Origin: Pseudomonas laurylsulfatiphila
GTDB taxonomy: Bacteria; Pseudomonadota; Gammaproteobacteria; Pseudomonadales; Pseudomonadaceae
Assembly (NCBI RefSeq): GCF_002934665.1
Contig: NZ_NIRS01000002.1
Span: 868,001 to 932,000 of the forward strand
Length of the DNA: 64,000 nt
Reading direction: 5' to 3'
This document shows, piece by piece, positions 1 to 64,000 of this stretch. The stretch's first letter is position 1, and each line of letters opens with the position of its first letter. Position numbers and translations under genes: made by a program. The notes under the pieces were generated by a model that searched no databases, had not been told where the DNA came from, and saw only the letters and a program-made list of their open reading frames with translations.

Positions 1-137
1 ACCCGATCGGTGCTTCGGGTTGCCGCGTGCTGGTGACCCTGCTGCATGAAATGCTCAAGCGTGATGCCAAAAAAGGCCTCGCCACCCTGTGCATCGGTGG
101 CGGTCAGGGCGTGGCCCTGGCGCTCGAACGGGCTTAA
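1..137 (+). CDS. Acetyl-CoA C-acetyltransferase (thiolase), C-terminal fragment
   Basis: Only the last 44 codons are in the window; the frame is open from base 3 to the TAA ending at 137. The fragment starts with the thiolase PIGASG segment and ends with the family's GGGQG loop (CIGGGQG). In thiolases these contain the C-terminal active-site region that condenses or cleaves acetoacetyl-CoA. The typical thiolase is about 390 residues, so roughly 350 residues lie outside the window. A rho-independent terminator follows. Which thiolase paralogue this is cannot be decided from the tail. Confidence 0.9.
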
Positions 138-191
138 AGCGTTCAACAGACGGCACGGGGACCCACGAAGATCCGTCGCCGTCTGGACAAA

Positions 192-229
192 CACCCGGTG
201 CGATGCAAGTCGCACCGGGTTCTTTTTTG
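192..229 (+). terminator. Rho-independent terminator after thiolase
   Basis: A stem formed by CCCGGTGCGA and its complement TCGCACCGGG, with a short loop, is followed by TTCTTTTTT. It lies about 55 bases after the thiolase stop. Confidence 0.8.
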
Positions 230-262
230 CCTGCGTTTTTTCAGGTGGACCGCGTTATCGTT

Positions 263-336
263 CTTCGCGGGCAAGCCCGCTCCCACAATTGTCCAGACGA
301 GCGCGGTCCACTGTGGGAGCGGGCTTGCCCGCGAAG
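263..336. repeat. REP doublet (BIME)
   Basis: Two inverted copies of a REP core (CTTCGCGGGCAAGCCCGCTC and its complement) face each other across about 25 bases between the thiolase and the convergent mntH-like gene. Confidence 0.85.
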
Positions 337-348
337 GGGCCGGAACTG

Positions 349-1683
349 TCACCCCACAAACTGCAGAATCAGCCAACTGTTCGCCCCACTGATCACCACA
401 AACAAGCCCCACGCCAGCACCCGCGTCGGCCGCCGGTTCACCAGCGGCCCCATGAGTGAGTGATCGTTGGTCATACGAATCAACGGGTACAACGCGAACG
501 GCAATTGCAGGCTCAACACGACCTGACTCAACACCAGCAACTTGCCGATGGCGTCATCGCCCATCAGCCACACGCCGATGAACGCCGGGATCAGCGCCAG
601 CCCGCGCGTAATCAGGCGTCGTTGCCAGCAGGGAATGCGCAGGTTCAGGAACCCTTCCATGATCACCTGGCCGGCGATGGTACCGGTGAAGGTCGAACTC
701 TGCCCCGAGGCCAGCAACGCCACGCCAAACAACACACTGGCCAAGGCCCCGCCCACCAGCGGGTCGAGCAAGTGGTAGGCATCCTGTATGTCCACGACAT
801 CGGTGTGCCCGGTCTGGTGGAACGCTGCCGCCGCCAGAATCAGGATCGCCGCGTTGACCAGCAACGCCAGTGCCAGGGAGCCGATGGTGTCGATGCGCGC
901 CAGTTTGACCGCGTCCTGCTTGCTGGTCAGGTCCTTGCCGATCAACCGGGTTTGCACGATGGACGTGTGCAAGTACAGGTTATGTGGCATGACCGTGGCC
1001 CCGAGGATGCCGATGGCCAGGTAAAGCGGCGCAGCATCACCGATGGCCGCCAGCGACGGCGTGAAACCGCGAGCGACATCGGGCCAGTAGGGTTTGATCA
1101 GCAGCAGTTCGACAAAAAAGCACGCGCCAATGGTGCCGCCCAGTACCAGCATGATCGCTTCGAGCCGACGGAAGCCACGGTTCTGCAAGGCCAGCACCAA
1201 CAAGGTGTCGAACGCCGTGAGGGCGATGCCGAAGGTCAGCGAGCAACCGAGCAACAAATGGAACGCCAGCGCGCAGCCAAGTACCTCGGCCAGGTCGGTG
1301 GCGATAATGGATATCTCCGCCAGAAACCACTGCGTGCGAGCAGTGCGCGTGCTGTAGCGCTCCCTGGACAATTGCGCCAGGTCACGCCCGGTGGCAATGC
1401 CCAGACGCGAACACAGGCACTGCACCACCATCCCCGCCAGGCTTGCCAGCAACACCACGAACAACAGGCTGTAGCCGAACCGCGAGCCGGCCTCGATGGC
1501 GGTAGCCCAGTTGCCCGGATCCATGTAACCGATGGACACCAGCAACCCCGGCCCGGCAAAACGCAGGACACGCTTGAAGAACGATGCGCGCGGGTCGACG
1601 GCGACACTGCCAGCCACTTCCGGTGGGCAAAACGGCGCAGTCGCGGTTTTGGGCAAAAAACTGAATTTCACACGATGATCCAT
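349..1683 (-). CDS. mntH: Nramp-family divalent metal (Mn2+/Fe2+) transporter
   Basis: Predicted proton-coupled importer of Mn2+ and related divalent metals in the inner membrane (444 residues, normal for the family). The Nramp metal-site motif DPGN is at about residues 55-58, and the second hallmark MPHNLYLHT lies near residue 235. About 11 hydrophobic segments fill the chain. The ATG at 1683 is preferred to the TTG just before it, although no strong ribosome site is visible. The gene is convergent with the thiolase. No clear Fur or MntR site was identified upstream. Pseudomonads may carry more than one mntH, so the paralogue number is unknown. Confidence 0.92.
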   Translation of the reverse strand: MDHRVKFSFLPKTATAPFCPPEVAGSVAVDPRASFFKRVLRFAGPGLLVSIGYMDPGNWATAIEAGSRFGYSLLFVVLLASLAGMVVQCLCSRLGIATGRDLAQLSRERYSTRTARTQWFLAEISIIATDLAEVLGCALAFHLLLGCSLTFGIALTAFDTLLVLALQNRGFRRLEAIMLVLGGTIGACFFVELLLIKPYWPDVARGFTPSLAAIGDAAPLYLAIGILGATVMPHNLYLHTSIVQTRLIGKDLTSKQDAVKLARIDTIGSLALALLVNAAILILAAAAFHQTGHTDVVDIQDAYHLLDPLVGGALASVLFGVALLASGQSSTFTGTIAGQVIMEGFLNLRIPCWQRRLITRGLALIPAFIGVWLMGDDAIGKLLVLSQVVLSLQLPFALYPLIRMTNDHSLMGPLVNRRPTRVLAWGLFVVISGANSWLILQFVG

Positions 1684-1728
1684 CAACAGGTGGAAAGGCT
1701 CGCAAACAGGTTGCGATCATCGCAAAGT

Positions 1729-2259
1729 TCAGGGGGCCATGCCCAGCAACTGCTGGCGCAACTCGGGGTTGCTGGTGCGTGGATCGAGCCAGATGGCAAA
1801 AAATGCCTGGGCGAATTGCAGGTCCTTCACATCACGCAGCATCTGCTGGCCGAGAAAAAACCGTGCGCCCTGCCCCGGCAGATAGACACCGGTCAGCCGC
1901 GTACCGGCCTGCACATCGACGAACGACTGCTGCATCTGCGCCTGCCAGGACGCCAGTTGCCCGTCACTGACCGCGGTACCGGCCAGTCGCTTGATTTCCC
2001 TGACGCTGGCGCTCACCAGATCATCACGGGAAATGCTGCGCTGGTAGATCAGCTCCAGGGCGAACGGCTGATCGCTCGCCAAAGGCCGCGAGGTACTCCA
2101 GAGCCGCGCGCTGTAGACATCGAAGCCGTACTTGCGAAACTCGCCACTGCCGAGCAGTTGCGCACCGGGCAGCGCATCCTGCCAGTTGGCCAAGGCCTGG
2201 CAGCTCAGCAAGACAAGCAGCCACAGACCATGGCGCAGCGGTGATCGTGGGTGGTTCAT
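1729..2259 (-). CDS. Chalcone-isomerase-like exported protein
   Basis: A 176-residue protein with an N-terminal signal peptide (hydrophobic LLVLLSCQALA, cleavage probably after ALA). The body resembles the 'chalcone isomerase-like' domain found in proteobacterial periplasmic proteins of unknown role (GSGEFRKYGFDVYSARLW and a C-terminal FFAIWLDPR stretch). Bacterial members usually do not isomerise chalcones; many bind lipids or have no known function. Start chosen at the ATG at 2259 because GAGGAGG lies about 10 bases upstream; a longer reading frame begins at 2355 but would bury the signal peptide. Lies just upstream of mntH on the same strand. Confidence 0.75.
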   Translation of the reverse strand: MNHPRSPLRHGLWLLVLLSCQALANWQDALPGAQLLGSGEFRKYGFDVYSARLWSTSRPLASDQPFALELIYQRSISRDDLVSASVREIKRLAGTAVSDGQLASWQAQMQQSFVDVQAGTRLTGVYLPGQGARFFLGQQMLRDVKDLQFAQAFFAIWLDPRTSNPELRQQLLGMAP

Positions 2260-2413
2260 GGCAGGTTGGCCTCCTCGCAGATGCCCAGGAAACGTACGCG
2301 CAAAAGATCCTTTCGTACAAATTCCGAAGTCTTCATGTATACAAAATCCGCACACAAATAAAGCAATCTAGCCGATGCAATGTTACCGTTGCCACCTCAC
2401 ACAGGCCGGAGAC

Positions 2414-3214
2414 ATGCGCGTGTTGATCCTAAAACTGCTGGTAATCCCAGGCTTCCTGCTGCTGATTTCCCTGGCCGGCAAACGCTGGGGACCGAGCGTG
2501 GCCGGTTGGTTGTCGGGGTTGCCGGTGGTGGTCGGACCGATCCTGTTGTTCCTTGCCCTTGAGCAAGGCCAGGCGTTCGCTGCGCAATCGGCCACGGCGG
2601 CGCTGTCGGCCATGTTCGCGATGATTGCGTTTTGTGTGACCTACGCGCAGGTCGCACAACGGGCCGGATGGCCATTGGCGTTGCTGATCTCGCTGTCGGT
2701 CTGGGCGCTGGTCGCGGTGGTCCTGTCGCTGATCCCGGGATCCCTGGTGTTTTCCCTGTGCGCCGCCGCGACCGCACTGCTCGCCGCGCCCTATCTGTTC
2801 CCCGCCGTGCAACCGGTGCTCAGTGGCCCGGGGCCGAAATCCGACAAGCTTGTGCTGCGCATGGCGGCCGGTGCATTGCTCACCTTGGTCGTGACGCTGC
2901 TGGCCAGCACCGTCGGCGACCGCTGGAGCGGTCTGCTGGCGGTGTTCCCGGTATTGGGCAGCGTGATGGCGGTGTTCTCCCAGCAAACCCGTGGCCCGGC
3001 CTTTACCGCCGCATTGCTGCGCGCCACCGCCACCGGCATGTATTCGTTCGCCGCGTTTTGCCTGGTATTGGCCCTGGCCCTGCCGTCGATGGGGATGAAC
3101 GCTTTTGTCCTGGGCGTTGCGGTGTCGGTGGCCATGCTGGGGGTGACCAAACGCTTGCTGGCGCGGCCGGTCGGCCCGACGACGGACACTGGAGGAACGG
3201 CCATCAAGCGCTAA
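2414..3214 (+). CDS. Integral membrane protein of unknown function
   Basis: A 266-residue, very hydrophobic protein with about eight predicted membrane segments and no catalytic motif that I recognise. It starts MRVLILKLLVIPGFLLL at 2414, where the segment looks like an uncleaved membrane anchor; the longer frame from 2375 adds a polar stretch and is less likely. An internal symmetry (GLPVVVGPI in the first half, AVFPVLGSVMA in the second) suggests two related halves, as in small transporters. It lies just upstream of a DMT-family exporter on the same strand, 58 bases apart, so co-transcription is plausible. Confidence 0.7.
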   Translation: MRVLILKLLVIPGFLLLISLAGKRWGPSVAGWLSGLPVVVGPILLFLALEQGQAFAAQSATAALSAMFAMIAFCVTYAQVAQRAGWPLALLISLSVWALVAVVLSLIPGSLVFSLCAAATALLAAPYLFPAVQPVLSGPGPKSDKLVLRMAAGALLTLVVTLLASTVGDRWSGLLAVFPVLGSVMAVFSQQTRGPAFTAALLRATATGMYSFAAFCLVLALALPSMGMNAFVLGVAVSVAMLGVTKRLLARPVGPTTDTGGTAIKR

Positions 3215-3272
3215 GCTGCATGATGTCATCGGGCCAGGATGTTGCCCGCCTCTACGCGCTGAAGGAACAGAC

Positions 3273-4190
3273 ATGACTGCATTTCGCTTGCGCACTGCCC
3301 GATCGGCGACCGCCGTGGGCGTGATTGCGATCTTCCTCTGGTCCTGTCTGGCGTTGTTGACCACCCTCACCGAAGGCATCCCGCCCTTTGAACTGCTGAC
3401 CTTGAGTTTCGGCGTGGCGTTTGCCGCCAGCCTGATCACTCTCGGCCGCCATGGCATGAACGGGTTCAGCAGCTGGCGCCAGCCCTGGGCTGTCTGGGCC
3501 ACCGGTTTCGTCGGGATATTCGTTTATCACGCGCTGTACTTCTTCGCGCTCAAAGTCGCGCCTGCCGCCGAAGCCAGCCTGATCAATTACCTGTGGCCGC
3601 TGATGCTGGTGCTGCTCTCGGCCTTCGCCGCCAGCGAAAAACTGCACAAGCGCCAGGTGCTCGGTGCAGTGCTGGGCCTGGCGGGCACGGCGTTCATCAT
3701 GCAGCAACGCGCCACCCACATGGCGGCGACCATGCCCGTCGCCGGGTACCTGGCGGCGTTCGGCTGCGCGCTGATCTGGGCCGGCTACTCGGTGTTCAAC
3801 CGTCGTTTCAGCGCAGTGCCCAGCAGCATCATCGGTGGCATCTGCGGCATGTCGGCCGCCGCCGGGCTGGTCTGCCACCTGGCCTTCGAAAGCACCGTAT
3901 GGCCTGACTACAATCAATGGGCAGCGATCGTCGTCCTCGGCCTGGGGCCGGCCGGTCTGGCGTTCTTTGCCTGGGACCACGCCACCAAACACGGCAACCT
4001 GGCGACGCTGGGGGCGCTGTCCTATCTGGCGCCCTTGATCTCGACCTTGCTGCTGATCGTCGTCGGCCATGGCCATGCCAGCCCGATCCTGATTGTGCCG
4101 GCGCTGCTGATCATCGCTGGCGCGGTGATTGCCACCGCACAGGCGCCCGAAAAAGCACCCGCAACCCGTTCGATAGTTTCGCACGAGTAG
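3273..4190 (+). CDS. DMT-superfamily (EamA) transporter, YddG-like
   Basis: A 305-residue inner-membrane protein with about ten transmembrane segments and the two tandem EamA halves of drug/metabolite transporters. LINYLWPLMLVLLSA and GALSYLAPLISTLLL are the repeat signatures at the ends of the two halves. The first of these, with LYFFALKVAPAAEASLINYLWP, resembles YddG-type exporters of aromatic amino acids; the substrate here is inferred only. The ATG at 3273 follows GAAGGAACAGAC. Downstream is a glutathione transferase on the same strand. Confidence 0.85.
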   Translation: MTAFRLRTARSATAVGVIAIFLWSCLALLTTLTEGIPPFELLTLSFGVAFAASLITLGRHGMNGFSSWRQPWAVWATGFVGIFVYHALYFFALKVAPAAEASLINYLWPLMLVLLSAFAASEKLHKRQVLGAVLGLAGTAFIMQQRATHMAATMPVAGYLAAFGCALIWAGYSVFNRRFSAVPSSIIGGICGMSAAAGLVCHLAFESTVWPDYNQWAAIVVLGLGPAGLAFFAWDHATKHGNLATLGALSYLAPLISTLLLIVVGHGHASPILIVPALLIIAGAVIATAQAPEKAPATRSIVSHE

Positions 4191-4273
4191 AACGACTGCC
4201 CCGTACGTCAATCGAACGGGTTTGCTTCAACATCAGCCTCAGTTCCACCCCCTACCCGACTGAGGCCTGCACC

Positions 4274-4945
4274 ATGAAATTCTTCTTCCACCCTTCGCCG
4301 AACCCGATGAAAGTTGCCCTGCTGCTCGAAGAACTGCAAACGCCCTACGAACTGATCGGCGTCGACACCTTCAAGGGCGAGCAACACCAGCCAGCCTTCC
4401 TGGCGATCAACCCGAACGCCAAGGTACCCGCGCTGGTGGATGGCGATGCCAGCGTGTTCGACTCCCAGGCGATCCTGCTGCACCTGGCGCACAAACATCA
4501 GCGCTTTGTGCCGACGTCCGCTGCCGGCCAGGCCGAAATGCTTTCCTGGCTGATGCTCATCGGCACCGGCCTATCGCCGTTCTCCGGCCAGGCGGTGCAC
4601 TTCCTGCACCACGCACCGGAAGATCTGCCTTACGCAAAAAACCGCTATTTCAAGGAAGTCGAACGCCATTACCGCATCCTCGACGAACGCCTGGCCACGC
4701 ATCAGTACCTGGCAGGCGACACCTACAGCATCGCCGACATGGCCCTGTGGGGCTGGGCCAACTACGCGCCCTACATCCTCGGTGAGAACGGTCTGGCGGC
4801 GTACCCCAACGTCAAGCGCCTGTACGATGAAATCAGCACCCGCCCCGCCGCCCTGCGTGCCCACGGCCTGAAGGAGAAACTGGTGCTCAAGGCCGAATTC
4901 GACGAAGAAACCCGTCGCAATCTGTTCCCGCAAAACCAGGCGTAA
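4274..4945 (+). CDS. Glutathione S-transferase family protein
   Basis: A 223-residue cytosolic GST. The N-terminal thioredoxin-fold domain has SPNPMKVALLLEE and the NPNAKVPALVD segment with its cis-proline and the following SQAIL glutathione-binding motif. The C-terminal helical domain has YSIADMALWGW, the GST 'N-capping box' region. The order is typical of bacterial Ure2p/YfcG-like GSTs. Such enzymes conjugate or reduce with glutathione; the substrate is unknown. Starts at 4274 (MKFFFHPSPN), since the frame extending back to 3917 only shadows the upstream gene. Confidence 0.88.
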   Translation: MKFFFHPSPNPMKVALLLEELQTPYELIGVDTFKGEQHQPAFLAINPNAKVPALVDGDASVFDSQAILLHLAHKHQRFVPTSAAGQAEMLSWLMLIGTGLSPFSGQAVHFLHHAPEDLPYAKNRYFKEVERHYRILDERLATHQYLAGDTYSIADMALWGWANYAPYILGENGLAAYPNVKRLYDEISTRPAALRAHGLKEKLVLKAEFDEETRRNLFPQNQA

Positions 4946-4980
4946 TCCGCCGGTTCCAGCCTGTGGCGAGGAGGCTTGCC

Positions 4981-5105
4981 TGTGGCGAGGGAGCTTGCTC
5001 CCGCTCGGCTGCGAAGCAGTCGCCAATCCTGCCTGCACAGTACATCTGGAAGAAATGCAGGGGGCCGCTTCGCGACCCAGCGGGAGCAAGCTCCCTCGCC
5101 ACAGG
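4981..5105. repeat. REP doublet (BIME), 'TGTGGCGAGGGAGC' family
   Basis: Inverted copies of TGTGGCGAGGGAGCTTGCTC enclose a variable centre of about 75 bases. A partial third copy (TGTGGCGAGGAGGCTTGCC) touches the left end from about 4962. The same family recurs at 9757. Confidence 0.85.
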
Positions 5106-5227
5106 TGAGCCACCTCATCCCAGATCGCTGCTTTACCTAAGTGACCACTCGTTAGAGCAAGCTGGAATGCAGCACAATCTCCGTGGGATGATCGCGCCCC
5201 ACCGCGCGCCCATCCCTGGAGATTCCG

Positions 5228-5794
5228 ATGTCTTTGTTGAGTAAAAAAGCCCTTGTCCTGCTGCTGGCAGCCGCTACCAGCCTGGGGGCTTTGAATGCGC
5301 AGGCCGCCAAGGCCGCTTCCAGCGATGCGCCCGCCCAGAAAGTCTCGATGCTCGGTGGCAAGTTCACCTTCAACCTGCCCAAGGGTTTCATCGCCAACCC
5401 GCTGCCGGCGAGCCCGGACGGTGCCAGCGGCACCCTGTACAGCAACGAATCCACCAAGACCGTAGTGATCGCCGCGGAGAACAACCTGCCCAAAGGGGTC
5501 AGCGTCAAGGACAACGACGGTGAATTCCTCGACGGCACCGTGGCCGACTTCGATGCGGCGCAACACAAATCCCTGCCCGACTACAACAAGCTCAGCGAGA
5601 AAACCCTGACCCAGAAATCCGGGCTGGGCCTGCGCCAGGTCGACGGTACCGCCACCCAGGGCGGTGGCCTGACCCTCACCACCACGCTGATGGCCGCCTC
5701 CGGCCCCCGCATGGCGGTGATCCAGGTGATTTCCCGCCCCGGCGACATGGCGGCCCATGAAACCCTGATCAAACAGATCGTCAGCGGAAAATAA
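5228..5794 (+). CDS. Exported protein of unknown function (DcrB-like size and layout)
   Basis: A 188-residue periplasmic protein: signal peptide MSLLSKKALVLLLAAATSLG with probable cleavage after LNAQA. The mature part contains GGKFTFNLPKGF near residue 43 and ends with ...ETLIKQIVSGK. The general pattern (signal, 'F.. P.gw' entry strand, terminal helix 'lidrIvsS') resembles DcrB/LpqN-like small periplasmic proteins, but I cannot assign it. Start at 5228 has GGAG nine bases upstream. Convergent with the esterase gene, with only three bases between the stop codons. Confidence 0.65.
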   Translation: MSLLSKKALVLLLAAATSLGALNAQAAKAASSDAPAQKVSMLGGKFTFNLPKGFIANPLPASPDGASGTLYSNESTKTVVIAAENNLPKGVSVKDNDGEFLDGTVADFDAAQHKSLPDYNKLSEKTLTQKSGLGLRQVDGTATQGGGLTLTTTLMAASGPRMAVIQVISRPGDMAAHETLIKQIVSGK

Positions 5795-5797
5795 GGC

Positions 5798-6514
5798 TCA
5801 GGGGTTAAGACGCTGCAACCAGGCGCTCAAGTCCTGGATCTCTTCGGCGCTGATGTTGTGGCCGACACCGGGGTAGCCGTGAAACTCGGGTTCGAGTGAC
5901 ACGCTCTGCAACAGGCTGTTGGCTTCGGTACCGTCGCTGTAGGGAAGGCGTTTGTCCTGCTCGCCATGACCAATGAAAATCGCCAGCGACTGGCGCTTTT
6001 CATCCGGTTTGAGCTCGGACTTGAGCACCGGCAGAATCCGCCCGCTCAACGCCGCGATCCCGCCGAGCGCTTCGGGGTGCCGCAAGCCCACTTCGTAAGA
6101 CATGATCGCGCCCTGGCTGAAACCGACCAGGAACACCTTCTCGGGTTCGGTGTGATATTTCTTCGTGGCCTGTGCGACGAAGTCCAGCAACACCTGGCCA
6201 CTGGACTTCAGATCATCGGTCTCGCCGTTGTAGGCCCCTTCGCCCTTCTTGCGGAACCACTGATAACTGCCCGCCTCCATCACCAAAGGTGCCTGCACCG
6301 ACAGGTAGGTGTAGGACTTGGGCAATTCATCCTTGATACCGAACAGGTCCTGCTCGTTACTGCCGTAACCGTGAAGGAAAATCACCAGGGGCTGATGGTT
6401 CGAATCGGTGGTGGCCTGCGCCAGGTACTTGAGTGGCAGGTCGGTTTGCAGCGGGGTTTGGGCGTGGACGGCAGTGGATGCCAACAGCGTGAGCAGCGCG
6501 AGAATCTTCAACAT
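5798..6514 (-). CDS. Exported alpha/beta hydrolase (phospholipase/carboxylesterase type)
   Basis: A 238-residue serine hydrolase with a signal peptide (MLKILALLTLLASTAVHA). The oxyanion region FLHGYGSNEQDL, the nucleophile elbow GFSQG, an Asp in HGEQDKRLPY and the His in GVGHNIS make a full Ser-Asp-His set, as in the PF02230 carboxylesterase/phospholipase family. It should act in the periplasm; the substrate is unknown. Start at 6514 has GGAAG upstream and puts the signal peptide at the N-terminus; the frame is open back to 6559. Confidence 0.85.
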   Translation of the reverse strand: MLKILALLTLLASTAVHAQTPLQTDLPLKYLAQATTDSNHQPLVIFLHGYGSNEQDLFGIKDELPKSYTYLSVQAPLVMEAGSYQWFRKKGEGAYNGETDDLKSSGQVLLDFVAQATKKYHTEPEKVFLVGFSQGAIMSYEVGLRHPEALGGIAALSGRILPVLKSELKPDEKRQSLAIFIGHGEQDKRLPYSDGTEANSLLQSVSLEPEFHGYPGVGHNISAEEIQDLSAWLQRLNP

Positions 6515-6600
6515 GGGTCTTCCTTCACGGAATGCAGGATTCGCGCAAGAGCCTAACACTGTGAATCAGGCAGGAACATCTCCGGTGAGGCGAATGCCGT

Positions 6601-6676
6601 CATCGCGGGCAAGCCCGCTCCCACAGGTTTTGTGAACGCCACAAATCCACTGTAGGAGCGAGCCTGCTCGCGATGA
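6601..6676. repeat. REP doublet
   Basis: Facing REP cores (CATCGCGGGCAAGCCCGCTC and GTAGGAGCGAGCCTGCTCGC) lie between the esterase and the aspartoacylase-family gene. Confidence 0.8.
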
Positions 6677-6705
6677 GGCCCGGACGGGCAGTGAAGATTC
6701 CGAAG

Positions 6706-7815
6706 TCAGTCGTTGATCAACTTCCCCACCCGAATCGGTTCGCGCCCGGCGACCTTCGCCTGCCAGGTGCCAGGCTGGGTGTAGCGCCCACGATCGATGG
6801 CGAACAGCACGCCACTGGTGCCGGCCTGCACAGTGGTGACCTTGTCGTTCAACGGGTCGACCACCTCGAACAGCGCATCGCCCTTCTCTACCCATTCCCC
6901 GGCTTCACGCAGGAAACTGACCACGCCGTGATGCGGTGCGAACAGGTACTGGGTACCTTCGAACGGCATGCCTTCACAGCAGTCGGCCGGTGCCGCCGGC
7001 CAGGTGCCGGAGATGAAACCCTGCTCGGCGAGGAAGCCGAGAATGGCCTCGCAATTGGCCTGGGCCTGGTCGACCCGGGTGTCCCCCATGCTGCCCAGCT
7101 CCAGCGTGGTCGCCAGGTTGGCCGGTGGAATCGCCGCCGGGAACGCCCGGGCCAGGCGCAACCAGGGCGAAGAACAGGATTCGTCGAACGAGCTGCCGCC
7201 GGAGTCTTCACACAACAGCGCCACGCCGGCCTGCAAACGCGCCGCCAGGGAACGCCATTGTGGCCAGTGCTGCGGCAACGCGTAGATGTGGATCGCTGCG
7301 TCGAAATCGCAATGCAGATCGAGGGTGATGTCGGCGTCGCAAGCATGGCGCAGCAACAGGCGATGCATGGCTTCCAGCTGCGATGTCGCCGCCGGCAAGT
7401 CGTCGAGCACCTGGCCCATGGTCTGGCGAATCAGCGCGATGTTGGCCTGGGCATCGCTGCCGAGGCGATCACCGACCCGCTCGGCCACCGGCGCGCTGAG
7501 TTCGACGAACGAGCGGTTGAAGTTCTTGCCGCTGCCCAGCTCGAAACGCCCCATGTGGCTGCCTTGCAGGTGCTGGTCGAGACCAATGGGATTGGCCACC
7601 GGCACCAGTTCGATCACACCGTTCAACTGTCCCTGTTGTTCCAGCTCGGTCAGGCGCTTCTTCAACTCCCAGGCCGTGCGCATGCCCGGCAATTCGTCGG
7701 CGTGCAGGCTGGCCTGGATGTACACCTTGCGCGGGCCCGCGCCATAACGAAACACGCTGAGGGTGCGCTCAGTGCCCAGGTGGCTCCAGGGCAGCGGATG
7801 GTCGATGCGTTGCAT
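6706..7815 (-). CDS. Succinylglutamate desuccinylase/aspartoacylase-family zinc deacylase
   Basis: A 369-residue protein of the AstE/AspA family, which removes an acyl group from an N-acyl amino acid with one zinc. Zinc ligands are visible as the HADE motif (about residue 38), followed by NFNRSF and the second His in TLDLHCDFDAA. A C-terminal beta-barrel domain (about residues 290-365) resembles a biotinyl/lipoyl-like fold. In P. aeruginosa a gene of this family sits inside the aotJQM-aotP arginine/ornithine transport operon. Here it follows an AotJ-like binding protein with no permease or ATPase between them. Substrate inferred to be an N-acylated amino acid. Confidence 0.82.
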   Translation of the reverse strand: MQRIDHPLPWSHLGTERTLSVFRYGAGPRKVYIQASLHADELPGMRTAWELKKRLTELEQQGQLNGVIELVPVANPIGLDQHLQGSHMGRFELGSGKNFNRSFVELSAPVAERVGDRLGSDAQANIALIRQTMGQVLDDLPAATSQLEAMHRLLLRHACDADITLDLHCDFDAAIHIYALPQHWPQWRSLAARLQAGVALLCEDSGGSSFDESCSSPWLRLARAFPAAIPPANLATTLELGSMGDTRVDQAQANCEAILGFLAEQGFISGTWPAAPADCCEGMPFEGTQYLFAPHHGVVSFLREAGEWVEKGDALFEVVDPLNDKVTTVQAGTSGVLFAIDRGRYTQPGTWQAKVAGREPIRVGKLIND

Positions 7816-7837
7816 GGCGAGACTCCGATGTTCCTTG

Positions 7838-7916
7838 TGTAGGAGCTGCCGAAGGCTGCGATCTTTTAAGCTGTTTCAAAAGATCAAAAGATCGCAGCCT
7901 TCGGCAGCTCCTACAG
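7838..7916. repeat. Long inverted REP pair ('GTAGGAGCTGCCGAAGGCTG' family)
   Basis: TGTAGGAGCTGCCGAAGGCT followed by GCGATCTTTT and its reverse complement form a near-perfect hairpin with about 30-base arms, between the deacylase and binding-protein genes. Confidence 0.85.
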
Positions 7917-7932
7917 GGGAAATGTGTTGGCA

Positions 7933-7969
7933 TAAAAAAAGTGGCAGTCGCGTCAACGGCTGCCACTTT
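7933..7969 (-). terminator. Rho-independent terminator of the binding-protein gene
   Basis: Read on the minus strand, AAAGTGGCAG and CTGCCACTTT form a stem followed by a T run. It lies just after the stop of the gene at 7984 and separates it from the deacylase gene. Confidence 0.85.
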
Positions 7970-7983
7970 CTCGAACGGCTGGA

Positions 7984-8763
7984 TTACTCGCCGTAAACGT
8001 CAAACTTGAAGTACTTGTCCTGCACTTGCTTGTACTTGCCGTTGGCGCGGATTTCGGTGATGGCTTTGTTGAACTGCTCGGCCAGCGCGGTATCGCCCTT
8101 GCGCACGGCAATGCCGGCGCCGCCACCGAAGTACTTAGGATCGTTGTACTCCGGGCCGACGAATGCAAAACCTTTACCGGCGTCGGTTTTCAGGAAACCG
8201 TCGTCCAGGTTGACCGAATCGGCCAGCAGCGCGTCGATGCGGCCGGAGACCATGTCCAGGTTGGCTTCCTGCTGGGAGCCGTAGCGCACCAGGACAATCC
8301 CTGCCGGTTGCAGCACTTCGGTGGCGAAGCGGTCGTGGGTACTGGCGCGCAGTACACCGACTTTCTTGCCCTTGAGTTCGGTCAGCGGATCCTTGACGTC
8401 GGTGCCTTCCTTCATCACGAAGCGCGCCGGAGTGTGGTAGTACTTGATGGTGAAATCGACGTTCTTCTTGCGGTCGTCAGTGATGGTCATGGACGACAGG
8501 ATGGCGTCGATTTTCTTGACCTTCAGCGCAGGGATCAGGCCGTCGAACTCTTGCTCGACCCAGGTGCACTTGACCTTCATCTGCTCGCACAGGGCATCGC
8601 CGATGTCCACGTCGAAACCGGTGAGTTTGCCGTCAGGGGTTTTCATCGAAAATGGCGGGTAGCCGGCTTCGATGCCGATGCGGATCGGCTTGGCGTCGTC
8701 AGCCACGGCGGTCAGGGACAACATCGACAGTGCCAGGGCACCGAACATCACTAGCTTCTTCAT
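7984..8763 (-). CDS. Periplasmic amino-acid-binding protein, AotJ/ArgT-like
   Basis: A 259-residue family-3 solute-binding protein with signal peptide [46 protein letters not shown] and [21 protein letters not shown] are hallmark segments of lysine/arginine/ornithine-binding proteins, which deliver the ligand to an ABC importer. Cognate membrane and ATPase genes are absent, so it may share another system's permease. A TGTCGC-N8-AA sequence upstream matches the Pseudomonas ArgR half-site consensus. It is followed by its own terminator, then a deacylase gene. Substrate (basic amino acid or an acyl derivative) is inferred. Confidence 0.87.
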
Positions 8764-9094
8764 TTATAACTCCTGTGTGCGGAGGCTTTTATTGGCAGCT
8801 TCGATTGGCAGCGTTCGGTCCCTCGCTTTGTGAGCGGGAATCGAAGTGGCCGGCAGTCTAGAGCGGCTACAGGAGGGTAAATTACGCCAAGGCGACAAAT
8901 ACTTACAAAAAAGTGGCGCCGGGATCGAGTCATTGCGGTGAACGCGCCATGACGATGCAACCTCTGTCGGACAGAACGCGTTTTCAGACCAGGACTACAG
9001 CTCTTTCGGTGCCATCCGACGCAACGGGCCGGCTGGCGATACCCGGTGTTTTACGGCACATTGGGCGCCCTTGCGTCCCATCGAGAGTAGCGCG
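8764..9094. other. Intergenic region between divergent genes
   Basis: A 331-base spacer between the binding-protein gene (minus) and the amidotransferase gene (plus). I see a candidate ArgR half-site at 8882-8897 and a doubled TTGGCAGC next to the minus-strand start; no credible coding frame. Confidence 0.5.
8882..8897 (-). promoter_or_regulatory. Candidate ArgR half-site
   Basis: On the minus strand the bases read TGTCGC, eight bases, AA, matching the published P. aeruginosa ArgR half-site TGTCGC-N8-AA. A weaker TGTAGC element begins 26 bases further towards the gene. It lies about 120-135 bases upstream of the binding-protein start. One half-site can occur by chance. Confidence 0.45.
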
Positions 9095-9736
9095 ATGCCC
9101 ACGTTGAACCTGATCCAGCACCACCCCGCCGAAGGCCCGGGTGCCATCGCCTTTTGGGCCGAGTCCAGGGGGCTGACGCTGAAGGTGTTTCGCGCCGACC
9201 TGGGGCAGTTGCCGCCCGTCAGCGCCGATCCGGTGATCCTGTTGGGCGGGCCTTATGAATCCAACGCCGGCCCGGCTTGGCTTGCGGCCGAACGGCAATG
9301 GCTCAAAGGCAGTCTGGATCTGGGCGGGGCCGTGTTCGCCATATGCCTGGGGGCTCAGTTGCTGGCGTTGAGTCTGGGCGGCAATGTACGGCGCATGGAC
9401 CGGAGCGAAACCGGATGGACCACGGTGAGCTTCATCGATGGGCAAGCGCTGAAGGTACTCGAGTGGCACGAAGACGCCATCGACCTGCCGCCTGGCGCGC
9501 AACTGTTGGCCAGCAGCGAGCACTGTGTGCAACAGATGTACCGCGCCGGGCCGGCGCGGCTGGGGTTGCAGTTTCATCCGGAGTGGAACGCCGAGTCGGT
9601 GGCCATGCTCAATGCGCATTTTGGCGATGAGTCGCCGTTGCCGCGGGGGCCGCAGGACGATACAGCCTATGCCGAGGTGTTGGCGTGGTTGCAGGCGACG
9701 CTGGATGAGTGGTGGGCGGCCGCTAACGAACACTGA
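9095..9736 (+). CDS. Class I glutamine amidotransferase-like protein
   Basis: A 213-residue protein with the class I GATase fold. The nucleophile Cys lies in FAICLGAQLLAL (about residue 86), and the His/Glu pair in FHPEW near residue 168. Stand-alone members are often annotated as 'GMP synthase-like' or act as gamma-glutamyl hydrolases on glutamylated intermediates (PuuD-like proteins belong to a related class). Start at the ATG 9095, because the upstream TTG has no ribosome site. No partner synthetase lies nearby, so the substrate is open. Confidence 0.82.
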   Translation: MPTLNLIQHHPAEGPGAIAFWAESRGLTLKVFRADLGQLPPVSADPVILLGGPYESNAGPAWLAAERQWLKGSLDLGGAVFAICLGAQLLALSLGGNVRRMDRSETGWTTVSFIDGQALKVLEWHEDAIDLPPGAQLLASSEHCVQQMYRAGPARLGLQFHPEWNAESVAMLNAHFGDESPLPRGPQDDTAYAEVLAWLQATLDEWWAAANEH

Positions 9737-9756
9737 TCCGTATCAAAGCACATTCC

Positions 9757-9850
9757 TGTGGCGAGGGAGCTTGCTCCCGCTCGGCTGCGCAGCAGACGCA
9801 GTTTTTGGGGGCGCTACGCGACCCAGCGGGAGCAAGCTCCCTCGCCACAA
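9757..9850. repeat. REP doublet, 'TGTGGCGAGGGAGC' family
   Basis: Same family as the element at 4981: facing copies of TGTGGCGAGGGAGCTTGCTC around a variable centre, between convergent genes. Confidence 0.85.
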
Positions 9851-9870
9851 AGATCAACAGTGTTTGAAGG

Positions 9871-10305
9871 TCAGCATTCGCAACCGATCACTTCACGGGC
9901 CGGGCGCTGCTGGGCGACACTCAACTCAAACCCTTCATCCAGCCACCCGGTCACGCCGCCGATCATCTCCTTGACCGGATAACCCAGGGCCGCCAGCTTC
10001 ACCGCGGCCTTGTTGGCGCCGTTGCAGTGAGGCCCGGCGCAGTAGACCACGAACAAACTGTGTTTCGGATAACCGGCCAAACCTTCGGCGGTCAGCAAGC
10101 GCCCGGGAATGTTGATCGCTCCCGGTACATGCCCGCGCTCGAACGCCAGCGGACCACGCACATCCACCAGAATGAAATCGACTTCGCCAGCCTGCTGGCT
10201 GCCGTAGACGTCGGAACAATCGGTTTCGAACGTCAGACGGTTGCTGAAATGCATCAGGGCGATGGCCGAAGGGGCGGCGGGAATTTCGCGAACCAGACTG
10301 GTCAT
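9871..10305 (-). CDS. Rhodanese-domain protein
   Basis: A 144-residue single rhodanese domain. LVDVRGPLAFERGHVPGAINIP is the CH2A motif region, and the active-site loop VVYCAGPHCNGANKAA carries the cysteine that takes a sulfane sulfur in this superfamily (sulfur transfer or thiol handling). The loop is longer than in classic rhodaneses and has a second Cys, as in the type found next to FtrA-like regulators. Start at 10305 has GGAG upstream. It is divergent from the FtrA-like gene, with about 100 bases between starts, so mutual regulation is likely. Confidence 0.85.
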   Translation of the reverse strand: MTSLVREIPAAPSAIALMHFSNRLTFETDCSDVYGSQQAGEVDFILVDVRGPLAFERGHVPGAINIPGRLLTAEGLAGYPKHSLFVVYCAGPHCNGANKAAVKLAALGYPVKEMIGGVTGWLDEGFELSVAQQRPAREVIGCEC

Positions 10306-10406
10306 GGGCTGTACTCCAAAGGGGCGGTGGGTGTGGGAAGACTTTATCCGCCAGGCACTTGCAGCTACAGTGGCGTACAAGACACCGATCGGGAATTTTC
10401 CGCCAA

Positions 10407-11381
10407 ATGCATCCCAACCCAGCCATGGTCGCGATTCTGGCCTATGACGGCCTCTGCACATTCGAGTTCGGCATTGCCGTGGAGATCTTCGGCCTGCCAC
10501 GTCCTGAGTTCGATTTCCCGTGGTACGAACATCGTATCGTCGCCGTCGATCAAGGCCCGATGCGTGCCATGGGCGGCATCCAGGTCCTGGCCGACGGCGG
10601 CATGGAATTGCTCGCCGATGCCCGCACCATCATCATTCCCGGCTGGCGCGACCGCAGCGCCACAGTCCCCGCAGAGCTCATCGACGCCCTGCGCCAGGCC
10701 CATGCGCGGGGCGCACGGTTGCTGTCGATCTGCTCCGGGGTGTTCGTCCTCGCTGCCACCGGGCTGCTCGACGGGCACGGTGCGACCACGCACTGGCGCT
10801 ACACCTCGGAACTGGCCGAGCGGTTTCCCGGCATCCTGGTGGACCCGGACGTGCTGTATGTCGATTCCGGCCAATTGATCACCTCTGCCGGCAGCGCGGC
10901 TGGCATCGATGCCTGCCTGCATCTGGTGGCCCGGGACTTCGGCACGCAAGTGGCCAATTCCGTGGCCCGCCGCCTGGTCATGTCGCCGCAACGCAGCGGC
11001 GGCCAGGCACAATTCATTCCGACGCCGGTCAGTCCCACACCGCGCAGTGATCTTTCCCGCGTCATGCAGTGGGCACGTGAGCGCTTGCACGAACCGCTGG
11101 AAGTGCGCGACCTGGCCAGCGAAGCCGCCATGAGCGAACGCACGTTCCTGCGCCGCTTCACCGAAGCCAGCGGCCAGTCACCGAAAACCTGGTTGCAATA
11201 CCAACGTCTGGGCCGCGCCCGCGAACTGCTGGAAAGCAGCGACCAGAACACCGACCAGATTGCCGAACGTTGCGGTTATCGCTCGGTGGAAAGCTTCCGG
11301 GTGGCCTTTCGAACCGTGGTTGGCGTGCCGCCTTCGGTGTATCGGGAGCGGTTTGGGCGTGGGGGCAGTGCTGGTTTTTGA
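10407..11381 (+). CDS. ftrA: GlxA/FtrA-type AraC-family transcription regulator
   Basis: A 324-residue regulator: an N-terminal DJ-1/PfpI-like domain (about residues 6-190, with the Cys in LLSICSGVFVLAATG) joined to a C-terminal AraC DNA-binding domain. The two helix-turn-helix units are seen in LASEAAMSERTFLRRFTEASG and IAERCGYRSVESFRVAFR. The pairing with a divergent rhodanese gene is typical of FtrA, and I use the symbol on that basis. Start at 10407 (MHPNPAMVAIL); the Met at 10425 is an alternative. Likely activates or represses the divergent rhodanese gene. Confidence 0.82.
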   Translation: MHPNPAMVAILAYDGLCTFEFGIAVEIFGLPRPEFDFPWYEHRIVAVDQGPMRAMGGIQVLADGGMELLADARTIIIPGWRDRSATVPAELIDALRQAHARGARLLSICSGVFVLAATGLLDGHGATTHWRYTSELAERFPGILVDPDVLYVDSGQLITSAGSAAGIDACLHLVARDFGTQVANSVARRLVMSPQRSGGQAQFIPTPVSPTPRSDLSRVMQWARERLHEPLEVRDLASEAAMSERTFLRRFTEASGQSPKTWLQYQRLGRARELLESSDQNTDQIAERCGYRSVESFRVAFRTVVGVPPSVYRERFGRGGSAGF

Positions 11382-11398
11382 GGTGTTCTCGAGGGCCT

Positions 11399-11472
11399 CT
11401 TCGCGGGCAAGCCCGCTCCTACAGGTTATTTGAACACCGCATAACCCTGTAGGAGCTGGCTTGCCAGCGAAG
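11399..11472. repeat. REP doublet
   Basis: TCGCGGGCAAGCCCGCTCCT faces GTAGGAGCTGGCTTGCCAGC between convergent ftrA-like and cobF genes. Confidence 0.8.
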
Positions 11473-11496
11473 GCGCCAGCCGGGGCAATTCAAGTC

Positions 11497-12252
11497 TCAA
11501 GGCTTGCGCAACAGATAGGTATCCATGATCCACCCATTGGCAAGCCGCGCCGCCTTGCGCACCCGTTCGATTTCATCCGCCACATCCTTGAGCTTGCCGC
11601 TGATCAGGATTTCGTCCGGCGTCCCCAGATAGGCCCCCCAGTAAATCTCGGTGTCCTGATCTGCAACCTGATGGTAGGCATCCTGGGCATCGAGCATCAC
11701 CACCAGGCTGTCGGCATCACTCACCTGCCCTGCCGCCAAACGCCGGCCCGTGGTGATTTCAACGGAGCGGCCAATCTGGTTGAGCGGCACCTTGTGCTGT
11801 GCAGCCAGGGCCTGGACGCTGGTAATACCGGGGATCACCTCGAACTCGAATTCACAGGCGCCCGAGGCCTGGATCGCCTGAAGGATACGGATTGTGCTGT
11901 CGTACAGCGCGGGGTCGCCCCACACCAGGAAACCACCACACTGGCTGTCGGACAGTTCTTCATTGATCAGCCGTTCGAAGGTCTGCTGTTTGGCCAGGTT
12001 CAAGTCGTCGACACTGCTCCTGTAGTCCACCTCACCGCGCTCGCGCTCGGGACTGTGGGCCTGGACAAAACGGTAATCGAGGTCGGTGATGTAGCGTTCG
12101 CAGATTTCGCGCCGCAAGTCGATGAGTTTGTCTTTGCTCTCGCCCTTGTCCATGAGGAAAAAAACGTCGACCTGATTCAGCGCCTTCACCGCTTGCATCG
12201 TGATGTAGTCGGGATTGCCGGCACCGATGCCGATGACCAGGAGTTTTTTCAT
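11497..12252 (-). CDS. cobF: Precorrin-6A synthase (deacetylating)
   Basis: A 251-residue SAM-dependent tetrapyrrole methylase. CobF methylates C-1 of precorrin-5 and releases acetate, in the aerobic cobalamin route. The start MKKLLVIGIGAGNPDYITMQAVKALNQVD is the SAM-methylase N-terminal glycine motif. FLVWGDPALYDST and EVIPGITSVQALAA are the conserved tetrapyrrole-methylase motifs. The start codon overlaps the stop of the upstream histidine-phosphatase gene in a TGATG, so translation is coupled. Other cob genes are not in the window. Confidence 0.9.
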   Translation of the reverse strand: MKKLLVIGIGAGNPDYITMQAVKALNQVDVFFLMDKGESKDKLIDLRREICERYITDLDYRFVQAHSPERERGEVDYRSSVDDLNLAKQQTFERLINEELSDSQCGGFLVWGDPALYDSTIRILQAIQASGACEFEFEVIPGITSVQALAAQHKVPLNQIGRSVEITTGRRLAAGQVSDADSLVVMLDAQDAYHQVADQDTEIYWGAYLGTPDEILISGKLKDVADEIERVRKAARLANGWIMDTYLLRKP

Positions 12253-12824
12253 CACAGCAGGTCCTCGGGGTCGGTGCCCGGCAAGCGCAACCGCCAGCGG
12301 CCATGGAACCTCAGTTCCACCGCCGACAGGGGTTCGACGTCGATCATATTGGACGCCGCTCCCTGCAACACGTGCGTCAGAGCGGCGCGGATGACAAAGG
12401 GGTGGGTAATGGCAACGATGTGCCCGGGCGTCGACTGCAACGCGGTCAACCACGCCCCCACCCGCTCGCCCAGTTGCAGCAGCGACTCGCCACCGTGGGG
12501 TGCCGAAGCCGGATCCCCCAGCCAATGCTCGAGGGCCCCGGCGTCGGTTTTTTGCAGATCGCCGATGCGCTCACCCCCCCAACGCCCGAAGTCGCAGTCC
12601 TTCAACGCATCGACAATTTCCGGAGCACTGCTGAAAAGCTCAGCGGTTTGCCGGGTGCGCAGTTCCGGACCGCAGACAAGGCGTGGAACGCCCTTGAACT
12701 GATTGCAACGGGAAAGCCTGAGCGCTTGCCAATCCAAATCCAGAGGTTCGTCCAATGGAAAACGCGCCAGTTTCTGTGCGACGGTTCGAGCATGACAAAT
12801 CAGGGTTAAACGGGTCGCCTGCAC
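12252..12824 (-). CDS. Histidine-phosphatase-family protein coupled to cobF
   Basis: A 190-residue phosphoglycerate-mutase-fold protein. The RTRQTAE segment and the second catalytic His in VAITHPFVIRAALTH are present, but the first catalytic motif reads LICHART, so the Arg before the catalytic His of the usual RHG is replaced by Cys. GTG at 12824 is chosen, since GGAG precedes it by about ten bases; the frame is open back to 12896. Coupling to cobF hints at a cobalamin-linked phosphatase such as alpha-ribazole phosphatase (CobC), but this is inference and the altered motif leaves activity uncertain. Confidence 0.75.
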   Translation of the reverse strand: MQATRLTLICHARTVAQKLARFPLDEPLDLDWQALRLSRCNQFKGVPRLVCGPELRTRQTAELFSSAPEIVDALKDCDFGRWGGERIGDLQKTDAGALEHWLGDPASAPHGGESLLQLGERVGAWLTALQSTPGHIVAITHPFVIRAALTHVLQGAASNMIDVEPLSAVELRFHGRWRLRLPGTDPEDLL

Positions 12825-12938
12825 CGGCAAACACTCCAGGGATGGAAAGGAACAACGGCGTTGGGGAGCGCCATCGGGCAATTGTGCCGCAAGCAAGCAG
12901 GCCTTAGGGGTAATGCCGATCAGTTAAGCCCCGGACAT

Positions 12939-13028
12939 TGTGGGAGCGAGCTTGCTCGCGATGGCAGACTGTCAGGCACCCCTTGTTTGACTGTCCAGCC
13001 GTCATCGCGAGCAAGCTCGCTCCCACAA
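12939..13028. repeat. REP doublet
   Basis: TGTGGGAGCGAGCTTGCTCG and its complement ending TCGCTCCCACAA flank a 40-base centre. Confidence 0.85.
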
Positions 13029-13537
13029 GGTTTGCACTGACTGGCATCAGGCCTTGGGGGCGTTTAATTTTCCCGTTTGAAGCGGACTCCGTCAGGCCTT
13101 TCCTGGCAGATTTTCTGTTATCGCTGACTGCAACCAAGGCAATGGCCTACAAGACTTTGCGACATCGGCGTAGCCCTTTGCTGCAGGCACTTCGCCCCTT
13201 TTTCGGGCACGGTCGGACCACGCGAAAATTAACTAGACAGGCAGCACGCGATAATTAAATACTCTTTTCAACGGACTGTTAAAACATGTGCCACGCTCAT
13301 CCAGCAGGAGCCCGGATGCCCTCTCTCGAATACCCGATCAATGAGCCTGGCCAGGCAACGCCTGCGGCCGAGCCGTCCGTTCCTCGTTTAAAGCAGGCAA
13401 TCCCAAGCAGCATCTGACAAGAAAAAAAGTGGCGCCTGACAACGATCAGATGTCCACCGAATAAATGTGTGGAAAAACCGACAGTGATAGTCAGGTTCGG
13501 CTCAAACCGCCGGATCATTTGATACAGGAGTATCTCC
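13029..13537. other. Long leader region upstream of the aruF-like gene
   Basis: About 500 bases with no recognised gene. It contains AT-richer stretches (for example around 13229-13265), a short possible reading frame at 13286-13417, and several imperfect ArgR-like TGTC elements, none convincing. The promoter of the aruF-like gene is presumably here. Confidence 0.4.
13286..13417 (+). CDS. Possible 43-residue ORF, unknown
   Basis: ATG at 13286 gives MCHAHPAGARMPSLEY..., ending IPSSI; an internal Met at 13316 has AGGAG upstream and would give 33 residues. It is proline-rich, with no motif or membrane segment. It lies about 120 bases upstream of the aruF-like start, so it could be a leader peptide, the remnant of a lost gene, or chance. 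Confidence 0.2.
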   Translation: MCHAHPAGARMPSLEYPINEPGQATPAAEPSVPRLKQAIPSSI

Positions 13538-14554
13538 ATGCTGGTCTTGCGTCCAGTCGAGTTGGCCGACCTGCCCCGGTTGCAGAAGCTGGCTCGTGAA
13601 AGCCTGGTGGGCGTCACATCCCTGCCCGACGATAGCGAACGGTTGCGCGAAAAAATTCTCGATTCCTGTGCCTCGTTCGAGAAAGACGTCGAAGGTCATG
13701 GCCCGGAAAACTATTTCTTTGTCCTCGAGGACCCGGCGACGCAGCACCTGGTCGGCTGCTCGGAAATCCTCGCCACGGCGGGGTACGGCGAGCCGTTCTA
13801 CAGCCTGCGCAACCGGCACTTCACCAGTGCCTCGCGGGAACTGAACATTGAGCACGGTGTACCGGCCTTGTCGTTGTGTCACGACCTCAGTGGCCACACG
13901 TTGCTGCGCGGCTTTCATATCGATGCCGCACGGGTACGCACCGCCTATTCCGAACTGCTGTCCCGGGCGCGCCTGTTGTTCATCGCGGCCCACCCCGGGC
14001 GTTTTTCCGCAACGGTGATCACCGAAATCGTCGGCTTCAGCAGTGATGAAGGGCACTCGCCATTCTGGGATGCCGTGGGCAAGCATTTCTTCGACCTGCC
14101 CTATGTCGAGGCCGAACGGCTTTGCGGCCTGCAGAGCCGCACCTTTCTCGCCGAACTGATGCCGCAGTATCCGATTTACGTGCCCATGCTGCCGCAAGCG
14201 GCACAGGACTGCATCGGCAGCATCCACCCCGATGGCCAGGAAGCCTTCGATATCCTCGAGCGTGAAGGCTTCGAAACCAACAGCTACATCGATCTGTTCG
14301 ATGGCGGCCCGACGCTCTATGCGCGCACCTCGGGCATTCGGTCCATCGCCCACAGCCAGTGCGGCCTCACGCAGCCTGGCCCGGTGAACGATGCCCGGGG
14401 CAGCTATCTGGTGAGCAACGAGTCCTTGACCGACTATCGGGCCATCGTCGCCGATCTTGATTACATCGCCGGGCAACCTGTCACGCTGGACGCGGCCATG
14501 TGCACGGCGCTGAAGGTCACCGAAGGCAGCCCGGTCAGGCTAATCGCCCTGTGA
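13538..14554 (+). CDS. aruF: Arginine/ornithine N-succinyltransferase alpha subunit (AruF-like)
   Basis: A 338-residue AstA-family acyltransferase. AruF and AruG together transfer succinyl from succinyl-CoA to the alpha-amino group of arginine or ornithine, the first step of the AST pathway. The N-terminus MLVLRPVELADLPRLQKLARES and the SPFWDAVGKHFFDLPY and AELMPQYPIYVPMLP segments are AstA/AruF hallmarks. AGGAG lies 8 bases upstream. The beta-subunit gene follows at 55 bases. The usual neighbours aruC, D, B and E are absent, so this may be a second copy with altered substrate range. Confidence 0.88.
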   Translation: MLVLRPVELADLPRLQKLARESLVGVTSLPDDSERLREKILDSCASFEKDVEGHGPENYFFVLEDPATQHLVGCSEILATAGYGEPFYSLRNRHFTSASRELNIEHGVPALSLCHDLSGHTLLRGFHIDAARVRTAYSELLSRARLLFIAAHPGRFSATVITEIVGFSSDEGHSPFWDAVGKHFFDLPYVEAERLCGLQSRTFLAELMPQYPIYVPMLPQAAQDCIGSIHPDGQEAFDILEREGFETNSYIDLFDGGPTLYARTSGIRSIAHSQCGLTQPGPVNDARGSYLVSNESLTDYRAIVADLDYIAGQPVTLDAAMCTALKVTEGSPVRLIAL

Positions 14555-14609
14555 GTGCCCGCCTGGGTCAACGCCAACGCCCGAACCCCTATGAACAAGG
14601 AACAGCCGC

Positions 14610-15644
14610 ATGATTGTCCGTCCGGTCCAGATCACCGACCTGCCCGCCTTGTTCACGCTGGTGCGTCAAGCCAGCCCCGGACTCACCAGCCTGCCGGTTG
14701 ACGAAGAACGCCTGGCCTACCGGATCCGCTGGGCCCAACGCACCTTCGCCGGGCAGGTCGATCGGGCCGACGCCGATTACCTGTTCGTGCTCGAGGACGA
14801 CGAGCAGCAAGTGGTGGGCGTCAGCGCCCTGACGGGTGGAATCGGTCTGCGCGAGCCCTGGTACAACTACCGGGTCGGGATGACGGTCAGCGCTTGCGCG
14901 GACCTGGGTATCCAGCGCCAGATCCCGACCCTGTTTCTGAGCAATGAATTGACCGGGCAATCGGAAGTCTGCTCGTTGTACCTGCGCCCCGATCAGCGCC
15001 AGGGAAGCAACGGCCGTTTGCTTTCGCTCGGGCGTTTGTTGTTCGTGGCCGAGTTTACGCAGCTGTTCGGCAACCGGCTGATCGCCGAAATACGCGGCAG
15101 TACCGACGAACGAGGTGGCTCACCGTTCTGGGACAGCCTCGGCCGGCATTTTTTCAAGATGGATTTCAGCCATGCCGACCACTTGTCCGGGCTGGGCAAC
15201 AAATCGTTCATCGCCGAACTCATGCCACGCCAGCCGCTGTACACCTGCCTGCTCACCGAACAGGCCCAGGCGGTGATCGGCAAGGCCCACCCGAACACCG
15301 AGCCGGCCCTGAAAATCCTCAGCGCCGAAGGTTTTGCCCACAACGGCCATATCGATATCTTCGACGGCGGACCGGTCATCGAGGCCCCGGTTTCCGGTAT
15401 CCGCACCGTGTGCGACAGCCGACCGCTGCAACTGGCCATCGGCTCGCCGGACGCTAACGATACGCTCTGGCTGATTCACAATCGGCGTCTGGAAAACTGC
15501 CGCATTACCTGCGTCCCGGCCCGACTGGCGGGCAACAGCCTGGTGGTCGATCGCCTGACCGCCAAGCGCTTGCAACTGCAGCCCGGCGACTCGGTGCGCG
15601 CCGTGCCACTGCTCAACCAGCGGCACCAGGCCGCAGCGGCGTGA
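14610..15644 (+). CDS. aruG: Arginine N-succinyltransferase beta subunit (AruG-like)
   Basis: A 344-residue AstA-family protein and partner of the gene upstream. It has MIVRPVQITDLPALFTLVRQAS at the N-terminus, GGSPFWDSLGRHFFKMDF and AELMPRQPLYTCLL in the core, and IDIFDGGPVIEAPVSGIRTV near residue 250. These are arranged as in the alpha subunit, showing common ancestry. AAGGAACAGCC precedes the ATG. Together they should form the heteromeric succinyltransferase. No arginine-catabolic gene follows on this strand; the next gene is an oxaloacetate decarboxylase. Confidence 0.88.
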   Translation: MIVRPVQITDLPALFTLVRQASPGLTSLPVDEERLAYRIRWAQRTFAGQVDRADADYLFVLEDDEQQVVGVSALTGGIGLREPWYNYRVGMTVSACADLGIQRQIPTLFLSNELTGQSEVCSLYLRPDQRQGSNGRLLSLGRLLFVAEFTQLFGNRLIAEIRGSTDERGGSPFWDSLGRHFFKMDFSHADHLSGLGNKSFIAELMPRQPLYTCLLTEQAQAVIGKAHPNTEPALKILSAEGFAHNGHIDIFDGGPVIEAPVSGIRTVCDSRPLQLAIGSPDANDTLWLIHNRRLENCRITCVPARLAGNSLVVDRLTAKRLQLQPGDSVRAVPLLNQRHQAAAA

Positions 15645-15786
15645 CCTATCAGCTTCCTGCCTCAGGCGTCAATCTGGCTTACCCAGCAAATTCGTCATCA
15701 TTCTCCCCCTGCGCGCGTGATAGCCTTTTATTTCTTCGGCGTTGACACTTTTGCTCAAGCCCTTCCATTCCATTGGTGGAACTCAT

Positions 15787-16656
15787 ATGTCCAGGCTTTC
15801 CCATCAAGATTTGCGCCGCAATTTTCGCCAACTGTTCGCCTCCGACACCTGCTACCACACGGCCTCGGTGTTCGACCCGATGTCGGCGCGCATCGCCGCC
15901 GACCTGGGCTTCGAAGTCGGGATCCTGGGTGGCTCGGTCGCCTCGCTGCAGGTGCTGGGCGCCCCTGACTTTGCCCTGATCACCCTCAGCGAGTTCGCTG
16001 AACAGGCCACCCGCATCGGCCGTGTCGCCCAGTTGCCGGTGATTGCCGACGCCGACCACGGCTACGGCAACGCGCTCAACGTCATGCGCACCATCGTCGA
16101 ACTCGAACGCGCCGGTGTCGCTGCGCTGACCATCGAAGACACCCTGCTGCCCGCGCAGTTCGGCCGCAAATCCACCGACCTGATCACGGTCGCCGAAGGC
16201 GTCGGCAAGATCCGCGCGGCACTGGAAGCCCGCTGCGATAAGGAAATGGCGATCATCGCCCGCACCCACGCCGGAATTCTGCCGGTGCAGGAAATCATCA
16301 GCCGCACCCGGCAATACCAGCAGGCCGGGGCCGACGGGATCTGCATGGTGGGCGTCAAGGACTTCGACCATCTGGAGCAGATCGCCGAGCACCTGAGCGT
16401 GCCGCTGATGCTGGTGACCTACGGCAACCCGCTGCTACGCGACGACAAGCGCCTGGCCGAACTGGGTGTGCGTGTGACCATCGACGGCCATGGCGCCTAC
16501 TTCGCCGCGATCAAGGCGACCTACGACAGCCTGCGCGAACAACGCCAGATCCTCACCCAGACCTCGGACCTGAGCGCGACCGAGCTGACTCACACCTACA
16601 CGCAACCTGAGGAATACATCCGCTACGCGGAAGAGTTCATGAGCGTGAAGGAGTGA
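15787..16656 (+). CDS. Oxaloacetate decarboxylase, PEP mutase/isocitrate lyase superfamily
   Basis: A 289-residue TIM-barrel enzyme close in sequence pattern to the P. aeruginosa PA4872 type, which decarboxylates oxaloacetate to pyruvate with Mg2+. [15 protein letters not shown] holds the metal-binding Asp residues, and [11 protein letters not shown] the superfamily 'IED' motif. The usual catalytic Cys loop of isocitrate lyases is absent, as in PA4872. Start at 15787 ([10 protein letters not shown]) is preferred to the TTG at 15742. No obvious operon partner; REPs and a convergent cyclase gene follow. Confidence 0.85.
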
Positions 16657-16677
16657 TGGTTTAACCCGATACACCGC

Positions 16678-16852
16678 CTTCGCGAGCAGGCTCGCTCCCA
16701 CAGTGGATCTGCAGTGTGCACATCATTTGCATCCACCCGTGATAATTTGTGGGAGCGAGCCTGCTCGCGAAGAGGCCATCACTGCCAACATCCCTGCTGC
16801 CTGACACTGCGCCATCGTCGGATCGCCGCCCGGAGCAAGCTCGCTCCCACAG
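16678..16852. repeat. Cluster of three REP cores
   Basis: Two facing cores (GCGAGCAGGCTCGCTCCCAC and GTGGGAGCGAGCCTGCTCGC) and a third partial one ending at about 16852, between convergent genes. Confidence 0.8.
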
Positions 16853-16853
16853 G

Positions 16854-17927
16854 TCACGCCGAGTCGAGCAGTTCGCGATGGGGTTTGCCATTGCCGCAAC
16901 AGATCACGCGGTTACGCCCGGTGGTCTTGGCTTCGTATAGCGCATGATCGGCGTCGTTGAGCCAAAGCGTCGCGTCGGTGTGCGCCGGGTCGAATGACGC
17001 CAGGCCAATGCTCAGGCTGACTTTCAGCGCCGGACTCTGCTCGTAGCCCAAGGTGGCGAAGCGATCACGCAAGGCATCCATGACCATGGCGGCGCGGTTC
17101 AGGGGCAGGTCCGGAAGGATCACACAGAACTCGTCACCGCCGTAGCGCCCGGCCACATCGGTCGCTCGCAGGTTCTGCTTGAGCATTTTGCTCAACTGAC
17201 GCAACACGATGTCACCGGCAACATGGCCGTAGGTGTCGTTGATGGCCTTGAAATGGTCGATGTCGATCAGGGCAATCGCCCCGCCTTTTTGCTGACGTTT
17301 GCAGCGCTGGAACTCGACTTCCAACTGGTCCTTCCAGGTGCCATGGTTGAACAGGCCCGTCAGGCTGTCGGTGCGGCTCAGTGCCAGCAGTTCACGCTTC
17401 TGGCGGCCGAGGGTATGGGCCTGGCGGAAGCAGATCCAGCCCAGTGCCAACGGATACAGGCACAGCAAGGGCAAACAGGCGTAGAGCTGCAGCGGGCTGG
17501 TCGCTGGAATGAACGCCGGGGTGAAAATCTGCAACCCGACGCCGATGCCCAGCACTTGCGCGGCCGTCCCGGCCAGCAGGAAGCGCATGCCGCCGATGGC
17601 CACGTTGTTCATGGCCATCATGGAAATGGTGGTCGCGCTGGGCAGTGGATTGAAATGCATCGCGGCAATCCAGAAGCCGCCGAGAAAGGCATCGATCAGC
17701 AGGTTGCGGTGTTCGGCGTGATAAGGCCTTTTCGCCCGCCGCGCCCATTGATAAGCCACGTGCGGCCAGACCAGGCCATTGAACCACATGAAACCCCAGA
17801 CCCAGGGCGCCGGATCGAGTGGATACATCGCCGCGCTCACGCACACCAATCCCAGGGCCACCCCCAGGATTCGCGATGTATAGAGCCTCCTGGCTAATGA
17901 GAATCCCTTTCCTCCCGCTTTTTCCAT
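16854..17927 (-). CDS. Diguanylate cyclase with MASE2 membrane sensor and GGDEF domain
   Basis: A 357-residue inner-membrane enzyme predicted to make cyclic di-GMP from two GTP. The N-terminal about 165 residues form a MASE2 domain (RRLYTSRILGVALG, then LDPAPWVWGFMWFNGLVWPH), as in E. coli AdrA/DgcC. The C-terminal GGDEF domain starts near SRTDSLTGLFNHG. The active site GGDEF is intact at residues 263-267, and an I-site RATD lies at 254-257, the correct distance upstream, so product inhibition is expected. Starts at 17927, with AGAGG upstream. Its input signal is unknown. Confidence 0.92.
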   Translation of the reverse strand: MEKAGGKGFSLARRLYTSRILGVALGLVCVSAAMYPLDPAPWVWGFMWFNGLVWPHVAYQWARRAKRPYHAEHRNLLIDAFLGGFWIAAMHFNPLPSATTISMMAMNNVAIGGMRFLLAGTAAQVLGIGVGLQIFTPAFIPATSPLQLYACLPLLCLYPLALGWICFRQAHTLGRQKRELLALSRTDSLTGLFNHGTWKDQLEVEFQRCKRQQKGGAIALIDIDHFKAINDTYGHVAGDIVLRQLSKMLKQNLRATDVAGRYGGDEFCVILPDLPLNRAAMVMDALRDRFATLGYEQSPALKVSLSIGLASFDPAHTDATLWLNDADHALYEAKTTGRNRVICCGNGKPHRELLDSA

Positions 17928-18126
17928 AAGGCCTCTGTGCCACTCGACGGAATGCGATAACAGCCTGTGCCTGTGCGCTGGAGTCTATCAGGGCGAGATT
18001 AAATAGCCATCACCGGCTGGCGGGCTGAATATCGCGATATCACCCTCATATAAAAGCAAAAGCCTCGCCTTCAGAAACGGCTATACATGAAAGAAGGGGT
18101 TGATCAATGACCATAAGAGGAGGCCC

Positions 18127-19581
18127 ATGCAGACCTTTCAAGTATTGATCATCGGCAGCGGGTTTGGCGGCCAATGTGCTGCAATCAATTTGCTCAAGGC
18201 CGGCATCGACGATTTTCGCCTGCTGGAGCGGCGGGATTTCTTCGGCGGCACCTGGTGCCAGAACACCTACCCCGGCGCGGCAGTCGACGTGCCCTCGCCG
18301 CTGTATTCGTTGTCTTTCGCGCCGTATCGGTGGACGCAGATGTTCGCCGAACAGGCCGAGCTGCATCGCTACACCCGGCATGTGGTGGAACACTTCGGCC
18401 TGCGCGACAAGGTGGAACTGGACGCGAATGTCGAGCGCATCGAATGGGACGACGCCAGCAAGCGCTGGACCGTCTACACCGCCGGCAAAGGCACGTATTG
18501 CGCGCAGTTCCTGATCAACGCGACCGGGCCGCTGAGCCAACCGGTGGTGCCGCGCTTCGAGGGACAGGAGCGTTTTCAAGGTAAAACGTTTCACACCAAC
18601 AACTGGGATCATAACTACGACTACCGGCACAAACGCGTGGCCATCGTCGGCAGCGGCGCCAGTGCGGCCCAGGTGATACCGGCCATCGCCCCGGACGTGG
18701 GGCACTTGCATGTGTTCCAGCGCACGCCCCACTGGGTGTTGCCCCGGGCCGACCGCAGCTTTGGCCGTTTCCAGCGCTGGCTGCTGGGACTCAAGCCGGC
18801 CTACAAACTGCTGCGCTGGGGGATCTACTGGCAGTTCGAAACCCGAGTGATTGCCTTCAAGTATTCGAAGCCGGCGATACACATGGTCCAGCGCCAGGCC
18901 CTGCGTTTTCTCAAACGCCAGGTGCCGGACGCCGAACTGCGGCGTCAACTGACGCCGGACTACACCATCGGCTGCAAACGAGTGATCCTGTCCAGCACGC
19001 TGTATCCGGCACTGGCGCGGCGCAACGTGACGCTGCACAGCCGCGAGCAAGGCATCGCCGCCATCGACGAAACCGGCATCGTGACCCTGGACGGCCAGCA
19101 CATCGACCTGGACCTGATCGTCTGGTCCACCGGCTACGACGCCACCGACGGGGTGATTTCCTACCCGGTCACGGGGAAAAACGGCACCCGCCTCAAGGAC
19201 GTCTGGGCGCAATACCCTCGGGCCTACCTCGGCACCGCCCTGCCCGACTTTCCCAACCTGTTTATCGTCACCGGGCCGAACACCGGGATCGGCCACACCT
19301 CGGCGCTGTTCATCATCGAATCGCAGATGAACTACATCCTCGACTGCATTCGCACCTTGAAGGCTCAAGGTTTACGCAGCATCGAAGTTCGCCATGAGGC
19401 GGAACGTACCTACACTGAAATGATCCACCGGGAAATGGAACGTACCGTGTGGAAGTCCGGTGGTTGCCACAGTTGGTATCAAAGCAAGAGCGGTCATGTG
19501 ATTGCCATGTTTCCGGGGTTCAGCTTCAGCTTTCATCGCTTGACCCGAGCGCTGAAACCCGCCGATCACATTTTGTCCTGA
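18127..19581 (+). CDS. Flavin-containing Baeyer-Villiger-type monooxygenase
   Basis: A 484-residue FAD/NADPH monooxygenase. The FAD Rossmann motif GSGFGG is at residues 10-15, a second GSGASA near residue 178, and the BVMO fingerprint appears as FQGKTFHTNNWD between them (consensus FxGxxxHxxxW). It probably oxidises a ketone or aldehyde to an ester or lactone in the cytosol. GAGGAGG immediately upstream fixes the start at 18127. An alpha/beta hydrolase follows after 22 bases, a pairing seen where the ester product is then cleaved. Substrate unknown; EtaA/EthA-like enzymes accept many ketones. Confidence 0.88.
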   Translation: MQTFQVLIIGSGFGGQCAAINLLKAGIDDFRLLERRDFFGGTWCQNTYPGAAVDVPSPLYSLSFAPYRWTQMFAEQAELHRYTRHVVEHFGLRDKVELDANVERIEWDDASKRWTVYTAGKGTYCAQFLINATGPLSQPVVPRFEGQERFQGKTFHTNNWDHNYDYRHKRVAIVGSGASAAQVIPAIAPDVGHLHVFQRTPHWVLPRADRSFGRFQRWLLGLKPAYKLLRWGIYWQFETRVIAFKYSKPAIHMVQRQALRFLKRQVPDAELRRQLTPDYTIGCKRVILSSTLYPALARRNVTLHSREQGIAAIDETGIVTLDGQHIDLDLIVWSTGYDATDGVISYPVTGKNGTRLKDVWAQYPRAYLGTALPDFPNLFIVTGPNTGIGHTSALFIIESQMNYILDCIRTLKAQGLRSIEVRHEAERTYTEMIHREMERTVWKSGGCHSWYQSKSGHVIAMFPGFSFSFHRLTRALKPADHILS

Positions 19582-19603
19582 GCTGATAGAAGGGAGACGC
19601 GTG

Positions 19604-20560
19604 ATGCTTTTGTTGTTCGTGGTTCTCGCAGTGTTCGTCGCCTGGAGCTGGCTGACCTACCCGGCCATCGGCTACTGGCTCTATGACTTGAGCATGGCGG
19701 CCGAGGCCAAGCTGTACCGGCTGCACAAGATCGTCGTGCCCATCCCCGAGATGACCGTCTCGACCTGGCAAGGCGGGCCGTACGAGGCCACCAGCAGTGT
19801 GCTGATGCTCCATGGCTTCAGCGCCGACAAGAACCTCTGGCTGCGTTTCGCCCGGCACTTTGTCGGCAGCCACCGGGTGATCATCCCGGACATCGCCGGC
19901 CATGGCGAAACCGGCTTCAAGGCCGGCGGCGGCTACGACATCCCGTTGCAGGCCAAGCGCATGATCCAGCTGCTGGACGTGTGCGGTGTCGAGAAAGTCC
20001 ATGTCATCGGCAACTCCATGGGTGGCTACATGGCGGCGTGGCTCGCGGCCACTTATCCGGAGCGCATTGTGTCCCTGGCCCTGATCGACCCGGCAGGGGT
20101 CACCTCGCCCGAGCCCAGTGACCTGGAGCGGCATTTGGCCAAGGGCCACAACCCGTTTCTGATTCATTCGCGGGAAGAATTCCAGCGTTTCTACGCCATG
20201 ACCATGGCGTCCCCGCCCTGGGTGCCGAAGCTCGTGCTCGATGCCGTCGCCCAGCGTTATGAACAGTCCCGCGAGGAGCTGGAAGAAATCTTCCGCGATT
20301 TCCGCGCCAGCCCGCCGATGGAACCCCACCTGCCCGACATCAGCGTCCCGTCGCTGTTGCTGTGGGGGCGCAAGGACCGGCTGATCGACGTCAGCAGCGT
20401 GGCGGTCTGGAGCAAGGGCATCGCCGACCTGCGCGTGCATATCTGGGACGCCATCGGGCACATGCCCATGGTGGAAGCGCCCACCGGTTCGGCGCGCCTG
20501 TATCGGGAGTTTTTGGCATCACTGCGTTCGGAGAGTCCACAGGATCAACGACTACATTAG
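19604..20560 (+). CDS. Membrane-anchored alpha/beta hydrolase
   Basis: A 318-residue serine hydrolase. An N-terminal hydrophobic segment (MLLLFVVLAVFVAWSWL) probably anchors it. The oxyanion motif is VLMLHGFSADK, the nucleophile elbow GNSMGG, Asp lies in LLLWGRKDRLIDVSS and His in AIGHMPMVEAP, as in the ABHD6/MhpC-like group of lipases and esterases. Start at ATG 19604, with AGGGAG upstream (GTG at 19601 is possible). The 22-base gap to the monooxygenase gene suggests one operon and stepwise oxidation then hydrolysis of the same substrate. Confidence 0.85.
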   Translation: MLLLFVVLAVFVAWSWLTYPAIGYWLYDLSMAAEAKLYRLHKIVVPIPEMTVSTWQGGPYEATSSVLMLHGFSADKNLWLRFARHFVGSHRVIIPDIAGHGETGFKAGGGYDIPLQAKRMIQLLDVCGVEKVHVIGNSMGGYMAAWLAATYPERIVSLALIDPAGVTSPEPSDLERHLAKGHNPFLIHSREEFQRFYAMTMASPPWVPKLVLDAVAQRYEQSREELEEIFRDFRASPPMEPHLPDISVPSLLLWGRKDRLIDVSSVAVWSKGIADLRVHIWDAIGHMPMVEAPTGSARLYREFLASLRSESPQDQRLH

Positions 20561-20562
20561 GT

Positions 20563-20828
20563 GGGGGCGTTCTCAATTAGTTTCCCTACCGCGCCGGGTC
20601 TGCTGTTGTGCAGGGCAAGGCGCGAGAAGCGCAGTTTGGTCATTCCAAATCAGCTTCGAGCAACACAGCCCTGCACAACAGCAGGCCCGGCCCTTCGGGT
20701 TGTGCCTTAAAGCTGGCCATGCTGCGTTGCAGGCCTTGGAAAGGGAACAACCATTCCCAGCGGCCTACGCCTTGCCTGGCCAGCTTTAAGGCGACAACGC
20801 GGTGGGGAAACTAATTGAGAACGCCCCC
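20563..20828. mobile_element. 266-bp nested-palindrome (MITE-like) element
   Basis: The ends (20563-20586 and 20805-20828) are perfect 24-bp inverted repeats beginning GGGGGCGTTCTCAATTAG, extendable to 31 bp with one mismatch. Inside lie two further hairpins in tandem: 20594-20615 pairing with 20669-20690, and 20705-20719 pairing with 20777-20791. The whole can fold as a cloverleaf-like structure. No transposase frame. I see no clear target-site duplication. It lies between the hydrolase and HglS-like genes. Confidence 0.75.
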
Positions 20829-20937
20829 CTTGCAGTCCTTTGCAGAATGAAGTTCGTCAGAAACTTCGTTTGTCGGCGTCGCTGAAGGCTGCGATCTTTT
20901 GCCCATCCTTTACGTCACCGCGCCAGGAATCCTGTTC

Positions 20938-22368
20938 ATGAACCACCCGAACTTCGTCAGCCCTGACCTGATCCGCCAACGCTTCTCCAAAGCGATGTCC
21001 GACATGTACCGCGAGGAAGTGCCGTTGTACGGCGCGTTGATGGAACTGGTGGAGCAGACTAACCGCCACGTGCTGCAAAGCGATCCGCAAATCCTGCAAC
21101 AGCTCACCAGCACCGGCGAAATCGAGCGCCTGGACCTGGAGCGCCATGGTGCGATCCGCGTCGGTACGGCCGATGAGCTGGCGACCCTCGCCCGCCTGTT
21201 CGCGGTGATGGGTATGCAACCGGTGGGCTACTACGACCTGACACCGGCCGGCGTCCCGGTGCATTCCACGGCGTTTCGCGCCGTGCATGAAGCGTCGTTG
21301 CAGGTCAGTCCGTTCCGGGTGTTCACCTCGTTGTTGCGCCTGGAGTTGATCGAAGACCTGGAACTGCGAACGTTCGCCCAGTCGATGCTCGACCGGCGCT
21401 CGATCTTCACCGCCAAAGCCCTCTCGCTCATCGAGCGTGCCGAATCCGAGGGGGGCCTGACCGAACCGCAAGCCCTGGAATTCGTCGAACAGGCCCTGGA
21501 AACCTTTCGCTGGCACCACAGCGCCACCGTCACCGCCGAGCAGTATCAGAAACTCAGCGCCCAGCATCGGCTGATCGCCGACGTGGTGGCGTTCAAGGGC
21601 CCGCACATCAACCACCTGACTCCACGGACCCTGGACATCGACATCGTCCAGGCGCAAATGCCCGCCCACGGCATCACCCCCAAAGCGGTGATCGAAGGTC
21701 CGCCCCGCCGCCAGTGCCCGATCCTGCTGCGTCAGACCAGTTTCAAGGCCCTCGACGAGCCGATTGCCTTCACCGATCAGAACGAAGCTCGCGGCAGCCA
21801 CAGTGCCCGCTTCGGCGAGATCGAACAGCGCGGTGCCGCCCTCACGCCAAAAGGCCGCACACTGTACGACCGCTTGCTCAATGCCGCGCGGGACGAACTC
21901 AAGGACTTCCCCAACGAAGCCAACGCCGCGCGCTATAACGCCCTGATGGCGCAGCATTTCAGCGAGTTCCCCGACACCTGGGAAGGCATGCGCCAACAGG
22001 AGCTGGCTTACTTCCGCTACTTCGTGACGGAAAAAGGCCTCGCGGCGGGTGACCTGAAAAACGTCGCACTGGACGACCTGCTCGGCAGCGGTTACCTGCG
22101 GGTTGAACCGCTGGTTTATGAAGACTTCCTACCGGTCAGCGCGGCGGGGATTTTTCAGTCGAACCTGGGGGACGCGGCGCAAACCCGTTACGGCGTGCAC
22201 TCCAATCAGCAGGCGTTCGAAAAGGCCCTGGGGCGTTCGACGATCGATGAATTGGCGTTGTATGCCGAGAGCCAGCGGCGCTCGATCGAGCAGTGTTTCG
22301 TGGCGTTGGCCGATGTTGTTCAGGCCAATGAAAAAGGCTCTTCACACAATCCCGGGAAACACCGATAA
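20938..22368 (+). CDS. hglS: 2-oxoadipate dioxygenase/decarboxylase (HglS, DUF1338, VOC fold)
   Basis: A 476-residue Fe(II) enzyme. HglS converts 2-oxoadipate to D-2-hydroxyglutarate in the D-lysine/2-aminoadipate route of Pseudomonas putida. The three reported iron ligands are present at the same numbers, His70 (LERHGAIRVG), His226 (GPHINHLTPR) and Glu294 (ARFGEIEQRG), counted from the ATG at 20938. The frame is open back to 20899, but the downstream ATG restores this numbering and has AGGA upstream. No other lysine-catabolism gene is in the window. Annotated elsewhere as YdcJ or VOC-family protein. Confidence 0.9.
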   Translation: MNHPNFVSPDLIRQRFSKAMSDMYREEVPLYGALMELVEQTNRHVLQSDPQILQQLTSTGEIERLDLERHGAIRVGTADELATLARLFAVMGMQPVGYYDLTPAGVPVHSTAFRAVHEASLQVSPFRVFTSLLRLELIEDLELRTFAQSMLDRRSIFTAKALSLIERAESEGGLTEPQALEFVEQALETFRWHHSATVTAEQYQKLSAQHRLIADVVAFKGPHINHLTPRTLDIDIVQAQMPAHGITPKAVIEGPPRRQCPILLRQTSFKALDEPIAFTDQNEARGSHSARFGEIEQRGAALTPKGRTLYDRLLNAARDELKDFPNEANAARYNALMAQHFSEFPDTWEGMRQQELAYFRYFVTEKGLAAGDLKNVALDDLLGSGYLRVEPLVYEDFLPVSAAGIFQSNLGDAAQTRYGVHSNQQAFEKALGRSTIDELALYAESQRRSIEQCFVALADVVQANEKGSSHNPGKHR

Positions 22369-22378
22369 CGCAATACCT

Positions 22379-22985
22379 GTAGGAGCCAGCCTGCTGGCGA
22401 TGGACTCCAGTGCGCCGCATTCATCCAGTTCGCCCGCGTTATCGTTAACGCCCATCGCTGGCAGGCCAGCTCCCACAAGGGGCCATGCCCACGCTGAAAC
22501 TGTAGGAGCCAGCCTGCTGGCGATGGACTCCAGTGCGCCGCGTTTATCCAGTTCGCCCGCGTTATCGTTAACGACCATCGCTGGCAAGCCAGCTCCTACA
22601 GGGGACCGCGCCCACGCTGAAACTGTAGGAGCCAGCCTGCTGGCGATGGACTCCAGCGCGCCGCGTTCATCCAGTTCGCCCGCGTTATCGTTAACGACCA
22701 TCGCTGGCAAGCCAGCTCCTACAGGGGACCGCGCCCACGCTGAAACTGTAGGAGCCAGCCTGCTGGCGATGGACTCCAGCGCGCCGCGTTCATCCAGTTC
22801 GCCCGCGTTATCGTTAACGACCATCGCTGGCAAGCCAGCTCCCACATGGGACCGCGTCCGCGTCGTTTTTTCACGCAATACCTGTAGGAGCCAGCCTGCT
22901 GGCGATGGACTCCAGTGCACCGCGTTTAACCAGCTCACACGCGTTATCGTTAACGACCATCGCTGGCAAGCCCGCGCCTACACGG
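22379..22985. repeat. Array of five BIME units, about 123-bp period
   Basis: TGTAGGAGCCAGCCTGCTGG recurs at 22379, 22501, 22624, 22747 and 22883, each followed after about 60 bases by the inverted core CGCTGGCAAGCCAGCTCC. The conserved spacer includes CGCGTTATCGTTAACGACC. The first four intervals are 122-123 bases; the last unit is diverged and offset by 136. Confidence 0.9.
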
Positions 22986-23006
22986 GAGCGTTCCCGCGCT
23001 GAAACC

Positions 23007-23043
23007 CAAAAAAAACGGGCGACCCGCAGGTCGCCCGTTTTTT
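23007..23043. terminator. Strong bidirectional rho-independent terminator
   Basis: ACGGGCGACC CGCA GGTCGCCCGT forms a 10-bp GC stem with a poly-A run before it and poly-T after it, so it can work on either strand. On the minus strand it ends the putative small RNA transcript. Confidence 0.85.
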
Positions 23044-23150
23044 ATATCCGAAACTTTCAATACAACCAATAAAGTGTTCGCCCAGTGCAATGGCCTCGGC
23101 AATCCATGCACTGGTAAAGAGCCGTACACTGGGCGAACGGAAGGCATTTT
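23007..23150 (-). ncRNA. Candidate small RNA with Fur-like upstream site
   Basis: On the minus strand a Fur-box-like stretch (23155-23170) is followed by a structured segment: TTCGCCCAGTG and CAGTGCATGG can each pair with the later CCATTGCACTGGGCGAA (23074-23090), giving two alternative stems. The strong terminator then follows. The overlapping 65-codon frame uses rare TTA, GTA and ATA codons, unlike neighbours, which argues against coding. No match to an sRNA I know by name. Confidence 0.45.
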
Positions 23151-23154
23151 AGTA

Positions 23155-23170
23155 GATGAGAATCAATATG
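23155..23170 (-). promoter_or_regulatory. Fur-box-like sequence
   Basis: GATGAGAATCAATATG (plus strand) resembles Pseudomonas Fur sites of the ATGAGAAT-AATTAT type. Nearest downstream element on the minus strand is the candidate small RNA. Confidence 0.35.
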
Positions 23171-23333
23171 TCCGCACTGCAAAGATGAAATTTATCGACA
23201 CAATGTTTAAGGAAATGTCGACTTGAGTACGAATGCCGCACAACGCTTTAAACGCACCCGTTAAACGCTATGAGCTGATTATTCCTGTACAAGACTTCTA
23301 CAAAAACAATCAGCCCATACAAACAACTCAATC

Positions 23334-23912
23334 TCAGTGCTTGCTGGTCACCGTCAATATGTCGGTGTAAACCACGTTAACGCTTTGTCCAACTTTCAAG
23401 TCCTTGAGTTTGGCCTGGACTTCAGGTCGCTTGACGTCAACCGTCTTGGACTTGCCTTCCGGGTTTTCAAAAGTCACCTGGTGTTTTTTCAGGTCGATGT
23501 GGGTGATTTTCAGCTGCACTTTCACTTGACGGTAAGCTTCGCCGCCGGGGTTCGCGCTACCTGGCGCAGCACGCACTTCACCGGTGGCTTCGGCAGTGCC
23601 CGGCAGGCCTTTGTCGACATCGGTGTCGAGGTAGGCGGCAACGGCGCTGGTGACCCTGATGTCGACCTTGTCGCCGGCCTTGAGGTTGTCGAGGTTTTTC
23701 GCCTTTTCGGTCAGTTGCACAGGGAATTCATTACCCTGCGGGCCTTTGAGGACCACGATACGGTTTGCGGTATCTACCGAAACGACTTGGGTGGCGACCT
23801 GATCGACCACCACAACTTCGGACAACGGGAGTTCGGCGGCAACCGCGCCGAAACTGGCGGCAGACAGCAAGGTGGCGAGGGTGATGGCTTTGGTCAGTGC
23901 GTGACGTTTCAT
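23334..23912 (-). CDS. Exported protein of unknown function, two repeated domains
   Basis: A 192-residue exported protein with signal peptide MKRHALTKAITLATLLSAASFGAVAA. Two similar halves follow: RIVVLKGPQGNEFPVQLTEKAKNLDNLKAGDKVDI and HQVTFENPEGKSKTVDVKRPEVQAKLKDLKVGQSVNV. Each has the 'V.f..p.G...V.V....l..LKvGd.V.v' pattern of a small beta-barrel repeat found in other bacterial periplasmic proteins. AGGGAAAG lies about nine bases upstream of the ATG at 23912. Role unknown; no operon partner. Confidence 0.75.
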   Translation of the reverse strand: MKRHALTKAITLATLLSAASFGAVAAELPLSEVVVVDQVATQVVSVDTANRIVVLKGPQGNEFPVQLTEKAKNLDNLKAGDKVDIRVTSAVAAYLDTDVDKGLPGTAEATGEVRAAPGSANPGGEAYRQVKVQLKITHIDLKKHQVTFENPEGKSKTVDVKRPEVQAKLKDLKVGQSVNVVYTDILTVTSKH

Positions 23913-24043
23913 AGGCAGAACTTTCCCTGTGATGAATGACAACAGACGGCATTGACGCAAAGCGCAATGCCATGTGTGCGATGAGCATAGACGCTGTTCA
24001 GCGAGTGGTCGCAGCAGGCCGCTGATTTTCGTGGCGCAGGGTA

Positions 24044-25126
24044 CTAGTACCCGGTCATTTCCAGATAGCCGTTCCCTGCATGACTGCCACTGAGGCGCAC
24101 CGGGCCTTCCCAGTACGGTATGCGCAAGTCCATCCACGCCTGGGGATTGAGCGCGGTGATGGCGATATCGAGGTGTCTGGCGGGGATTTTGATCGACCAG
24201 CGCACGGGCATCTCACGCCCGGCCACGCTGGCCCTGTCTTGCGGTGTGAGGCTGATGTCGCCGGCGTGCAGCAACTGTGTCTGCCCCTGGGCGTCGATCC
24301 AGGTGCCGGTGAGGTAAGGCTCGCCGTCCTTTTGCCGCATGCGATACAGCATCACCTGCTCGCCGCTGTCCAGGTGCAGGGAGAACCAGTCCCAACCGCT
24401 CTGGTTGGCCGTCAGGGGCTGGCTGCTCCATTCACGGTCGAGCCACGCCGGGCCACTGACCTGAAAGGTCTGGCCGTCGATTTCCAGGGTGCCGCTGGCC
24501 TGGAAAAACGGCTGACTGTAGTAGTAAGAGGCCTGACCCTGTTCGGACTTCTGGCTGAAGCCCTTGTCGCCTTGCAGCACCAGCGGACCTGTCGAGGTCA
24601 ACCGCAGCCGGTAGCTGAAACGCTTGTCGCGGGCGCTGAGCAGCAGGTCGGCCAACGGATCGTCGGCTGTCGCCTGGCTGCTCAGTTGCCAGTCGTCGAT
24701 CCATGCATTGAACGGCGCAACGCTGACACCGGCCTGACCGACGCCGCCACGGGCATAGCGTTCAGCCGCGTGATGCACCGTCGCCGACGTCACCGCCGCG
24801 TGACCGAGCCAGATCGTCTGATTCTGCCAGCCTGCCTCCTCGGGGATGGCTTTCAAGGCGCTGCGGAACAGCGTCCATTGCGCGCCGAACTCATGCCCCT
24901 GAGCGTCCTTCAGATTGGCGGTGATGTACCACCATTCGATACGAAAGCCATCGTGCGGGCCGTGATCCGCCGGGAAGCTGAACACCCGGCCGGGCACCAC
25001 CTTGGTAAACGCAGCGGCCTGGTTGCCCAGCCCGGCAAACCCCTTTTCTACCGGCGCCGGTTGATCGCAGCCGCTCACCAGCAGCGCCTGCAGCACCAGG
25101 AGCAAGACGCCGAGATTAATCTTCAT
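24044..25126 (-). CDS. AttH-like lipocalin-domain lipoprotein (carotenoid 1,2-hydratase family)
   Basis: A 360-residue secreted protein. The N-terminus MKINLGVLLLVLQALLVSGCDQP contains a lipobox (VSGC), so it should be a lipoprotein. The body has EWWYITANLKDAQGHEFGAQWTLFRSAL and PAWLDREWSSQPL, hallmarks of the AttH/CrtC-like lipocalin pair family. It overlaps the end of the FtsX-type permease gene by 11 bases, so it is the last gene of that ABC operon. In similar operons the lipoprotein is thought to work with the transporter on a hydrophobic cargo; the cargo is unknown. Confidence 0.85.
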   Translation of the reverse strand: MKINLGVLLLVLQALLVSGCDQPAPVEKGFAGLGNQAAAFTKVVPGRVFSFPADHGPHDGFRIEWWYITANLKDAQGHEFGAQWTLFRSALKAIPEEAGWQNQTIWLGHAAVTSATVHHAAERYARGGVGQAGVSVAPFNAWIDDWQLSSQATADDPLADLLLSARDKRFSYRLRLTSTGPLVLQGDKGFSQKSEQGQASYYYSQPFFQASGTLEIDGQTFQVSGPAWLDREWSSQPLTANQSGWDWFSLHLDSGEQVMLYRMRQKDGEPYLTGTWIDAQGQTQLLHAGDISLTPQDRASVAGREMPVRWSIKIPARHLDIAITALNPQAWMDLRIPYWEGPVRLSGSHAGNGYLEMTGY

Positions 25127-27587
25127 GGGCAAACGTGCGCAGTAAGTCCGCCGGTTGCGTACGGTACAAACGGAACAACGGCCAGGCCGAAGCCAGCAAT
25201 GTCGCCACCAGCGCCAGCCCCATCAACTGCAACAGTTGCAACGGGAACACCCGCAACGGCAGGCGCCAGCCAAAGGCCTGCACATTGATCACCGTGTCCA
25301 GGCACCACGCCAGGGCGATGCCCAACGGCAACGCCAGCGCCAGGGTCAGCAGCGCCAGCAACCAGGTCTGCCCGAGGTTGAGCAACATCAGATGCCGACG
25401 CGTCACGCCCAGCGCCCACAGCGGCGCCAGCTGCCCGAGACGGCTCTGGCTTTGGGTCAACAGGCTGATGAACAGCGCCACACCGGCCACGCATAACGTC
25501 AGGCTATTGAGCGCGGCGGTGGCGGCGAAGGTGCGTTCGAAGACTTGCGTGGACCAGCCCTTGAGTCGCGCCTGATCGACGATGCGGCTGTCGTCCAGGG
25601 TAAAACGCGCCTGTAGCGCCGTGACGAACGCCGGGATCGACGCCGGTTCGATGCGCAGGTTGAAGCGGTTCGGTGCCAGTTGCGGCCAACCGCGCAGCAG
25701 GTGGTTGATATTGACCAGAATGTGGCCCTTGGGATTGCCGTAGTCGGCGTAGATCCCGACGATCCGTGGCGACCAGGGGCCAGTGGGCGTCGGCAGCGTC
25801 AGGTGGTCGCCCAGTTGCACGCGCAGGCGTCGGGCCAGTTGTTCGCTGAGCATCACCGCATCGTCCTTTGCCAACCGTTCCCAGGGGTTGTCGCCCAGGG
25901 CTTCGAGCAACGGCCAGTGCTGGCGGTAGGTCGGGTGATCGATGATCCCGGACAGGTCCGTCGGCCAGCCCTGCAACTGGATCGACACCTGCCAGTTGGG
26001 CAACACCGCCGCCAGTTGCGGCTGCTGGTCGAGCCAGCTGTGCAGCTCCCTGGACTGGGCCGGGTTCTGTGGGTTGAGGTAAAGCTCGGCCGTCAGTCGT
26101 TGTTCGAGCCAGTCGCTGAAGGTCTGGCGAAAGCCTGCGGTCATGCTGCCGGCACCGATATTGGCGGCCATGGCCAACAGCAGCGCCATCAACGCCAGGC
26201 TCAACGCCGGAAGTTGCTGGCGGCAATCGGCGACAAACCATTGGCCCAGTACCGAGCGACTGCGCTGCGAAGCGAGACTGAGCAGCGAACTGAGCACCAC
26301 CGGCAACGCCAGTGCGGCGGCGATTAACAGCGCCGCCATCAGTATGAAGCCACTGACCAGGCTGTCGCCGAAGATCAGCGCCAGCAGCGCGATCATCCCG
26401 GCCATTGCCGCCACCCAAGCCTGGCGTCGCAACCAGCGTGCATGGGCCTGATGCCAGGCCTGTGGGTCGGCCAGCGCCAGCAAGGGCAAACGCGCCGCCC
26501 GCAGCAGACTGTTGACACCGGCCAGCAATGCGCCGGTCAGACTCAGGCCGATACCACTGATCCACCATGACAGGCCGAGGTTCAACTGCCCCGCCACTTC
26601 GGCACCGTACAAGCCACGCAGGCTGGCGGCGACATCCGGCAACAGCACGGCGGCCAGCAGGTAGCCGCTGACCACCCCGGCCGCCCCGCCGACCAGGGCC
26701 AATCCACCCAATTCGACGGCGAGACAAGCGATCAGCATGCGCGCACTCACACCACAGGCACGCAGGGTCCGCAGCAAACCTCGGCGTTGCTCCAGCGCCA
26801 GCCCGATGGCGGCGTGCACGATAAACAGGCCGACCACGAACGACAACACCCCCAGGGCCGCAAGGTTCAGGTGAAAGCTTTCGGTCAGGCGTGTGAGGTT
26901 GTTTTCTTCGCCGGCGCTCTTGAGTTGCAGCTGGCCCTGGAAGGCGTGCGGCAGCGGCGCAGTGAAATCCTTCGGTAGCAGCAGTCGCGACAGTTGCTCC
27001 GGCAACCCGAGAATCTGCTGGGCAAAACCGATGTCCACCAGCAGCACACCGGGCGCCATGTCGGCCTGCACCTGCAGCGGCGGCAGTGCCACGCCCGCCA
27101 GGTTCAGTGGCCGGTCACCTTCGCGCAAGCCCAGTGCCTGCAAGGTTTGCGACGATATCCAGGTACTGCCCGGCGGGCTGAAAAAACCGACCACTTGCTC
27201 AATAGCCAAAGCCTGCCCCGCCAACGCCGCGCCCGCCGGTAGCGACACCGGCTCGATGCCCATCAACTGCAGGCGCTGTTCTTCATGCCCCTTGAGCGTG
27301 ACCCGCCCCTGCAGCACCGGTGACACGGGCCACCCCGCGCGGCGCAGATCGACAAACCATTGCTGTGGGAAGGTGCCGCCACCGGGCGCACTGAGACTGG
27401 CCTGAGGCTCGCCGCCGATCAACTGACTGGCGCGGGCATAGCTGTCGCGGGCCTGGCTGTTGAGTGCCTGGACGCCGGTCAACAGGCCGGTGGCCAGCCA
27501 CAACCCGGTCAGCACACTGAAAAACTGCACCGGATGCTGCCGCCAGTGGCTGAGCAGCGCGCGCAGGGTCTGGCCAAAGATGCGCAT
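25116..27587 (-). CDS. ABC transporter permease, FtsX/MacB-type, fused halves
   Basis: An 823-residue inner-membrane protein. It has an N-terminal anchor (about residues 19-40), a large periplasmic domain, three membrane segments near residues 230-350, a second periplasmic domain, and three C-terminal segments, the 4+4 layout of fused FtsX permeases. Such MacB/LolCE-like proteins move substrate from the periplasm or outer leaflet rather than importing. ATG at 27587 follows the ATPase gene stop by one base. It ends overlapping the lipocalin gene. Substrate unknown. Confidence 0.87.
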   Translation of the reverse strand: MRIFGQTLRALLSHWRQHPVQFFSVLTGLWLATGLLTGVQALNSQARDSYARASQLIGGEPQASLSAPGGGTFPQQWFVDLRRAGWPVSPVLQGRVTLKGHEEQRLQLMGIEPVSLPAGAALAGQALAIEQVVGFFSPPGSTWISSQTLQALGLREGDRPLNLAGVALPPLQVQADMAPGVLLVDIGFAQQILGLPEQLSRLLLPKDFTAPLPHAFQGQLQLKSAGEENNLTRLTESFHLNLAALGVLSFVVGLFIVHAAIGLALEQRRGLLRTLRACGVSARMLIACLAVELGGLALVGGAAGVVSGYLLAAVLLPDVAASLRGLYGAEVAGQLNLGLSWWISGIGLSLTGALLAGVNSLLRAARLPLLALADPQAWHQAHARWLRRQAWVAAMAGMIALLALIFGDSLVSGFILMAALLIAAALALPVVLSSLLSLASQRSRSVLGQWFVADCRQQLPALSLALMALLLAMAANIGAGSMTAGFRQTFSDWLEQRLTAELYLNPQNPAQSRELHSWLDQQPQLAAVLPNWQVSIQLQGWPTDLSGIIDHPTYRQHWPLLEALGDNPWERLAKDDAVMLSEQLARRLRVQLGDHLTLPTPTGPWSPRIVGIYADYGNPKGHILVNINHLLRGWPQLAPNRFNLRIEPASIPAFVTALQARFTLDDSRIVDQARLKGWSTQVFERTFAATAALNSLTLCVAGVALFISLLTQSQSRLGQLAPLWALGVTRRHLMLLNLGQTWLLALLTLALALPLGIALAWCLDTVINVQAFGWRLPLRVFPLQLLQLMGLALVATLLASAWPLFRLYRTQPADLLRTFAHED

Positions 27588-27588
27588 G

Positions 27589-28257
27589 TCAGCGCTCGCC
27601 CACAGCGGCCAGGCGACCACCGCACAGCAAGGCCTTTTCCGCCAGCCGCGCCGCCACGCCGGGACTGTGGGTGACCATCAACAGGCTGGTGGGACTGTCG
27701 TCGAGCAATTCCAGCAGCAACTGCAACACTTCGGCGCCGGTGGTTTCATCGAGGCTGCCGGTGGGCTCGTCGGCCAGCAGCAATGGCGGGCGCGACGCCA
27801 GCGCCCGGCCCAGCGCGACCCGTTGCTGCTGGCCGCCGGACAGTTGCTCCGGGTAGCGCCGCAACAGCTCGCCCAAACCCAGGCGTCGCACCAGATGAGC
27901 TTGCCAGCGTGGGTCATGACGCCCGGCCAGACGCGCTTGAATCGCCAGGTTGTCTTCGACCCGCAGGCTGCCGATCAGGTTGAATTGCTGGAACACCAGG
28001 CCGATTTCCGTACGACGCCAGTTTGCCAGCTGCCCTTCGTTCATCTGTTCCAGGTGATGCCCGCCACTGCGGATGCTGCCACGATCGACCTTGTCCAGCC
28101 CGGCGATCAGGTGCAGCAAAGTGCTTTTGCCACTGCCCGACTCGCCCATCAACGCCAGGCTGCTGCCGGGCCTGAGCGTCAGGTCGACGCCTTGCAGCAC
28201 CGGCAGCGGCCCCTGCGGTGTGGCGTAGCTTTTGAAAACGCCATGGACTTCAAGCAT
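27589..28257 (-). CDS. ABC transporter ATPase (LolD/MacB class)
   Basis: A 222-residue ATPase of the MacB/LolD type. Walker A GESGSGKST near residue 39, Q-loop VFQQFNL, signature LSGGQQQR, Walker B LLLADEPTGSLDE and the switch His in VTHSP are all intact. It powers the FtsX-type permease encoded one base downstream. ATPase, permease and AttH-like lipoprotein form a three-gene operon. The first gene is divergent from the sulfatase gene (137-base gap). Confidence 0.9.
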   Translation of the reverse strand: MLEVHGVFKSYATPQGPLPVLQGVDLTLRPGSSLALMGESGSGKSTLLHLIAGLDKVDRGSIRSGGHHLEQMNEGQLANWRRTEIGLVFQQFNLIGSLRVEDNLAIQARLAGRHDPRWQAHLVRRLGLGELLRRYPEQLSGGQQQRVALGRALASRPPLLLADEPTGSLDETTGAEVLQLLLELLDDSPTSLLMVTHSPGVAARLAEKALLCGGRLAAVGER

Positions 28258-28394
28258 GGGTCAACCTGCTGGGTATGCGTGGCTCAAGGATAGCGGCCCT
28301 GAATGTTTTTTGTCCGTTGCCGATGATCGCCCTGCCCGTGCCCCGCCCTACCCTCGAAGCTGGTCTAGCCATAACGATAAAAAACGGAGACGCC

Positions 28395-30368
28395 ATGCCT
28401 CGTTTCACCTTGAGCCCTCGTGGGCTGCTCGCTTGCCTGATCACTGCCTGCCTGGCGCAAGCGGTGGTCGCCGCCGATGCACCGGTCGCGGCCAGCCCGC
28501 AAACCACGGCCAGTAACGCCGCCGTCCTGAAGCAACTGCCCTTCACCGACCGCACCGACTACGAGTCGGTCACCAAGGGCTTGATCGCGCCCTTCAAAGG
28601 CCAGGTCAAGGACGCCGCGGGCAAGGTCATCTGGGATATCCAGGCCTATGACTTCCTCGCCAAAGACCAGGCCCCGGAGTCGGTCAACCCGAGCCTCTGG
28701 CGCCTGGCCCAACTCAGCGCCCATGCCGGTCTGTTCGAAGTCAGCCCTCGGCTGTATCAGGTGCGCGGCCTGGACCTGGCGAACATGACCATCATCGAAG
28801 GCGACGACGGGCTGATCATCATCGACCCGTTGACCATGGCCGAAACCGCCAAGGCAGCACTGGACCTGTACTACCAGAACCGACCGCACAAACCGGTGGT
28901 GGCGGTGATCTACAGCCACACCCACGTCGACCACTTCGGTGGCGTGCGCGGGGTCATCGACGAAGCCGACGTCAAGGCCGGCAAGGTCAAAGTGTTCGCC
29001 CCCGCCGGGTTCATGGAACACGTGATGAGCGAGAACGTCTACGCTGGCAACGCCATGAGCCGCCGTGCGCAGTTCCAGTTCGGCAGCCTGCTGCCCCGTG
29101 GCGAAAAAGGCCAGGTCGATGCCGGCCTGGGCAAGAGCACGCCGAGCGGCGGCACCGTCACCCTGATCCCGCCCACCGACCTGATCGACAAAGAACTGGA
29201 GACCCGCACCATCGCCGGCCTCGAGGTGGAATTCCAGTTGACCCCGGGCACCGAGGCGCCCGCGGAAATGAACCTGTACCTGCCGCAATTGCGTGCCTTA
29301 TGCATGGCGGAAAACGCCACGCAAATGATGCACAACATCCTCACCCCGCGCGGCGCGCAAGTGCGGGACGCCAAGGCCTGGGCCGAGTACCTGGACGGCA
29401 GCCTGGCGCGATACGGCGACAAGAGCGACGTACTGTTCGCGCAGCACAACTGGCCGACCTGGGGCGGCGAACGCATCCGCACCTTCCTCGCCGACCAGCG
29501 CGACATGTACGCCTTCCTCAATGACCGCACCCTGCACCTGCTGAACCAGGGCCTGACGCCGCTGGAAATCGCCGACTCGATCAAGAAACTGCCCGGCAGC
29601 CTGGACCAGAAGTGGTACACCCGCGGCTACTACGGCTCGCTGAGCTTCAACACCCGTGCGGTGTATCAGCGTTACATGGGTTTCTATGACGGCAACCCGG
29701 CCAACCTCAATCCGCTGCCACCTGTGGAAACGGCGAAGTACACGGTCGAGGCCATGGGTGGCGAAGCGGCGGTACTGGAGAAAATGCGCGCGGCGATGAC
29801 CAAGGGTGAGTACCGCTGGGCCGCGCAACTGGGCAATCAATTGCTGTTCGCCAACCCGGACAACGGCGATGCGCGCAAAGCTCAGGCTGAGGCGCTGGAG
29901 CAGATGGGCTATCAAAGTGAAAACGCCACCTGGCGCAACATGTACCTGACCGGCGCCATGGAACTGCGCAACGGCGTACCGCCCCATGCGGGCACTTCGG
30001 TGTCGGTGGACATGGTGCGGGCGATGAGCCCGCAGATGTTCTTCGACTTCCTGGCCGTGCGTCTGGACAGCGAAAAGGCCGCAGGCCATGACCTGACCCT
30101 GAACTGGACCTTCGAGGACCTGAACAAGGACTTCAACCTGACCCTGCGCAACGGCGTGCTGACCCACCGCGCCGGCCTCAACGCCCAGGCGGATGCCGGC
30201 GTGACCATGAGCAAGGCCACCCTGGAACAGATCAGCCTCAAGCAACTGGATATCCCCACGGCGATCCAGAAAGGCCTGATCAAGTTGCAAGGCAATGGCA
30301 AGAAGCTCGGGGAGTTGATGACCAGCCTCGATACGTTTGCGCCGCAGTTCAATATCGTTACCCCGTGA
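28395..30368 (+). CDS. SdsA1-type alkyl sulfatase
   Basis: A 657-residue exported metallo-beta-lactamase-fold sulfatase that cleaves primary alkyl sulfates such as SDS. It has a signal peptide (about residues 1-27, ending VVAA). The two-zinc motif HTHVDH is at about residues 175-180. The dimerisation and C-terminal SCP2-like lipid-binding domain (about 530-655) are present, giving normal SdsA1 length. CGGAGA lies just upstream of the ATG at 28395; the frame is open to 28275, but that would bury the signal peptide. Stand-alone; no SdsB1-like regulator is adjacent. Confidence 0.9.
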   Translation: MPRFTLSPRGLLACLITACLAQAVVAADAPVAASPQTTASNAAVLKQLPFTDRTDYESVTKGLIAPFKGQVKDAAGKVIWDIQAYDFLAKDQAPESVNPSLWRLAQLSAHAGLFEVSPRLYQVRGLDLANMTIIEGDDGLIIIDPLTMAETAKAALDLYYQNRPHKPVVAVIYSHTHVDHFGGVRGVIDEADVKAGKVKVFAPAGFMEHVMSENVYAGNAMSRRAQFQFGSLLPRGEKGQVDAGLGKSTPSGGTVTLIPPTDLIDKELETRTIAGLEVEFQLTPGTEAPAEMNLYLPQLRALCMAENATQMMHNILTPRGAQVRDAKAWAEYLDGSLARYGDKSDVLFAQHNWPTWGGERIRTFLADQRDMYAFLNDRTLHLLNQGLTPLEIADSIKKLPGSLDQKWYTRGYYGSLSFNTRAVYQRYMGFYDGNPANLNPLPPVETAKYTVEAMGGEAAVLEKMRAAMTKGEYRWAAQLGNQLLFANPDNGDARKAQAEALEQMGYQSENATWRNMYLTGAMELRNGVPPHAGTSVSVDMVRAMSPQMFFDFLAVRLDSEKAAGHDLTLNWTFEDLNKDFNLTLRNGVLTHRAGLNAQADAGVTMSKATLEQISLKQLDIPTAIQKGLIKLQGNGKKLGELMTSLDTFAPQFNIVTP

Positions 30369-30377
30369 CAGATCCCC

Positions 30378-30765
30378 TGTAGGAGCGAGCTTGCTCGCGA
30401 TGGAGGTCAACGATGATGCGGGGAGCCTGACACCCCGCGGTGCGCTCAGGTTTTTCGTCGGAACGCCGCCCGGAGCAAGCTCGCTCCTACAGAGCCCGCC
30501 GCCATCCATGCCGGGTTGCCCACTGCGCAGAACCGGAACGAAGCCTCTCGAGGGGGCAAGAAGATCAAAAGATCGCAGCCTTCGGCAGCTCCTACATTGA
30601 CCGGGTACACCGCGAATATCGTGGACGGACAAAAATCCCTGTAGGAGCTGCCGCAGGCTGCGATCTTTTGATTTTGATTTTTAAGCGCGGAAGATCAAGA
30701 TCAAAAGATCGCAGCCTGCGGCAGCTCCTACAGGCCGAGCGTTAGCTCGCCTGCAGCTTGTGATC
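30378..30765. repeat. REP cluster
   Basis: Several REP cores of two families lie here: TGTAGGAGCGAGCTTGCTCG at 30378 with its partner near 30470-30490, and GTAGGAGCTGCCGCAGGCTG with partners at about 30565-30595, 30640-30675 and 30700-30733. Confidence 0.8.
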
Positions 30766-31048
30766 TTGATCCACCCGCCCCCTCGGCAGGCTGAGCGGAG
30801 GTGTTCATCCGGGGATGGGCGCGCAGCGCCGTTCGACGTAGTCGAACTCATTGCATGTAGGTCGAAGCGAAGCCGACCGGAGGGCAATGCCCCCGGATGA
30901 ATACCGGAGCGAAGGAACCCCGAGCCTCAGCGAGGGGCCGTACGTAAGGGGCGTGACTTTTTGGTTCCTTTTGTGTCGTTTGACAAAAGGGACTCGCCGT
31001 AAGGGCGAAACCGCCAGCCGCCGTTACCGAAGAAACGGATATGTACAC
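30405..31048. repeat. Long dispersed repeat, copy A
   Basis: About 640 bases closely match 37367-38079 in the same orientation, including the segment from CCACCCGCCCCCTCGG to the end GGATATGTACAC. Differences are short: inserted REP units and a changed hairpin (GGTTCCTTTTGTGTCG versus GGTTCCTTTGGGCTGG). No convincing gene. Between 31049 and 31162 a single REP core (31080-31105) is present. Confidence 0.9.
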
Positions 31049-31162
31049 CCGTAAGAATCCACACCGCCTGACACTCCGCCTTCGCTGGCAAGCCAGCTCC
31101 CACAAGGATCCAGGTCGTCCACAACAGGTGTGAACGACTCAGATCCAATGCAGGGGCGCGAC

Positions 31163-32548
31163 TCAGGCAGACACCACCTCAACCACCGGCATTTGCCAGC
31201 GCTGATTGACCACCTGCTGCCCGGGCCCATACAGGCGCAAAACCAGGGTGAACGCCCCGCTCGCCGGCGTCGGCAACCAGTTGCTCTGCTCGGCCGGCGT
31301 GGCGTTCTGCAGGATCAACGTCAACCCACCATCCGCATCCGCTTGCAAACGATCCCGGCTGCTCAGGCAGTAACGATTGATCGGGTTGGCTACCAGTTGC
31401 CGGTCCGGCAAGTCATACAAGGTCAGCGACCAGAACTCGCTGGCAGGCGGCAATTGACCCGGTGCAAAACGCAGGCGATAGCTTCGCCCGCCCTGCAAGG
31501 GTTGCCCCTGATTATCCACACGAGTGCCGGTGTAGAAGGCCTCCTCCACACTGTTGCCGTAGATGCCGACATTCGCCGCGACAGCGCGGTTGAGGTAATT
31601 GCCGTCCATCGCTTCGCGAGTGCCGAACAGGCCGAGGGTGGTGCGGACCTGGCTCACCGCCGCTTGCAGTTGCGCCTGGGCGTCCTGAATCCCGGCGAGC
31701 AGTGCCTTGCGCGTGGCTGGCGGCAACGTCGCCGGGTCGAAGCCCTGGCCGGGCACGATGCCGATCCGCGCAAAGCGTGCGCGCAAGGCTTGCTCGGACG
31801 GTTGCGTCGGACACAGGCTGAGGATCTGGTTCAACGCCGGGATAAACTCCAGCCCCAACCCGGTCTTGCTGTCCCAGGGATACCAGTCAATGGCTGGCGC
31901 AGCCACGGGCGGTGCACTGCCGATGTAGTCATGCAACGAACGCAAGCCGTATTGCTGCTGCAAGGCACGCACCGCCGGCAGGTCCTCGGTGTTTTTCAGG
32001 CCCGTTCTGCCAAGCACCATGACGATTTCGGTTTCGCTGCGCAGCACGGCCGTGACGCCGTCCGGTATCTGGCCTTGCCAGTCGGGTCCGGCGATCAGGT
32101 AGTTTCCCGCATCGCGCCCGGTGCTGAGCACGCCGACATAGGCAAAGTTGTGGGTGTACTGGTCGACCAGTTGAAGCACGTAATAGCGGTCGTCAGGCAC
32201 GGTCGGCACACTCAACACTTGCGGCTCGCTGCGCAGGTCGAGCCAGGCCCAGGAGTACGGCGTGTCGTTGTTCGGCGTGACGATGTCGCGATTGCTCGGG
32301 GTGAACAACTCACCGTAGTGACGGAACCGGTTGAAGCCGCCGACGTACTCCGGCGCAGACGCGTTGAGCGCCTGCTTTTCCATGGTCTGGTAATGCATGA
32401 GCATGGGGTACGCGTAAATCCACGCCTCTTTGGCAATCTGCCGAAGGTCATCGGAATCAGCGGCCAGCAACCAGCGCGGAAACATCAGGCTGCCTCCCAA
32501 TACCCCCATGCAGCCCAACACCCGGCGGCGACTGAACATCAGGTTCAT
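31163..32548 (-). CDS. DUF1254/DUF1214 protein, Tat-type signal
   Basis: A 461-residue protein. The N-terminus MNLMFSRRRVLGCMGVLGGSL carries a twin-arginine-like SRRRVLG motif, so it may be exported folded. An N-terminal DUF1254 part (VTPNNDTPYSWAWLDLRSEP, YYVLQLVDQY) is followed by a C-terminal DUF1214 part (FWSLTLYDLPDRQLVANPINRY and ADGGLTLILQ). Function is unknown in the family. The start overlaps the stop of the upstream paralogue in ATGA, so the two are co-translated. About 35% similar in layout to the paralogue. Confidence 0.88.
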   Translation of the reverse strand: MNLMFSRRRVLGCMGVLGGSLMFPRWLLAADSDDLRQIAKEAWIYAYPMLMHYQTMEKQALNASAPEYVGGFNRFRHYGELFTPSNRDIVTPNNDTPYSWAWLDLRSEPQVLSVPTVPDDRYYVLQLVDQYTHNFAYVGVLSTGRDAGNYLIAGPDWQGQIPDGVTAVLRSETEIVMVLGRTGLKNTEDLPAVRALQQQYGLRSLHDYIGSAPPVAAPAIDWYPWDSKTGLGLEFIPALNQILSLCPTQPSEQALRARFARIGIVPGQGFDPATLPPATRKALLAGIQDAQAQLQAAVSQVRTTLGLFGTREAMDGNYLNRAVAANVGIYGNSVEEAFYTGTRVDNQGQPLQGGRSYRLRFAPGQLPPASEFWSLTLYDLPDRQLVANPINRYCLSSRDRLQADADGGLTLILQNATPAEQSNWLPTPASGAFTLVLRLYGPGQQVVNQRWQMPVVEVVSA

Positions 32549-33894
32549 GGTTCGATCCTCGCAATCGTCGGCAACTGATAACTCCCGTCCAGTGCCCCGC
32601 CCTTGGGCAGGTACAGGCGCAACAGCAGGTTGAACGGACCTTGCGGCGTCGGCAGCCAGTTGCCCTGCGGCGCATCCTTGGGCGCATCGGCTTGCAGGGT
32701 CAGGGTCAAGCCGCCGTCGGCATCGTATTGTAGACCAGGGCTGCGGTCGCCCAGGGCATAACGCTGGATCGGGTTGGCGGCGAGCAATTGGGTTTTGCCG
32801 TCATACAAGGTCAGCGACCAGAACGCATTCACCGGTGGCAATTGCCCGGCGGGGAAATGCAGGCGATAGGCGTGCTGGCCGCTGAGCATCTGCCCCTGGG
32901 CATCGTGCAGCGCCATCGGGTACAACGCTTCCACCGCATCGTTGGCGTAGATGTAGCGCCAGGCGACCGCGGCACGGGTCAGGTCGTCGTCGCCGAACTT
33001 GCCGACGTTGGACGGCGACGGCAACCAGCCCTGCCGTTCCACCGACAGCTGGCTGGACGCTGCGCGCACTTGCTCGCGACCGGCTTCGGCGCCTTGGGCG
33101 ACGGCTTCGAGCAAACCCGCCGGCGCCTGGAATGTGGCGCCCGGCATCACACCGATGGCGGCGAAACGGGCCAGCTTTTCCTGCTCGCTGGCGCTCCACT
33201 GGTGCAGCGGCGCCAAGGCGTTGAAGGTGCTGAACAGCGCCTGCGCCGGCCCCTGTTTGGTGTCCGCATACGCTGGAAGCTGCAGCGCTGGCAAGGGTTC
33301 AGGCGCCGCGCCGCCGCTCACGGTGGACAGTGGTTGCAAGGCGTAGCCCTTGAGCACTTGAGCGGCGTCCTTCTGATCGGCTTCGCCCTTCACCTCGGTG
33401 CGCCCCAACAGGAACACCAGGCGGCTCGGCGAACGAATCACACCGCTGAAACCCGATGGCACTTCACCCTTCCAGTCCGGCCCGGCGATCAGGTAGCGCC
33501 CCGCTTTATCACCCGTGGCGCGGGTACCGATGTAATCGAGGTTGTCGGTGCGCATGTCGACCAGTTGAAAGCTGTAGTAGCGCCCCTGCACGGCCGGCAC
33601 GTCCAGCACCATCGGTTCGCTGCGCAAATCAAGCAAGGCTCGGGAATAGAAGGTGTCGTTGTTCGGCGACACCACTTTGTTGTCCTGCGGGCCGAGCAAG
33701 CGCGGTTCGCTGTAGAGCCGGTTGAACGGCAGCTTCGCGGCGATGGCGCTGAGCACTTTGTCGTGCTCGACGGTGGCGTAGGCGAACACGTAGGCCTCCT
33801 GGGCCAATGCCTTCGCCTGGGGTTGATCGAGGGTTGCAGCGTGAACGGTACCCAGGCTTGCGCCCAGGGCAAGAGCGGATATCCAGTAGCGCAC
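32545..33894 (-). CDS. DUF1254/DUF1214 protein, second paralogue
   Basis: A 449-residue exported protein with a Sec-type signal (VRYWISALALGASLGTVHA). DUF1254 (VSPNNDTFYSRALLDLRSEP, YYSFQLVDMRTDNLDYIGTRA) and DUF1214 (FWSLTLYDGKTQLLAANPIQRY, ADGGLTLTLQ) blocks match those of the downstream gene, showing tandem duplication. GTG at 33894 is chosen, since AGGAG stands eight bases upstream and the longer frame would place a long polar stretch before the signal. Stop overlaps the next start. Function unknown. Confidence 0.87.
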   Translation of the reverse strand: MRYWISALALGASLGTVHAATLDQPQAKALAQEAYVFAYATVEHDKVLSAIAAKLPFNRLYSEPRLLGPQDNKVVSPNNDTFYSRALLDLRSEPMVLDVPAVQGRYYSFQLVDMRTDNLDYIGTRATGDKAGRYLIAGPDWKGEVPSGFSGVIRSPSRLVFLLGRTEVKGEADQKDAAQVLKGYALQPLSTVSGGAAPEPLPALQLPAYADTKQGPAQALFSTFNALAPLHQWSASEQEKLARFAAIGVMPGATFQAPAGLLEAVAQGAEAGREQVRAASSQLSVERQGWLPSPSNVGKFGDDDLTRAAVAWRYIYANDAVEALYPMALHDAQGQMLSGQHAYRLHFPAGQLPPVNAFWSLTLYDGKTQLLAANPIQRYALGDRSPGLQYDADGGLTLTLQADAPKDAPQGNWLPTPQGPFNLLLRLYLPKGGALDGSYQLPTIARIEP

Positions 33895-33938
33895 GGTAGA
33901 TCTCCTGGCAAATAAAAGCACAGCACACACCACAACCT

Positions 33939-34006
33939 TGTAGGAGCCCGGCTTGCCGGCGATGGCGGTCTCAGTGGCGCCATCGCCGGCAAGCCGGGCT
34001 CCTACA
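33939..34006. repeat. Perfect REP hairpin
   Basis: TGTAGGAGCCCGGCTTGCCG and its complement, with matching GCGATGGCG and CGCCATCGC, form a long stem between the DUF1254 and DUF1329 genes. Confidence 0.85.
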
Positions 34007-34037
34007 GAGGATTTGCGGGGTGCCAAGGGAAGACGGG

Positions 34038-35375
34038 TTACTTGGCCCAGCGCCGCAGGTCCGACGGGGTGTAGTCGTCGGTCTTGGCGGCGAAGCCCAC
34101 GCGCATCGGTTCGGTCTCCTCGTTGGCCAGGCCGCCGGCGTAGTAGCGTCCGGAGATCAGGTCGTACGAGGTTTCCAGCACGTTGTAGGTGAAGCCGTGG
34201 TCGTACTGCTGAATCGCATGCAGTTCACCGCTGCGCCACAGTTCACCGCGGCTGTCGTACTGGTCCGACTGAGCGATCTGCCAGCTGTCCTCGTCCACAT
34301 AGAAGCGGCGCTTGGCGTAGATGTGCCGGGCACCCGGCTTGAGGGTCGCCTCCACCACCCACACCCGGTGCTTTTCATAGCGGGCCAGGTCCTGGTTGAC
34401 GTGGTTGGGTTGGATCACGGCGTCGTACTTGAGGTCGCGGCTGCCGATCTTGTAGCTGTTGTAAGGGATGAACAGCTCTTGCTTGCCCACCAGTTTCCAG
34501 TCGAAGCGGTCCGGCGCGCCGTTGTAGCCGTCGACGTTGTCGGCGGTGATCAGGCCATTGCTGTAACGGGCGCTGTTGTCATAGGCGATCATCGGCGCAC
34601 GACGCACGCGACGTTGCCCCGGCAGGTATTGCCAGGCCGAACGCGGCTCGGCGACCTGGTCGATCGGCTCATGCACCAGCACCGCTTCGCCGGACAGACG
34701 CGCCGGTTCCAGGACCCGGCTCTTGAACATGAACAGCACGTTAGAGCCCGCCTCCAGGCCACTCACGGTGTCGGCGAAGTTGATCAGCGACTGGTTGCGC
34801 ACGTAGCTGGTGGCGCCGTTTTCACGCACCAGTGCGGCGCTACTGATGCGCTCGTAACTGCCGCCGCGATAACGGGTCATGTGGTTCCACATCACCTCCA
34901 GGCCTTCGGTGGGCAGCGGAAACGGAATGCCCCTGGCGTAGTCATGCAGACCGTTGCCACCATCGGCCATGCTGGTCTTGGCCACGTTGTCGCGGCTTGC
35001 CGCCAGCACCTCCTTGGGCAGGTTGGCGCTGCGATGGGACGGGTAGATGTTCATTTTGTAAGTGTCGGGAAAGCGTTTGAACAACGCGATTTGCCCGGGG
35101 CTGAGAAACTTCTCGTACTGCGCCACATTCTTCGCCGTGACGGTGAACAAGGGCTTCTCGGCCGCATAAGGGTCGCTATAGCCGCCCTTGCTGTCGACGG
35201 TGCCGGCGTTGCTCGCCAGGCCACCGGTCCAGGCCGGAATGCTGCCGTCGGCATTGGCCGCCATTTCCGAGCCCATGGGGGTCAGGGTCTTGCCCAGGGC
35301 CGCCGAATCAGTGCCTTTGGCCTGAGCCAGGCCGACGGTGCAGGCCAGGGCCAGCACGCACAATTGCATACGCAT
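34038..35375 (-). CDS. DUF1329 outer-membrane-associated protein
   Basis: A 445-residue exported protein (signal MRMQLCVLALACTVGLAQA). DUF1329 features are present: the LTPMGSEMAANADGSIPAWTGG start, YKMNIYPSHRSANLP, and a C-terminal LolB/LppX-like beta region (KIGSRDLKYDAVIQPNHVNQDLARYEKHRVWVVEATL). Members of this family are nearly always paired with DUF1302, as here, and are tied to hydrophobic-compound degradation or secretion loci. Eleven bases separate it from the DUF1302 gene. Exact role unproven. Confidence 0.88.
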   Translation of the reverse strand: MRMQLCVLALACTVGLAQAKGTDSAALGKTLTPMGSEMAANADGSIPAWTGGLASNAGTVDSKGGYSDPYAAEKPLFTVTAKNVAQYEKFLSPGQIALFKRFPDTYKMNIYPSHRSANLPKEVLAASRDNVAKTSMADGGNGLHDYARGIPFPLPTEGLEVMWNHMTRYRGGSYERISSAALVRENGATSYVRNQSLINFADTVSGLEAGSNVLFMFKSRVLEPARLSGEAVLVHEPIDQVAEPRSAWQYLPGQRRVRRAPMIAYDNSARYSNGLITADNVDGYNGAPDRFDWKLVGKQELFIPYNSYKIGSRDLKYDAVIQPNHVNQDLARYEKHRVWVVEATLKPGARHIYAKRRFYVDEDSWQIAQSDQYDSRGELWRSGELHAIQQYDHGFTYNVLETSYDLISGRYYAGGLANEETEPMRVGFAAKTDDYTPSDLRRWAK

Positions 35376-35386
35376 AACGGTTCTCC

Positions 35387-37213
35387 TTAGAAGTCTGCCT
35401 TGAAGCTGACGGATGCGAAATCGCGGTCGTCGAGGGTGCTGTAGTCGTTGGTACCAAAGAAGGCGTTGTAGGCCAGCTCCACGCTGTAATCGTTCATGTA
35501 GACGCCGGTCAGGCTCACGCCCAGCGCTTGCTGGCCTTCCTGGAACGGCCCTTGCGGATCGTAGGAATAACCCTCGACGTCATGTCGCCAGTTGACGGCC
35601 GGAATCAGGTTGATGCCCGGCAACACATCGCTGTATTCGAGACTGGCGCGCAGGCGATAACCCCACGACCACTCGGTGGCAAAGCCTTTGTCGGTGCAGT
35701 ACTGGTTGGTGACGCCGGAGGCCACGGTGTTGCACGGTGTGCCGTTGCGCGGAGCACTGCGGCCGAACGCGGCGCTACGGCCCAGGCGCTCGTCCCCCAG
35801 ATCCTCGATGTGCACGACACCGGCTTCACCGAACAAGCTCAGACGCGTGGCGCCCAGCACGTTGTCGATGGCCTGGGTGGCCGAACCGGTCATCTGCCAG
35901 ACACCCTTGCGTTCCCAGGCATCGAACTGGCTGCCATTGGTGGTGCTGAAGCCGTCCGGCAATTGCACCCAGGAGCTGCCCCCCGGCCCGGATATCACGG
36001 CGACGTTGACGTCGGGTGCGTTGATCGCCAGTGGCATGTTCGGCCGGTAGCTCAACTCGCCGGCCAGGGAAATCCCGGTGACCGGTTCGACGCCGTTGAG
36101 GCTGATGCCGTACAGGTGAATGTTTTCCGGGAAGGCCGCCGCATAGCTCGGCCCCTGGATGCCACCAGGGAAGGTGCCGGGCAAGGAAGTGTTCCTGGCG
36201 TTGAGGGTGAAATACGGCAACCGCGAGTGATAGTTGATGTAGTAAAACGCCGCTTCGGCATCGTTCAGCGCCGGGATCATCTGGCGCAGGGCGAAGCCGA
36301 ACTGGCCGTAATCGGACGGCGACTCGTTGCCCCGGGACGTCGCGAACAAACCTGCGGCCTGCATCTGTTCATCGGTCTGCACCTGGCTCAGGTACAACGG
36401 CCCGCACCCCGGCTGAATCGCGTCACTGCTGGCGAAGAAAGTGCCGCAACCGTCGAGGACACTGGGCCGCCAGTTGTACTGGTAGAAACCTTCGAGGTTG
36501 GTGGTGTCGGTCAGGCCGAAGCTGAAGGACACCATCTCCACCGGCAACTGGCCTTCCTTGATTTCCACGCCGGGACGGTTGAACGCCGAGATGTCCAGCG
36601 GGTTGATCACGTTGATGCCGTTCTGAATCAACAGCGCCTCGCCCCAGGACAACACCTGGTTGCCGACCTTCACGTTCAGCGGATGGTCGGCCACCTGGAA
36701 GTCTTTCCAGACGTAGGCGTCGAGGACCTGGAAGCCCTTGAACTTGGCCAGGTCGTCCCAGCCCGAATCGTCGAAATCCTTGAAGCGGCCATTGCCGGTT
36801 TCATAGGCGTGGTCGTACCAGTATTTGAAGCGCAGGAACGCGCCCTGGCCCTGGCCATCGAGACTGAAATCGGTGAGGCCCTTGAACAGCTGCGAGATGG
36901 GATCCCCCTTCTCGAAGTTCAGCCGGTTGTCATCGGCGCTGACGCTACTGCCATTGGCATTCACGCCCTGGGCCTGCAGGGCATTGGCGCGGGTCATCAG
37001 GCTCTTGTCGGGGTTTTGCGTCGACCAACTGCTACCCAGGCTCAGGCTGGTCCTGGTCGACAGGCTCCAGTCTTCGTTGAGGTCAAAGGTGGTGGCGCAG
37101 GCCGGCCCCGTGAGTACCGCAAGAATCGCCAACGCAAGCGGTTGCGGGCGGGTATGGCCAGGCCGGTGAAGTCGTTGGCGGACTCCGGCTGTGGCCGAGC
37201 TTTTTTTTATCAT
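35387..37213 (-). CDS. DUF1302 outer-membrane beta-barrel protein
   Basis: A 608-residue exported protein with signal (LALAILAVLTGPACA). The N-terminal FDLNEDWSLSTRTSLSLGSSW and the VLSWGEALLIQNGINVINPLD block are DUF1302 hallmarks. The chain ends ASVSFKADF, with the terminal Phe typical of outer-membrane barrels. It is the first gene of the four-gene run DUF1302-DUF1329-DUF1254-DUF1254. GGAG precedes the ATG at 37213; the frame is open to 37258. Likely forms an outer-membrane channel or binding barrel for a hydrophobic compound (inference). Confidence 0.88.
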   Translation of the reverse strand: MIKKSSATAGVRQRLHRPGHTRPQPLALAILAVLTGPACATTFDLNEDWSLSTRTSLSLGSSWSTQNPDKSLMTRANALQAQGVNANGSSVSADDNRLNFEKGDPISQLFKGLTDFSLDGQGQGAFLRFKYWYDHAYETGNGRFKDFDDSGWDDLAKFKGFQVLDAYVWKDFQVADHPLNVKVGNQVLSWGEALLIQNGINVINPLDISAFNRPGVEIKEGQLPVEMVSFSFGLTDTTNLEGFYQYNWRPSVLDGCGTFFASSDAIQPGCGPLYLSQVQTDEQMQAAGLFATSRGNESPSDYGQFGFALRQMIPALNDAEAAFYYINYHSRLPYFTLNARNTSLPGTFPGGIQGPSYAAAFPENIHLYGISLNGVEPVTGISLAGELSYRPNMPLAINAPDVNVAVISGPGGSSWVQLPDGFSTTNGSQFDAWERKGVWQMTGSATQAIDNVLGATRLSLFGEAGVVHIEDLGDERLGRSAAFGRSAPRNGTPCNTVASGVTNQYCTDKGFATEWSWGYRLRASLEYSDVLPGINLIPAVNWRHDVEGYSYDPQGPFQEGQQALGVSLTGVYMNDYSVELAYNAFFGTNDYSTLDDRDFASVSFKADF

Positions 37214-37340
37214 TATTGGGCTCCGGTCAGGTTTGCTCAGCCCGGACACGGTGCCCAACTATCGGCTGCGACACGCAAGCGATGGCCGACAAAAAATAAT
37301 CATCGGGGGGATCTGCGGGGCGGGTGGTATTTTTTTGAAG

Positions 37341-38079
37341 GTGTACATATCCATTGCTGCGGTAACGGTCAACGATGATGCGGGGAGCCTGACACCCCGC
37401 GGTGCTCTCGGGTTTTTCGCGAGCAAGCTCGCTCCTACAGAGCCCGCCGCCATCGGCCATCCATGGCCGGCGGCTAACCGGCCGGCCTGGTTCTGATGCG
37501 TTTCCCTGTAGGAGCTGCCGCAGGCTGCGATCTTTTGATTTTGACCATGTCGAAGGGGCGGAAGATCAAGATCAAAAGATCGCAGCCTTCGGCAGCTCCT
37601 ACATTGACCGGGTACGCCGCCAATATCGTGGACGGACAAAAATCCCCGTAGGAGCTGCCGCAGGCTGCGATCTTTTGATTTTGATTTTTGACAATGTCGA
37701 AAGAGCGGAAGATCAAGATCAAAAGATCGCAGCCTGCGGCAGCTCCTACAGGCCGAGCGTTAGCTCGCCTGCAGCTTGTGATCTTGATCCACCCGCCCCC
37801 TCGGAAGGCTGAGTGGAGGTGTTCATCCGGGGATGGGCGCGCAGCGCCGTTCGACGCAGTCGAACTCATTGCATGTAGGTCGAAGCGAAGCCGACCGGAG
37901 GGCAATGCCCCCGGATGAATGCCGCAGCGAAGGAACCCCGAGCCTCAGCGAGGGGCCGTACGTAAGGGGCGAGACCTTTGGTTCCTTTGGGCTGGGCCGG
38001 CACTCCGGCGTTTGCCAAAGGGACTCGCCGTAAGGGCGAAACCGCCAGCCGCCGTTACCGAAGAAACGGATATGTACAC
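37341..38079. repeat. Long dispersed repeat, copy B, with terminal inverted repeats
   Basis: Bases 37367-38079 match copy A at 30405-31048. This copy also has terminal inverted repeats: GTGTACATATCC at 37341-37352 and GGATATGTACAC ending at 38079, with an imperfect match continuing for about 28 bases through CGGTAAC. It contains four REP cores of the GTAGGAGCTGCCGCAGGCTG type. No gene identified. Confidence 0.9.
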
Positions 38080-38088
38080 ATTCGCAAT

Positions 38089-38385
38089 TCAGAGCGGCGC
38101 CACGCCTTCGACAATGATGACCTCAGCCAAAGCCACCCCCTCACGATACCCCCGCGCCTCCTGATACAACGCCGAGTGATAACAAGCCACCGCCTGCTCA
38201 TAGGAATCAAACTCGATCACCACACTGCGCTGCGGCGTCGCCCGACCTTCCATCGCCTCGCTACGCCCACCCCGCGCCAGAATCCGACCGCCATACAGGG
38301 CAAACGCCTGCGGCGCCCGCCGGGTGTATTGGCTGTATTGATCAGGGTCAGTGACATCCACGTGAGCAATCCAGTACGCCTTCAT
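38089..38385 (-). CDS. DUF1330-family small protein
   Basis: A 98-residue dimeric alpha+beta barrel protein: MKAYWIAHVDVTDPDQYSQYTRRAP at the start, FALYGGRILARGG and VVIEFDSYEQAVACYHSALYQ in the body, all DUF1330 hallmarks. No enzymatic activity is established for this family. It is divergent from the RibB-like gene, with the operator at 38409-38425 lying between their starts, so both are likely controlled by the same regulator. Confidence 0.88.
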   Translation of the reverse strand: MKAYWIAHVDVTDPDQYSQYTRRAPQAFALYGGRILARGGRSEAMEGRATPQRSVVIEFDSYEQAVACYHSALYQEARGYREGVALAEVIIVEGVAPL

Positions 38386-38408
38386 AGTGACCTCTCGGTT
38401 TATTTTGT

Positions 38409-38425
38409 ATTATGGTATACCAAAT
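38409..38425. promoter_or_regulatory. TGGTATACCA operator 1
   Basis: ATTATGGTATACCAAAT between divergent DUF1330 and RibB-like genes, 24 bases from the first start and 31 from the second. Core TGGTATACCA is a perfect 10-bp palindrome. One of five related sites in this window. Confidence 0.75.
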
Positions 38426-38455
38426 TACTCATCCCACAAATACCGAGACTCCAGC

Positions 38456-39565
38456 ATGGCCTTCAACAGCATCGAAGAAATCATCGAAGATTACCGCCTC
38501 GGCAAAATGGTCCTGCTGGTCGACGATGAAGACCGGGAAAACGAAGGCGACCTGCTGCTGGCCGCCGACTGCTGCACACCCGAGGCGATCAGCTTCATGG
38601 CCCGTGAAGCCCGTGGCCTGATCTGCCTGACCCTGACCGACGAACACTGCAAACGCCTGGGCCTGGAACAAATGGTGCCTAGCAACGGCAGCGTGTTCAG
38701 CACCGCGTTCACCGTGTCCATCGAGGCTGCCGTTGGCGTGACCACCGGGATCTCCGCCGCCGATCGTGCCTGCACCGTGGCCGCCGCCGTCGCCGCCAAC
38801 GCCGGCCCCGCCGACATCGTGCAACCGGGCCACATCTTCCCGCTGCGCGCCCGGGAAGGCGGTGTGCTGACCCGCGCCGGCCACACCGAAGCCGGTTGCG
38901 ACCTGGCCCGCCTGGCCGGCCATACGCCCGCCTCGGTGATCGTCGAAGTGATGAACGACGACGGCACCATGGCCCGCCGCCCCGACCTGGAAGTGTTCGC
39001 GCACAGGCACGGAATCAAGATCGGCACCATCGCCGACCTGATCCACTACTGCCTGAGCACCGAACACACCATCGTGCGCATCGGTGAACGTGATCTGCCG
39101 ACGGTGCACGGCACCTTTCGTCTGATCACCTTTGAGGATCGCATCGAAGGCGGTGTCCACATGGCCATGGTCATGGGCGATCTGCGCCGTGAAGAGCCGA
39201 CATTGGTGCGCGTGCATGTGATCGATCCGTTGCGCGACCTGGTTGGCGCCGAATACAGCGGGCCGACCAACTGGACCTTGTGGGCCGCCTTGCAGCGTGT
39301 CGCCGCCGAAGGCCACGGCGTGGTGGTGGTGCTGGCCAATCACGAATCCTCCCAGGCGCTTCTGGAACGTGTGCCGCAATTGACCCAGCCGCCCCGGCAG
39401 TTCAGCCGTTCGCAGTCGCGGATTTATTCGGAAGTCGGCACCGGCGCGCAGATCCTGCAGAACCTGGGTGTCGGCAAGCTGCGCCACCTCGGTCCGCCGT
39501 TGAAATATGCGGGTTTGACCGGGTATGACCTGGAGGTGGTGGAGAGTATTGCGTTCACCGAATGA
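38456..39565 (+). CDS. ribB: 3,4-dihydroxy-2-butanone-4-phosphate synthase with degenerate GCHII-like domain
   Basis: A 369-residue RibBA-like protein. The N-terminal DHBP synthase domain (1-205) is intact: DDEDRENEGDLL near residue 24 and HIFPLRAREGGVLTRAGHTEA near 125. It makes the four-carbon precursor of riboflavin from ribulose-5-phosphate. The C-terminal GTP-cyclohydrolase-II-like half has no zinc cysteines where the family has its SxRCDC cluster (here VIDPLRDLVGAEYSGPT), so GTP hydrolysis is unlikely. It sits under the TGGTATACCA operator, suggesting inducible flavin supply, in addition to the housekeeping rib genes expected elsewhere. Confidence 0.88.
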   Translation: MAFNSIEEIIEDYRLGKMVLLVDDEDRENEGDLLLAADCCTPEAISFMAREARGLICLTLTDEHCKRLGLEQMVPSNGSVFSTAFTVSIEAAVGVTTGISAADRACTVAAAVAANAGPADIVQPGHIFPLRAREGGVLTRAGHTEAGCDLARLAGHTPASVIVEVMNDDGTMARRPDLEVFAHRHGIKIGTIADLIHYCLSTEHTIVRIGERDLPTVHGTFRLITFEDRIEGGVHMAMVMGDLRREEPTLVRVHVIDPLRDLVGAEYSGPTNWTLWAALQRVAAEGHGVVVVLANHESSQALLERVPQLTQPPRQFSRSQSRIYSEVGTGAQILQNLGVGKLRHLGPPLKYAGLTGYDLEVVESIAFTE

Positions 39566-39594
39566 TACGCAGTCATTCCTGCATGGAAAAAACC

Positions 39595-39685
39595 CTGTGG
39601 GAGCGGGCTTGCCCGCGATGACGGCGGTACATCCAAAATCAATGTCACAGATGTACCGCTATCGCGGGCAAGCCCGCTCCCACAG
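39595..39685. repeat. REP doublet
   Basis: CTGTGGGAGCGGGCTTGCCC and its complement face each other around a palindromic centre (GCGGTACATC... and GATGTACCGC). Confidence 0.85.
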
Positions 39686-39762
39686 GAATGTGGCTAGGGA
39701 TAAATCAACTTCATAAAGAGCAATTTGGCTGATAGCCGGTACGGCAAAGTGCTTGCACAAAG

Positions 39763-39790
39763 TTTGGAATACCATAATATGATATTCCAT
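39763..39790. promoter_or_regulatory. TGGTATACCA-type operator 2
   Basis: TTTGGAATACCATAAT is the exact reverse of the operator at 53675 (ATTATGGTATTCCAAA). A second half GATATTCCA follows, giving a wider TGGAATA...TATTCCA palindrome. It lies about 100 bases upstream of the ABC transporter binding-protein gene. Confidence 0.7.
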
Positions 39791-39886
39791 AGACCGGACA
39801 GTCAGCACTGACTCGACGGACCTACTGCTCCCGATAGGCGGGCACTCGAAGGCCCCGCTCATAAACACAACAATGAGGGCGTGAAA

Positions 39887-40912
39887 ATGGTGTTGAACAA
39901 ACGTGCGACCGCGGTTCTTTTTGCGGGACTGCTGAGCGTCACCAGCCAGGCATTGCTGGCGGCTGAAAGCGTCAACTTCGTGAGTTGGGGCGGCAGCACC
40001 CAGGATGCGCAAAAGCAGGCCTGGGCCGATCCGTTCAGCAAGGCCAGCGGCATCACCGTTGTGCAGGATGGCCCGACCGACTACGGCAAGCTCAAGGCCA
40101 TGGTCGAAAGCGGCAACGTGCAATGGGACGTGGTCGATGTCGAAGCCGACTTCGCCCTGCGCGCCGCCTCCGAAGGCTTGCTCGAACCCCTCGATTTCAA
40201 AGTCATTGACCGCGACAAGATCGACCCGCGCTTCGTCAGCGATCACGGCGTCGGCTCGTTCTTCTTCTCCTTCGTCCTCGGCTACAACGAAGGCAAGCTC
40301 GGCGCCAACAAGCCTCAGGACTGGTCCGCGCTGTTCGACACCAAGACCTACCCCGGCAAACGCGCCCTCTACAAATGGCCAAGCCCTGGCGTGCTCGAGC
40401 TCGCGCTGCTGGCCGACGGTGTAGCGGCGGACAAGCTCTACCCGCTGGACCTGGACCGCGCGTTCAAGAAACTCGACACCATCAAGAAAGACATCGTCTG
40501 GTGGGGCGGCGGCGCGCAGTCGCAGCAACTGCTGGCCTCCGGTGAAGCGAGCATGGGCCAGTTCTGGAACGGCCGGATTCATGCCCTGCAGGAAGACGGC
40601 GCCCCGGTCGGCGTAAGCTGGAAACAGAACCTGGTCATGGCCGACATCCTGGTCATTCCCAAGGGTTCGAAAAACAAGGACGCGGCGATGACGTTCCTGG
40701 CCAACGCCAGCAGTGCCAAGGGCCAGGCCGACTTCTCCAACCTGACCGCCTACGCCCCGGTCAACGTCGACAGCGTGGCGCGCCTGGACTCGGCGCTGGC
40801 CCCGAACCTGCCGACCGCCTACGCAAAGGATCAGATCACTCTTGATTTCGCATACTGGGCCAAGAACGGTCCGGCCATTGCGACACGGTGGAACGAATGG
40901 CTGGTCAAATGA
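39887..40912 (+). CDS. ABC transporter substrate-binding protein, PotD/polyamine-like
   Basis: A 341-residue periplasmic binding protein (signal about 1-25, ...SQALLAAES). The VNFVSWGGSTQDAQKQAW start and the DYGKLKAMVESGNVQWDVVDVE segment place it in the spermidine/putrescine/opine binding group (PotD/AgaA-like). A Trp-rich motif IVWWGGGAQSQQLLASGEASM resembles ligand-site loops of that group. ATG at 39887 has GAGGG seven bases upstream. First gene of a four-gene importer operon, downstream of operator 2. The true ligand is unknown. Confidence 0.88.
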   Translation: MVLNKRATAVLFAGLLSVTSQALLAAESVNFVSWGGSTQDAQKQAWADPFSKASGITVVQDGPTDYGKLKAMVESGNVQWDVVDVEADFALRAASEGLLEPLDFKVIDRDKIDPRFVSDHGVGSFFFSFVLGYNEGKLGANKPQDWSALFDTKTYPGKRALYKWPSPGVLELALLADGVAADKLYPLDLDRAFKKLDTIKKDIVWWGGGAQSQQLLASGEASMGQFWNGRIHALQEDGAPVGVSWKQNLVMADILVIPKGSKNKDAAMTFLANASSAKGQADFSNLTAYAPVNVDSVARLDSALAPNLPTAYAKDQITLDFAYWAKNGPAIATRWNEWLVK

Positions 40913-41853
40913 AAATGACGGCAACCGCGCCTCGTCCTTCCACGGCCTCCGGGAGCGCCATCGGCGCTGCCGGTTCGGCAGTCGGCCAGACCGTTGCAAA
41001 GCAACCCTCGCCATCGCTGAAGCAGCGTTGGCGTGGCGCCAGTAACCTGGTCCCCGCCCTGCTGTTTCTCGGCCTGTTCTTTCTCGCGCCGCTGATTGGC
41101 CTGCTGCTGCGCGGCGTGCTGGAACCGGTGCCGGGCCTGGGCAACTACGAGCAACTGTTCGCCAACTCGGCCTATGCCCGGGTCCTGCTCAATACCTTCT
41201 CGGTGGCGGGCCTGGTGACGCTGTTCAGCCTGCTACTGGGCTTCCCGCTGGCCTGGGCGATCACCCTGGTGCCGCGCGGCTGGGGGCGCTGGATTCTCAA
41301 CATCGTGCTGTTGTCGATGTGGACCAGCCTGCTCGCCCGCACCTACTCCTGGCTGGTGTTGCTGCAAGCCTCTGGGGTGATCAACAAGGCGTTGATGGCG
41401 ATGGGCATCATCGATCAACCGCTGGAGATGGTGCACAACCTCACCGGCGTGGTGATCGGCATGAGCTACATCATGATCCCGTTCATCGTGCTGCCGTTGC
41501 AGGCGACCATGCAGGCCATCGACCCGATGATCCTGCAGGCCGGTTCGATCTGCGGCGCCAGCCCCTGGACCAACTTCTTCCGGGTGTTCCTGCCGCTGTG
41601 CCGGCCGGGGCTGTTCTCCGGTGGCCTGATGGTGTTCGTGATGTCCCTCGGTTACTACGTGACCCCGGCGCTGCTGGGCGGTGCGCAGAACATGATGCTG
41701 CCCGAGTTCATCATTCAGCAGGTGCAATCGTTCCTCAACTGGGGCCTGGCCAGCGCCGGCGCCGCGTTGTTGATCGTGATCACGCTGGTGCTGTTCTACT
41801 TCTACCTGAAGCTCCAGCCGGAATCCCCGGTTGGCGCCAGCAACGCGAGGTAA
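40909..41853 (+). CDS. ABC transporter permease, PotB-like
   Basis: A 314-residue inner-membrane permease with about six segments. The cytoplasmic EAA loop is seen in QAGSICGASPWTNFFRVFLPLCRPGLFSG. Its N-terminus has an Ala/Ser/Pro-rich extension of about 45 residues before the first membrane segment. The start is taken as the ATG at 40909, overlapping the binding-protein stop (ATGA); ATG at 40915 or GTG at 40888 remain possible. Confidence 0.87.
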   Translation: MKMTATAPRPSTASGSAIGAAGSAVGQTVAKQPSPSLKQRWRGASNLVPALLFLGLFFLAPLIGLLLRGVLEPVPGLGNYEQLFANSAYARVLLNTFSVAGLVTLFSLLLGFPLAWAITLVPRGWGRWILNIVLLSMWTSLLARTYSWLVLLQASGVINKALMAMGIIDQPLEMVHNLTGVVIGMSYIMIPFIVLPLQATMQAIDPMILQAGSICGASPWTNFFRVFLPLCRPGLFSGGLMVFVMSLGYYVTPALLGGAQNMMLPEFIIQQVQSFLNWGLASAGAALLIVITLVLFYFYLKLQPESPVGASNAR

Positions 41854-41859
41854 GCCGTC

Positions 41860-42669
41860 ATGCTCCTGACCCCCAATGCCATGAGCCGCCGGATGCGCTT
41901 CGGCCTCTATGCCACCACCGGGCTGATCGGTCTGTTCCTGCTGCTGCCGATCGTGTTCATCGTGCTGCTGTCGTTCGGATCGTCGCAATGGCTGGTGTTC
42001 CCGCCGCCGGGCTGGACGCTGAAATGGTACGGCCAGTTCTTCTCCAACGCCGACTGGATGAACGCGGCGATGGCCAGCCTCAAGGTCGCGGTGCTGACGA
42101 CGTTCTTCGCCGTCGCGTTGGGCTTGCCGACCGCGTTCGCCCTGGTGCGCGGCCGCTTCCCCGGCCGGGAAATGCTCTACGGCCTGTTCACCCTGCCGAT
42201 GATCGTGCCCCTGGTGATCATCGCCGTGGCGGTGTACGCGCTGTTCCTGAAACTGGGCTACACCGGGACCATGTTCGCCTTCGTGGTCAGCCATGTGATC
42301 GTGGCGTTGCCGTTCACCATCATCTCGATCATCAACTCGCTGAAGCTGTTCGATCAGTCGATCGAGGATGCGGCGGTGATCTGCGGCGCCTCGCGCCTGC
42401 AAGCGGTGTTCAAGGTGACCTTCCCGGCGATCCGCCCGGGCATGGTTGCCGGTGCCCTCTTCGCCTTCCTCGTCTCGTGGGATGAAGTGGTGCTGAGCGT
42501 GATGATGGCCAGCCCGACCCTGCAAACCCTTCCCGTGAAAATGTGGACCACCCTGCGCCAGGACCTGACGCCCGTGATCGCCGTCGCCTCGACGTTGCTG
42601 ATCGGCCTCTCGGTATTGGTCATGGTGATCGCCGCCGCTCTGCGCCGGCGCAACGAAATCAGCGCTTGA
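41860..42669 (+). CDS. ABC transporter permease, PotC-like
   Basis: A 269-residue inner-membrane permease, the second channel subunit of this importer. Six membrane segments are predicted, and the EAA loop is DAAVICGASRLQAVFKVTFPAIRPG. It begins six bases after the first permease gene and is followed 16 bases later by the ATPase gene. Confidence 0.88.
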   Translation: MLLTPNAMSRRMRFGLYATTGLIGLFLLLPIVFIVLLSFGSSQWLVFPPPGWTLKWYGQFFSNADWMNAAMASLKVAVLTTFFAVALGLPTAFALVRGRFPGREMLYGLFTLPMIVPLVIIAVAVYALFLKLGYTGTMFAFVVSHVIVALPFTIISIINSLKLFDQSIEDAAVICGASRLQAVFKVTFPAIRPGMVAGALFAFLVSWDEVVLSVMMASPTLQTLPVKMWTTLRQDLTPVIAVASTLLIGLSVLVMVIAAALRRRNEISA

Positions 42670-42685
42670 GCGCCAGGAGTACGAC

Positions 42686-43840
42686 ATGAGTGCAGTGATC
42701 AAAGATTCCGCGCAGCAAAATGACAAACCCTTGGTCAGCCTGCGTAACCTGAACAAGCACTACGGCGACTTCGCCGCCGTGGACAACATCTCGCTGGACA
42801 TCAAGGACGGTGAATTCCTCACCTTCCTCGGCTCCAGCGGCTCGGGCAAAAGCACTACGCTGTCGATGCTTGCCGGCTTCGAAACGCCGAGCAGCGGCGA
42901 GATCCTGGTCAACGGCCAGTCGCTGGTCAACGTGCCGCCGCACAAACGCGACATCGGCATGGTGTTCCAGCGCTACTCGCTGTTCCCGCACCTGTCCGTG
43001 CGCGACAACATCGCCTTCCCACTGGCCATTCGCAAACTGGCCACGGCCGAACGCGAACGCCGGGTCGATGCAATGCTCAAGCTGGTGCAGCTTGAGCAAT
43101 TCGCCCATCGCCGCCCTTCGCAACTGTCCGGTGGCCAGCAGCAACGCGTCGCCATCGCCCGCGCACTGGTTTACGAACCACGCATTTTGCTGATGGACGA
43201 ACCCCTCGGCGCGCTGGACAAAAAACTGCGCGAAGACTTGCAGGATGAACTGCGCCAGCTGCATCGGCGCCTGGGCATCACCATCGTCTACGTGACTCAC
43301 GATCAGGAAGAAGCCATGCGCCTGTCCCAGCGCATCGCGATCTTCAGCCACGGCAAGATCGTTGGCCTGGGCAGCGGTTATGACCTGTACCAGAATCCGC
43401 CGAACGCCTTTGTCGCCTCGTTCCTCGGCAACTCCAACTTCCTCAAGCTCAAGGCCCAGGGCAATGCGGTGGCGACCTTCGAGGGGCAACCGCTGTCGAT
43501 CCGACTCACCGCCAGCCTGCAAACCGACCAGGACGTGCTGCTGATGGTGCGCCCGGAAAAAGCCCTGGCCCTGAGCAACGAACAAGCCCTCGCCGAACCG
43601 CTGGCCGCCGGCTGGAACGAAGTCTCGGCCAAGGTCGTGGAAGTGTTGTTCCTCGGCGAAAGCCAGACCTGCAGCGTGATCACTGCCGGCGGCACCTCGA
43701 TGACGGTCAAGGCACTGTCCGCCGCCGGTATGCCGCTCAAGGCGGGCGACCCGGTGCGGGTGCGTTGGGCCACCGCCGACGCCTGCGTCTACACCGAATG
43801 GGCCGAAAGCGACCTGAACAAGGCTGCCGGCGCTCACTGA
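42686..43840 (+). CDS. ABC transporter ATPase, PotA-like
   Basis: A 384-residue ATPase for the polyamine-type importer. Walker A GSSGSGKST, signature LSGGQQQR, Walker B ILLMDEPLGALDKKLRE and switch His VTHDQEEA are intact. A C-terminal TOBE domain (about 290-375, MVRPEKALAL...) is typical of PotA/FbpC-type importers and often regulatory. AGGAGTACGAC lies before the ATG. The operon ends at a strong terminator about 45 bases on. Confidence 0.92.
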   Translation: MSAVIKDSAQQNDKPLVSLRNLNKHYGDFAAVDNISLDIKDGEFLTFLGSSGSGKSTTLSMLAGFETPSSGEILVNGQSLVNVPPHKRDIGMVFQRYSLFPHLSVRDNIAFPLAIRKLATAERERRVDAMLKLVQLEQFAHRRPSQLSGGQQQRVAIARALVYEPRILLMDEPLGALDKKLREDLQDELRQLHRRLGITIVYVTHDQEEAMRLSQRIAIFSHGKIVGLGSGYDLYQNPPNAFVASFLGNSNFLKLKAQGNAVATFEGQPLSIRLTASLQTDQDVLLMVRPEKALALSNEQALAEPLAAGWNEVSAKVVEVLFLGESQTCSVITAGGTSMTVKALSAAGMPLKAGDPVRVRWATADACVYTEWAESDLNKAAGAH

Positions 43841-43884
43841 TCCATTGGCCTGCGCGCGCGGGCCACTATAATGAGTCACCCTCG

Positions 43885-43921
43885 GGCCACCACAACGTCG
43901 GGTTGTGGTGGCCTTTTTTTG
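43885..43921 (+). terminator. Rho-independent terminator of the ABC operon
   Basis: GGCCACCACAAC and its complement form a 12-bp stem, followed by seven or more T residues. Confidence 0.9.
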
Positions 43922-43951
43922 GGGCTTGCACAGGTTTGAAGATCAGATCAG

Positions 43952-44069
43952 TTGTAGGAGCTGGCTTGTCGGGTCGCCGCATCGCAGCGATGGTCGTTAA
44001 CGATATCGCGTGTGGGCTGAGTAAACGCGGCGCATTTGAGTCCATCGCCGGCAAGCCGGCTCCTACAGG
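43952..44069. repeat. REP pair
   Basis: TTGTAGGAGCTGGCTTG at the left and CGCCGGCAAGCCGGCTCCTACA at the right, with the recurrent GTCGTTAACGATA spacer between. This element fills much of the 43841-44204 gap before the amidase gene; the rest contains no other gene. Confidence 0.8.
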
Positions 44070-44204
44070 TTCCAGGATGGCGTGAAGTCGCCTGTAAGAT
44101 AAATTGGACAACGGATTCCTAAAATCCCGGTTTAATGCTAAATAGTGCTCAGTATTTTTAACACCCGACCCTGTCGTGCCACACAGTGCAACGAGAATAA
44201 CGAT

Positions 44205-44273
44205 ATGAAAGTCCATTTCGAGAAAAGTGAAGTGTTTGGGACCCTCCACCTGCAAGCGGCGGTGGCAGCATGA
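44205..44273 (+). CDS. Possible 22-residue leader peptide of the amidase gene
   Basis: ATG at 44205 opens a short frame, MKVHFEKSEVFGTLHLQAAV..., which ends in a TGA overlapping the amidase ATG (ATGA). Such an overlap can couple translation. The amidase itself lacks a strong ribosome site, which supports coupling. No homology known to me. Confidence 0.35.
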   Translation: MKVHFEKSEVFGTLHLQAAVAA

Positions 44274-45985
44274 TCGAAGTTACCGAAGTTTCCATTGCCG
44301 AGCTGCGCGCCGCGCTCGAATCCGGCCAGACCACCTCGGTTGAACTGGTCCAGGCCTATCTCGCGCGGATCGACGCCTATGACGGCCCCGAGACGCCCAC
44401 GGCACTGAACGCAGTGGTGGTGCGCAACCCCGAGGCCCTCGCCGAAGCGCAAGCCGCCGACGCCCGTCGCGCCAAGGGCCAGGTGCTGGGTCCGCTGGAC
44501 GGCATCCCTTACACCGCCAAGGACAGTTACCTGGTCAAGGGCCTCACCGCCGCTTCCGGCAGCCCGGCCTTCAAGGACCTGGTCGCCTACCGCGATGCGT
44601 TCACCATCGAACGCCTGCGTGCCGCCGGGGCGATCTGCCTGGGCAAGACCAACATGCCGCCGATGGCCAACGGCGGGATGCAGCGCGGCGTCTACGGCCG
44701 CGCCGAGAGCCCGTACAACGCCGGCTACCTCACCGCCCCTTTCGCCTCCGGTTCGTCGAACGGTGCCGGCACGGCCACCGCGGCCAGTTTCGCCGCTTTC
44801 GGCCTGGCGGAAGAAACCTGGTCGAGTGGTCGCGGCCCGGCCTCGAACAACGGTTTGTGCGCCTACACCCCGTCGCGCGGAGTGATCTCGGTACGCGGCA
44901 ACTGGCCGCTGACCCCGACCATGGACGTGGTCGTGCCGTTTGCCCGGACCATGGCCGACCTGCTCGAAGTGCTCGACGTGGTGGTGGCCGATGACCCGGA
45001 CACTCGCGGTGACCTGTGGCGCCTGCAGCCATGGGTGCCCATTCCGAAATCGTCCGAGGTACGCCCGCAATCCTATGCCGCGCTGGCGGCGAACGGCGAA
45101 GCGCTCAAAGGCAAGAAGTTCGGCGTTCCGCGTATGTACATCAACGCCGACCCTGAAGCCGGCACCTCCGAAGCGCCGGGCATCGGTGGCCCCACCGGCC
45201 AGCGCATCAACACCCGTCCTTCGGTGATCGGTCTCTGGGAACAGGCGCGCAAGGCCCTCGAAGACGCCGGTGCGCAAGTGATCGACGTGGACTTCCCGCT
45301 GGTCTCCAATTGCGAAGGCGATCGCCCTGGCGCGCCGACCGTGTTCAATCGCGGCATCGTCTCCAAGGAATTTCTGCACCATGAACTGTGGGACCTGACC
45401 GCCTGGGCGTTCGATGACTTCCTGCAGGCCAACGGCGATCCGAAATTGAATCGCCTGGTCGATGTCGACGGCCCGCTGATCTTCCCTCACGACCCGGGCA
45501 CCCTGCCCAACCGCGAGGGCGACCTGGTCGCCGGCATGGACGAATACGTGCGCATGGCCGAGCGCGGCATCACGCCGTGGGACCAGATCAGCACAGTGCC
45601 CGACGGCCTGCGCGGACTGGAGAAGACCCGCAAGATCGATCTGGAAGACTGGATGGATCGCCTGGGCCTCGACGCGGTGCTGTTCCCGACGGTCGCCGAT
45701 GTAGCACCGGCGAATGCCGATGTCGATCCGCAGTCGGCGGATATCGCCTGGAGCAACGGTATATGGGTCGCCAACGGCAACCTCGCCATTCGTCACCTCG
45801 GCGTGCCAACGGTCACCGTGCCGATGGGCGTGATGCCGGACATCGGCATGCCGGTCGGCCTGACGTTTGCCGGGCGCGCCTATGACGACTCGTCGCTGCT
45901 GCACCTGGCATCGGCGTTCGAGTCCACCGGCAGCAAACGCATGATTCCGCCGCGCACCCCGCCATTGGCGGCTGACAAGCGGTAA
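44270..45985 (+). CDS. Amidase-signature-family amidohydrolase
   Basis: A 571-residue amidase, longer than the usual 450-500. The Ser-cisSer-Lys triad is visible: Lys84 in GIPYTAKDSYLV, cis-Ser about 162 in GSSNGAGTATAASF, and nucleophile Ser about 186 in EETWSSGRGPAS, where the usual DTGGSIR has drifted. It should hydrolyse a carboxamide or related C-N bond in the cytosol. It lies downstream of the ABC importer terminator, so it has its own promoter. Its substrate may be what the importer brings in (inference). Confidence 0.87.
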   Translation: MIEVTEVSIAELRAALESGQTTSVELVQAYLARIDAYDGPETPTALNAVVVRNPEALAEAQAADARRAKGQVLGPLDGIPYTAKDSYLVKGLTAASGSPAFKDLVAYRDAFTIERLRAAGAICLGKTNMPPMANGGMQRGVYGRAESPYNAGYLTAPFASGSSNGAGTATAASFAAFGLAEETWSSGRGPASNNGLCAYTPSRGVISVRGNWPLTPTMDVVVPFARTMADLLEVLDVVVADDPDTRGDLWRLQPWVPIPKSSEVRPQSYAALAANGEALKGKKFGVPRMYINADPEAGTSEAPGIGGPTGQRINTRPSVIGLWEQARKALEDAGAQVIDVDFPLVSNCEGDRPGAPTVFNRGIVSKEFLHHELWDLTAWAFDDFLQANGDPKLNRLVDVDGPLIFPHDPGTLPNREGDLVAGMDEYVRMAERGITPWDQISTVPDGLRGLEKTRKIDLEDWMDRLGLDAVLFPTVADVAPANADVDPQSADIAWSNGIWVANGNLAIRHLGVPTVTVPMGVMPDIGMPVGLTFAGRAYDDSSLLHLASAFESTGSKRMIPPRTPPLAADKR

Positions 45986-45988
45986 TGA

Positions 45989-46290
45989 GGCGCTGGCTTG
46001 CCAGCGATGGTCGTTAACGATAACGCGTGTGAACTGGATAAACGCGGTCCTTTGTAGGAGCTGGCCTGCCAGCGATGGTCGTTAACGATAACGCGGGTGA
46101 GCTGGATAAACGCGGTCCTTTGTAGGAGCTGGCCTGCCAGCGATGGTCGTTAACGATAACGCGGGTGAGCTGGATAAACGCGGTCCTTTGTAGGAGCTGG
46201 CCTGCCAGCGATGGTCGTTAACGATAACGCGGGTGAGCTGGATAAACGCGGCGCACTTGAGTCCATCGCCAGCAGGCTGGCTCCTACAGG
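45989..46290. repeat. REP array with 68-bp tandem units
   Basis: TTTGTAGGAGCTGGCCTGCC starts at 46051, 46119 and 46187, exactly 68 bases apart; the unit includes GTCGTTAACGATAACGCGGG. A partial unit lies at the left and an inverted core (CGCCAGCAGGCTGGCTCCTA) closes the array at the right. The three full units are almost identical. Confidence 0.9.
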
Positions 46291-46302
46291 TTTCCGGGAT
46301 TT

Positions 46303-47301
46303 TCAGGGATCGACCTGGGCCATCAGTTCTGGAATCGATTCCGGCCGATTGGCAAAACGCTGCGCCAGTACCGCACAGACCATCAGTTGAATCTGGTGGA
46401 ACAGCATCAACGGCAGGATCAACACGCCAATGGTGCTACCGGCAAACAACACCTGCGCCATCGGCACACCGGTCGCCAGGCTTTTCTTCGAGCCGCAGAA
46501 GAGAATGGTGATGCGGTCTTCCTGATTGAAGCCGAACGCCTTGCCCAGTACGGTCGAGGCCACCAACACCAGCGCCAGGACCACGCAGCACGCCACCACC
46601 AGCCCGACCAGGTCCAGCAGCGGAATCTGGTGCCAGAGGCCTTCGATCACCGCCTCGCTGAACGCGCCGTAGACCACCAGCAAAATCGAACCCTGATCGA
46701 CGAATTTCAGCCAACTCTTGTTGCGTCCCACCCAGCTGCCGATCCAGCGCCGCGCGATCTGCCCGGCAATGAACGGTAGCAGCAACTGCACGCTGATCTT
46801 GAGAATGGCGTCGAGGGTCGAGGCACCTTCGCCGTGCACGTTGAGCAGCAGGGTCACCAGCAAGGGCGTGAGGAAAATCCCGAACAGGCTGGACGCCGCC
46901 GCGCTGCAAATCGCCGCCGGGATGTTGCCCCGCGCCAGCGAAGTAAAGGCAATCGCCGACTGCACCGTGGCGGGCAGCGCACACAGGTAGAGCATGCCCA
47001 TGTACAGGTCATTGCCGATCAGCGGTGACAGCAGCGGTTTGAGCGCCAGGCCGAGCAGCGGGAACAGCACGAAGGTCAGGCTGAACACCAGCAAATGCAG
47101 GCGCCAGTGCCCGGCACCGGCAATGATCGACTCGCGGGACAGCTTGGCGCCATGCAGGAAAAACAGCAGCGCGATGGCGATGTTGGTCAGCCAGCCAAAA
47201 CCGACCGCGACCTGGCCGCTGGCAGGCAGCAGGCTGGCGAGCGCGACCACGCCGATCAGGGTCAGGGTGAAGTTGTCGGGTAACAAACGGGGGCGCGTCA
47301 T
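46303..47301 (-). CDS. Bile acid:sodium symporter-family protein (YfeH/SLC10A7-like)
   Basis: A 332-residue inner-membrane protein with about ten segments. FFLHGAKLSRESI, LPATVQSAIAFTSLARGN and FCGSKKSLATGVPMAQVLF are conserved blocks of the BASS superfamily, and the last is the crossover region that binds Na+ and substrate. The YfeH/SLC10A7 branch has no firm substrate. It is divergent from an AraC-type regulator, which may control it. Confidence 0.87.
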   Translation of the reverse strand: MTRPRLLPDNFTLTLIGVVALASLLPASGQVAVGFGWLTNIAIALLFFLHGAKLSRESIIAGAGHWRLHLLVFSLTFVLFPLLGLALKPLLSPLIGNDLYMGMLYLCALPATVQSAIAFTSLARGNIPAAICSAAASSLFGIFLTPLLVTLLLNVHGEGASTLDAILKISVQLLLPFIAGQIARRWIGSWVGRNKSWLKFVDQGSILLVVYGAFSEAVIEGLWHQIPLLDLVGLVVACCVVLALVLVASTVLGKAFGFNQEDRITILFCGSKKSLATGVPMAQVLFAGSTIGVLILPLMLFHQIQLMVCAVLAQRFANRPESIPELMAQVDP

Positions 47302-47373
47302 GGGTTGATCATCCGGGGGTTGCCAGTACGTGAAAGCGACTCTAACGTGACTGGATATTACCGACTAACGCCG

Positions 47374-48174
47374 ATGAGCCCACCGATGCCGCCTAAAGGA
47401 CATGACAAAAGTATCCGGCGCAGTATTCCCGGGCTGTCCAGCCTGCCTCGACCGCTCTACGGCCGTACCGAATCGCTGCCCAATCGCGCCCTGACCCGGC
47501 GCCATAGCCACCCGTGGGTGCAACTGTCCTATGCGATCCAGGGCGTGCTCGAAATCCAGACCGGCGTCGGGCGCTTCGTCGCCCCGCCGGAGCGTGCGGT
47601 GTGGATTCCGGCGGGCATGCCGCACCGGGTGTTCAGTTCGCCGCGCACGGAAATGCGCAGCCTGTACATCGATTGCAGCGTCTCGACCTGGGCGCCGCCG
47701 GGCTGTCATGTGTTGGCGGTCAGCGATCTGTTGCGCGAATTGATCCGTGCCTTCAGTCAGATTCCAGTGGAATACGATCAGGACGGAGCGCACGGCCGGT
47801 TGGCCCAGGTGATTCTCGATCAGTTGGCTGAGGCCCCGCAGATCGACCTGATGCTGCCCCTGCCCCAGGACAGCCGATTGCGGCAAATCGCGCAAAGCCT
47901 GGAGTCGCACCCCGAGCAACAAACCACCCTCAGTCACTGGAGCGACCAATTTGGCGTCACCGAGAAAACCCTCAGTCGCCTGTTCCTGCGCGACACCGGC
48001 CTGACCTTTCGCGCCTGGCGCCAGCGTTTGCGCCTGCTCGGCGCCCTGACACCCCTGGAACAGGGCGAGCGAGTGACCGACGTGGCGCTGGCTTGTGGCT
48101 ACGACTCGACGTCGGCGTTTATCGCGGCGTTTCGTCAGCAGTTTGGTGAAACGCCGGGGGAGTTCTTCCGCTAA
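47374..48174 (+). CDS. AraC-family transcription regulator
   Basis: A 266-residue regulator with an N-terminal cupin (RRHSHPWVQLSYAIQGVLEIQTG, WIPAGMPHRVFS) and a C-terminal AraC DNA-binding domain (LSHWSDQFGVTEKTLSRLFLRDTGLTFRAWRQRLR, VTDVALACGYDSTSAFIAAFRQQFG). The layout fits the 'AraC with cupin sensor' class (NimR-like). Start at 47374 is uncertain; the frame is open to 47305 and a Met at 47386 is possible. Divergent from the BASS transporter gene and probably its regulator. Confidence 0.85.
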   Translation: MSPPMPPKGHDKSIRRSIPGLSSLPRPLYGRTESLPNRALTRRHSHPWVQLSYAIQGVLEIQTGVGRFVAPPERAVWIPAGMPHRVFSSPRTEMRSLYIDCSVSTWAPPGCHVLAVSDLLRELIRAFSQIPVEYDQDGAHGRLAQVILDQLAEAPQIDLMLPLPQDSRLRQIAQSLESHPEQQTTLSHWSDQFGVTEKTLSRLFLRDTGLTFRAWRQRLRLLGALTPLEQGERVTDVALACGYDSTSAFIAAFRQQFGETPGEFFR

Positions 48175-48210
48175 TCACTGCACCTTCAATCTTTGTTGCC
48201 TGTCAGTCAG

Positions 48211-48370
48211 CCATCGCGGGCAAGCCCGCTCCCACAGGGTCATGGGTGCGCGCAAAACCTGTGCTCGACACAAAACCTGTGGGAGCGAGCTTGCTCGCGA
48301 TGGCGCTGTGGCAGTCGACACATGCATTGACTGTCAGGTCGCTATCGCGAGCAGGCTCGCTCCTACAGGT
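48211..48370. repeat. REP cluster (three cores)
   Basis: One core CATCGCGGGCAAGCCCGCTC and a facing pair (GTGGGAGCGAGCTTGCTCGC, CGCGAGCAGGCTCGCTCCTA) lie between convergent genes. Confidence 0.8.
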
Positions 48371-48379
48371 TTTCCGGTG

Positions 48380-49480
48380 TTACTGATCGGACTTGATGCT
48401 GGTCCACACCCGCGTGCGCACCCGCTCGAGCTTTTGCGGCAATGGCTGCACGACGTACAGCGTACTCAATGCCTCGCTGGTGGGTGTCAGGTTCGGGTTA
48501 CCGGTGATGTCCTTGTTGATCAGCGCCAGCGAGTCCTTGTTGGCATTCGGGTAACCGAGGAAGTCGCTGATCGGCGCGATGACTTTCGGGTCCAGCAGGT
48601 TGTTGAGGAATTCGTGGGCCTCGGCGACGTTCCTGGCGCTTTTCGGGATGGCGAAGGTGTCGAACCAGATCGGCGCGCCCTCTTTCGGCAGGCGCCAGTC
48701 GACGACCACACCGTTGCCCGCCTCTTTGGCGCGGTTGCCGAACTGATAGAAGCTGCCGGAATACCCGATGGCCACGCAGATATCGCCGTTGGCAATGTCG
48801 GTCATGTACTTGGCGGAGTTGAAGTAGGTGACGTAAGGGCGGACCTTGAGCATCAGCGCCTTGGCTTTTTCGTAGTCATCCGGGTTCTGGCTGTTAGGGT
48901 CCAGCCCCAGGTAATGCAGAGCCAGCGGCAGGATCTCCGATGGCGAGTCGAGCATCGCGACGCCACAGGCCTTGAGCTTCTCCATGTTCTCGGGCTTGAA
49001 CACCAGGTCCCAGCTGTCCACTGGCGCATTCTCGCCCAGCGCCGCCTTGACCTTGGCCGGGTTGAAACCGATCAGCACGGTGCCATACATGTAGGGCACG
49101 CCGTACTGGTTGCCCGGGTCGTTCTTGTCCAGCAGCTTGAGCAACGCCGGGTCCTGGTGCGACCAGTTCGGCAACTTGGACTTGTCGAGTTTCTGGAACA
49201 CGCCCGCCTTGATCTGGGTTTCGATGAACTGGTTCGAGGGCACCACCAGGTCGTAGCCCGAGTTGCCGGTGAGCAGCTTGGCTTCCAGGGACTCGTTGGT
49301 GTCGAAGGTGTCCCAGGTCACCTTGATCCCGGTGTCCCTGGCAAAATCCTTGGGTACGGACGGCAGGATGTAGTCCGCCCAGTTGTACACCCGCAATTCG
49401 TGCTGTTCGGCGTGCACCGCGCTGGCCAGCAGCGACAGTCCGCAAACGGTGGCGCCCAGTATGCGTTTCATTGAGTCCAT
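48380..49480 (-). CDS. Polyamine-binding protein, PotF/SpuD-like
   Basis: A 366-residue periplasmic binding protein (signal about 1-24, ending SAVHA). ELRVYNWADYILPSVPKDFARDTGIKVTWDTFDTNESLEAKLLTGNSGYDLVVPS is the PotF/SpuD pattern, and the WADY and DTFDTNE segments include polyamine-contacting residues. Others, such as the SGSFYQ loop, differ from classic SpuD, so the ligand may not be putrescine or spermidine. No permease gene is adjacent. A strong OprD-family porin gene is the next upstream gene on the same strand. Confidence 0.86.
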   Translation of the reverse strand: MDSMKRILGATVCGLSLLASAVHAEQHELRVYNWADYILPSVPKDFARDTGIKVTWDTFDTNESLEAKLLTGNSGYDLVVPSNQFIETQIKAGVFQKLDKSKLPNWSHQDPALLKLLDKNDPGNQYGVPYMYGTVLIGFNPAKVKAALGENAPVDSWDLVFKPENMEKLKACGVAMLDSPSEILPLALHYLGLDPNSQNPDDYEKAKALMLKVRPYVTYFNSAKYMTDIANGDICVAIGYSGSFYQFGNRAKEAGNGVVVDWRLPKEGAPIWFDTFAIPKSARNVAEAHEFLNNLLDPKVIAPISDFLGYPNANKDSLALINKDITGNPNLTPTSEALSTLYVVQPLPQKLERVRTRVWTSIKSDQ

Positions 49481-49710
49481 GGATCATTTCCCCAAGTGTG
49501 GCGTGAGTTCGATGGTTTTTATGTTCTGTACACGGCAGCGGCCTTGAAAATTGCCAAGGGTAAGGAAGTGAAGTTTCTGGTTGTGATTCTTGCCGAGGGC
49601 GTGACCGGTTCACAGCGTGAGTCAGGCCAAAAGGAGATCGAAACGGCCAAAATACCTGTCCGCATTGATCAGCGATGCGACAGTGCGGCGGCCAGCCCAT
49701 GAATCGATTT
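49481..49710. other. Upstream region of the polyamine-binding gene
   Basis: About 230 bases with no credible gene and no clear operator, presumably the promoter region of the binding-protein gene. Confidence 0.4.
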
Positions 49711-49802
49711 TTGTGGGAGCGAGCCTGCTCGCGAAAGCGGTGTATCAGACACATTGATGTCGACTGGCACACCGTCTTCGCGAGCAGGCTCGCTCCCACA
49801 GG
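49711..49802. repeat. REP doublet
   Basis: TTGTGGGAGCGAGCCTGCTC and its facing complement around a 43-base centre. Confidence 0.85.
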
Positions 49803-49816
49803 GGGGATGTGCGTGA

Positions 49817-51142
49817 TTACAGCAATGACAAGGTGTAATTGATGATGAACCGGCTCTGGTCCACATTGCGGCCGGCGTCGGTGTTCGATTTGGCATTACG
49901 CAGTGTGAACCCCACCCCTTTGAACGTGCCCGACTGCAACACGTAGTCCAGGGTCATGTCGCGCTCCCATTCGGACTGATCGCTGGCGTTTTGTGCCTTG
50001 ATGTCCGTGCCCTTCAGATACGCGATCGAGGCTTTCAGGCCCGGCACGCCCATGGGCGCGAAGTCGTAGGTGTATTGCCCGAAGTTCGTCTGCTCTCCGG
50101 CGCGTGCAAAGTTCTGGATCATCTTGTCGGTGGGCAGGTAGACACTGCCGCCGCCCGCCCCTTTGTCCACCAGGCTGCCCTGGTTGGGCTGGACGAAGTT
50201 GCTGCCGTCGCCCACCCGTTGATGACCCACCGACACCGCATGCCCGCCATGGGTGTAAGTGAGCATCGCCACCCAGGTGCTGTTGTCGATTTCACCGTCG
50301 TTGTCGTCGGTGTATCCGGATACCCGATAACCTTGCGCGCGGCCAGAGGCTGAGTTATTGACACCGCTGGACGTGGTGCGGAAGTAGCGCAGGTCGGTGG
50401 TCAGTGAGCTGGCGCTGTCGATGGACAGAATGTGCGTCAGGCCGAGAAAGCTCTGGTTGTAGAAATCTTCCAGCTGCGCGAAGTAATACTGCGTCTTGAG
50501 ACTTTTGGTGAGGTTGTAGTCAGCACCGGCGTAGTAGAACTTGTTGCTGTCCTGGGTGCTACCGGCGACTGACAGGCCTGTACGGTCGGTCGAGGCGCGC
50601 CCTACCGCGTGCTCCAGCACACCGCTGGTCAACGTCAGGCCTTCGATGTCGTTCGAGGTGACCTGCGCACCGGTAAACGATTGCGGTAACACACGCGCAT
50701 CGTTGGCCAGCAGGATCGGCAACTTCGGCAGCAAGGTGCCGTAGCGAAATTCAGTCCTGGCCAGGCGCATCTTCGCCGTGGGGCCGAAGCTGCTCCAGGT
50801 GTCGGCCGCGCCGTCGCCGTCGGAAGGAATCATGCCGCTACCGACGTGGCGCCCCGCTCCGCTGTCCAGCGTGATGCCGAGCAATGCCTGGGCATCGAGC
50901 CCGAACCCTACCGCGCCCTGGGTGAACCCGGACTCATAGCGCAACACGAAGCCTTGGGCTGACTCTTCGGTTTTCGAAGGCTCCGCTGCGCCATCGCGAT
51001 TGTCGCTGTTGAAGTACAGGGTGCGCATCGACAGGCTGGCCTTGCTGTCTTCGAGAAAACCATGGGCGGCGGAATCGGCGGCCTGTGCACACAGCGAACC
51101 GGTGGCCAACAGGACTGCGGTGGGAATCGCGCGTTTGAACAT
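49817..51142 (-). CDS. OprD-family outer-membrane porin
   Basis: A 441-residue porin with signal peptide MFKRAIPTAVLLATGSLCAQA. OprD hallmarks are present: HGFLEDSKASLSMRTLYFNSDNR at the mature N-terminus, YESGFTQGAVGFGLDAQALLGI, and a C-terminal INYTLSLL barrel strand. The family takes up small carboxylates, basic amino acids and dipeptides; the branch (OccD or OccK) cannot be fixed here. Its location upstream of a PotF-like binding protein suggests linked uptake, but a REP and a 250-base gap separate them. Confidence 0.9.
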   Translation of the reverse strand: MFKRAIPTAVLLATGSLCAQAADSAAHGFLEDSKASLSMRTLYFNSDNRDGAAEPSKTEESAQGFVLRYESGFTQGAVGFGLDAQALLGITLDSGAGRHVGSGMIPSDGDGAADTWSSFGPTAKMRLARTEFRYGTLLPKLPILLANDARVLPQSFTGAQVTSNDIEGLTLTSGVLEHAVGRASTDRTGLSVAGSTQDSNKFYYAGADYNLTKSLKTQYYFAQLEDFYNQSFLGLTHILSIDSASSLTTDLRYFRTTSSGVNNSASGRAQGYRVSGYTDDNDGEIDNSTWVAMLTYTHGGHAVSVGHQRVGDGSNFVQPNQGSLVDKGAGGGSVYLPTDKMIQNFARAGEQTNFGQYTYDFAPMGVPGLKASIAYLKGTDIKAQNASDQSEWERDMTLDYVLQSGTFKGVGFTLRNAKSNTDAGRNVDQSRFIINYTLSLL

Positions 51143-51490
51143 AGGGTGCTCCTGGGTGTTTCTTATCGTTATTTGAAGGTTTCACTGCCAGGCAGGCCCT
51201 GATTGCCGCCCACGCCACAGCGCTCAACACGAGTGCGACAACAGGCGCGCTCGATGAGTGATGTGAATCGTTCGAGGTGAGGGTTTACTGGCTGGCTTGT
51301 GAAACTCTTAAAACATTTCGGCAGGCTATTATCAAACGCGGTGAAAGTAGTTTTCGTAGAGGGATACGGCTTGTCGCGCAGGGGTATGGACGATCACAGT
51401 TTTTGAATATCGGTGCGGCGGATTTTCATCATACTGACCTCATCGGCAGTGTTCGCTGGCTGCCTGTGGGTCACCCAAGGAGCAATGCCC
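51143..51490. other. Intergenic region between divergent porin and GST genes
   Basis: A 348-base region with no credible gene, repeat or strong operator that I can support. Promoters of the two divergent genes are expected here. Confidence 0.4.
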
Positions 51491-52111
51491 ATGAACGATC
51501 GGATAGAGCTGTTCGGCGCCAATACCGGCAACAGTCTGCGGGCCGCGATCGCCCTCGAAGAGTCGGGCATCGCCTACACGGCACGCAGGCTCGACCTGTA
51601 TGCACAGGAGCACCGCGGGCCGGACTACCTGGCGCTCAACCCGGCCGGGAAAGTGCCGACCCTGATCGATCACGGGACGACGCCGATGCTGGTCATCAAC
51701 CAGTCCAACGCCATCATCCAGTACGCCGACTCCATTGCCCCCGGAAAGCTGGCACCGGCGCAGCCGGGACCTGTGCGCACCCGAGTGATCGACCGCTATT
51801 TCTTTTTCGTGACCGATGTCATCGCCCCCAGCCATGCCGCGTTTTTCCTGCACAAGGAAGGGCAGGACAAAGCGGCGGCGATCATCGATCTGCGGGTGAT
51901 CGAACAACTGACCTACTCGGAAAGTTTTTTGACCGGCGAATTCATGGCCGGCGAACAGTTTTCCATGGCCGACATTTCGGCGTTCACCATTACCATGGCA
52001 TTCCGTGACCGGCTGGACTGGAAGCTGCTTCCACAGCTATCGCGCTGGTTCGACACGGTCGAAGCCAGGCCGGCGGTACAACGCGGCTTGAATGTGTTCA
52101 AGCATTCCTGA
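51491..52111 (+). CDS. Glutathione S-transferase family protein
   Basis: A 206-residue GST. The thioredoxin-like N-domain has NSLRAAIALEESGIAYTARRLDL, NPAGKVPTLIDHG with cis-Pro, and INQSNAIIQYAD as the glutathione site. The helical domain contains FSMADISAFTITMAF. AAGGAG at 51477-51482 gives better spacing to the ATG at 51491 than to the one at 51485. Convergent with the NCS1 permease gene, with a shared terminator. Substrate unknown. Confidence 0.86.
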   Translation: MNDRIELFGANTGNSLRAAIALEESGIAYTARRLDLYAQEHRGPDYLALNPAGKVPTLIDHGTTPMLVINQSNAIIQYADSIAPGKLAPAQPGPVRTRVIDRYFFFVTDVIAPSHAAFFLHKEGQDKAAAIIDLRVIEQLTYSESFLTGEFMAGEQFSMADISAFTITMAFRDRLDWKLLPQLSRWFDTVEARPAVQRGLNVFKHS

Positions 52112-52126
52112 GCGGTCAGCGAACAC

Positions 52127-52157
52127 AAAAATGCCCGGCGACGCGCCGGGCATTTTC
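52127..52157. terminator. Bidirectional terminator between convergent genes
   Basis: AAAATGCCCGGCG and CGCCGGGCATTTT form the stem; A and T runs on the two sides serve both the GST and NCS1 permease genes. Confidence 0.9.
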
Positions 52158-52181
52158 AATCGAACACCAAACGATTTTGCC

Positions 52182-53594
52182 TCAATCGGTGTAGCCGAAC
52201 GTCACCGCACGGCTTTCCTGCGCCTGGCTTCGCGTAGCGAGGCAGTAGTACAACGGGCATGTCACCACCAGCCCCACCAGCCACGACAGGTCCGCACCGT
52301 CCACCAGATTGGCGTACGGCCCGACATACAGTGAAGTGTTGGCGAATGGCAACTGCACGATGATGCCGATGAAGTAGGCGATGATTGCGTGCAGGTTGAA
52401 GCGCCCGTAGATGCCGCCGTCCGCGCGGAAGATCGAGGCGATGTCGTAGCGGCGACCCTTGATCAGGTAGAAGTCGATCAGGTTGATCGACGCCCAGGGC
52501 ACCAGCACCAGCAGCAGCGCCAGAATCAGGCCGATGAACTGCGAAATGAAGTTCGCCGAGGCACCCAGCGCCACCACGCAACAACCCGCCAGGACGATGC
52601 CCGACAACACCACGCGCACTTTGATGCTCGGCGTCCACTGGCTGGCGAAGGTCTGGATCGAGGTGATGATCGACAGCACCGCGCCATACAGATTCAGGGC
52701 GTTGTGGCTGATGATGTTGAGCAGGAACAGCACCATCAGGATCGGCCCCAGCCAACCGGTGGACTGCTTGACCGCCGCCATCGCCTCGGTGCCTTCGGGC
52801 GTCGCCAGTACCGCCACGGCACCGAAGGTGAACGACAGGATCGTGCCCAGGGTCGCCCCCAGGTAAGTGGCGAAGAACGGCCGGGTGATGCCGATGTCCG
52901 CCGGCAGGTAACGCGAGTAGTCCGACACATACGGCGAGAAGCTGATCTGCCAGATGATGCCCAGCGAGACCGTGGCCAGCCAGCCCGACAGGTTGAACCC
53001 GCCGCGAGTGAAGAAGTCCGCCGGCAGGTCATGGGCGAAGATATAGAGGAAACCGGCGAGCAACGCGCTGCCCATGACCCAGGTGCCGATGCGGTTCAGG
53101 GTGTGGATGAAGCGATAACCGATCACCCCGATGGCCGTGGCGCTGAGGGCACCGATCAGAATGCTCGCCGGCACCGGAACCGACGGCGCAATGCCGACGA
53201 TCGATTTGCCTGCCAGCACGATGTTGGAGATGAAGAAACCGATGTAGATCAACGCGGCGAAGAACACGATCAGCAGCGCGCCATAGCGGCCGAACTGACC
53301 ACGACTCTGGACCATCTGCGGAATGCCCATGCACGGCCCCTGGGCCGACGCCAGCGCAATCACCACACCGCCGACCATGTGCCCGAGGGCAATTGCCAGC
53401 AGGCCCCAGAACAGATTGAGGTGGAACACCTGGACCACCATGGCGCCGGTGACGATGGGCAGTGGCGCGATGTTGGTGCTGAACCACAGGGTGAAAAGAT
53501 CGCGGGCCTTCCCATGGCGCTCTGCGAGTGGAACGTAGTCGACCGTGTGGTTCTCGATCAACGGATCTTGCCGGGACATCTGGGACATGTGCAT
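52182..53594 (-). CDS. NCS1-family permease, first copy
   Basis: A 470-residue permease with about twelve segments. The NCS1 family (CodB, PurP, Mhp1-like) imports nucleobases, hydantoins, thiamine or allantoin with Na+ or H+. LWFSTNIAPLPIVTGAMVV, SYSRYLP-like SDYSRYLPADIG and ASINLIDFYLIKGRRYDI are family blocks. It is 81 bases downstream of operator 3. Its likely job is uptake of the compound attacked by the monooxygenase encoded divergently. Paralogue of the gene at 56686. Confidence 0.9.
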   Translation of the reverse strand: MHMSQMSRQDPLIENHTVDYVPLAERHGKARDLFTLWFSTNIAPLPIVTGAMVVQVFHLNLFWGLLAIALGHMVGGVVIALASAQGPCMGIPQMVQSRGQFGRYGALLIVFFAALIYIGFFISNIVLAGKSIVGIAPSVPVPASILIGALSATAIGVIGYRFIHTLNRIGTWVMGSALLAGFLYIFAHDLPADFFTRGGFNLSGWLATVSLGIIWQISFSPYVSDYSRYLPADIGITRPFFATYLGATLGTILSFTFGAVAVLATPEGTEAMAAVKQSTGWLGPILMVLFLLNIISHNALNLYGAVLSIITSIQTFASQWTPSIKVRVVLSGIVLAGCCVVALGASANFISQFIGLILALLLVLVPWASINLIDFYLIKGRRYDIASIFRADGGIYGRFNLHAIIAYFIGIIVQLPFANTSLYVGPYANLVDGADLSWLVGLVVTCPLYYCLATRSQAQESRAVTFGYTD

Positions 53595-53674
53595 GAACTC
53601 GAGTTTGTCTGTTCTTATCTTTGTATGAAGCCAAACCGGGAGGACTCTCTGGCCGCCCCTCAGATGCGGACCAT

Positions 53675-53690
53675 ATTATGGTATTCCAAA
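53675..53690. promoter_or_regulatory. TGGTATACCA-type operator 3
   Basis: ATTATGGTATTCCAAA, 81 bases upstream of the NCS1 permease start. It is the reverse complement of operator 2, over 16 bases. Confidence 0.75.
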
Positions 53691-53847
53691 CTTTAAACAA
53701 GACTGATCCGGTCTTTGAACAAGCCTCTGATCCGGTATCCTGCCCGATTCACGCCCACATTTGCTAGCTAATAGCCCCGTAATCATTGGGCTTCCGACGA
53801 CAGCCGTACGTTTATCGGTTCCCTCAAAAAGACCTTGCAATCGATGT

Positions 53848-53862
53848 ATTACGGTATACCAT
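53848..53862. promoter_or_regulatory. TGGTATACCA-type operator 4
   Basis: ATTACGGTATACCAT, 50 bases upstream of the flavin reductase start. The rest of the 53691-53911 gap shows a doubled TGATCCGGT but no gene. Confidence 0.75.
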
Positions 53863-53911
53863 CAGACCTACAAACACATAAAAACGCGTCACACCACCCG
53901 AGGACCGTCCA

Positions 53912-54397
53912 ATGATCGATGCCGCCATCTACAAACAAGTCATGGGCTCGTTCCCGTCCGGAGTGACCGTGATCACTACACTGGATGAAGATGGGCAAAT
54001 CGTCGGCCTGACCGCCAGCGCCTTCAGCTCGTTGTCGATGGACCCGGCCCTGGTGCTGTTCTGCCCCAACTACAGCTCCGACTCCTACCCGGTCCTGATC
54101 AGGAACAAACGTTTTGCGATCCACGTGCTTTCCGGCGGCCAGCAAAGCGAAGCCTATGCCTTCGCGCGCAAAGGCAAGGACAAGGCCCAGGGGATCGAGT
54201 GGACGCTCAGCGAGTTGGGCAACCCGATCCTGGCCAACGCCACGGCGGTCATCGAGTGCGAGTTGTGGCGCGAATACGAAGGCGGCGACCACGCCATCAT
54301 GGTCGGCGCGGTGAAAAACCTGATCGTGCCCCAACAGAGCAGCGGGCCACTGGTGTATTGCCACGGCAAGATGGGTGCCCTGCCCGTCCTGGCCTGA
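53912..54397 (+). CDS. Flavin reductase (FMN-binding split barrel)
   Basis: A 161-residue flavin:NAD(P)H reductase of the HpaC/RutF type. FPSGVTVITTLDEDGQIVGLTASAFSSLSMDPALVLFCPN is the flavin-binding block, and LVYCHGKMGAL lies near the C-terminus. These enzymes supply reduced FMN to partner monooxygenases by diffusion. GAGGA lies upstream of the ATG. The luciferase-like monooxygenase gene follows after about 170 bases, with its own copy of the same operator, so the two form a two-component system. Confidence 0.9.
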   Translation: MIDAAIYKQVMGSFPSGVTVITTLDEDGQIVGLTASAFSSLSMDPALVLFCPNYSSDSYPVLIRNKRFAIHVLSGGQQSEAYAFARKGKDKAQGIEWTLSELGNPILANATAVIECELWREYEGGDHAIMVGAVKNLIVPQQSSGPLVYCHGKMGALPVLA

Positions 54398-54404
54398 CCA
54401 TTGG

Positions 54405-54481
54405 AAAGATCGCAGCCTGCGGCAGCTCCTACAGGGGGCAACGCATCTCGTTGTAGGAGCTGCCGAAGGCTGCGATCTTTT
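54405..54481. repeat. REP doublet, 'GTAGGAGCTGCC' family
   Basis: AAAGATCGCAGCCTGCGGCAGCTCC and its complement around a short centre, between the flavin reductase and monooxygenase genes. Confidence 0.85.
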
Positions 54482-54495
54482 GCCCCTCAATACAT

Positions 54496-54512
54496 ATTAT
54501 GGTATACCAATA
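54496..54512. promoter_or_regulatory. TGGTATACCA operator 5
   Basis: ATTATGGTATACCAATA, 54 bases upstream of the monooxygenase start, nearly identical to operator 1. Confidence 0.8.
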
Positions 54513-54565
54513 ATCAACAGGCCCGCAGTCGACAGGCCAACAACAAAAGATCCGAGGTAAGCGTC

Positions 54566-55609
54566 ATGAAGTTTTCCCTGTTCGTACACATGGAACGTTG
54601 GGACGAAAGCGTCAGCCACCGCCAGTTGTTCGAAGACCTGACCGAACTGACGCTGATGGCCGAAGCCGGTGGTTTCAGCACCGTGTGGATCGGCGAACAC
54701 CACGCCATGGAGTACACCATTTCGCCGAGCCCGATGCCGTTGCTGGCTTATCTGGCGGGCAAGACCACTACCATTCACCTCGGTGCTGGCACCATCATCG
54801 CGCCGTTCTGGCATCCGCTGCGGGTGGCCGGTGAATGCGCGTTGCTCGACGTGATCAGCAACGGCCGCATGGAAGTCGGCCTGGCCCGTGGCGCCTACCA
54901 GATCGAGTTCGACCGCATGGCCGGCGGCATGCCAGCCTCCTCCGGCGGCCAGGCGTTGCGGGAAATGGTTCCGGTGGTGCGGGCCTTGTGGAACGGCGAC
55001 TACGCCCATGACGGCGACATCTGGAAATTCCCCACCTCCACCAGCGTGCCCAAGCCGATCCAGCAGCCGAACCCGCCCATGTGGATCGCCGCCCGCGACC
55101 CGGACTCGCACAACTTCGCGGTGGCCAACGGCTGCAACGTCATGGTCACGCCGCTGATGAAAGGCGACGAGGAAGTCCTCGACCTGAAGAACAAATTCCA
55201 GGCCGCCCTGGACAACAACCCGGACGTGCCGCGCCCGCAACTGATGGTGCTGCGTCACACCCACGTGCACACCGCTGACGATCCAGAAGGCTGGAAAGTC
55301 GGGGCCAAGGCGATCTCGAAGTTCTATCGCACCTTCGATGCCTGGTTCGGCAACAAGACCACCCCGGTCAACGGCTTCCTCGCGCCGAGTCCGGAAGAGA
55401 AGTTCGCCGGTCGCCCCGAGTTCGAACTCGAGAGCCTGCACAAGACCGCCATGATCGGCACCCCGGAAGAAATCATTCCGCGCATCAAGTACTACCAGGA
55501 ACTGGGCGTGGACGAATTCAGCTTCTGGTGCGATAACAGCCTGCCCCACGCGGAGAAGAAAAAATCCCTGGAGCTGTTTATCAAGCATGTGGTGCCAGCG
55601 TTCCGCTGA
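54566..55609 (+). CDS. LLM-class flavin-dependent monooxygenase
   Basis: A 347-residue bacterial-luciferase-like TIM-barrel enzyme that uses reduced FMN and O2. LTLMAEAGGFSTVWIGEHHA at residues 30-50, the IGEHH motif, and GAGTIIAPFWHPLRVAGECALLDVISNGRMEVGLARG are class hallmarks. MIGTPEEIIPRIKYYQELGVDEF is the C-terminal block. GAGG precedes the ATG at 54566. Paired with the flavin reductase just upstream. Not closely like SsuD or RutA in length or motifs that I can see, so substrate is unassigned. Confidence 0.9.
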   Translation: MKFSLFVHMERWDESVSHRQLFEDLTELTLMAEAGGFSTVWIGEHHAMEYTISPSPMPLLAYLAGKTTTIHLGAGTIIAPFWHPLRVAGECALLDVISNGRMEVGLARGAYQIEFDRMAGGMPASSGGQALREMVPVVRALWNGDYAHDGDIWKFPTSTSVPKPIQQPNPPMWIAARDPDSHNFAVANGCNVMVTPLMKGDEEVLDLKNKFQAALDNNPDVPRPQLMVLRHTHVHTADDPEGWKVGAKAISKFYRTFDAWFGNKTTPVNGFLAPSPEEKFAGRPEFELESLHKTAMIGTPEEIIPRIKYYQELGVDEFSFWCDNSLPHAEKKKSLELFIKHVVPAFR

Positions 55610-55631
55610 TTGCGCCGCCCTGCGACATCAA

Positions 55632-55748
55632 CTGTAGGAGCGAGCTTGCTCCGGGCGGCGTTCCGACGATGGACGCCAACGATAACGCGGGCCATCTGAA
55701 TGAACGCGTTGTCCAGAGTTTTTCGCGAGCAGGCTCGCTCCTACAGGG
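55632..55748. repeat. REP pair
   Basis: CTGTAGGAGCGAGCTTGCTC at left and GCGAGCAGGCTCGCTCCTAC at right, with a spacer containing CCAACGATAACGCGGG. Confidence 0.8.
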
Positions 55749-55759
55749 GGTCGATTTCC

Positions 55760-55912
55760 ATGTTCACTGATCGTCTCCCATCACGTGCCCTCCCCTCCGG
55801 CGCCGCGCGGGCTTATCTGCGCGGTGAATGGACCGCCTCGCACCTGCATTTCAAGCGTCTGCGCGCCAGCGTTTCGGCCAAGCAGAACGGCTTCTGGCAA
55901 ATAGTTCACTGA
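55760..55912 (+). CDS. Possible 50-residue protein, unknown
   Basis: ATG at 55760 opens MFTDRLPSRALPSGAARAYL..., ending FWQIVH. Codons mostly end in G or C, like neighbouring genes, which favours coding, but the ribosome site is weak. Basic, with no membrane segment or motif. Lies between the monooxygenase and cysteine hydrolase genes, and may be a small protein or the remnant of a gene. Confidence 0.35.
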   Translation: MFTDRLPSRALPSGAARAYLRGEWTASHLHFKRLRASVSAKQNGFWQIVH

Positions 55913-56002
55913 GCCCACCCGAACAGCCAATCACGCACCCCGCGTCTCGCCATGGCCTGGCGCGTGCGGTGTCTTGTATTCGCCTTTGATCAGGTTTGCC
56001 CA

Positions 56003-56680
56003 ATGAACAATAACAACGCGCTGTTGATCATCGACATGCAGCAGGAGGACGCTTTCGTCCTGGAAAACTTCGATAGGGTGCTCGCCCATACCGCCACCCT
56101 GCTCGATAGCGCCCGCCATCAGCGGATGCCTGTCATCTATACCCGCCACATCAATCAGGCCGACGGCAGTGACCTGCCCCACGGCGAACCCCTGGCCGCC
56201 GACGGTGGCCCCGGCGGTTACCGCGCCGGCACCCGGCAAGTGGAAATCATCGAGTCGCTGACACCGCAATCCGGTGAATTGATCATCGACAAGGGCCGTT
56301 ACAGTGCCTTTCACCGCACCGACCTCGATGCCCGACTCAGGGCCATGGAGGTCGACACGCTGATCGTCTGCGGCGTGTTGACCGACGTCTGCGTACTGAC
56401 CAGCGTGTTCGATGCCTTTGCCCTGGGCTATCGCGTACGCCTGGTCAGCGATGCCTGCACCACGACCACCGAGGCCGGGCATTATTCGGCCCTGCTGATC
56501 ATGGCCAACTGGGTCTACTCGCTGGAAATCCTCACCACGACCGAATGCCTGCGCGCCCTGGAACAGCGCGACTACCTGAGCCTGATCCCCGAGCGCCCGG
56601 ACCTGTTTGCCCACCAGCCCCATGAGCTGCAAAGCACCATCGCCCGTCTGCAATCCCGTCTCGTCCGGACTCAGGAGTGA
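56003..56680 (+). CDS. Cysteine hydrolase, isochorismatase fold (RutB/nicotinamidase-like)
   Basis: A 225-residue amidohydrolase of the isochorismatase superfamily. The Asp-Lys-Cys triad is visible: Asp in ALLIIDMQ, Lys in IIDKGRYSAFHRTDL, and Cys in VCGVLTDVCVLTSVFDAFALGY. Such enzymes hydrolyse amides or ureido acids (RutB, nicotinamidase, maleamate amidase). It could act on the ring-opened product of the monooxygenase (inference). Ribosome site is weak (AGG nearby). The NCS1 permease gene starts six bases after it, so both are one operon. Confidence 0.88.
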   Translation: MNNNNALLIIDMQQEDAFVLENFDRVLAHTATLLDSARHQRMPVIYTRHINQADGSDLPHGEPLAADGGPGGYRAGTRQVEIIESLTPQSGELIIDKGRYSAFHRTDLDARLRAMEVDTLIVCGVLTDVCVLTSVFDAFALGYRVRLVSDACTTTTEAGHYSALLIMANWVYSLEILTTTECLRALEQRDYLSLIPERPDLFAHQPHELQSTIARLQSRLVRTQE

Positions 56681-56685
56681 TCGCC

Positions 56686-58038
56686 ATGCAAGTCGAAAAA
56701 AGAAGCATCGATTTCATCCCCGAAACCGAACGCCACGGCAAGCCGGGTTCGCTGTTCTATATCTGGTTCGGCGCCAACATGAACATCACCACCATCGCCT
56801 CCGGCGTGTTGCCGGTGGTGATGGGGCTCAACCTGTTCTGGAGCGCCCTGGCGATCATCGTCGGCTCGTTGCTGGGGGCGATTTTCATGGCCTCCCACTC
56901 GGCCCAGGGACCGAAGCTGGGCATTCCGCAAATGATCCAGAGCCGGGCGCAATTCGGCGTGCTGGGGGCGGTGTTGCCGCTGCTGTTCGTGATGCTGATT
57001 TACCTGGGCTTCTTCGTCAGCAACACCTTGCTCGCGGCCCAGGCGCTGGAGTCCGTCAGCCCGCTGCCGATGTCCGGCAACATCTACCTGATCGGCGCGT
57101 TGTGCTTCGTCGTCGCTCTCTATGGCTATCGGTTGATTCACCGTTTGCAGAAGCTGCTGTCGATCCTGTCGCTGGTGGTGTTCGTGGCCGCCACGGTGCT
57201 CGCCTTGCAGTTGCCGATCCCGGCCGAACAATGGCTGCCGACCGGCTTCTCGTTGTCGAAGTTCCTGGTGGCGGTGAGCATCGCCGTGACCTGGCAACTG
57301 TCCTACGCGCCTTACGTCGCCGACTACTCGCGCTACCTGCCGAGCAATACGCCGACCGCCCAGGTGTTCTGGTACAGCTACGCCGGCACGGTCAGCGGTG
57401 GTGCGTGGATGATGATTCTCGGGGCGATCCTGAGCGTCGGCATCGGCGACTTTTCCAGCAACGTCGGCGGGCATGTCGCCGGTTTGTTCGGCACTGGTGC
57501 GGTGCTGCTGTTCGCCTTCATCGTCTATGGCCAGGTGTCGATCAACGTGTTCAACCTGTACGGCGCGTTCATGTCAACCATCACCGTGATCGAGCCTTTC
57601 GCCCGACTCAAGGTGACGCCGCGGGTGCGCGGTGTGTTCATGCTGCTGATCAGCCTGGTGGCCACGGCCCTGTGCACCATCAGTCAGGACGACTTCATCA
57701 ACTTCTTCCTGAACTTCATCTTCTTCATGAGCTACTTCCTGATCCCGTGGACGGCGATCAATCTGGTGGACTACTACTGCCTGCGCAAAGGGCAGTACCG
57801 GATTGACGACATCTTCGACCTGGACGGGATCTACGGGCGGGTCAACCGGATTGCCTGCGGCAGTTTCCTGCTGGCGATCGCCCTGGAAATTCCGTTCATG
57901 AACACCACGCTGTACGTCGGCCCGGTGGTCACGGCGCTGGACGGGGTGGATCTGGCGTGGGTTGTCGGGTTGCTGGTGCCGGCGGTGAGTTATTACTGGC
58001 TGATGAAAATGAACGCGCGCGTCAGCGTACCTGCTTAG
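56686..58038 (+). CDS. NCS1-family permease, second copy
   Basis: A 450-residue permease with about twelve segments, paralogous to the one at 52182. IWFGANMNITTIASGVLPVV, SAQGPKLGIPQMIQSRAQFG, APYVADYSRYLPSN and WTAINLVDYYCLRKGQYRIDD are NCS1 blocks. CAGGAG lies eight bases upstream of the ATG at 56686. Co-transcribed with the cysteine hydrolase. Two different NCS1 permeases in one locus suggest uptake of both a parent compound and an intermediate, or of two related substrates. Confidence 0.9.
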   Translation: MQVEKRSIDFIPETERHGKPGSLFYIWFGANMNITTIASGVLPVVMGLNLFWSALAIIVGSLLGAIFMASHSAQGPKLGIPQMIQSRAQFGVLGAVLPLLFVMLIYLGFFVSNTLLAAQALESVSPLPMSGNIYLIGALCFVVALYGYRLIHRLQKLLSILSLVVFVAATVLALQLPIPAEQWLPTGFSLSKFLVAVSIAVTWQLSYAPYVADYSRYLPSNTPTAQVFWYSYAGTVSGGAWMMILGAILSVGIGDFSSNVGGHVAGLFGTGAVLLFAFIVYGQVSINVFNLYGAFMSTITVIEPFARLKVTPRVRGVFMLLISLVATALCTISQDDFINFFLNFIFFMSYFLIPWTAINLVDYYCLRKGQYRIDDIFDLDGIYGRVNRIACGSFLLAIALEIPFMNTTLYVGPVVTALDGVDLAWVVGLLVPAVSYYWLMKMNARVSVPA

Positions 58039-58057
58039 TCATCAGCATTTGACGGCA

Positions 58058-58197
58058 AAAAGATCGCAGCCTGCGGCAGCTCCTACAAAGGGTGAGACGT
58101 GCATCCCTGTAGGAGCTGGCGAAGCCTGCGATCTTTTTTCCTGCGGAGTAATCACCGTTGGACGGCAAAAAGAATCGGAGCCTGCGGCAGCTCCTTG
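58058..58197. repeat. REP cluster
   Basis: A facing pair of GCAGCCTGCGGCAGCTCCTA-type cores at 58058-58140 and a single core at 58160-58197. Confidence 0.8.
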
Positions 58198-58204
58198 TAT
58201 TTCG

Positions 58205-58230
58205 ACTATCGCTCCGTCAGGAGCGATAGT
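58205..58230. other. Perfect 11-bp hairpin
   Basis: ACTATCGCTCC and GGAGCGATAGT are separated by only four bases. No T run follows, so it is not a standard terminator. A second weaker hairpin (TTAAGCCTGC/GCAGGCTAA) lies about 60 bases on. The remainder of 58231-58450 shows no gene. Confidence 0.5.
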
Positions 58231-58450
58231 TCTCGACTGATCATCGAGGGAGGGCTCTGAAAGGCGCGCAGCTCCTCAGGCGTTAAGCCTGCAACAACGT
58301 AGCAGGCTAATTACCGGATGCATCCTACAAAGCACACGGAAACGTCCTATTTGTAACTAAATCAACTTCGCCAAAGCTATGCAGCCCCAGGACCGGGGCG
58401 CTAACGCAGCTCTTCCTGCTCGCCCCCATTCAGACCAGGAAGGCCTGACC

Positions 58451-59113
58451 ATGCTCACCCAACTGTCCACCCTCTTCGATGACAGCCACCTCAACCGCTG
58501 GGGCCGTAACCTCGACCATGGTCCCGATGTCCTCGCCCTCCCCGGCAGCAAACGCCTTGCCCACCCCTTCACCCATCACGTCGAACGGCTTATGCCGAGA
58601 TTGTCATCCGCTACGTATCCGCTGTCCTTGTTCTGCGTTCTGGTCGGTACGTTGTTCGCTCAAAGCACCCAGGCTGGCACGCTTGAAGCCGTCAATCACA
58701 CCCACTGGGCCATCAATCGATTCAGCGTTGAGGGTCGTTCGGGGATCGACATCATTGGGCCGTACCAGGGCGGGGGTGGGGGGTGTTGTTACAGCGCGCC
58801 GTCGCGCTGGAAGTCGGGGATGACGGTGCGTGTTGATTGGGAGACTGGGGTGGCCTATCCCGACGGTTTTCCCGGTTTTGCCGATGAAGCTAAATACGAC
58901 GCTTGGGCAGAACAAATAAGGACTCAAAAACGCAAACACAGCCAAATAGTCCCCGTCCCGGACTACTCCGGCCAGAAAACCTGCGGCCTCACCGTGCACT
59001 TCCTGCCCTGCGATGACCTCCTGGTCACCACCTCTTGTTACGCCTACGGCAGCCCCGAATACCCGATCAAAACCCCATTGCACTTGCCGGAGCCTCAGTC
59101 ATGTCCGAAGTGA
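58451..59113 (+). CDS. DUF3304 protein, first copy (probable T6SS immunity), N-terminally extended
   Basis: A 220-residue frame. Residues from about 80 (LEAVNHTHWAINRFSVEG) to the end (LPEPQSCPK) are a DUF3304 domain with GGGGGCC and two Cys-containing strands. A signal-like segment (LSLFCVLVGTLFAQSTQA) lies at about residues 57-75, so the first 47 residues (MLTQLSTLFDD...) look added on. GGAAGG supports translation from 58451; ATG at 58592 would place the signal at the N-terminus. DUF3304 genes beside DUF2235 effectors are candidate immunity proteins (inference). Overlaps the effector gene by 13 bases. Confidence 0.8.
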   Translation: MLTQLSTLFDDSHLNRWGRNLDHGPDVLALPGSKRLAHPFTHHVERLMPRLSSATYPLSLFCVLVGTLFAQSTQAGTLEAVNHTHWAINRFSVEGRSGIDIIGPYQGGGGGCCYSAPSRWKSGMTVRVDWETGVAYPDGFPGFADEAKYDAWAEQIRTQKRKHSQIVPVPDYSGQKTCGLTVHFLPCDDLLVTTSCYAYGSPEYPIKTPLHLPEPQSCPK

Positions 59114-61422
59114 AACATGCCAGCGTCTGCTATCCGCCGCCATTTCCGCTGGAGGGTCGTTTGCCCCGTCGGGCACACCAGGTTCAGCAAAACATATCGC
59201 GCCATAGGCAACAGGAACGTGACTATCAGGATGCCCTGTCCGTGGCAGCCGGTCGTCGTGTGATGCTGCCATGCTGCAAGTCCTTGCATATCAGCCTGTT
59301 CTTCGACGGCACCGGCAATAACCTCAACAATGACCTGTACGAATCCACTCCCCCCCACCCGACCAATATTGCCCGGTTGTTTCGCGCGACTATTGGCGAC
59401 GGCCATGCCGGCGGCACCGGCCACCGCGACAGCACCTCCCAGCGGCTGACCGATGCCGCGGGCACGGGTTACGGCCAGTACTTCAAGTACTACATGCCCG
59501 GTGTGGGGACGCCTTTTGCGGAAGTCGGCGATCTGGATTACACCATGCTGGGTTTGGCCGGCGCCTGGTACGGCGAGGAGCGGATCAACTGGGGCTTGCT
59601 GATGATCATCGATGCCCTGCGTCGCGCGCTGGGCCAGCCACGGCTGGACGACGCCAGTCTGCTGGCGGCGGTCAAGGCCATGGGCACGGTACCGGGCATG
59701 GAGTGGGCGACGGGGCAGACGAACCGCCGCGTCGAGTTTCGCAAGCAGCTCAAGGCCATTGAAAAACCACTGCACTTCGCCTTGAGCCAGCCGCAGCCCG
59801 GTATCTCGAAACTCTTGGGTATCAAGCTGTTTGTCTATGGTTTTTCCCGTGGCGCGGCGGCGGCGCGGGCCTTTGTCAGTTGGCTGAACGAGCTGATGCG
59901 TTATACGCCAGCACTGAAGCTGGACGATCTGGAGCTTCCCGTCAGCGTGGAGTACCTGGGGCTGCTGGACACCGTGGCCTCGGTGGGCTTCGCCGATATC
60001 GTACCGGTCGCGAACGGTCATATGAGCTGGGCCGATGGCAATCAGGAGTTACCCGGTGGCGGACTGGTCAAGCGCTGTTTGCACCTTGTGGCCAGTCATG
60101 AGCAGCGATTGTGTTTTCCGTTGGAATCGATTCGGCGTGAGAGCGGTGTGTACCCGGTCAATAGTGTGGAAGTGATCTATCCGGGTGTGCATTCCGATCA
60201 GGGTGGGGGCTACCCGCCGGGGGATCAAGGCAAGGCTGGTAACAAGGACAGCATTGAAGGCGATGGTTTGTTGCTGTCGCAGATCGCGCTGAATGATTTG
60301 TATGGCGATGCCTTCGCTTTCGGGGCCCCCTTCAAAGTACCGAAAAATACATTGCCAATCGAATTACGCGATGAGCTCTGGCGGGCTATGGAAGATGATT
60401 TGGCACAACAGTTTGATGTTTCTACAAGTCTGGTCACACGCTTCAACGCCTGGCGCCAACTAACGCTGAGACTACCATCTGTAAATCAACCGCTACCCAC
60501 CGATCAAACAGAGCGATACGAACCGCTACCATCCACCATTACCCTCGAACAGGCCGTACGCGAACAACTCGGCTGGATCACCGCCTGGCGCATCGACCGC
60601 TATGCCTTTGCCAGTCTGAGAAAGACCGCTTTCTATCTAGACGCGAGCGATACCCACGCTGATCCCGACACACGAGCCACCGCCGAGACCCAGCGTAAAA
60701 AAGCCCAGGCGGACATCGAAAAAAACCGCCTCCAACAACGCGCCCGCGAACGCAACGGGCGCACGCCGAAAACGCCCCTGGCGCCCGGACTCCCGAGTTT
60801 CGATCCGGATATCGCAAGAACCCAACTGCGCGAAGCAGCCGAGGAGTTCCGTGCGAACTACCACGACCCCGATCACCTGGCCTCAAGTCTGAGCCGAGTA
60901 CTACCGGCCAACGCCCCGTCTGTAGCCGTCCTGCGCATCATCACCGCCGATGCGCGGGTCGAATGCCGGCAGATGAAGGCCGCCGGTCGAGCCAGGGTCA
61001 GCGAGTTGTTTCCACCTCCGGAACGCGAACGCAATCACTGGGACGAAAAAAGCCGTGGCAATGTCGACGAGAGCCGCAATGCCAATCAGCCGGCGGGACT
61101 GCTGCGTGCACTGTTCGATGATCAAGTCCACGACTCTCGCGCCTGGTTCCTTTATTCGTTCGGGCGCGAACCGCTGGGCAGCTATTTTCGCGAACGCATG
61201 GTGTTCTTCGGTGAAGCCAGCCGCAGGGAACTGGCGCTCAATCCCGAAATGCAGGCGGCAATGCTGGCGAGCGGCATGCCACTGCCAGCCTATGCACCTG
61301 CCGTGGCGGCAGGACCTCCCGTCATGGATGCCCAACAGCTGGCTGAGGTCCACCAGGCCATCGACGCCATCTGGGAAGACTTTTACAGCAAGCTCGGCGA
61401 GGCAGACGATGCACAGGCCTGA
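59101..61422 (+). CDS. DUF2235 alpha/beta hydrolase, Tle1-like T6SS lipase effector
   Basis: A 773-residue protein. The DUF2235 domain begins at HISLFFDGTGNN (about residues 63-74), has the nucleophile elbow GFSRG with Ser249, and YPGVHSDQGGGYPPG further on, which carries conserved catalytic-region residues. A charged alpha-helical insert (about 530-600) and a C-terminal domain follow. DUF2235 proteins of this length are Tle1-family type VI phospholipases that attack neighbours' membranes. No PAAR, VgrG or Hcp gene adjoins. It is flanked by two DUF3304 genes, the pattern of an effector with immunity genes. Delivery route is inferred. Confidence 0.85.
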   Translation: MSEVKHASVCYPPPFPLEGRLPRRAHQVQQNISRHRQQERDYQDALSVAAGRRVMLPCCKSLHISLFFDGTGNNLNNDLYESTPPHPTNIARLFRATIGDGHAGGTGHRDSTSQRLTDAAGTGYGQYFKYYMPGVGTPFAEVGDLDYTMLGLAGAWYGEERINWGLLMIIDALRRALGQPRLDDASLLAAVKAMGTVPGMEWATGQTNRRVEFRKQLKAIEKPLHFALSQPQPGISKLLGIKLFVYGFSRGAAAARAFVSWLNELMRYTPALKLDDLELPVSVEYLGLLDTVASVGFADIVPVANGHMSWADGNQELPGGGLVKRCLHLVASHEQRLCFPLESIRRESGVYPVNSVEVIYPGVHSDQGGGYPPGDQGKAGNKDSIEGDGLLLSQIALNDLYGDAFAFGAPFKVPKNTLPIELRDELWRAMEDDLAQQFDVSTSLVTRFNAWRQLTLRLPSVNQPLPTDQTERYEPLPSTITLEQAVREQLGWITAWRIDRYAFASLRKTAFYLDASDTHADPDTRATAETQRKKAQADIEKNRLQQRARERNGRTPKTPLAPGLPSFDPDIARTQLREAAEEFRANYHDPDHLASSLSRVLPANAPSVAVLRIITADARVECRQMKAAGRARVSELFPPPERERNHWDEKSRGNVDESRNANQPAGLLRALFDDQVHDSRAWFLYSFGREPLGSYFRERMVFFGEASRRELALNPEMQAAMLASGMPLPAYAPAVAAGPPVMDAQQLAEVHQAIDAIWEDFYSKLGEADDAQA

Positions 61423-61459
61423 CTCGGTGGTTCGACACTCGGTAAAAGGATCAAAAACC

Positions 61460-61981
61460 ATGTCCCGTCGCAATGCGTGTCGCCTGCAGATCCGGGTTCT
61501 AGCGGGCTTGGCTACGGCCCTGCTCCTGCAAAACGCCGAGGCCAGTTCTCTCGAAGCCGTCAATCACACCCATTGGGCCATCAATCGATTCAGCGTGGAT
61601 GGTCGGTCGGGTATCGACATTATTGGCCCATACCAAGGTGGCGGTGGGGGGTGTTGTTACATTGCACCGGCTCGCTGGAAGCCGGGGATGACGGTGCGGG
61701 TTGATTGGGAGACAGGAGTGGCTTATTCCGATGATTTCCCTGGTTTTGCTGATAGGCCCAAGTACTTTGCTTGGAAGCAAAAAGTGAATGCCCAAAAGCG
61801 CAAGCACAGCAAAGTCGTGCCAATTCCCGACTACACCGGCCAAAAAACCTGCGGCCTCACCGTGCACTTCCTGCCCTGCGACGAGCTTCAGCTCACCACC
61901 TCCTGCTACGCCTACGGCAGCCCCGAATACCCGATCAAGACCCCGCTGCATTTGCCGCAGCCCCAATCATGCCCTAATTAA
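61460..61981 (+). CDS. DUF3304 protein, second copy (probable T6SS immunity)
   Basis: A 173-residue exported protein: signal peptide MSRRNACRLQIRVLAGLATA and probable cleavage after NAEA. The DUF3304 domain (LEAVNHTHWAINRFSVDG to PQPQSCPN) is clearly homologous to the first copy, including the GGGGGCC and KTCGLTVHFLPCDE motifs. Base identity is high across the domain but drops outside it. AAAGGA lies just upstream of the ATG at 61460. A periplasmic location suits protection against a Tle1 lipase acting in that compartment. Confidence 0.85.
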   Translation: MSRRNACRLQIRVLAGLATALLLQNAEASSLEAVNHTHWAINRFSVDGRSGIDIIGPYQGGGGGCCYIAPARWKPGMTVRVDWETGVAYSDDFPGFADRPKYFAWKQKVNAQKRKHSKVVPIPDYTGQKTCGLTVHFLPCDELQLTTSCYAYGSPEYPIKTPLHLPQPQSCPN

Positions 61982-62278
61982 TGCGGTGATTTCGTCACAG
62001 CGTCGAGGCCGAAACTCTGAATGCCATGACTGCAGATACGGGTAGGGTCTCTGAAAAACAATTGGCTTCCGAGCTGGCTTCGCCATGCACACCAAATTTC
62101 AGGCAAAAAAAATCCCGGGCAGCTGATGGACGCCCGGGACTTAAAAATGCATAAACCGTGGTGGTGAACGCGGCGCGGATATTACGGAATATTTCGGCCT
62201 GTAACAAGATATTTTTATTCACTATCCAGTTACTAAACGCTCTAAGCCCTTATATATCCACATATTTTCTAAGGGCGA
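61982..62278. other. Intergenic region between convergent genes
   Basis: A 297-base region containing a terminator at 62104-62142; the rest, including AT-rich 62190-62260, shows no gene. Confidence 0.5.
62104..62142 (-). terminator. Terminator of the glutamine-synthetase-like gene
   Basis: Read on the minus strand, GTCCCGGGCG and its partner TGCCCGGGAT form a stem followed by eight T residues. Confidence 0.8.
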
Positions 62279-63625
62279 CTACAAGAACCAACGATACTCC
62301 CGCGCGCTGATGTCATGCAGAAATGCCAGATGATCCTGACGTTTGTTTTCGCAATAGACGTCCACAAACTCCGCCCCCAAGCCTTCGCGCACGGCTGAAT
62401 GATGTTGCATGGACTGCACCGCTTCGAGCATTTCCAACGGGAAATCGATGCCACTGCTGCGGTCTTCGTTGAGCGGTGCAATCGGCTCGCGCTCCCCTTC
62501 CAGGCCCTGCTCCAAGCCCACCAGGATCGCCGCCAACGCCAGATACGGGTTGGCATCGGCGCCCGCCAGGCGATGTTCGATGCGCAGGTTCTTGACGTCC
62601 GACTCCGGAATACGCAAGCACGCATCGCGATCCTCGAAGCCCCAGCTGGCGCGAGACGCGACGTTCACCGTGCCACTCAAGCGACGCATGGCATTGTGGT
62701 TCGGGGCAAAGATCGGCATGCAGTGCGGCAACACCTCCAGGCAACCGGCCACGGCATGGCGCAGCGCCCGCTGACCATTCGCCGCCAGCAGGTTGTTGCC
62801 GGCCTGGTCATACAGGCTGACGTGCACGTGCATGCCGCTGCCGGGGTGTTGCAGGTAAGGTTTAGCCATGAAGCTGGCGCGCAGGTTGTGCTTGAGCGCC
62901 ACGCCTCGGGTGCTGCGGCAGAACAGGGCTGCCCAGTCGGCGGCGCGCAGGCCGTCATCGCAATGGCCGAAGTTGATTTCGAACTGACCCGGGCCGAGTT
63001 CGGCGGTAATCACCGTGGCATCGATGCCTTGGGCTCGCGCGGTCTCGACCATTTCATCGAGCACCGGGGCGAAGCGCGACAAGCGTTCGATGTGCATGTT
63101 CGGTTGATCATCGGCGTCGCCGGTCAGCTCATCACGGGGGAACTGTGGCAAGCCGTCCTTCAAGCGGCTGTCGAACAGGTAAAACTCCAGCTCGAAGGCC
63201 ACCACCGGAAAAATCCCTTTACGGTGCAGGCGGTTCAACACCTGGGCCAGCACTTCACGGGGTTCGAATTCGATGGGTTTTTCCGTACCGTCGGAGGTGA
63301 TCAGCATCTGGCCCAAGGGCTGCTTTTCCCAGGTCACCAGCTTCAAGGTACCGGGCACCAAACGCCGCAGCGCATCCGGGTCACCATCGTTGAAGCAGTA
63401 GTCGCCAATCTTGAACAGCCCACCCTGGGTGCCGAGCAGCACGCAGTTTTGCGGCAGTTTCAGTGCACTGCCGGCAGCGACTTTCTCCAGCATCTCGATC
63501 GGGTAGCGCTTGCCGTAGAAATGCCCCGGAATGTCCAGGGAGATCAGGTCGACATAACGTACTTCGGGGTTGCAGTGGCGGAAGTTGCGAACTTCGGCCA
63601 GCAGTTCAGAGCACACGGCATCCAT
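62279..63625 (-). CDS. Gamma-glutamylputrescine synthetase-like (glutamine synthetase family)
   Basis: A 448-residue glutamine-synthetase-fold ligase. Motifs are seen in AFELEFYLFDSRL, TAELGPGQFEINF, KPYLQHPGSGMHVHVSLYD and PNHNAMRRLSG, which hold the metal and ATP/Glu ligands. The pattern fits PuuA/GlnA-like enzymes, which join glutamate to putrescine or other amines. Start at 63625 with AAGGA upstream; the frame is open to 63772. A cupin regulator gene lies immediately upstream, as in puuA-puuR-like pairs. Amine specificity is inferred. Confidence 0.86.
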   Translation of the reverse strand: MDAVCSELLAEVRNFRHCNPEVRYVDLISLDIPGHFYGKRYPIEMLEKVAAGSALKLPQNCVLLGTQGGLFKIGDYCFNDGDPDALRRLVPGTLKLVTWEKQPLGQMLITSDGTEKPIEFEPREVLAQVLNRLHRKGIFPVVAFELEFYLFDSRLKDGLPQFPRDELTGDADDQPNMHIERLSRFAPVLDEMVETARAQGIDATVITAELGPGQFEINFGHCDDGLRAADWAALFCRSTRGVALKHNLRASFMAKPYLQHPGSGMHVHVSLYDQAGNNLLAANGQRALRHAVAGCLEVLPHCMPIFAPNHNAMRRLSGTVNVASRASWGFEDRDACLRIPESDVKNLRIEHRLAGADANPYLALAAILVGLEQGLEGEREPIAPLNEDRSSGIDFPLEMLEAVQSMQHHSAVREGLGAEFVDVYCENKRQDHLAFLHDISAREYRWFL

Positions 63626-63645
63626 CGTTTTGGTCCTTGTTGTTA

Positions 63646-64000
63646 TCAGGTGTAAACCCAAAGCACGCGGGTCAGTTGGTCGGACAGGTTGCCGTAGCGG
63701 CAGTGCGCATGGCTGGCCAGTTGAAAGCTGTCGCCGGGATGCAGGGTCACCGGTTCGTTGTTGTCGAGCCACAGGGTCAGTTGCCCTTCGAGGACATAAC
63801 CGCCCTGCTCCGAGCTGTCCTTCATGTGCCGGTCACCGCTGCTGGCGCCGGGTTCGAGCTGGCTTTCCAGCATCGAGAACGACGCGCGCATTTTTGGCGA
63901 AACGAGGATGTCGGTGATGCCGTCGGCGTAGTACAGCGTGCGGCGCTCGTCCGGGCGGGTGACCCAGGACAACGCCATGGGTTTGGGCAGGCTGTAGAAA
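63646..64000 (-). CDS. Cupin-domain regulator, PuuR-like, C-terminal fragment
   Basis: The frame runs off the right edge (FYSLPKPMALSWVTRPDERR... to LTRVLWVYT), so only about 118 residues are here. A cupin domain is visible: GYVLEGQLTLWLDN, ALHPGDSFQL-like TLHPGDSFQLASHAHCRYGN. In PuuR-like proteins this follows an N-terminal Xre helix-turn-helix, which would lie outside the window. ATG at 63978 is internal, not the true start. Separated by 20 bases from the glutamine-synthetase-like gene, so it may be the first gene of that operon and control it. Confidence 0.75.
   Translation of the reverse strand, partial: FYSLPKPMALSWVTRPDERRTLYYADGITDILVSPKMRASFSMLESQLEPGASSGDRHMKDSSEQGGYVLEGQLTLWLDNNEPVTLHPGDSFQLASHAHCRYGNLSDQLTRVLWVYT

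Follow-up and report, generated by a model that had tools for sequence, protein, structure and literature searches.

Trigonelline (N-methylnicotinate), a plant betaine, is a common plant compound whose degradation yields succinate, methylamine, formate and CO2. Its degradation cluster in Acinetobacter baylyi, tgn, was reportedly described by Perchat et al. in 2018 (PNAS 115:E4358). The Rut pyrimidine pathway of E. coli comprises a luciferase-like (LLM) oxygenase, a flavin reductase, an isochorismatase-fold hydrolase and an alpha/beta hydrolase. In Arthrobacter sp. 68b, pyridine is degraded through the PyrA/PyrE pathway, in which a two-component LLM ring opening leads to succinate semialdehyde; we know of no aldehyde dehydrogenase (ALDH)/DUF1185 set in that pathway. 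In the available parts of two articles, tgn of A. baylyi is presented as a trigonelline-degradation cluster (PMC8269262, PMC7913881).

We analysed a stretch of 64,000 nucleotides of the Pseudomonas laurylsulfatiphila genome (the window), which carries the following five genes in one locus:

52182-53594, minus strand, NCS1 permease a (Transp_cyt_pur; 53% identical to its NCS1 counterpart in A. baylyi tgn)
53912-54397, plus strand, short TgnA-like flavin reductase of 161 aa (Flavin_Reduct; 37% identity with A. baylyi TgnA across 130 aa)
54566-55609, plus strand, TgnB-like LLM flavin-dependent monooxygenase of 347 aa (Bac_luciferase; 50% identical to A. baylyi TgnB)
56003-56680, plus strand, isochorismatase-fold cysteine hydrolase (isochorismatase family)
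56686-58038, plus strand, NCS1 permease b (Transp_cyt_pur)

The coding statistics of all five open frames are good, and their positions and families confirm the grouping proposed in an earlier interpretation made without database searches (the sequence-only reading). RNA-family and tRNA scans of the window gave no matches, and part of the window, searched as DNA against plasmids, returned only short matches. The window probably represents the entry half of a trigonelline catabolic regulon that is split over two loci. The second locus, which lies on a different contig (L015; G000:C1, ~675-681 kb), contains homologs of TgnF, TgnD, TgnC and TgnE, together with a second short flavin reductase and a GntR/FCD regulator. 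Identities to the A. baylyi cluster, represented by locus L023 of the same species, are 50% for the LLM, 53% for the NCS1 permease, 55% for F, 34% for D, 52% for C, 71% for E and 35% for R.

The hallmarks of tgn were found as follows: the two-component flavin monooxygenase (LLM and reductase) is present by homology, permease a is of the NCS1 type, C, D, E and F stand behind the same operator at the second locus, and a GntR regulator occurs with an operator to which it is predicted to bind. Both systems also have a DUF1185 protein, an alpha/beta hydrolase, two aldehyde dehydrogenases, a DUF1330 homolog nearby and the same operator palindrome. The window genome differs from A. baylyi in that its LLM belongs to another clade, its short reductase is present in two copies, its cluster is divided between two contigs, and RibBA, an ABC importer and the isochorismatase/NCS1 pair are added, whereas A. 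baylyi has a porin-like gene (labelled by eye) within its own cluster. The window reductase has no equivalent of the C-terminal half of the 310-aa A. baylyi TgnA. The dehydrogenase-like gene beside A. baylyi tgn, which we take to belong to N-methylglutamate dehydrogenase/methylamine assimilation, has no strong match in the window genome (best 35%). The low matches of TgnD and TgnR (34-35%) and the short form of the reductase count against the trigonelline reading. The sequence-only reading had announced a putative new oxidative pathway; since the missing steps sit behind the same operator in the same genome, and the oxygenase, reductase, permease and operator match known tgn, its novelty is unsupported. 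Its outline of uptake, flavin-dependent ring oxidation and opening, and amide hydrolysis of an N-heterocycle fits the tgn logic well. The pathway is of a known type, and several add-on genes under the operator appear to be new.

The palindromic operator TATGGTATACCATA is common to both loci, with six sites in the window and a seventh upstream of tgnF, ahead of the second-locus genes. The window sites (listed without strand) and the genes around those distant from the five-gene locus are:

38089-38385, minus strand, DUF1330 protein, a homolog of which adjoins tgn genes in 59 of the 88 named loci
38411-38424, operator site, 1 mismatch, between the DUF1330 and RibBA genes
38456-39565, plus strand, RibBA paralog (3,4-dihydroxy-2-butanone-4-phosphate synthase/GTP cyclohydrolase II-like; family match)
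39763-39776, operator site, 2 mismatches, upstream of the ABC importer, in tandem with the next
39778-39791, operator site, 2 mismatches, upstream of the ABC importer
39881-40912, plus strand, ABC importer substrate-binding protein (SBP_bac_8; weakly polyamine-type)
40888-41853, plus strand, ABC importer permease 1 (start uncertain)
41860-42669, plus strand, ABC importer permease 2
42686-43840, plus strand, ABC importer ATPase
44270-45985, amidase (best upstream site with at least 5 mismatches)
53677-53690, operator site, 2 mismatches, upstream of NCS1 permease a
53850-53863, operator site, 2 mismatches, upstream of the flavin reductase gene
54498-54511, operator site, 2 mismatches, upstream of the LLM gene

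With up to three mismatches allowed, the six window sites compare with 0.29 expected and with at most one in any of 100 shuffles; with up to two, the genome (6.7 Mb) has 7 occurrences of the operator and 2 of the reversed pattern. In 84 of 86 named loci, the 200 bp preceding the TgnF match contained the window-derived operator (up to three mismatches). The set is skewed to the canonical type because its 88 members were chosen by top similarity to an Acinetobacter LLM, with plasmid matches added; L051 and L069, which have no TgnF match, were dropped. Only 0.8% of the shuffles, which preserved base composition alone, had an operator in this position. Among the 86 loci tested, it was absent before tgnF at L011 (Arthrobacter dokdonellae) and L078. 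In A. baylyi, copies precede tgnF (1 mismatch) and lie 105 bp before tgnE (0 mismatches), and the range of the operator spans Rhodobacterales to Pseudomonas. RibBA, DUF1330 and the ABC importer are members of the regulon. The sequence-only reading had placed RibBA, the importer and the amidase in one operator regulon or nearby; the first two have an upstream site, but the amidase does not.

The LLM is present in 112 of 199 genomes of the genus (two of them, G046 and G080, with partial matches), and all 112 have TgnF; the RibBA paralog was found in 108 of the 112 and in 1 of the 87 genomes lacking the LLM. These counts used thresholds of E <= 1e-40 for TgnF, 1e-190 for RibBA (with a query started one codon upstream of the ATG) and 1e-60 for the isochorismatase, with a limited number of candidates scored per genome and relatedness ignored; of TgnC-F, F was the one counted across the genus. 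Among 24 other LLM genomes, hand-picked and non-random, LLM and tgnF lie at most 25 kb apart in 18 (G084, at 33 kb, falls outside), and in 11 a single cluster of ~20 kb contains both genes together with RibBA. The linkage to RibB that it pointed out is real, and was the more original half of its remark. Gene content, the shared operator, co-occurrence and conservation of the cluster are established at the sequence level. The RibBA paralog probably supplies flavin to TgnAB, apparently a new role in tgn. If the trigonelline reading is correct, this would suggest that a catabolic regulon can take in flavin biosynthesis.

In the LLM tree, the window protein groups with Pseudomonas and Arthrobacter rows (18 rows, support 100/97) and outside the A. 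baylyi TgnB clade, which lies in a separate canonical group (24 rows, support 99/99) with long branches between the two. The supports cited are from a tree built without a distant outgroup; with a very distant one the separation was the same, though the outgroup landed among Pseudomonas rows. Type II rows were loosely grouped (55/20). Since the window LLM, 50% identical to TgnB, lies outside the canonical clade, its substrate, like the direction of regulation, is one that we infer. Outside the genus of the window, the closest LLM found (79% identity) belongs to the tgn-like cluster on Arthrobacter dokdonellae plasmid pDCT5 (L011). That cluster is alike in its GntR regulator, two DUF1185 proteins, hydrolase, ALDH, succinate semialdehyde dehydrogenase (SSADH), NCS1 permease and a flavin-supply gene (riboflavin kinase), whereas it has no such operator and contains genes for a tautomerase and a NUDIX protein. 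The pDCT5 stretch gave no match to RibBA or to the isochorismatase. The lack of the operator beside the nearest LLM counts against the trigonelline reading.

The Pseudomonas/Arthrobacter type might instead open another N-substituted or unsubstituted nicotinate, or a related pyridinium, with the same succinate semialdehyde end. We consider this unlikely, although it would agree with the separate LLM group, with the 34% identity of the D hydrolase and with the presence elsewhere of more than one cluster type in single genomes. The operator is the same as in canonical tgn clusters, including that of A. baylyi, and presumably the inducer is therefore the same. Moreover, the 199 genomes yielded no further close TgnB to account for the recorded use of trigonelline by pseudomonads: a search with A. 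baylyi TgnB (E <= 1e-60, up to 10 candidates scored per genome) matched only the window type and four paralogs of 39-40% identity. Canonical TgnB has 172 conserved positions, counted over rows some of which come from the same genomes; the window type retains 123 of them and the 39-40% paralog 101. That the family includes more than one system counts against the trigonelline reading: the paralog set occurs in 4 of the 199 genomes, two of which also have the window type, and Caballeronia pedi carries two adjacent sets.

The sequence-only reading had proposed a pathway like Rut (pyrimidines) or PyrA (pyridines), or one for lactams or hydantoins; this is very improbable. The LLM oxygenase, reductase and isochorismatase-fold and alpha/beta hydrolases are building blocks shared with Rut, and there are faint resemblances to RutF in the reductase (68.8 bits, cut-off 254.75), to RutB in the isochorismatase-fold hydrolase (61.1 bits, cut-off 377.95) and to RutD in the alpha/beta hydrolase TgnD of the second locus (88.6 bits, cut-off 238.5). 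All three scores are below the Rut cut-offs, however, no RutA model is among the best 25 of 30 families for the LLM, the permease family, partners and operator are different, and the partner genes and operator indicate tgn. The Rut and lactam readings have no family support. The absence of RutC/D/E-like genes noted in the sequence-only reading holds for the five-gene locus, but not for the second locus with its RutD-like TgnD. The two-component LLM ring opening of the PyrA/PyrE pathway resembles the one proposed for the window. It is hardly credible that the five genes adjoin one another without being related and that the palindrome arose by chance. REP-type repeats do break the block, and in this genome other genes stand between it and the RibBA and importer genes. 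Against this reading, however, the operator has 109 sites and its reversed pattern 1 in the 770,701 bases of window, second locus and relatives, and the genes co-occur and co-localise.

According to the trigonelline reading, NCS1 permease a is the probable trigonelline importer, possibly aided by the ABC importer. The flavin reductase would provide reduced flavin to the LLM oxygenase, the probable ring opener, for cleavage of the pyridinium ring (the TgnA/TgnB step). Later steps would be carried out by TgnC (aldehyde dehydrogenase) and TgnD (alpha/beta hydrolase) of the second locus, and the finishing steps by TgnE (succinate semialdehyde dehydrogenase) with the DUF1185 helper TgnF, giving succinate, methylamine, formate and CO2. 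The TgnR-like GntR/FCD regulator beside TgnC-F likely represses the units via the TATGGTATACCATA palindrome, and trigonelline or an intermediate would relieve the repression; the RibBA paralog would be induced together with the pathway. The roles of DUF1330 and the ABC importer we infer in the same way.

The isochorismatase/NCS1 pair is apparently an optional, new add-on to the tgn regulon. Permease b and the isochorismatase-fold gene are neighbours in 16 of the 17 loci examined, residues D11, K97 and C130 are invariant in five aligned relatives, and a Paraburkholderia has the pair with the same operator; a class-wide search with the isochorismatase of this Paraburkholderia returned 1 of 369 genomes, its own. 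The protein scored below the cut-offs for nicotinamidase (PncA, PRK11609; 52.2 bits, cut-off 174) and biuret hydrolase (BiuH; 79.7 bits, cut-off 370). It is a putative accessory amidohydrolase, and the pair may bring in an amide related to trigonelline and hydrolyse it. Our tentative suggestion is that, in some pseudomonads and at least one Paraburkholderia, the pair forms an amide entry branch that makes trigonelline from, for example, N1-methylnicotinamide, while RibBA under the same operator boosts oxygenase flavin on demand.

Trigonelline use is a routine diagnostic in P. syringae work and, in the parts of the sources available, a trait by which P. coronafaciens, a non-user, is told apart from P. 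syringae (PMC6283537, PMC10890144). In those parts, P. syringae pathovars are positive in 8 of 8 table columns (PMC6283537), and kiwifruit isolates in 53 of 53 cases, with the authors adding that other studies differ on the main group (PMC10890144). A full-text literature search, with subscription papers mostly outside it and thus weak evidence of absence, listed no paper on Pseudomonas tgn genes among its matches. If the trigonelline reading is correct, the trait would gain a concrete gene set, found in 112 of the 199 sampled genomes, an operator whose conservation reaches from Rhodobacterales to Pseudomonas, and three candidate partner functions (RibBA, DUF1330 and the isochorismatase/NCS1 pair).

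A glutamine-synthetase-like gene near the window end, considered as a methylamine entry, was below the cut-offs shown. The large amidase, which the sequence-only reading had drawn into the pathway, is most likely a bystander and was rejected as a pathway enzyme: the 400 bp upstream contain no site better than 5 mismatches, no operator was found in the four LLM-less genomes examined, and it shows no clear association with the LLM across the genus (180 of 199 genomes; 105 of 112 with the LLM and 75 of 87 without, Fisher p 0.09). A loose amidase-LLM link is possible, since at least 8 of the 112 genomes with the LLM have the two genes within ~11 kb of each other (the window genome G000, G016, G021, G029, G047, G074, G084 and G162).

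The five genes at 52182-58038 that the sequence-only reading had grouped into one locus all have open frames at the positions it gave, and family searches bore out the families it named. The common operator it had claimed is also real: TATGGTATACCATA occurs at six sites in the window with up to 3 mismatches, versus 0.29 expected, and at seven places in the whole genome with up to 2 mismatches, versus two for the reversed pattern.

Operator sites in the window, and the genes that separate the ABC importer from the NCS1/LLM block (LLM, TgnB-like luciferase-like flavin monooxygenase)
53677, operator site ahead of NCS1 permease a (52182-53594, minus strand)
53850, operator site ahead of the flavin reductase gene
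54498, operator site ahead of the LLM gene
38411, operator site in the DUF1330-RibBA intergenic region
39763 and 39778, two operator sites ahead of the ABC importer
44270-52111, intervening genes: amidase, SBF-like transporter, AraC, PotF-like, OprD and GST

The seventh site (position 674947 of another contig, C1) lies ahead of a gene for a DUF1185 (PF06684) protein, followed by genes for an alpha/beta hydrolase, an aldehyde dehydrogenase, a second short flavin reductase, a succinate-semialdehyde dehydrogenase and a GntR/FCD regulator. This neighbour set led us to trigonelline (tgn) degradation. Given the 1,297,429 bases of C1, a correct assembly would put at least about 600 kb between the two loci. 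The second reductase (15958-16440 of the stretch compared, L015) lies 3' of tgnC and is 73% identical to that of the window; a short flavin reductase copy (71-75%) adjoins tgnC in all 22 tgnC loci, including this one. The letters C and D, the order of steps and the end products are reportedly those of the primary trigonelline paper, by Perchat et al. 2018. A passage in PMC7913881, citing the trigonelline paper, describes the DUF1185-family TgnF of Acinetobacter baylyi as assisting TgnE, and one in PMC8269262 has the trigonelline ring opened by a TgnA/TgnB oxygenase system. The window system is a diverged and extended form of a known kind of system; the earlier reading picked out genuine parts and got the logic right, but missed the second half on the other contig.

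The strongest link to the tgn system is the operator, which was defined from the window alone, prior to any look at relatives. In the 200 bp ahead of the TgnF match it was found, allowing 3 mismatches, in 84 of the 86 named loci that could be tested (Acinetobacter, Burkholderiaceae, Rhodobacterales, Rhizobiales and others), 18 of them without mismatch, versus 0.8% of shuffled stretches; in that interval it was absent from an Arthrobacter plasmid cluster (L011) and a Sulfitobacter locus (L078). In A. baylyi a one-mismatch copy precedes tgnF, and a copy without mismatch lies 105 bp ahead of tgnE. A joint count over the window, the second locus and 40 stretches from relatives gave 109 sites, versus one for the reversed pattern, and with their flanks the palindrome lengthens to about GTATTATGGTATACCATAATAC. 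We infer that the GntR protein binds it.

In the A. baylyi type strain, the genes (labels assigned in this analysis) run GntR, F, D, A, B, C, NCS1, porin-like gene, E. Identities to this locus were 50% for the LLM, 53% and 35% for NCS1 permeases a and b, 55% for F, 34% for D, 52% for C, 71% for E, 35% for R and 37% over 130 residues for the reductase. Outside the genus, the most similar LLM found (79%) is on the annotated Arthrobacter plasmid, in a tgn-like cluster that includes a riboflavin kinase. In a 4.09 Mb record labelled an A. baumannii plasmid, though from its size probably a chromosome, a transposase-like gene (label assigned here; L017 14443-15318) lies between the porin-like gene and tgnE.

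Among 199 genomes of the genus, counting the one studied here (co-occurrence counts are uncorrected for relatedness), the LLM was present in 112, two as partial matches, and TgnF in 116, including all 112 with the LLM. The four TgnF-only genomes were G044 and G119 (a 52% paralog), G058 (a partial match) and G076 (a draft of about 650 contigs). The suggested RibB linkage held, a RibBA paralog being found in 108/112 LLM genomes versus 1/87 others. The amidase, previously counted in the set, showed no clear association (105/112 versus 75/87), yet in at least 8 genomes no more than about 11 kb separates it from the LLM.

Of 24 further LLM genomes, picked by hand, 18 had the LLM no more than 25 kb from tgnF, and in 11 the LLM, RibBA and tgnF shared one span of about 20 kb; RibBA was elsewhere in the genome in 7 of the 18. 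The full plan, seen for instance in L133, L136 and L139, comprises F-D-C-reductase-(E)-R, DUF1330 divergent from RibBA-ABC importer, and NCS1 a divergent from reductase-LLM, followed in some by the isochorismatase-fold hydrolase and NCS1 b. ABC genes come after RibBA in 17 of 19 RibBA stretches, window included. In the genome studied here this plan is divided between two loci, and the window half includes about 8 kb of other genes; among the genomes compared, several of these genes are also near tgn genes in G021, G172 and G084. Outside the genus, homologs of DUF1330 and of the ABC binding protein are near tgn in 59 and 24 of 88 named loci, respectively.

The isochorismatase-fold hydrolase was found in 19 of the 199 genomes, all with the LLM; it is directly 3' of the LLM in 14 and elsewhere with an NCS1 partner in 5. 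NCS1 b (56686-58038 in the window) adjoins it in 16 of 17 loci examined; in the exception, G046, NCS1 b was not found, and the hydrolase and LLM matches are both incomplete. In Paraburkholderia tagetis the pair adjoins a canonical tgn cluster, and an operator stands directly ahead of the hydrolase gene (1 mismatch, 81 bp upstream); no such site was found in the ten genus loci and the P. luteola locus checked (best 5 to 7 mismatches). One P. tagetis assembly, RG36, carries one canonical tgn locus on each of two contigs (L042 and L074), with the pair at only one of them within the stretch compared. Pairs without tgn neighbours were also seen (L170 8001-9881; L172-L176), including one standing alone on a P. 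luteola plasmid. D11, K97 and C130, which we take to be the catalytic triad, are invariant in an alignment of five such hydrolases. The protein scored below the curated cut-offs for nicotinamidase, biuret hydrolase and RutB; our guess is that its substrate is an amide feeding trigonelline.

A shift of substrate in the window-type LLM is possible, because in a tree of 49 LLM proteins it belongs to a Pseudomonas/Arthrobacter group (18 rows, 100/97) separate from the canonical group that contains A. baylyi TgnB (24 rows, 99/99), and because, of the 172 positions that canonical TgnB conserves, it keeps 123 (the Mesorhizobium/Azospirillum/Paraburkholderia type keeps 130 and a 39-40% paralog 101). 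However, trigonelline as the substrate is favoured by the operator common to the window and canonical tgn clusters and by the full set of downstream enzymes in the same genome. Moreover, no close TgnB besides the window type was found in the 199 genomes, yet pseudomonads are recorded as trigonelline users: a table in PMC6283537 has 8/8 P. syringae columns positive and P. coronafaciens negative, and a passage in PMC10890144 gives 100% of 53 isolates as positive, its authors adding that results for their main group vary between studies; these records concern named strains, and the LLM counts the surveyed genomes.

A paralogous set matched in four of the 199 genomes (G044, G048, G119 and G129), with sequences compared from L177 (7511-16512), L178 and L179, G048 not included. 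It comprises F-reductase-C-LLM-D, a carboxymuconolactone-decarboxylase-like protein and a glycine-betaine-type (OpuAC) ABC importer; its LLM is 39-40% identical to TgnB, and no tgn operator precedes F in the two checked (L177 and L178). The set has the look of a sister pathway whose substrate is another betaine. In G048 and G129 it occurs alongside the window type. Caballeronia pedi has two adjoining tgn-like sets (L032), a canonical one (LLM 82%) and a second of a different type (LLM 56%), which suggests different substrates.

Imperfect inverted repeats, presumably of the REP type, were read at 54402-54480, separating the reductase and LLM genes, and at 58060-58140 and 37490-37760. At 58442-61978 a T6SS Tle1-like phospholipase-type gene lies between genes for two DUF3304 proteins, plausibly effector and immunity copies.
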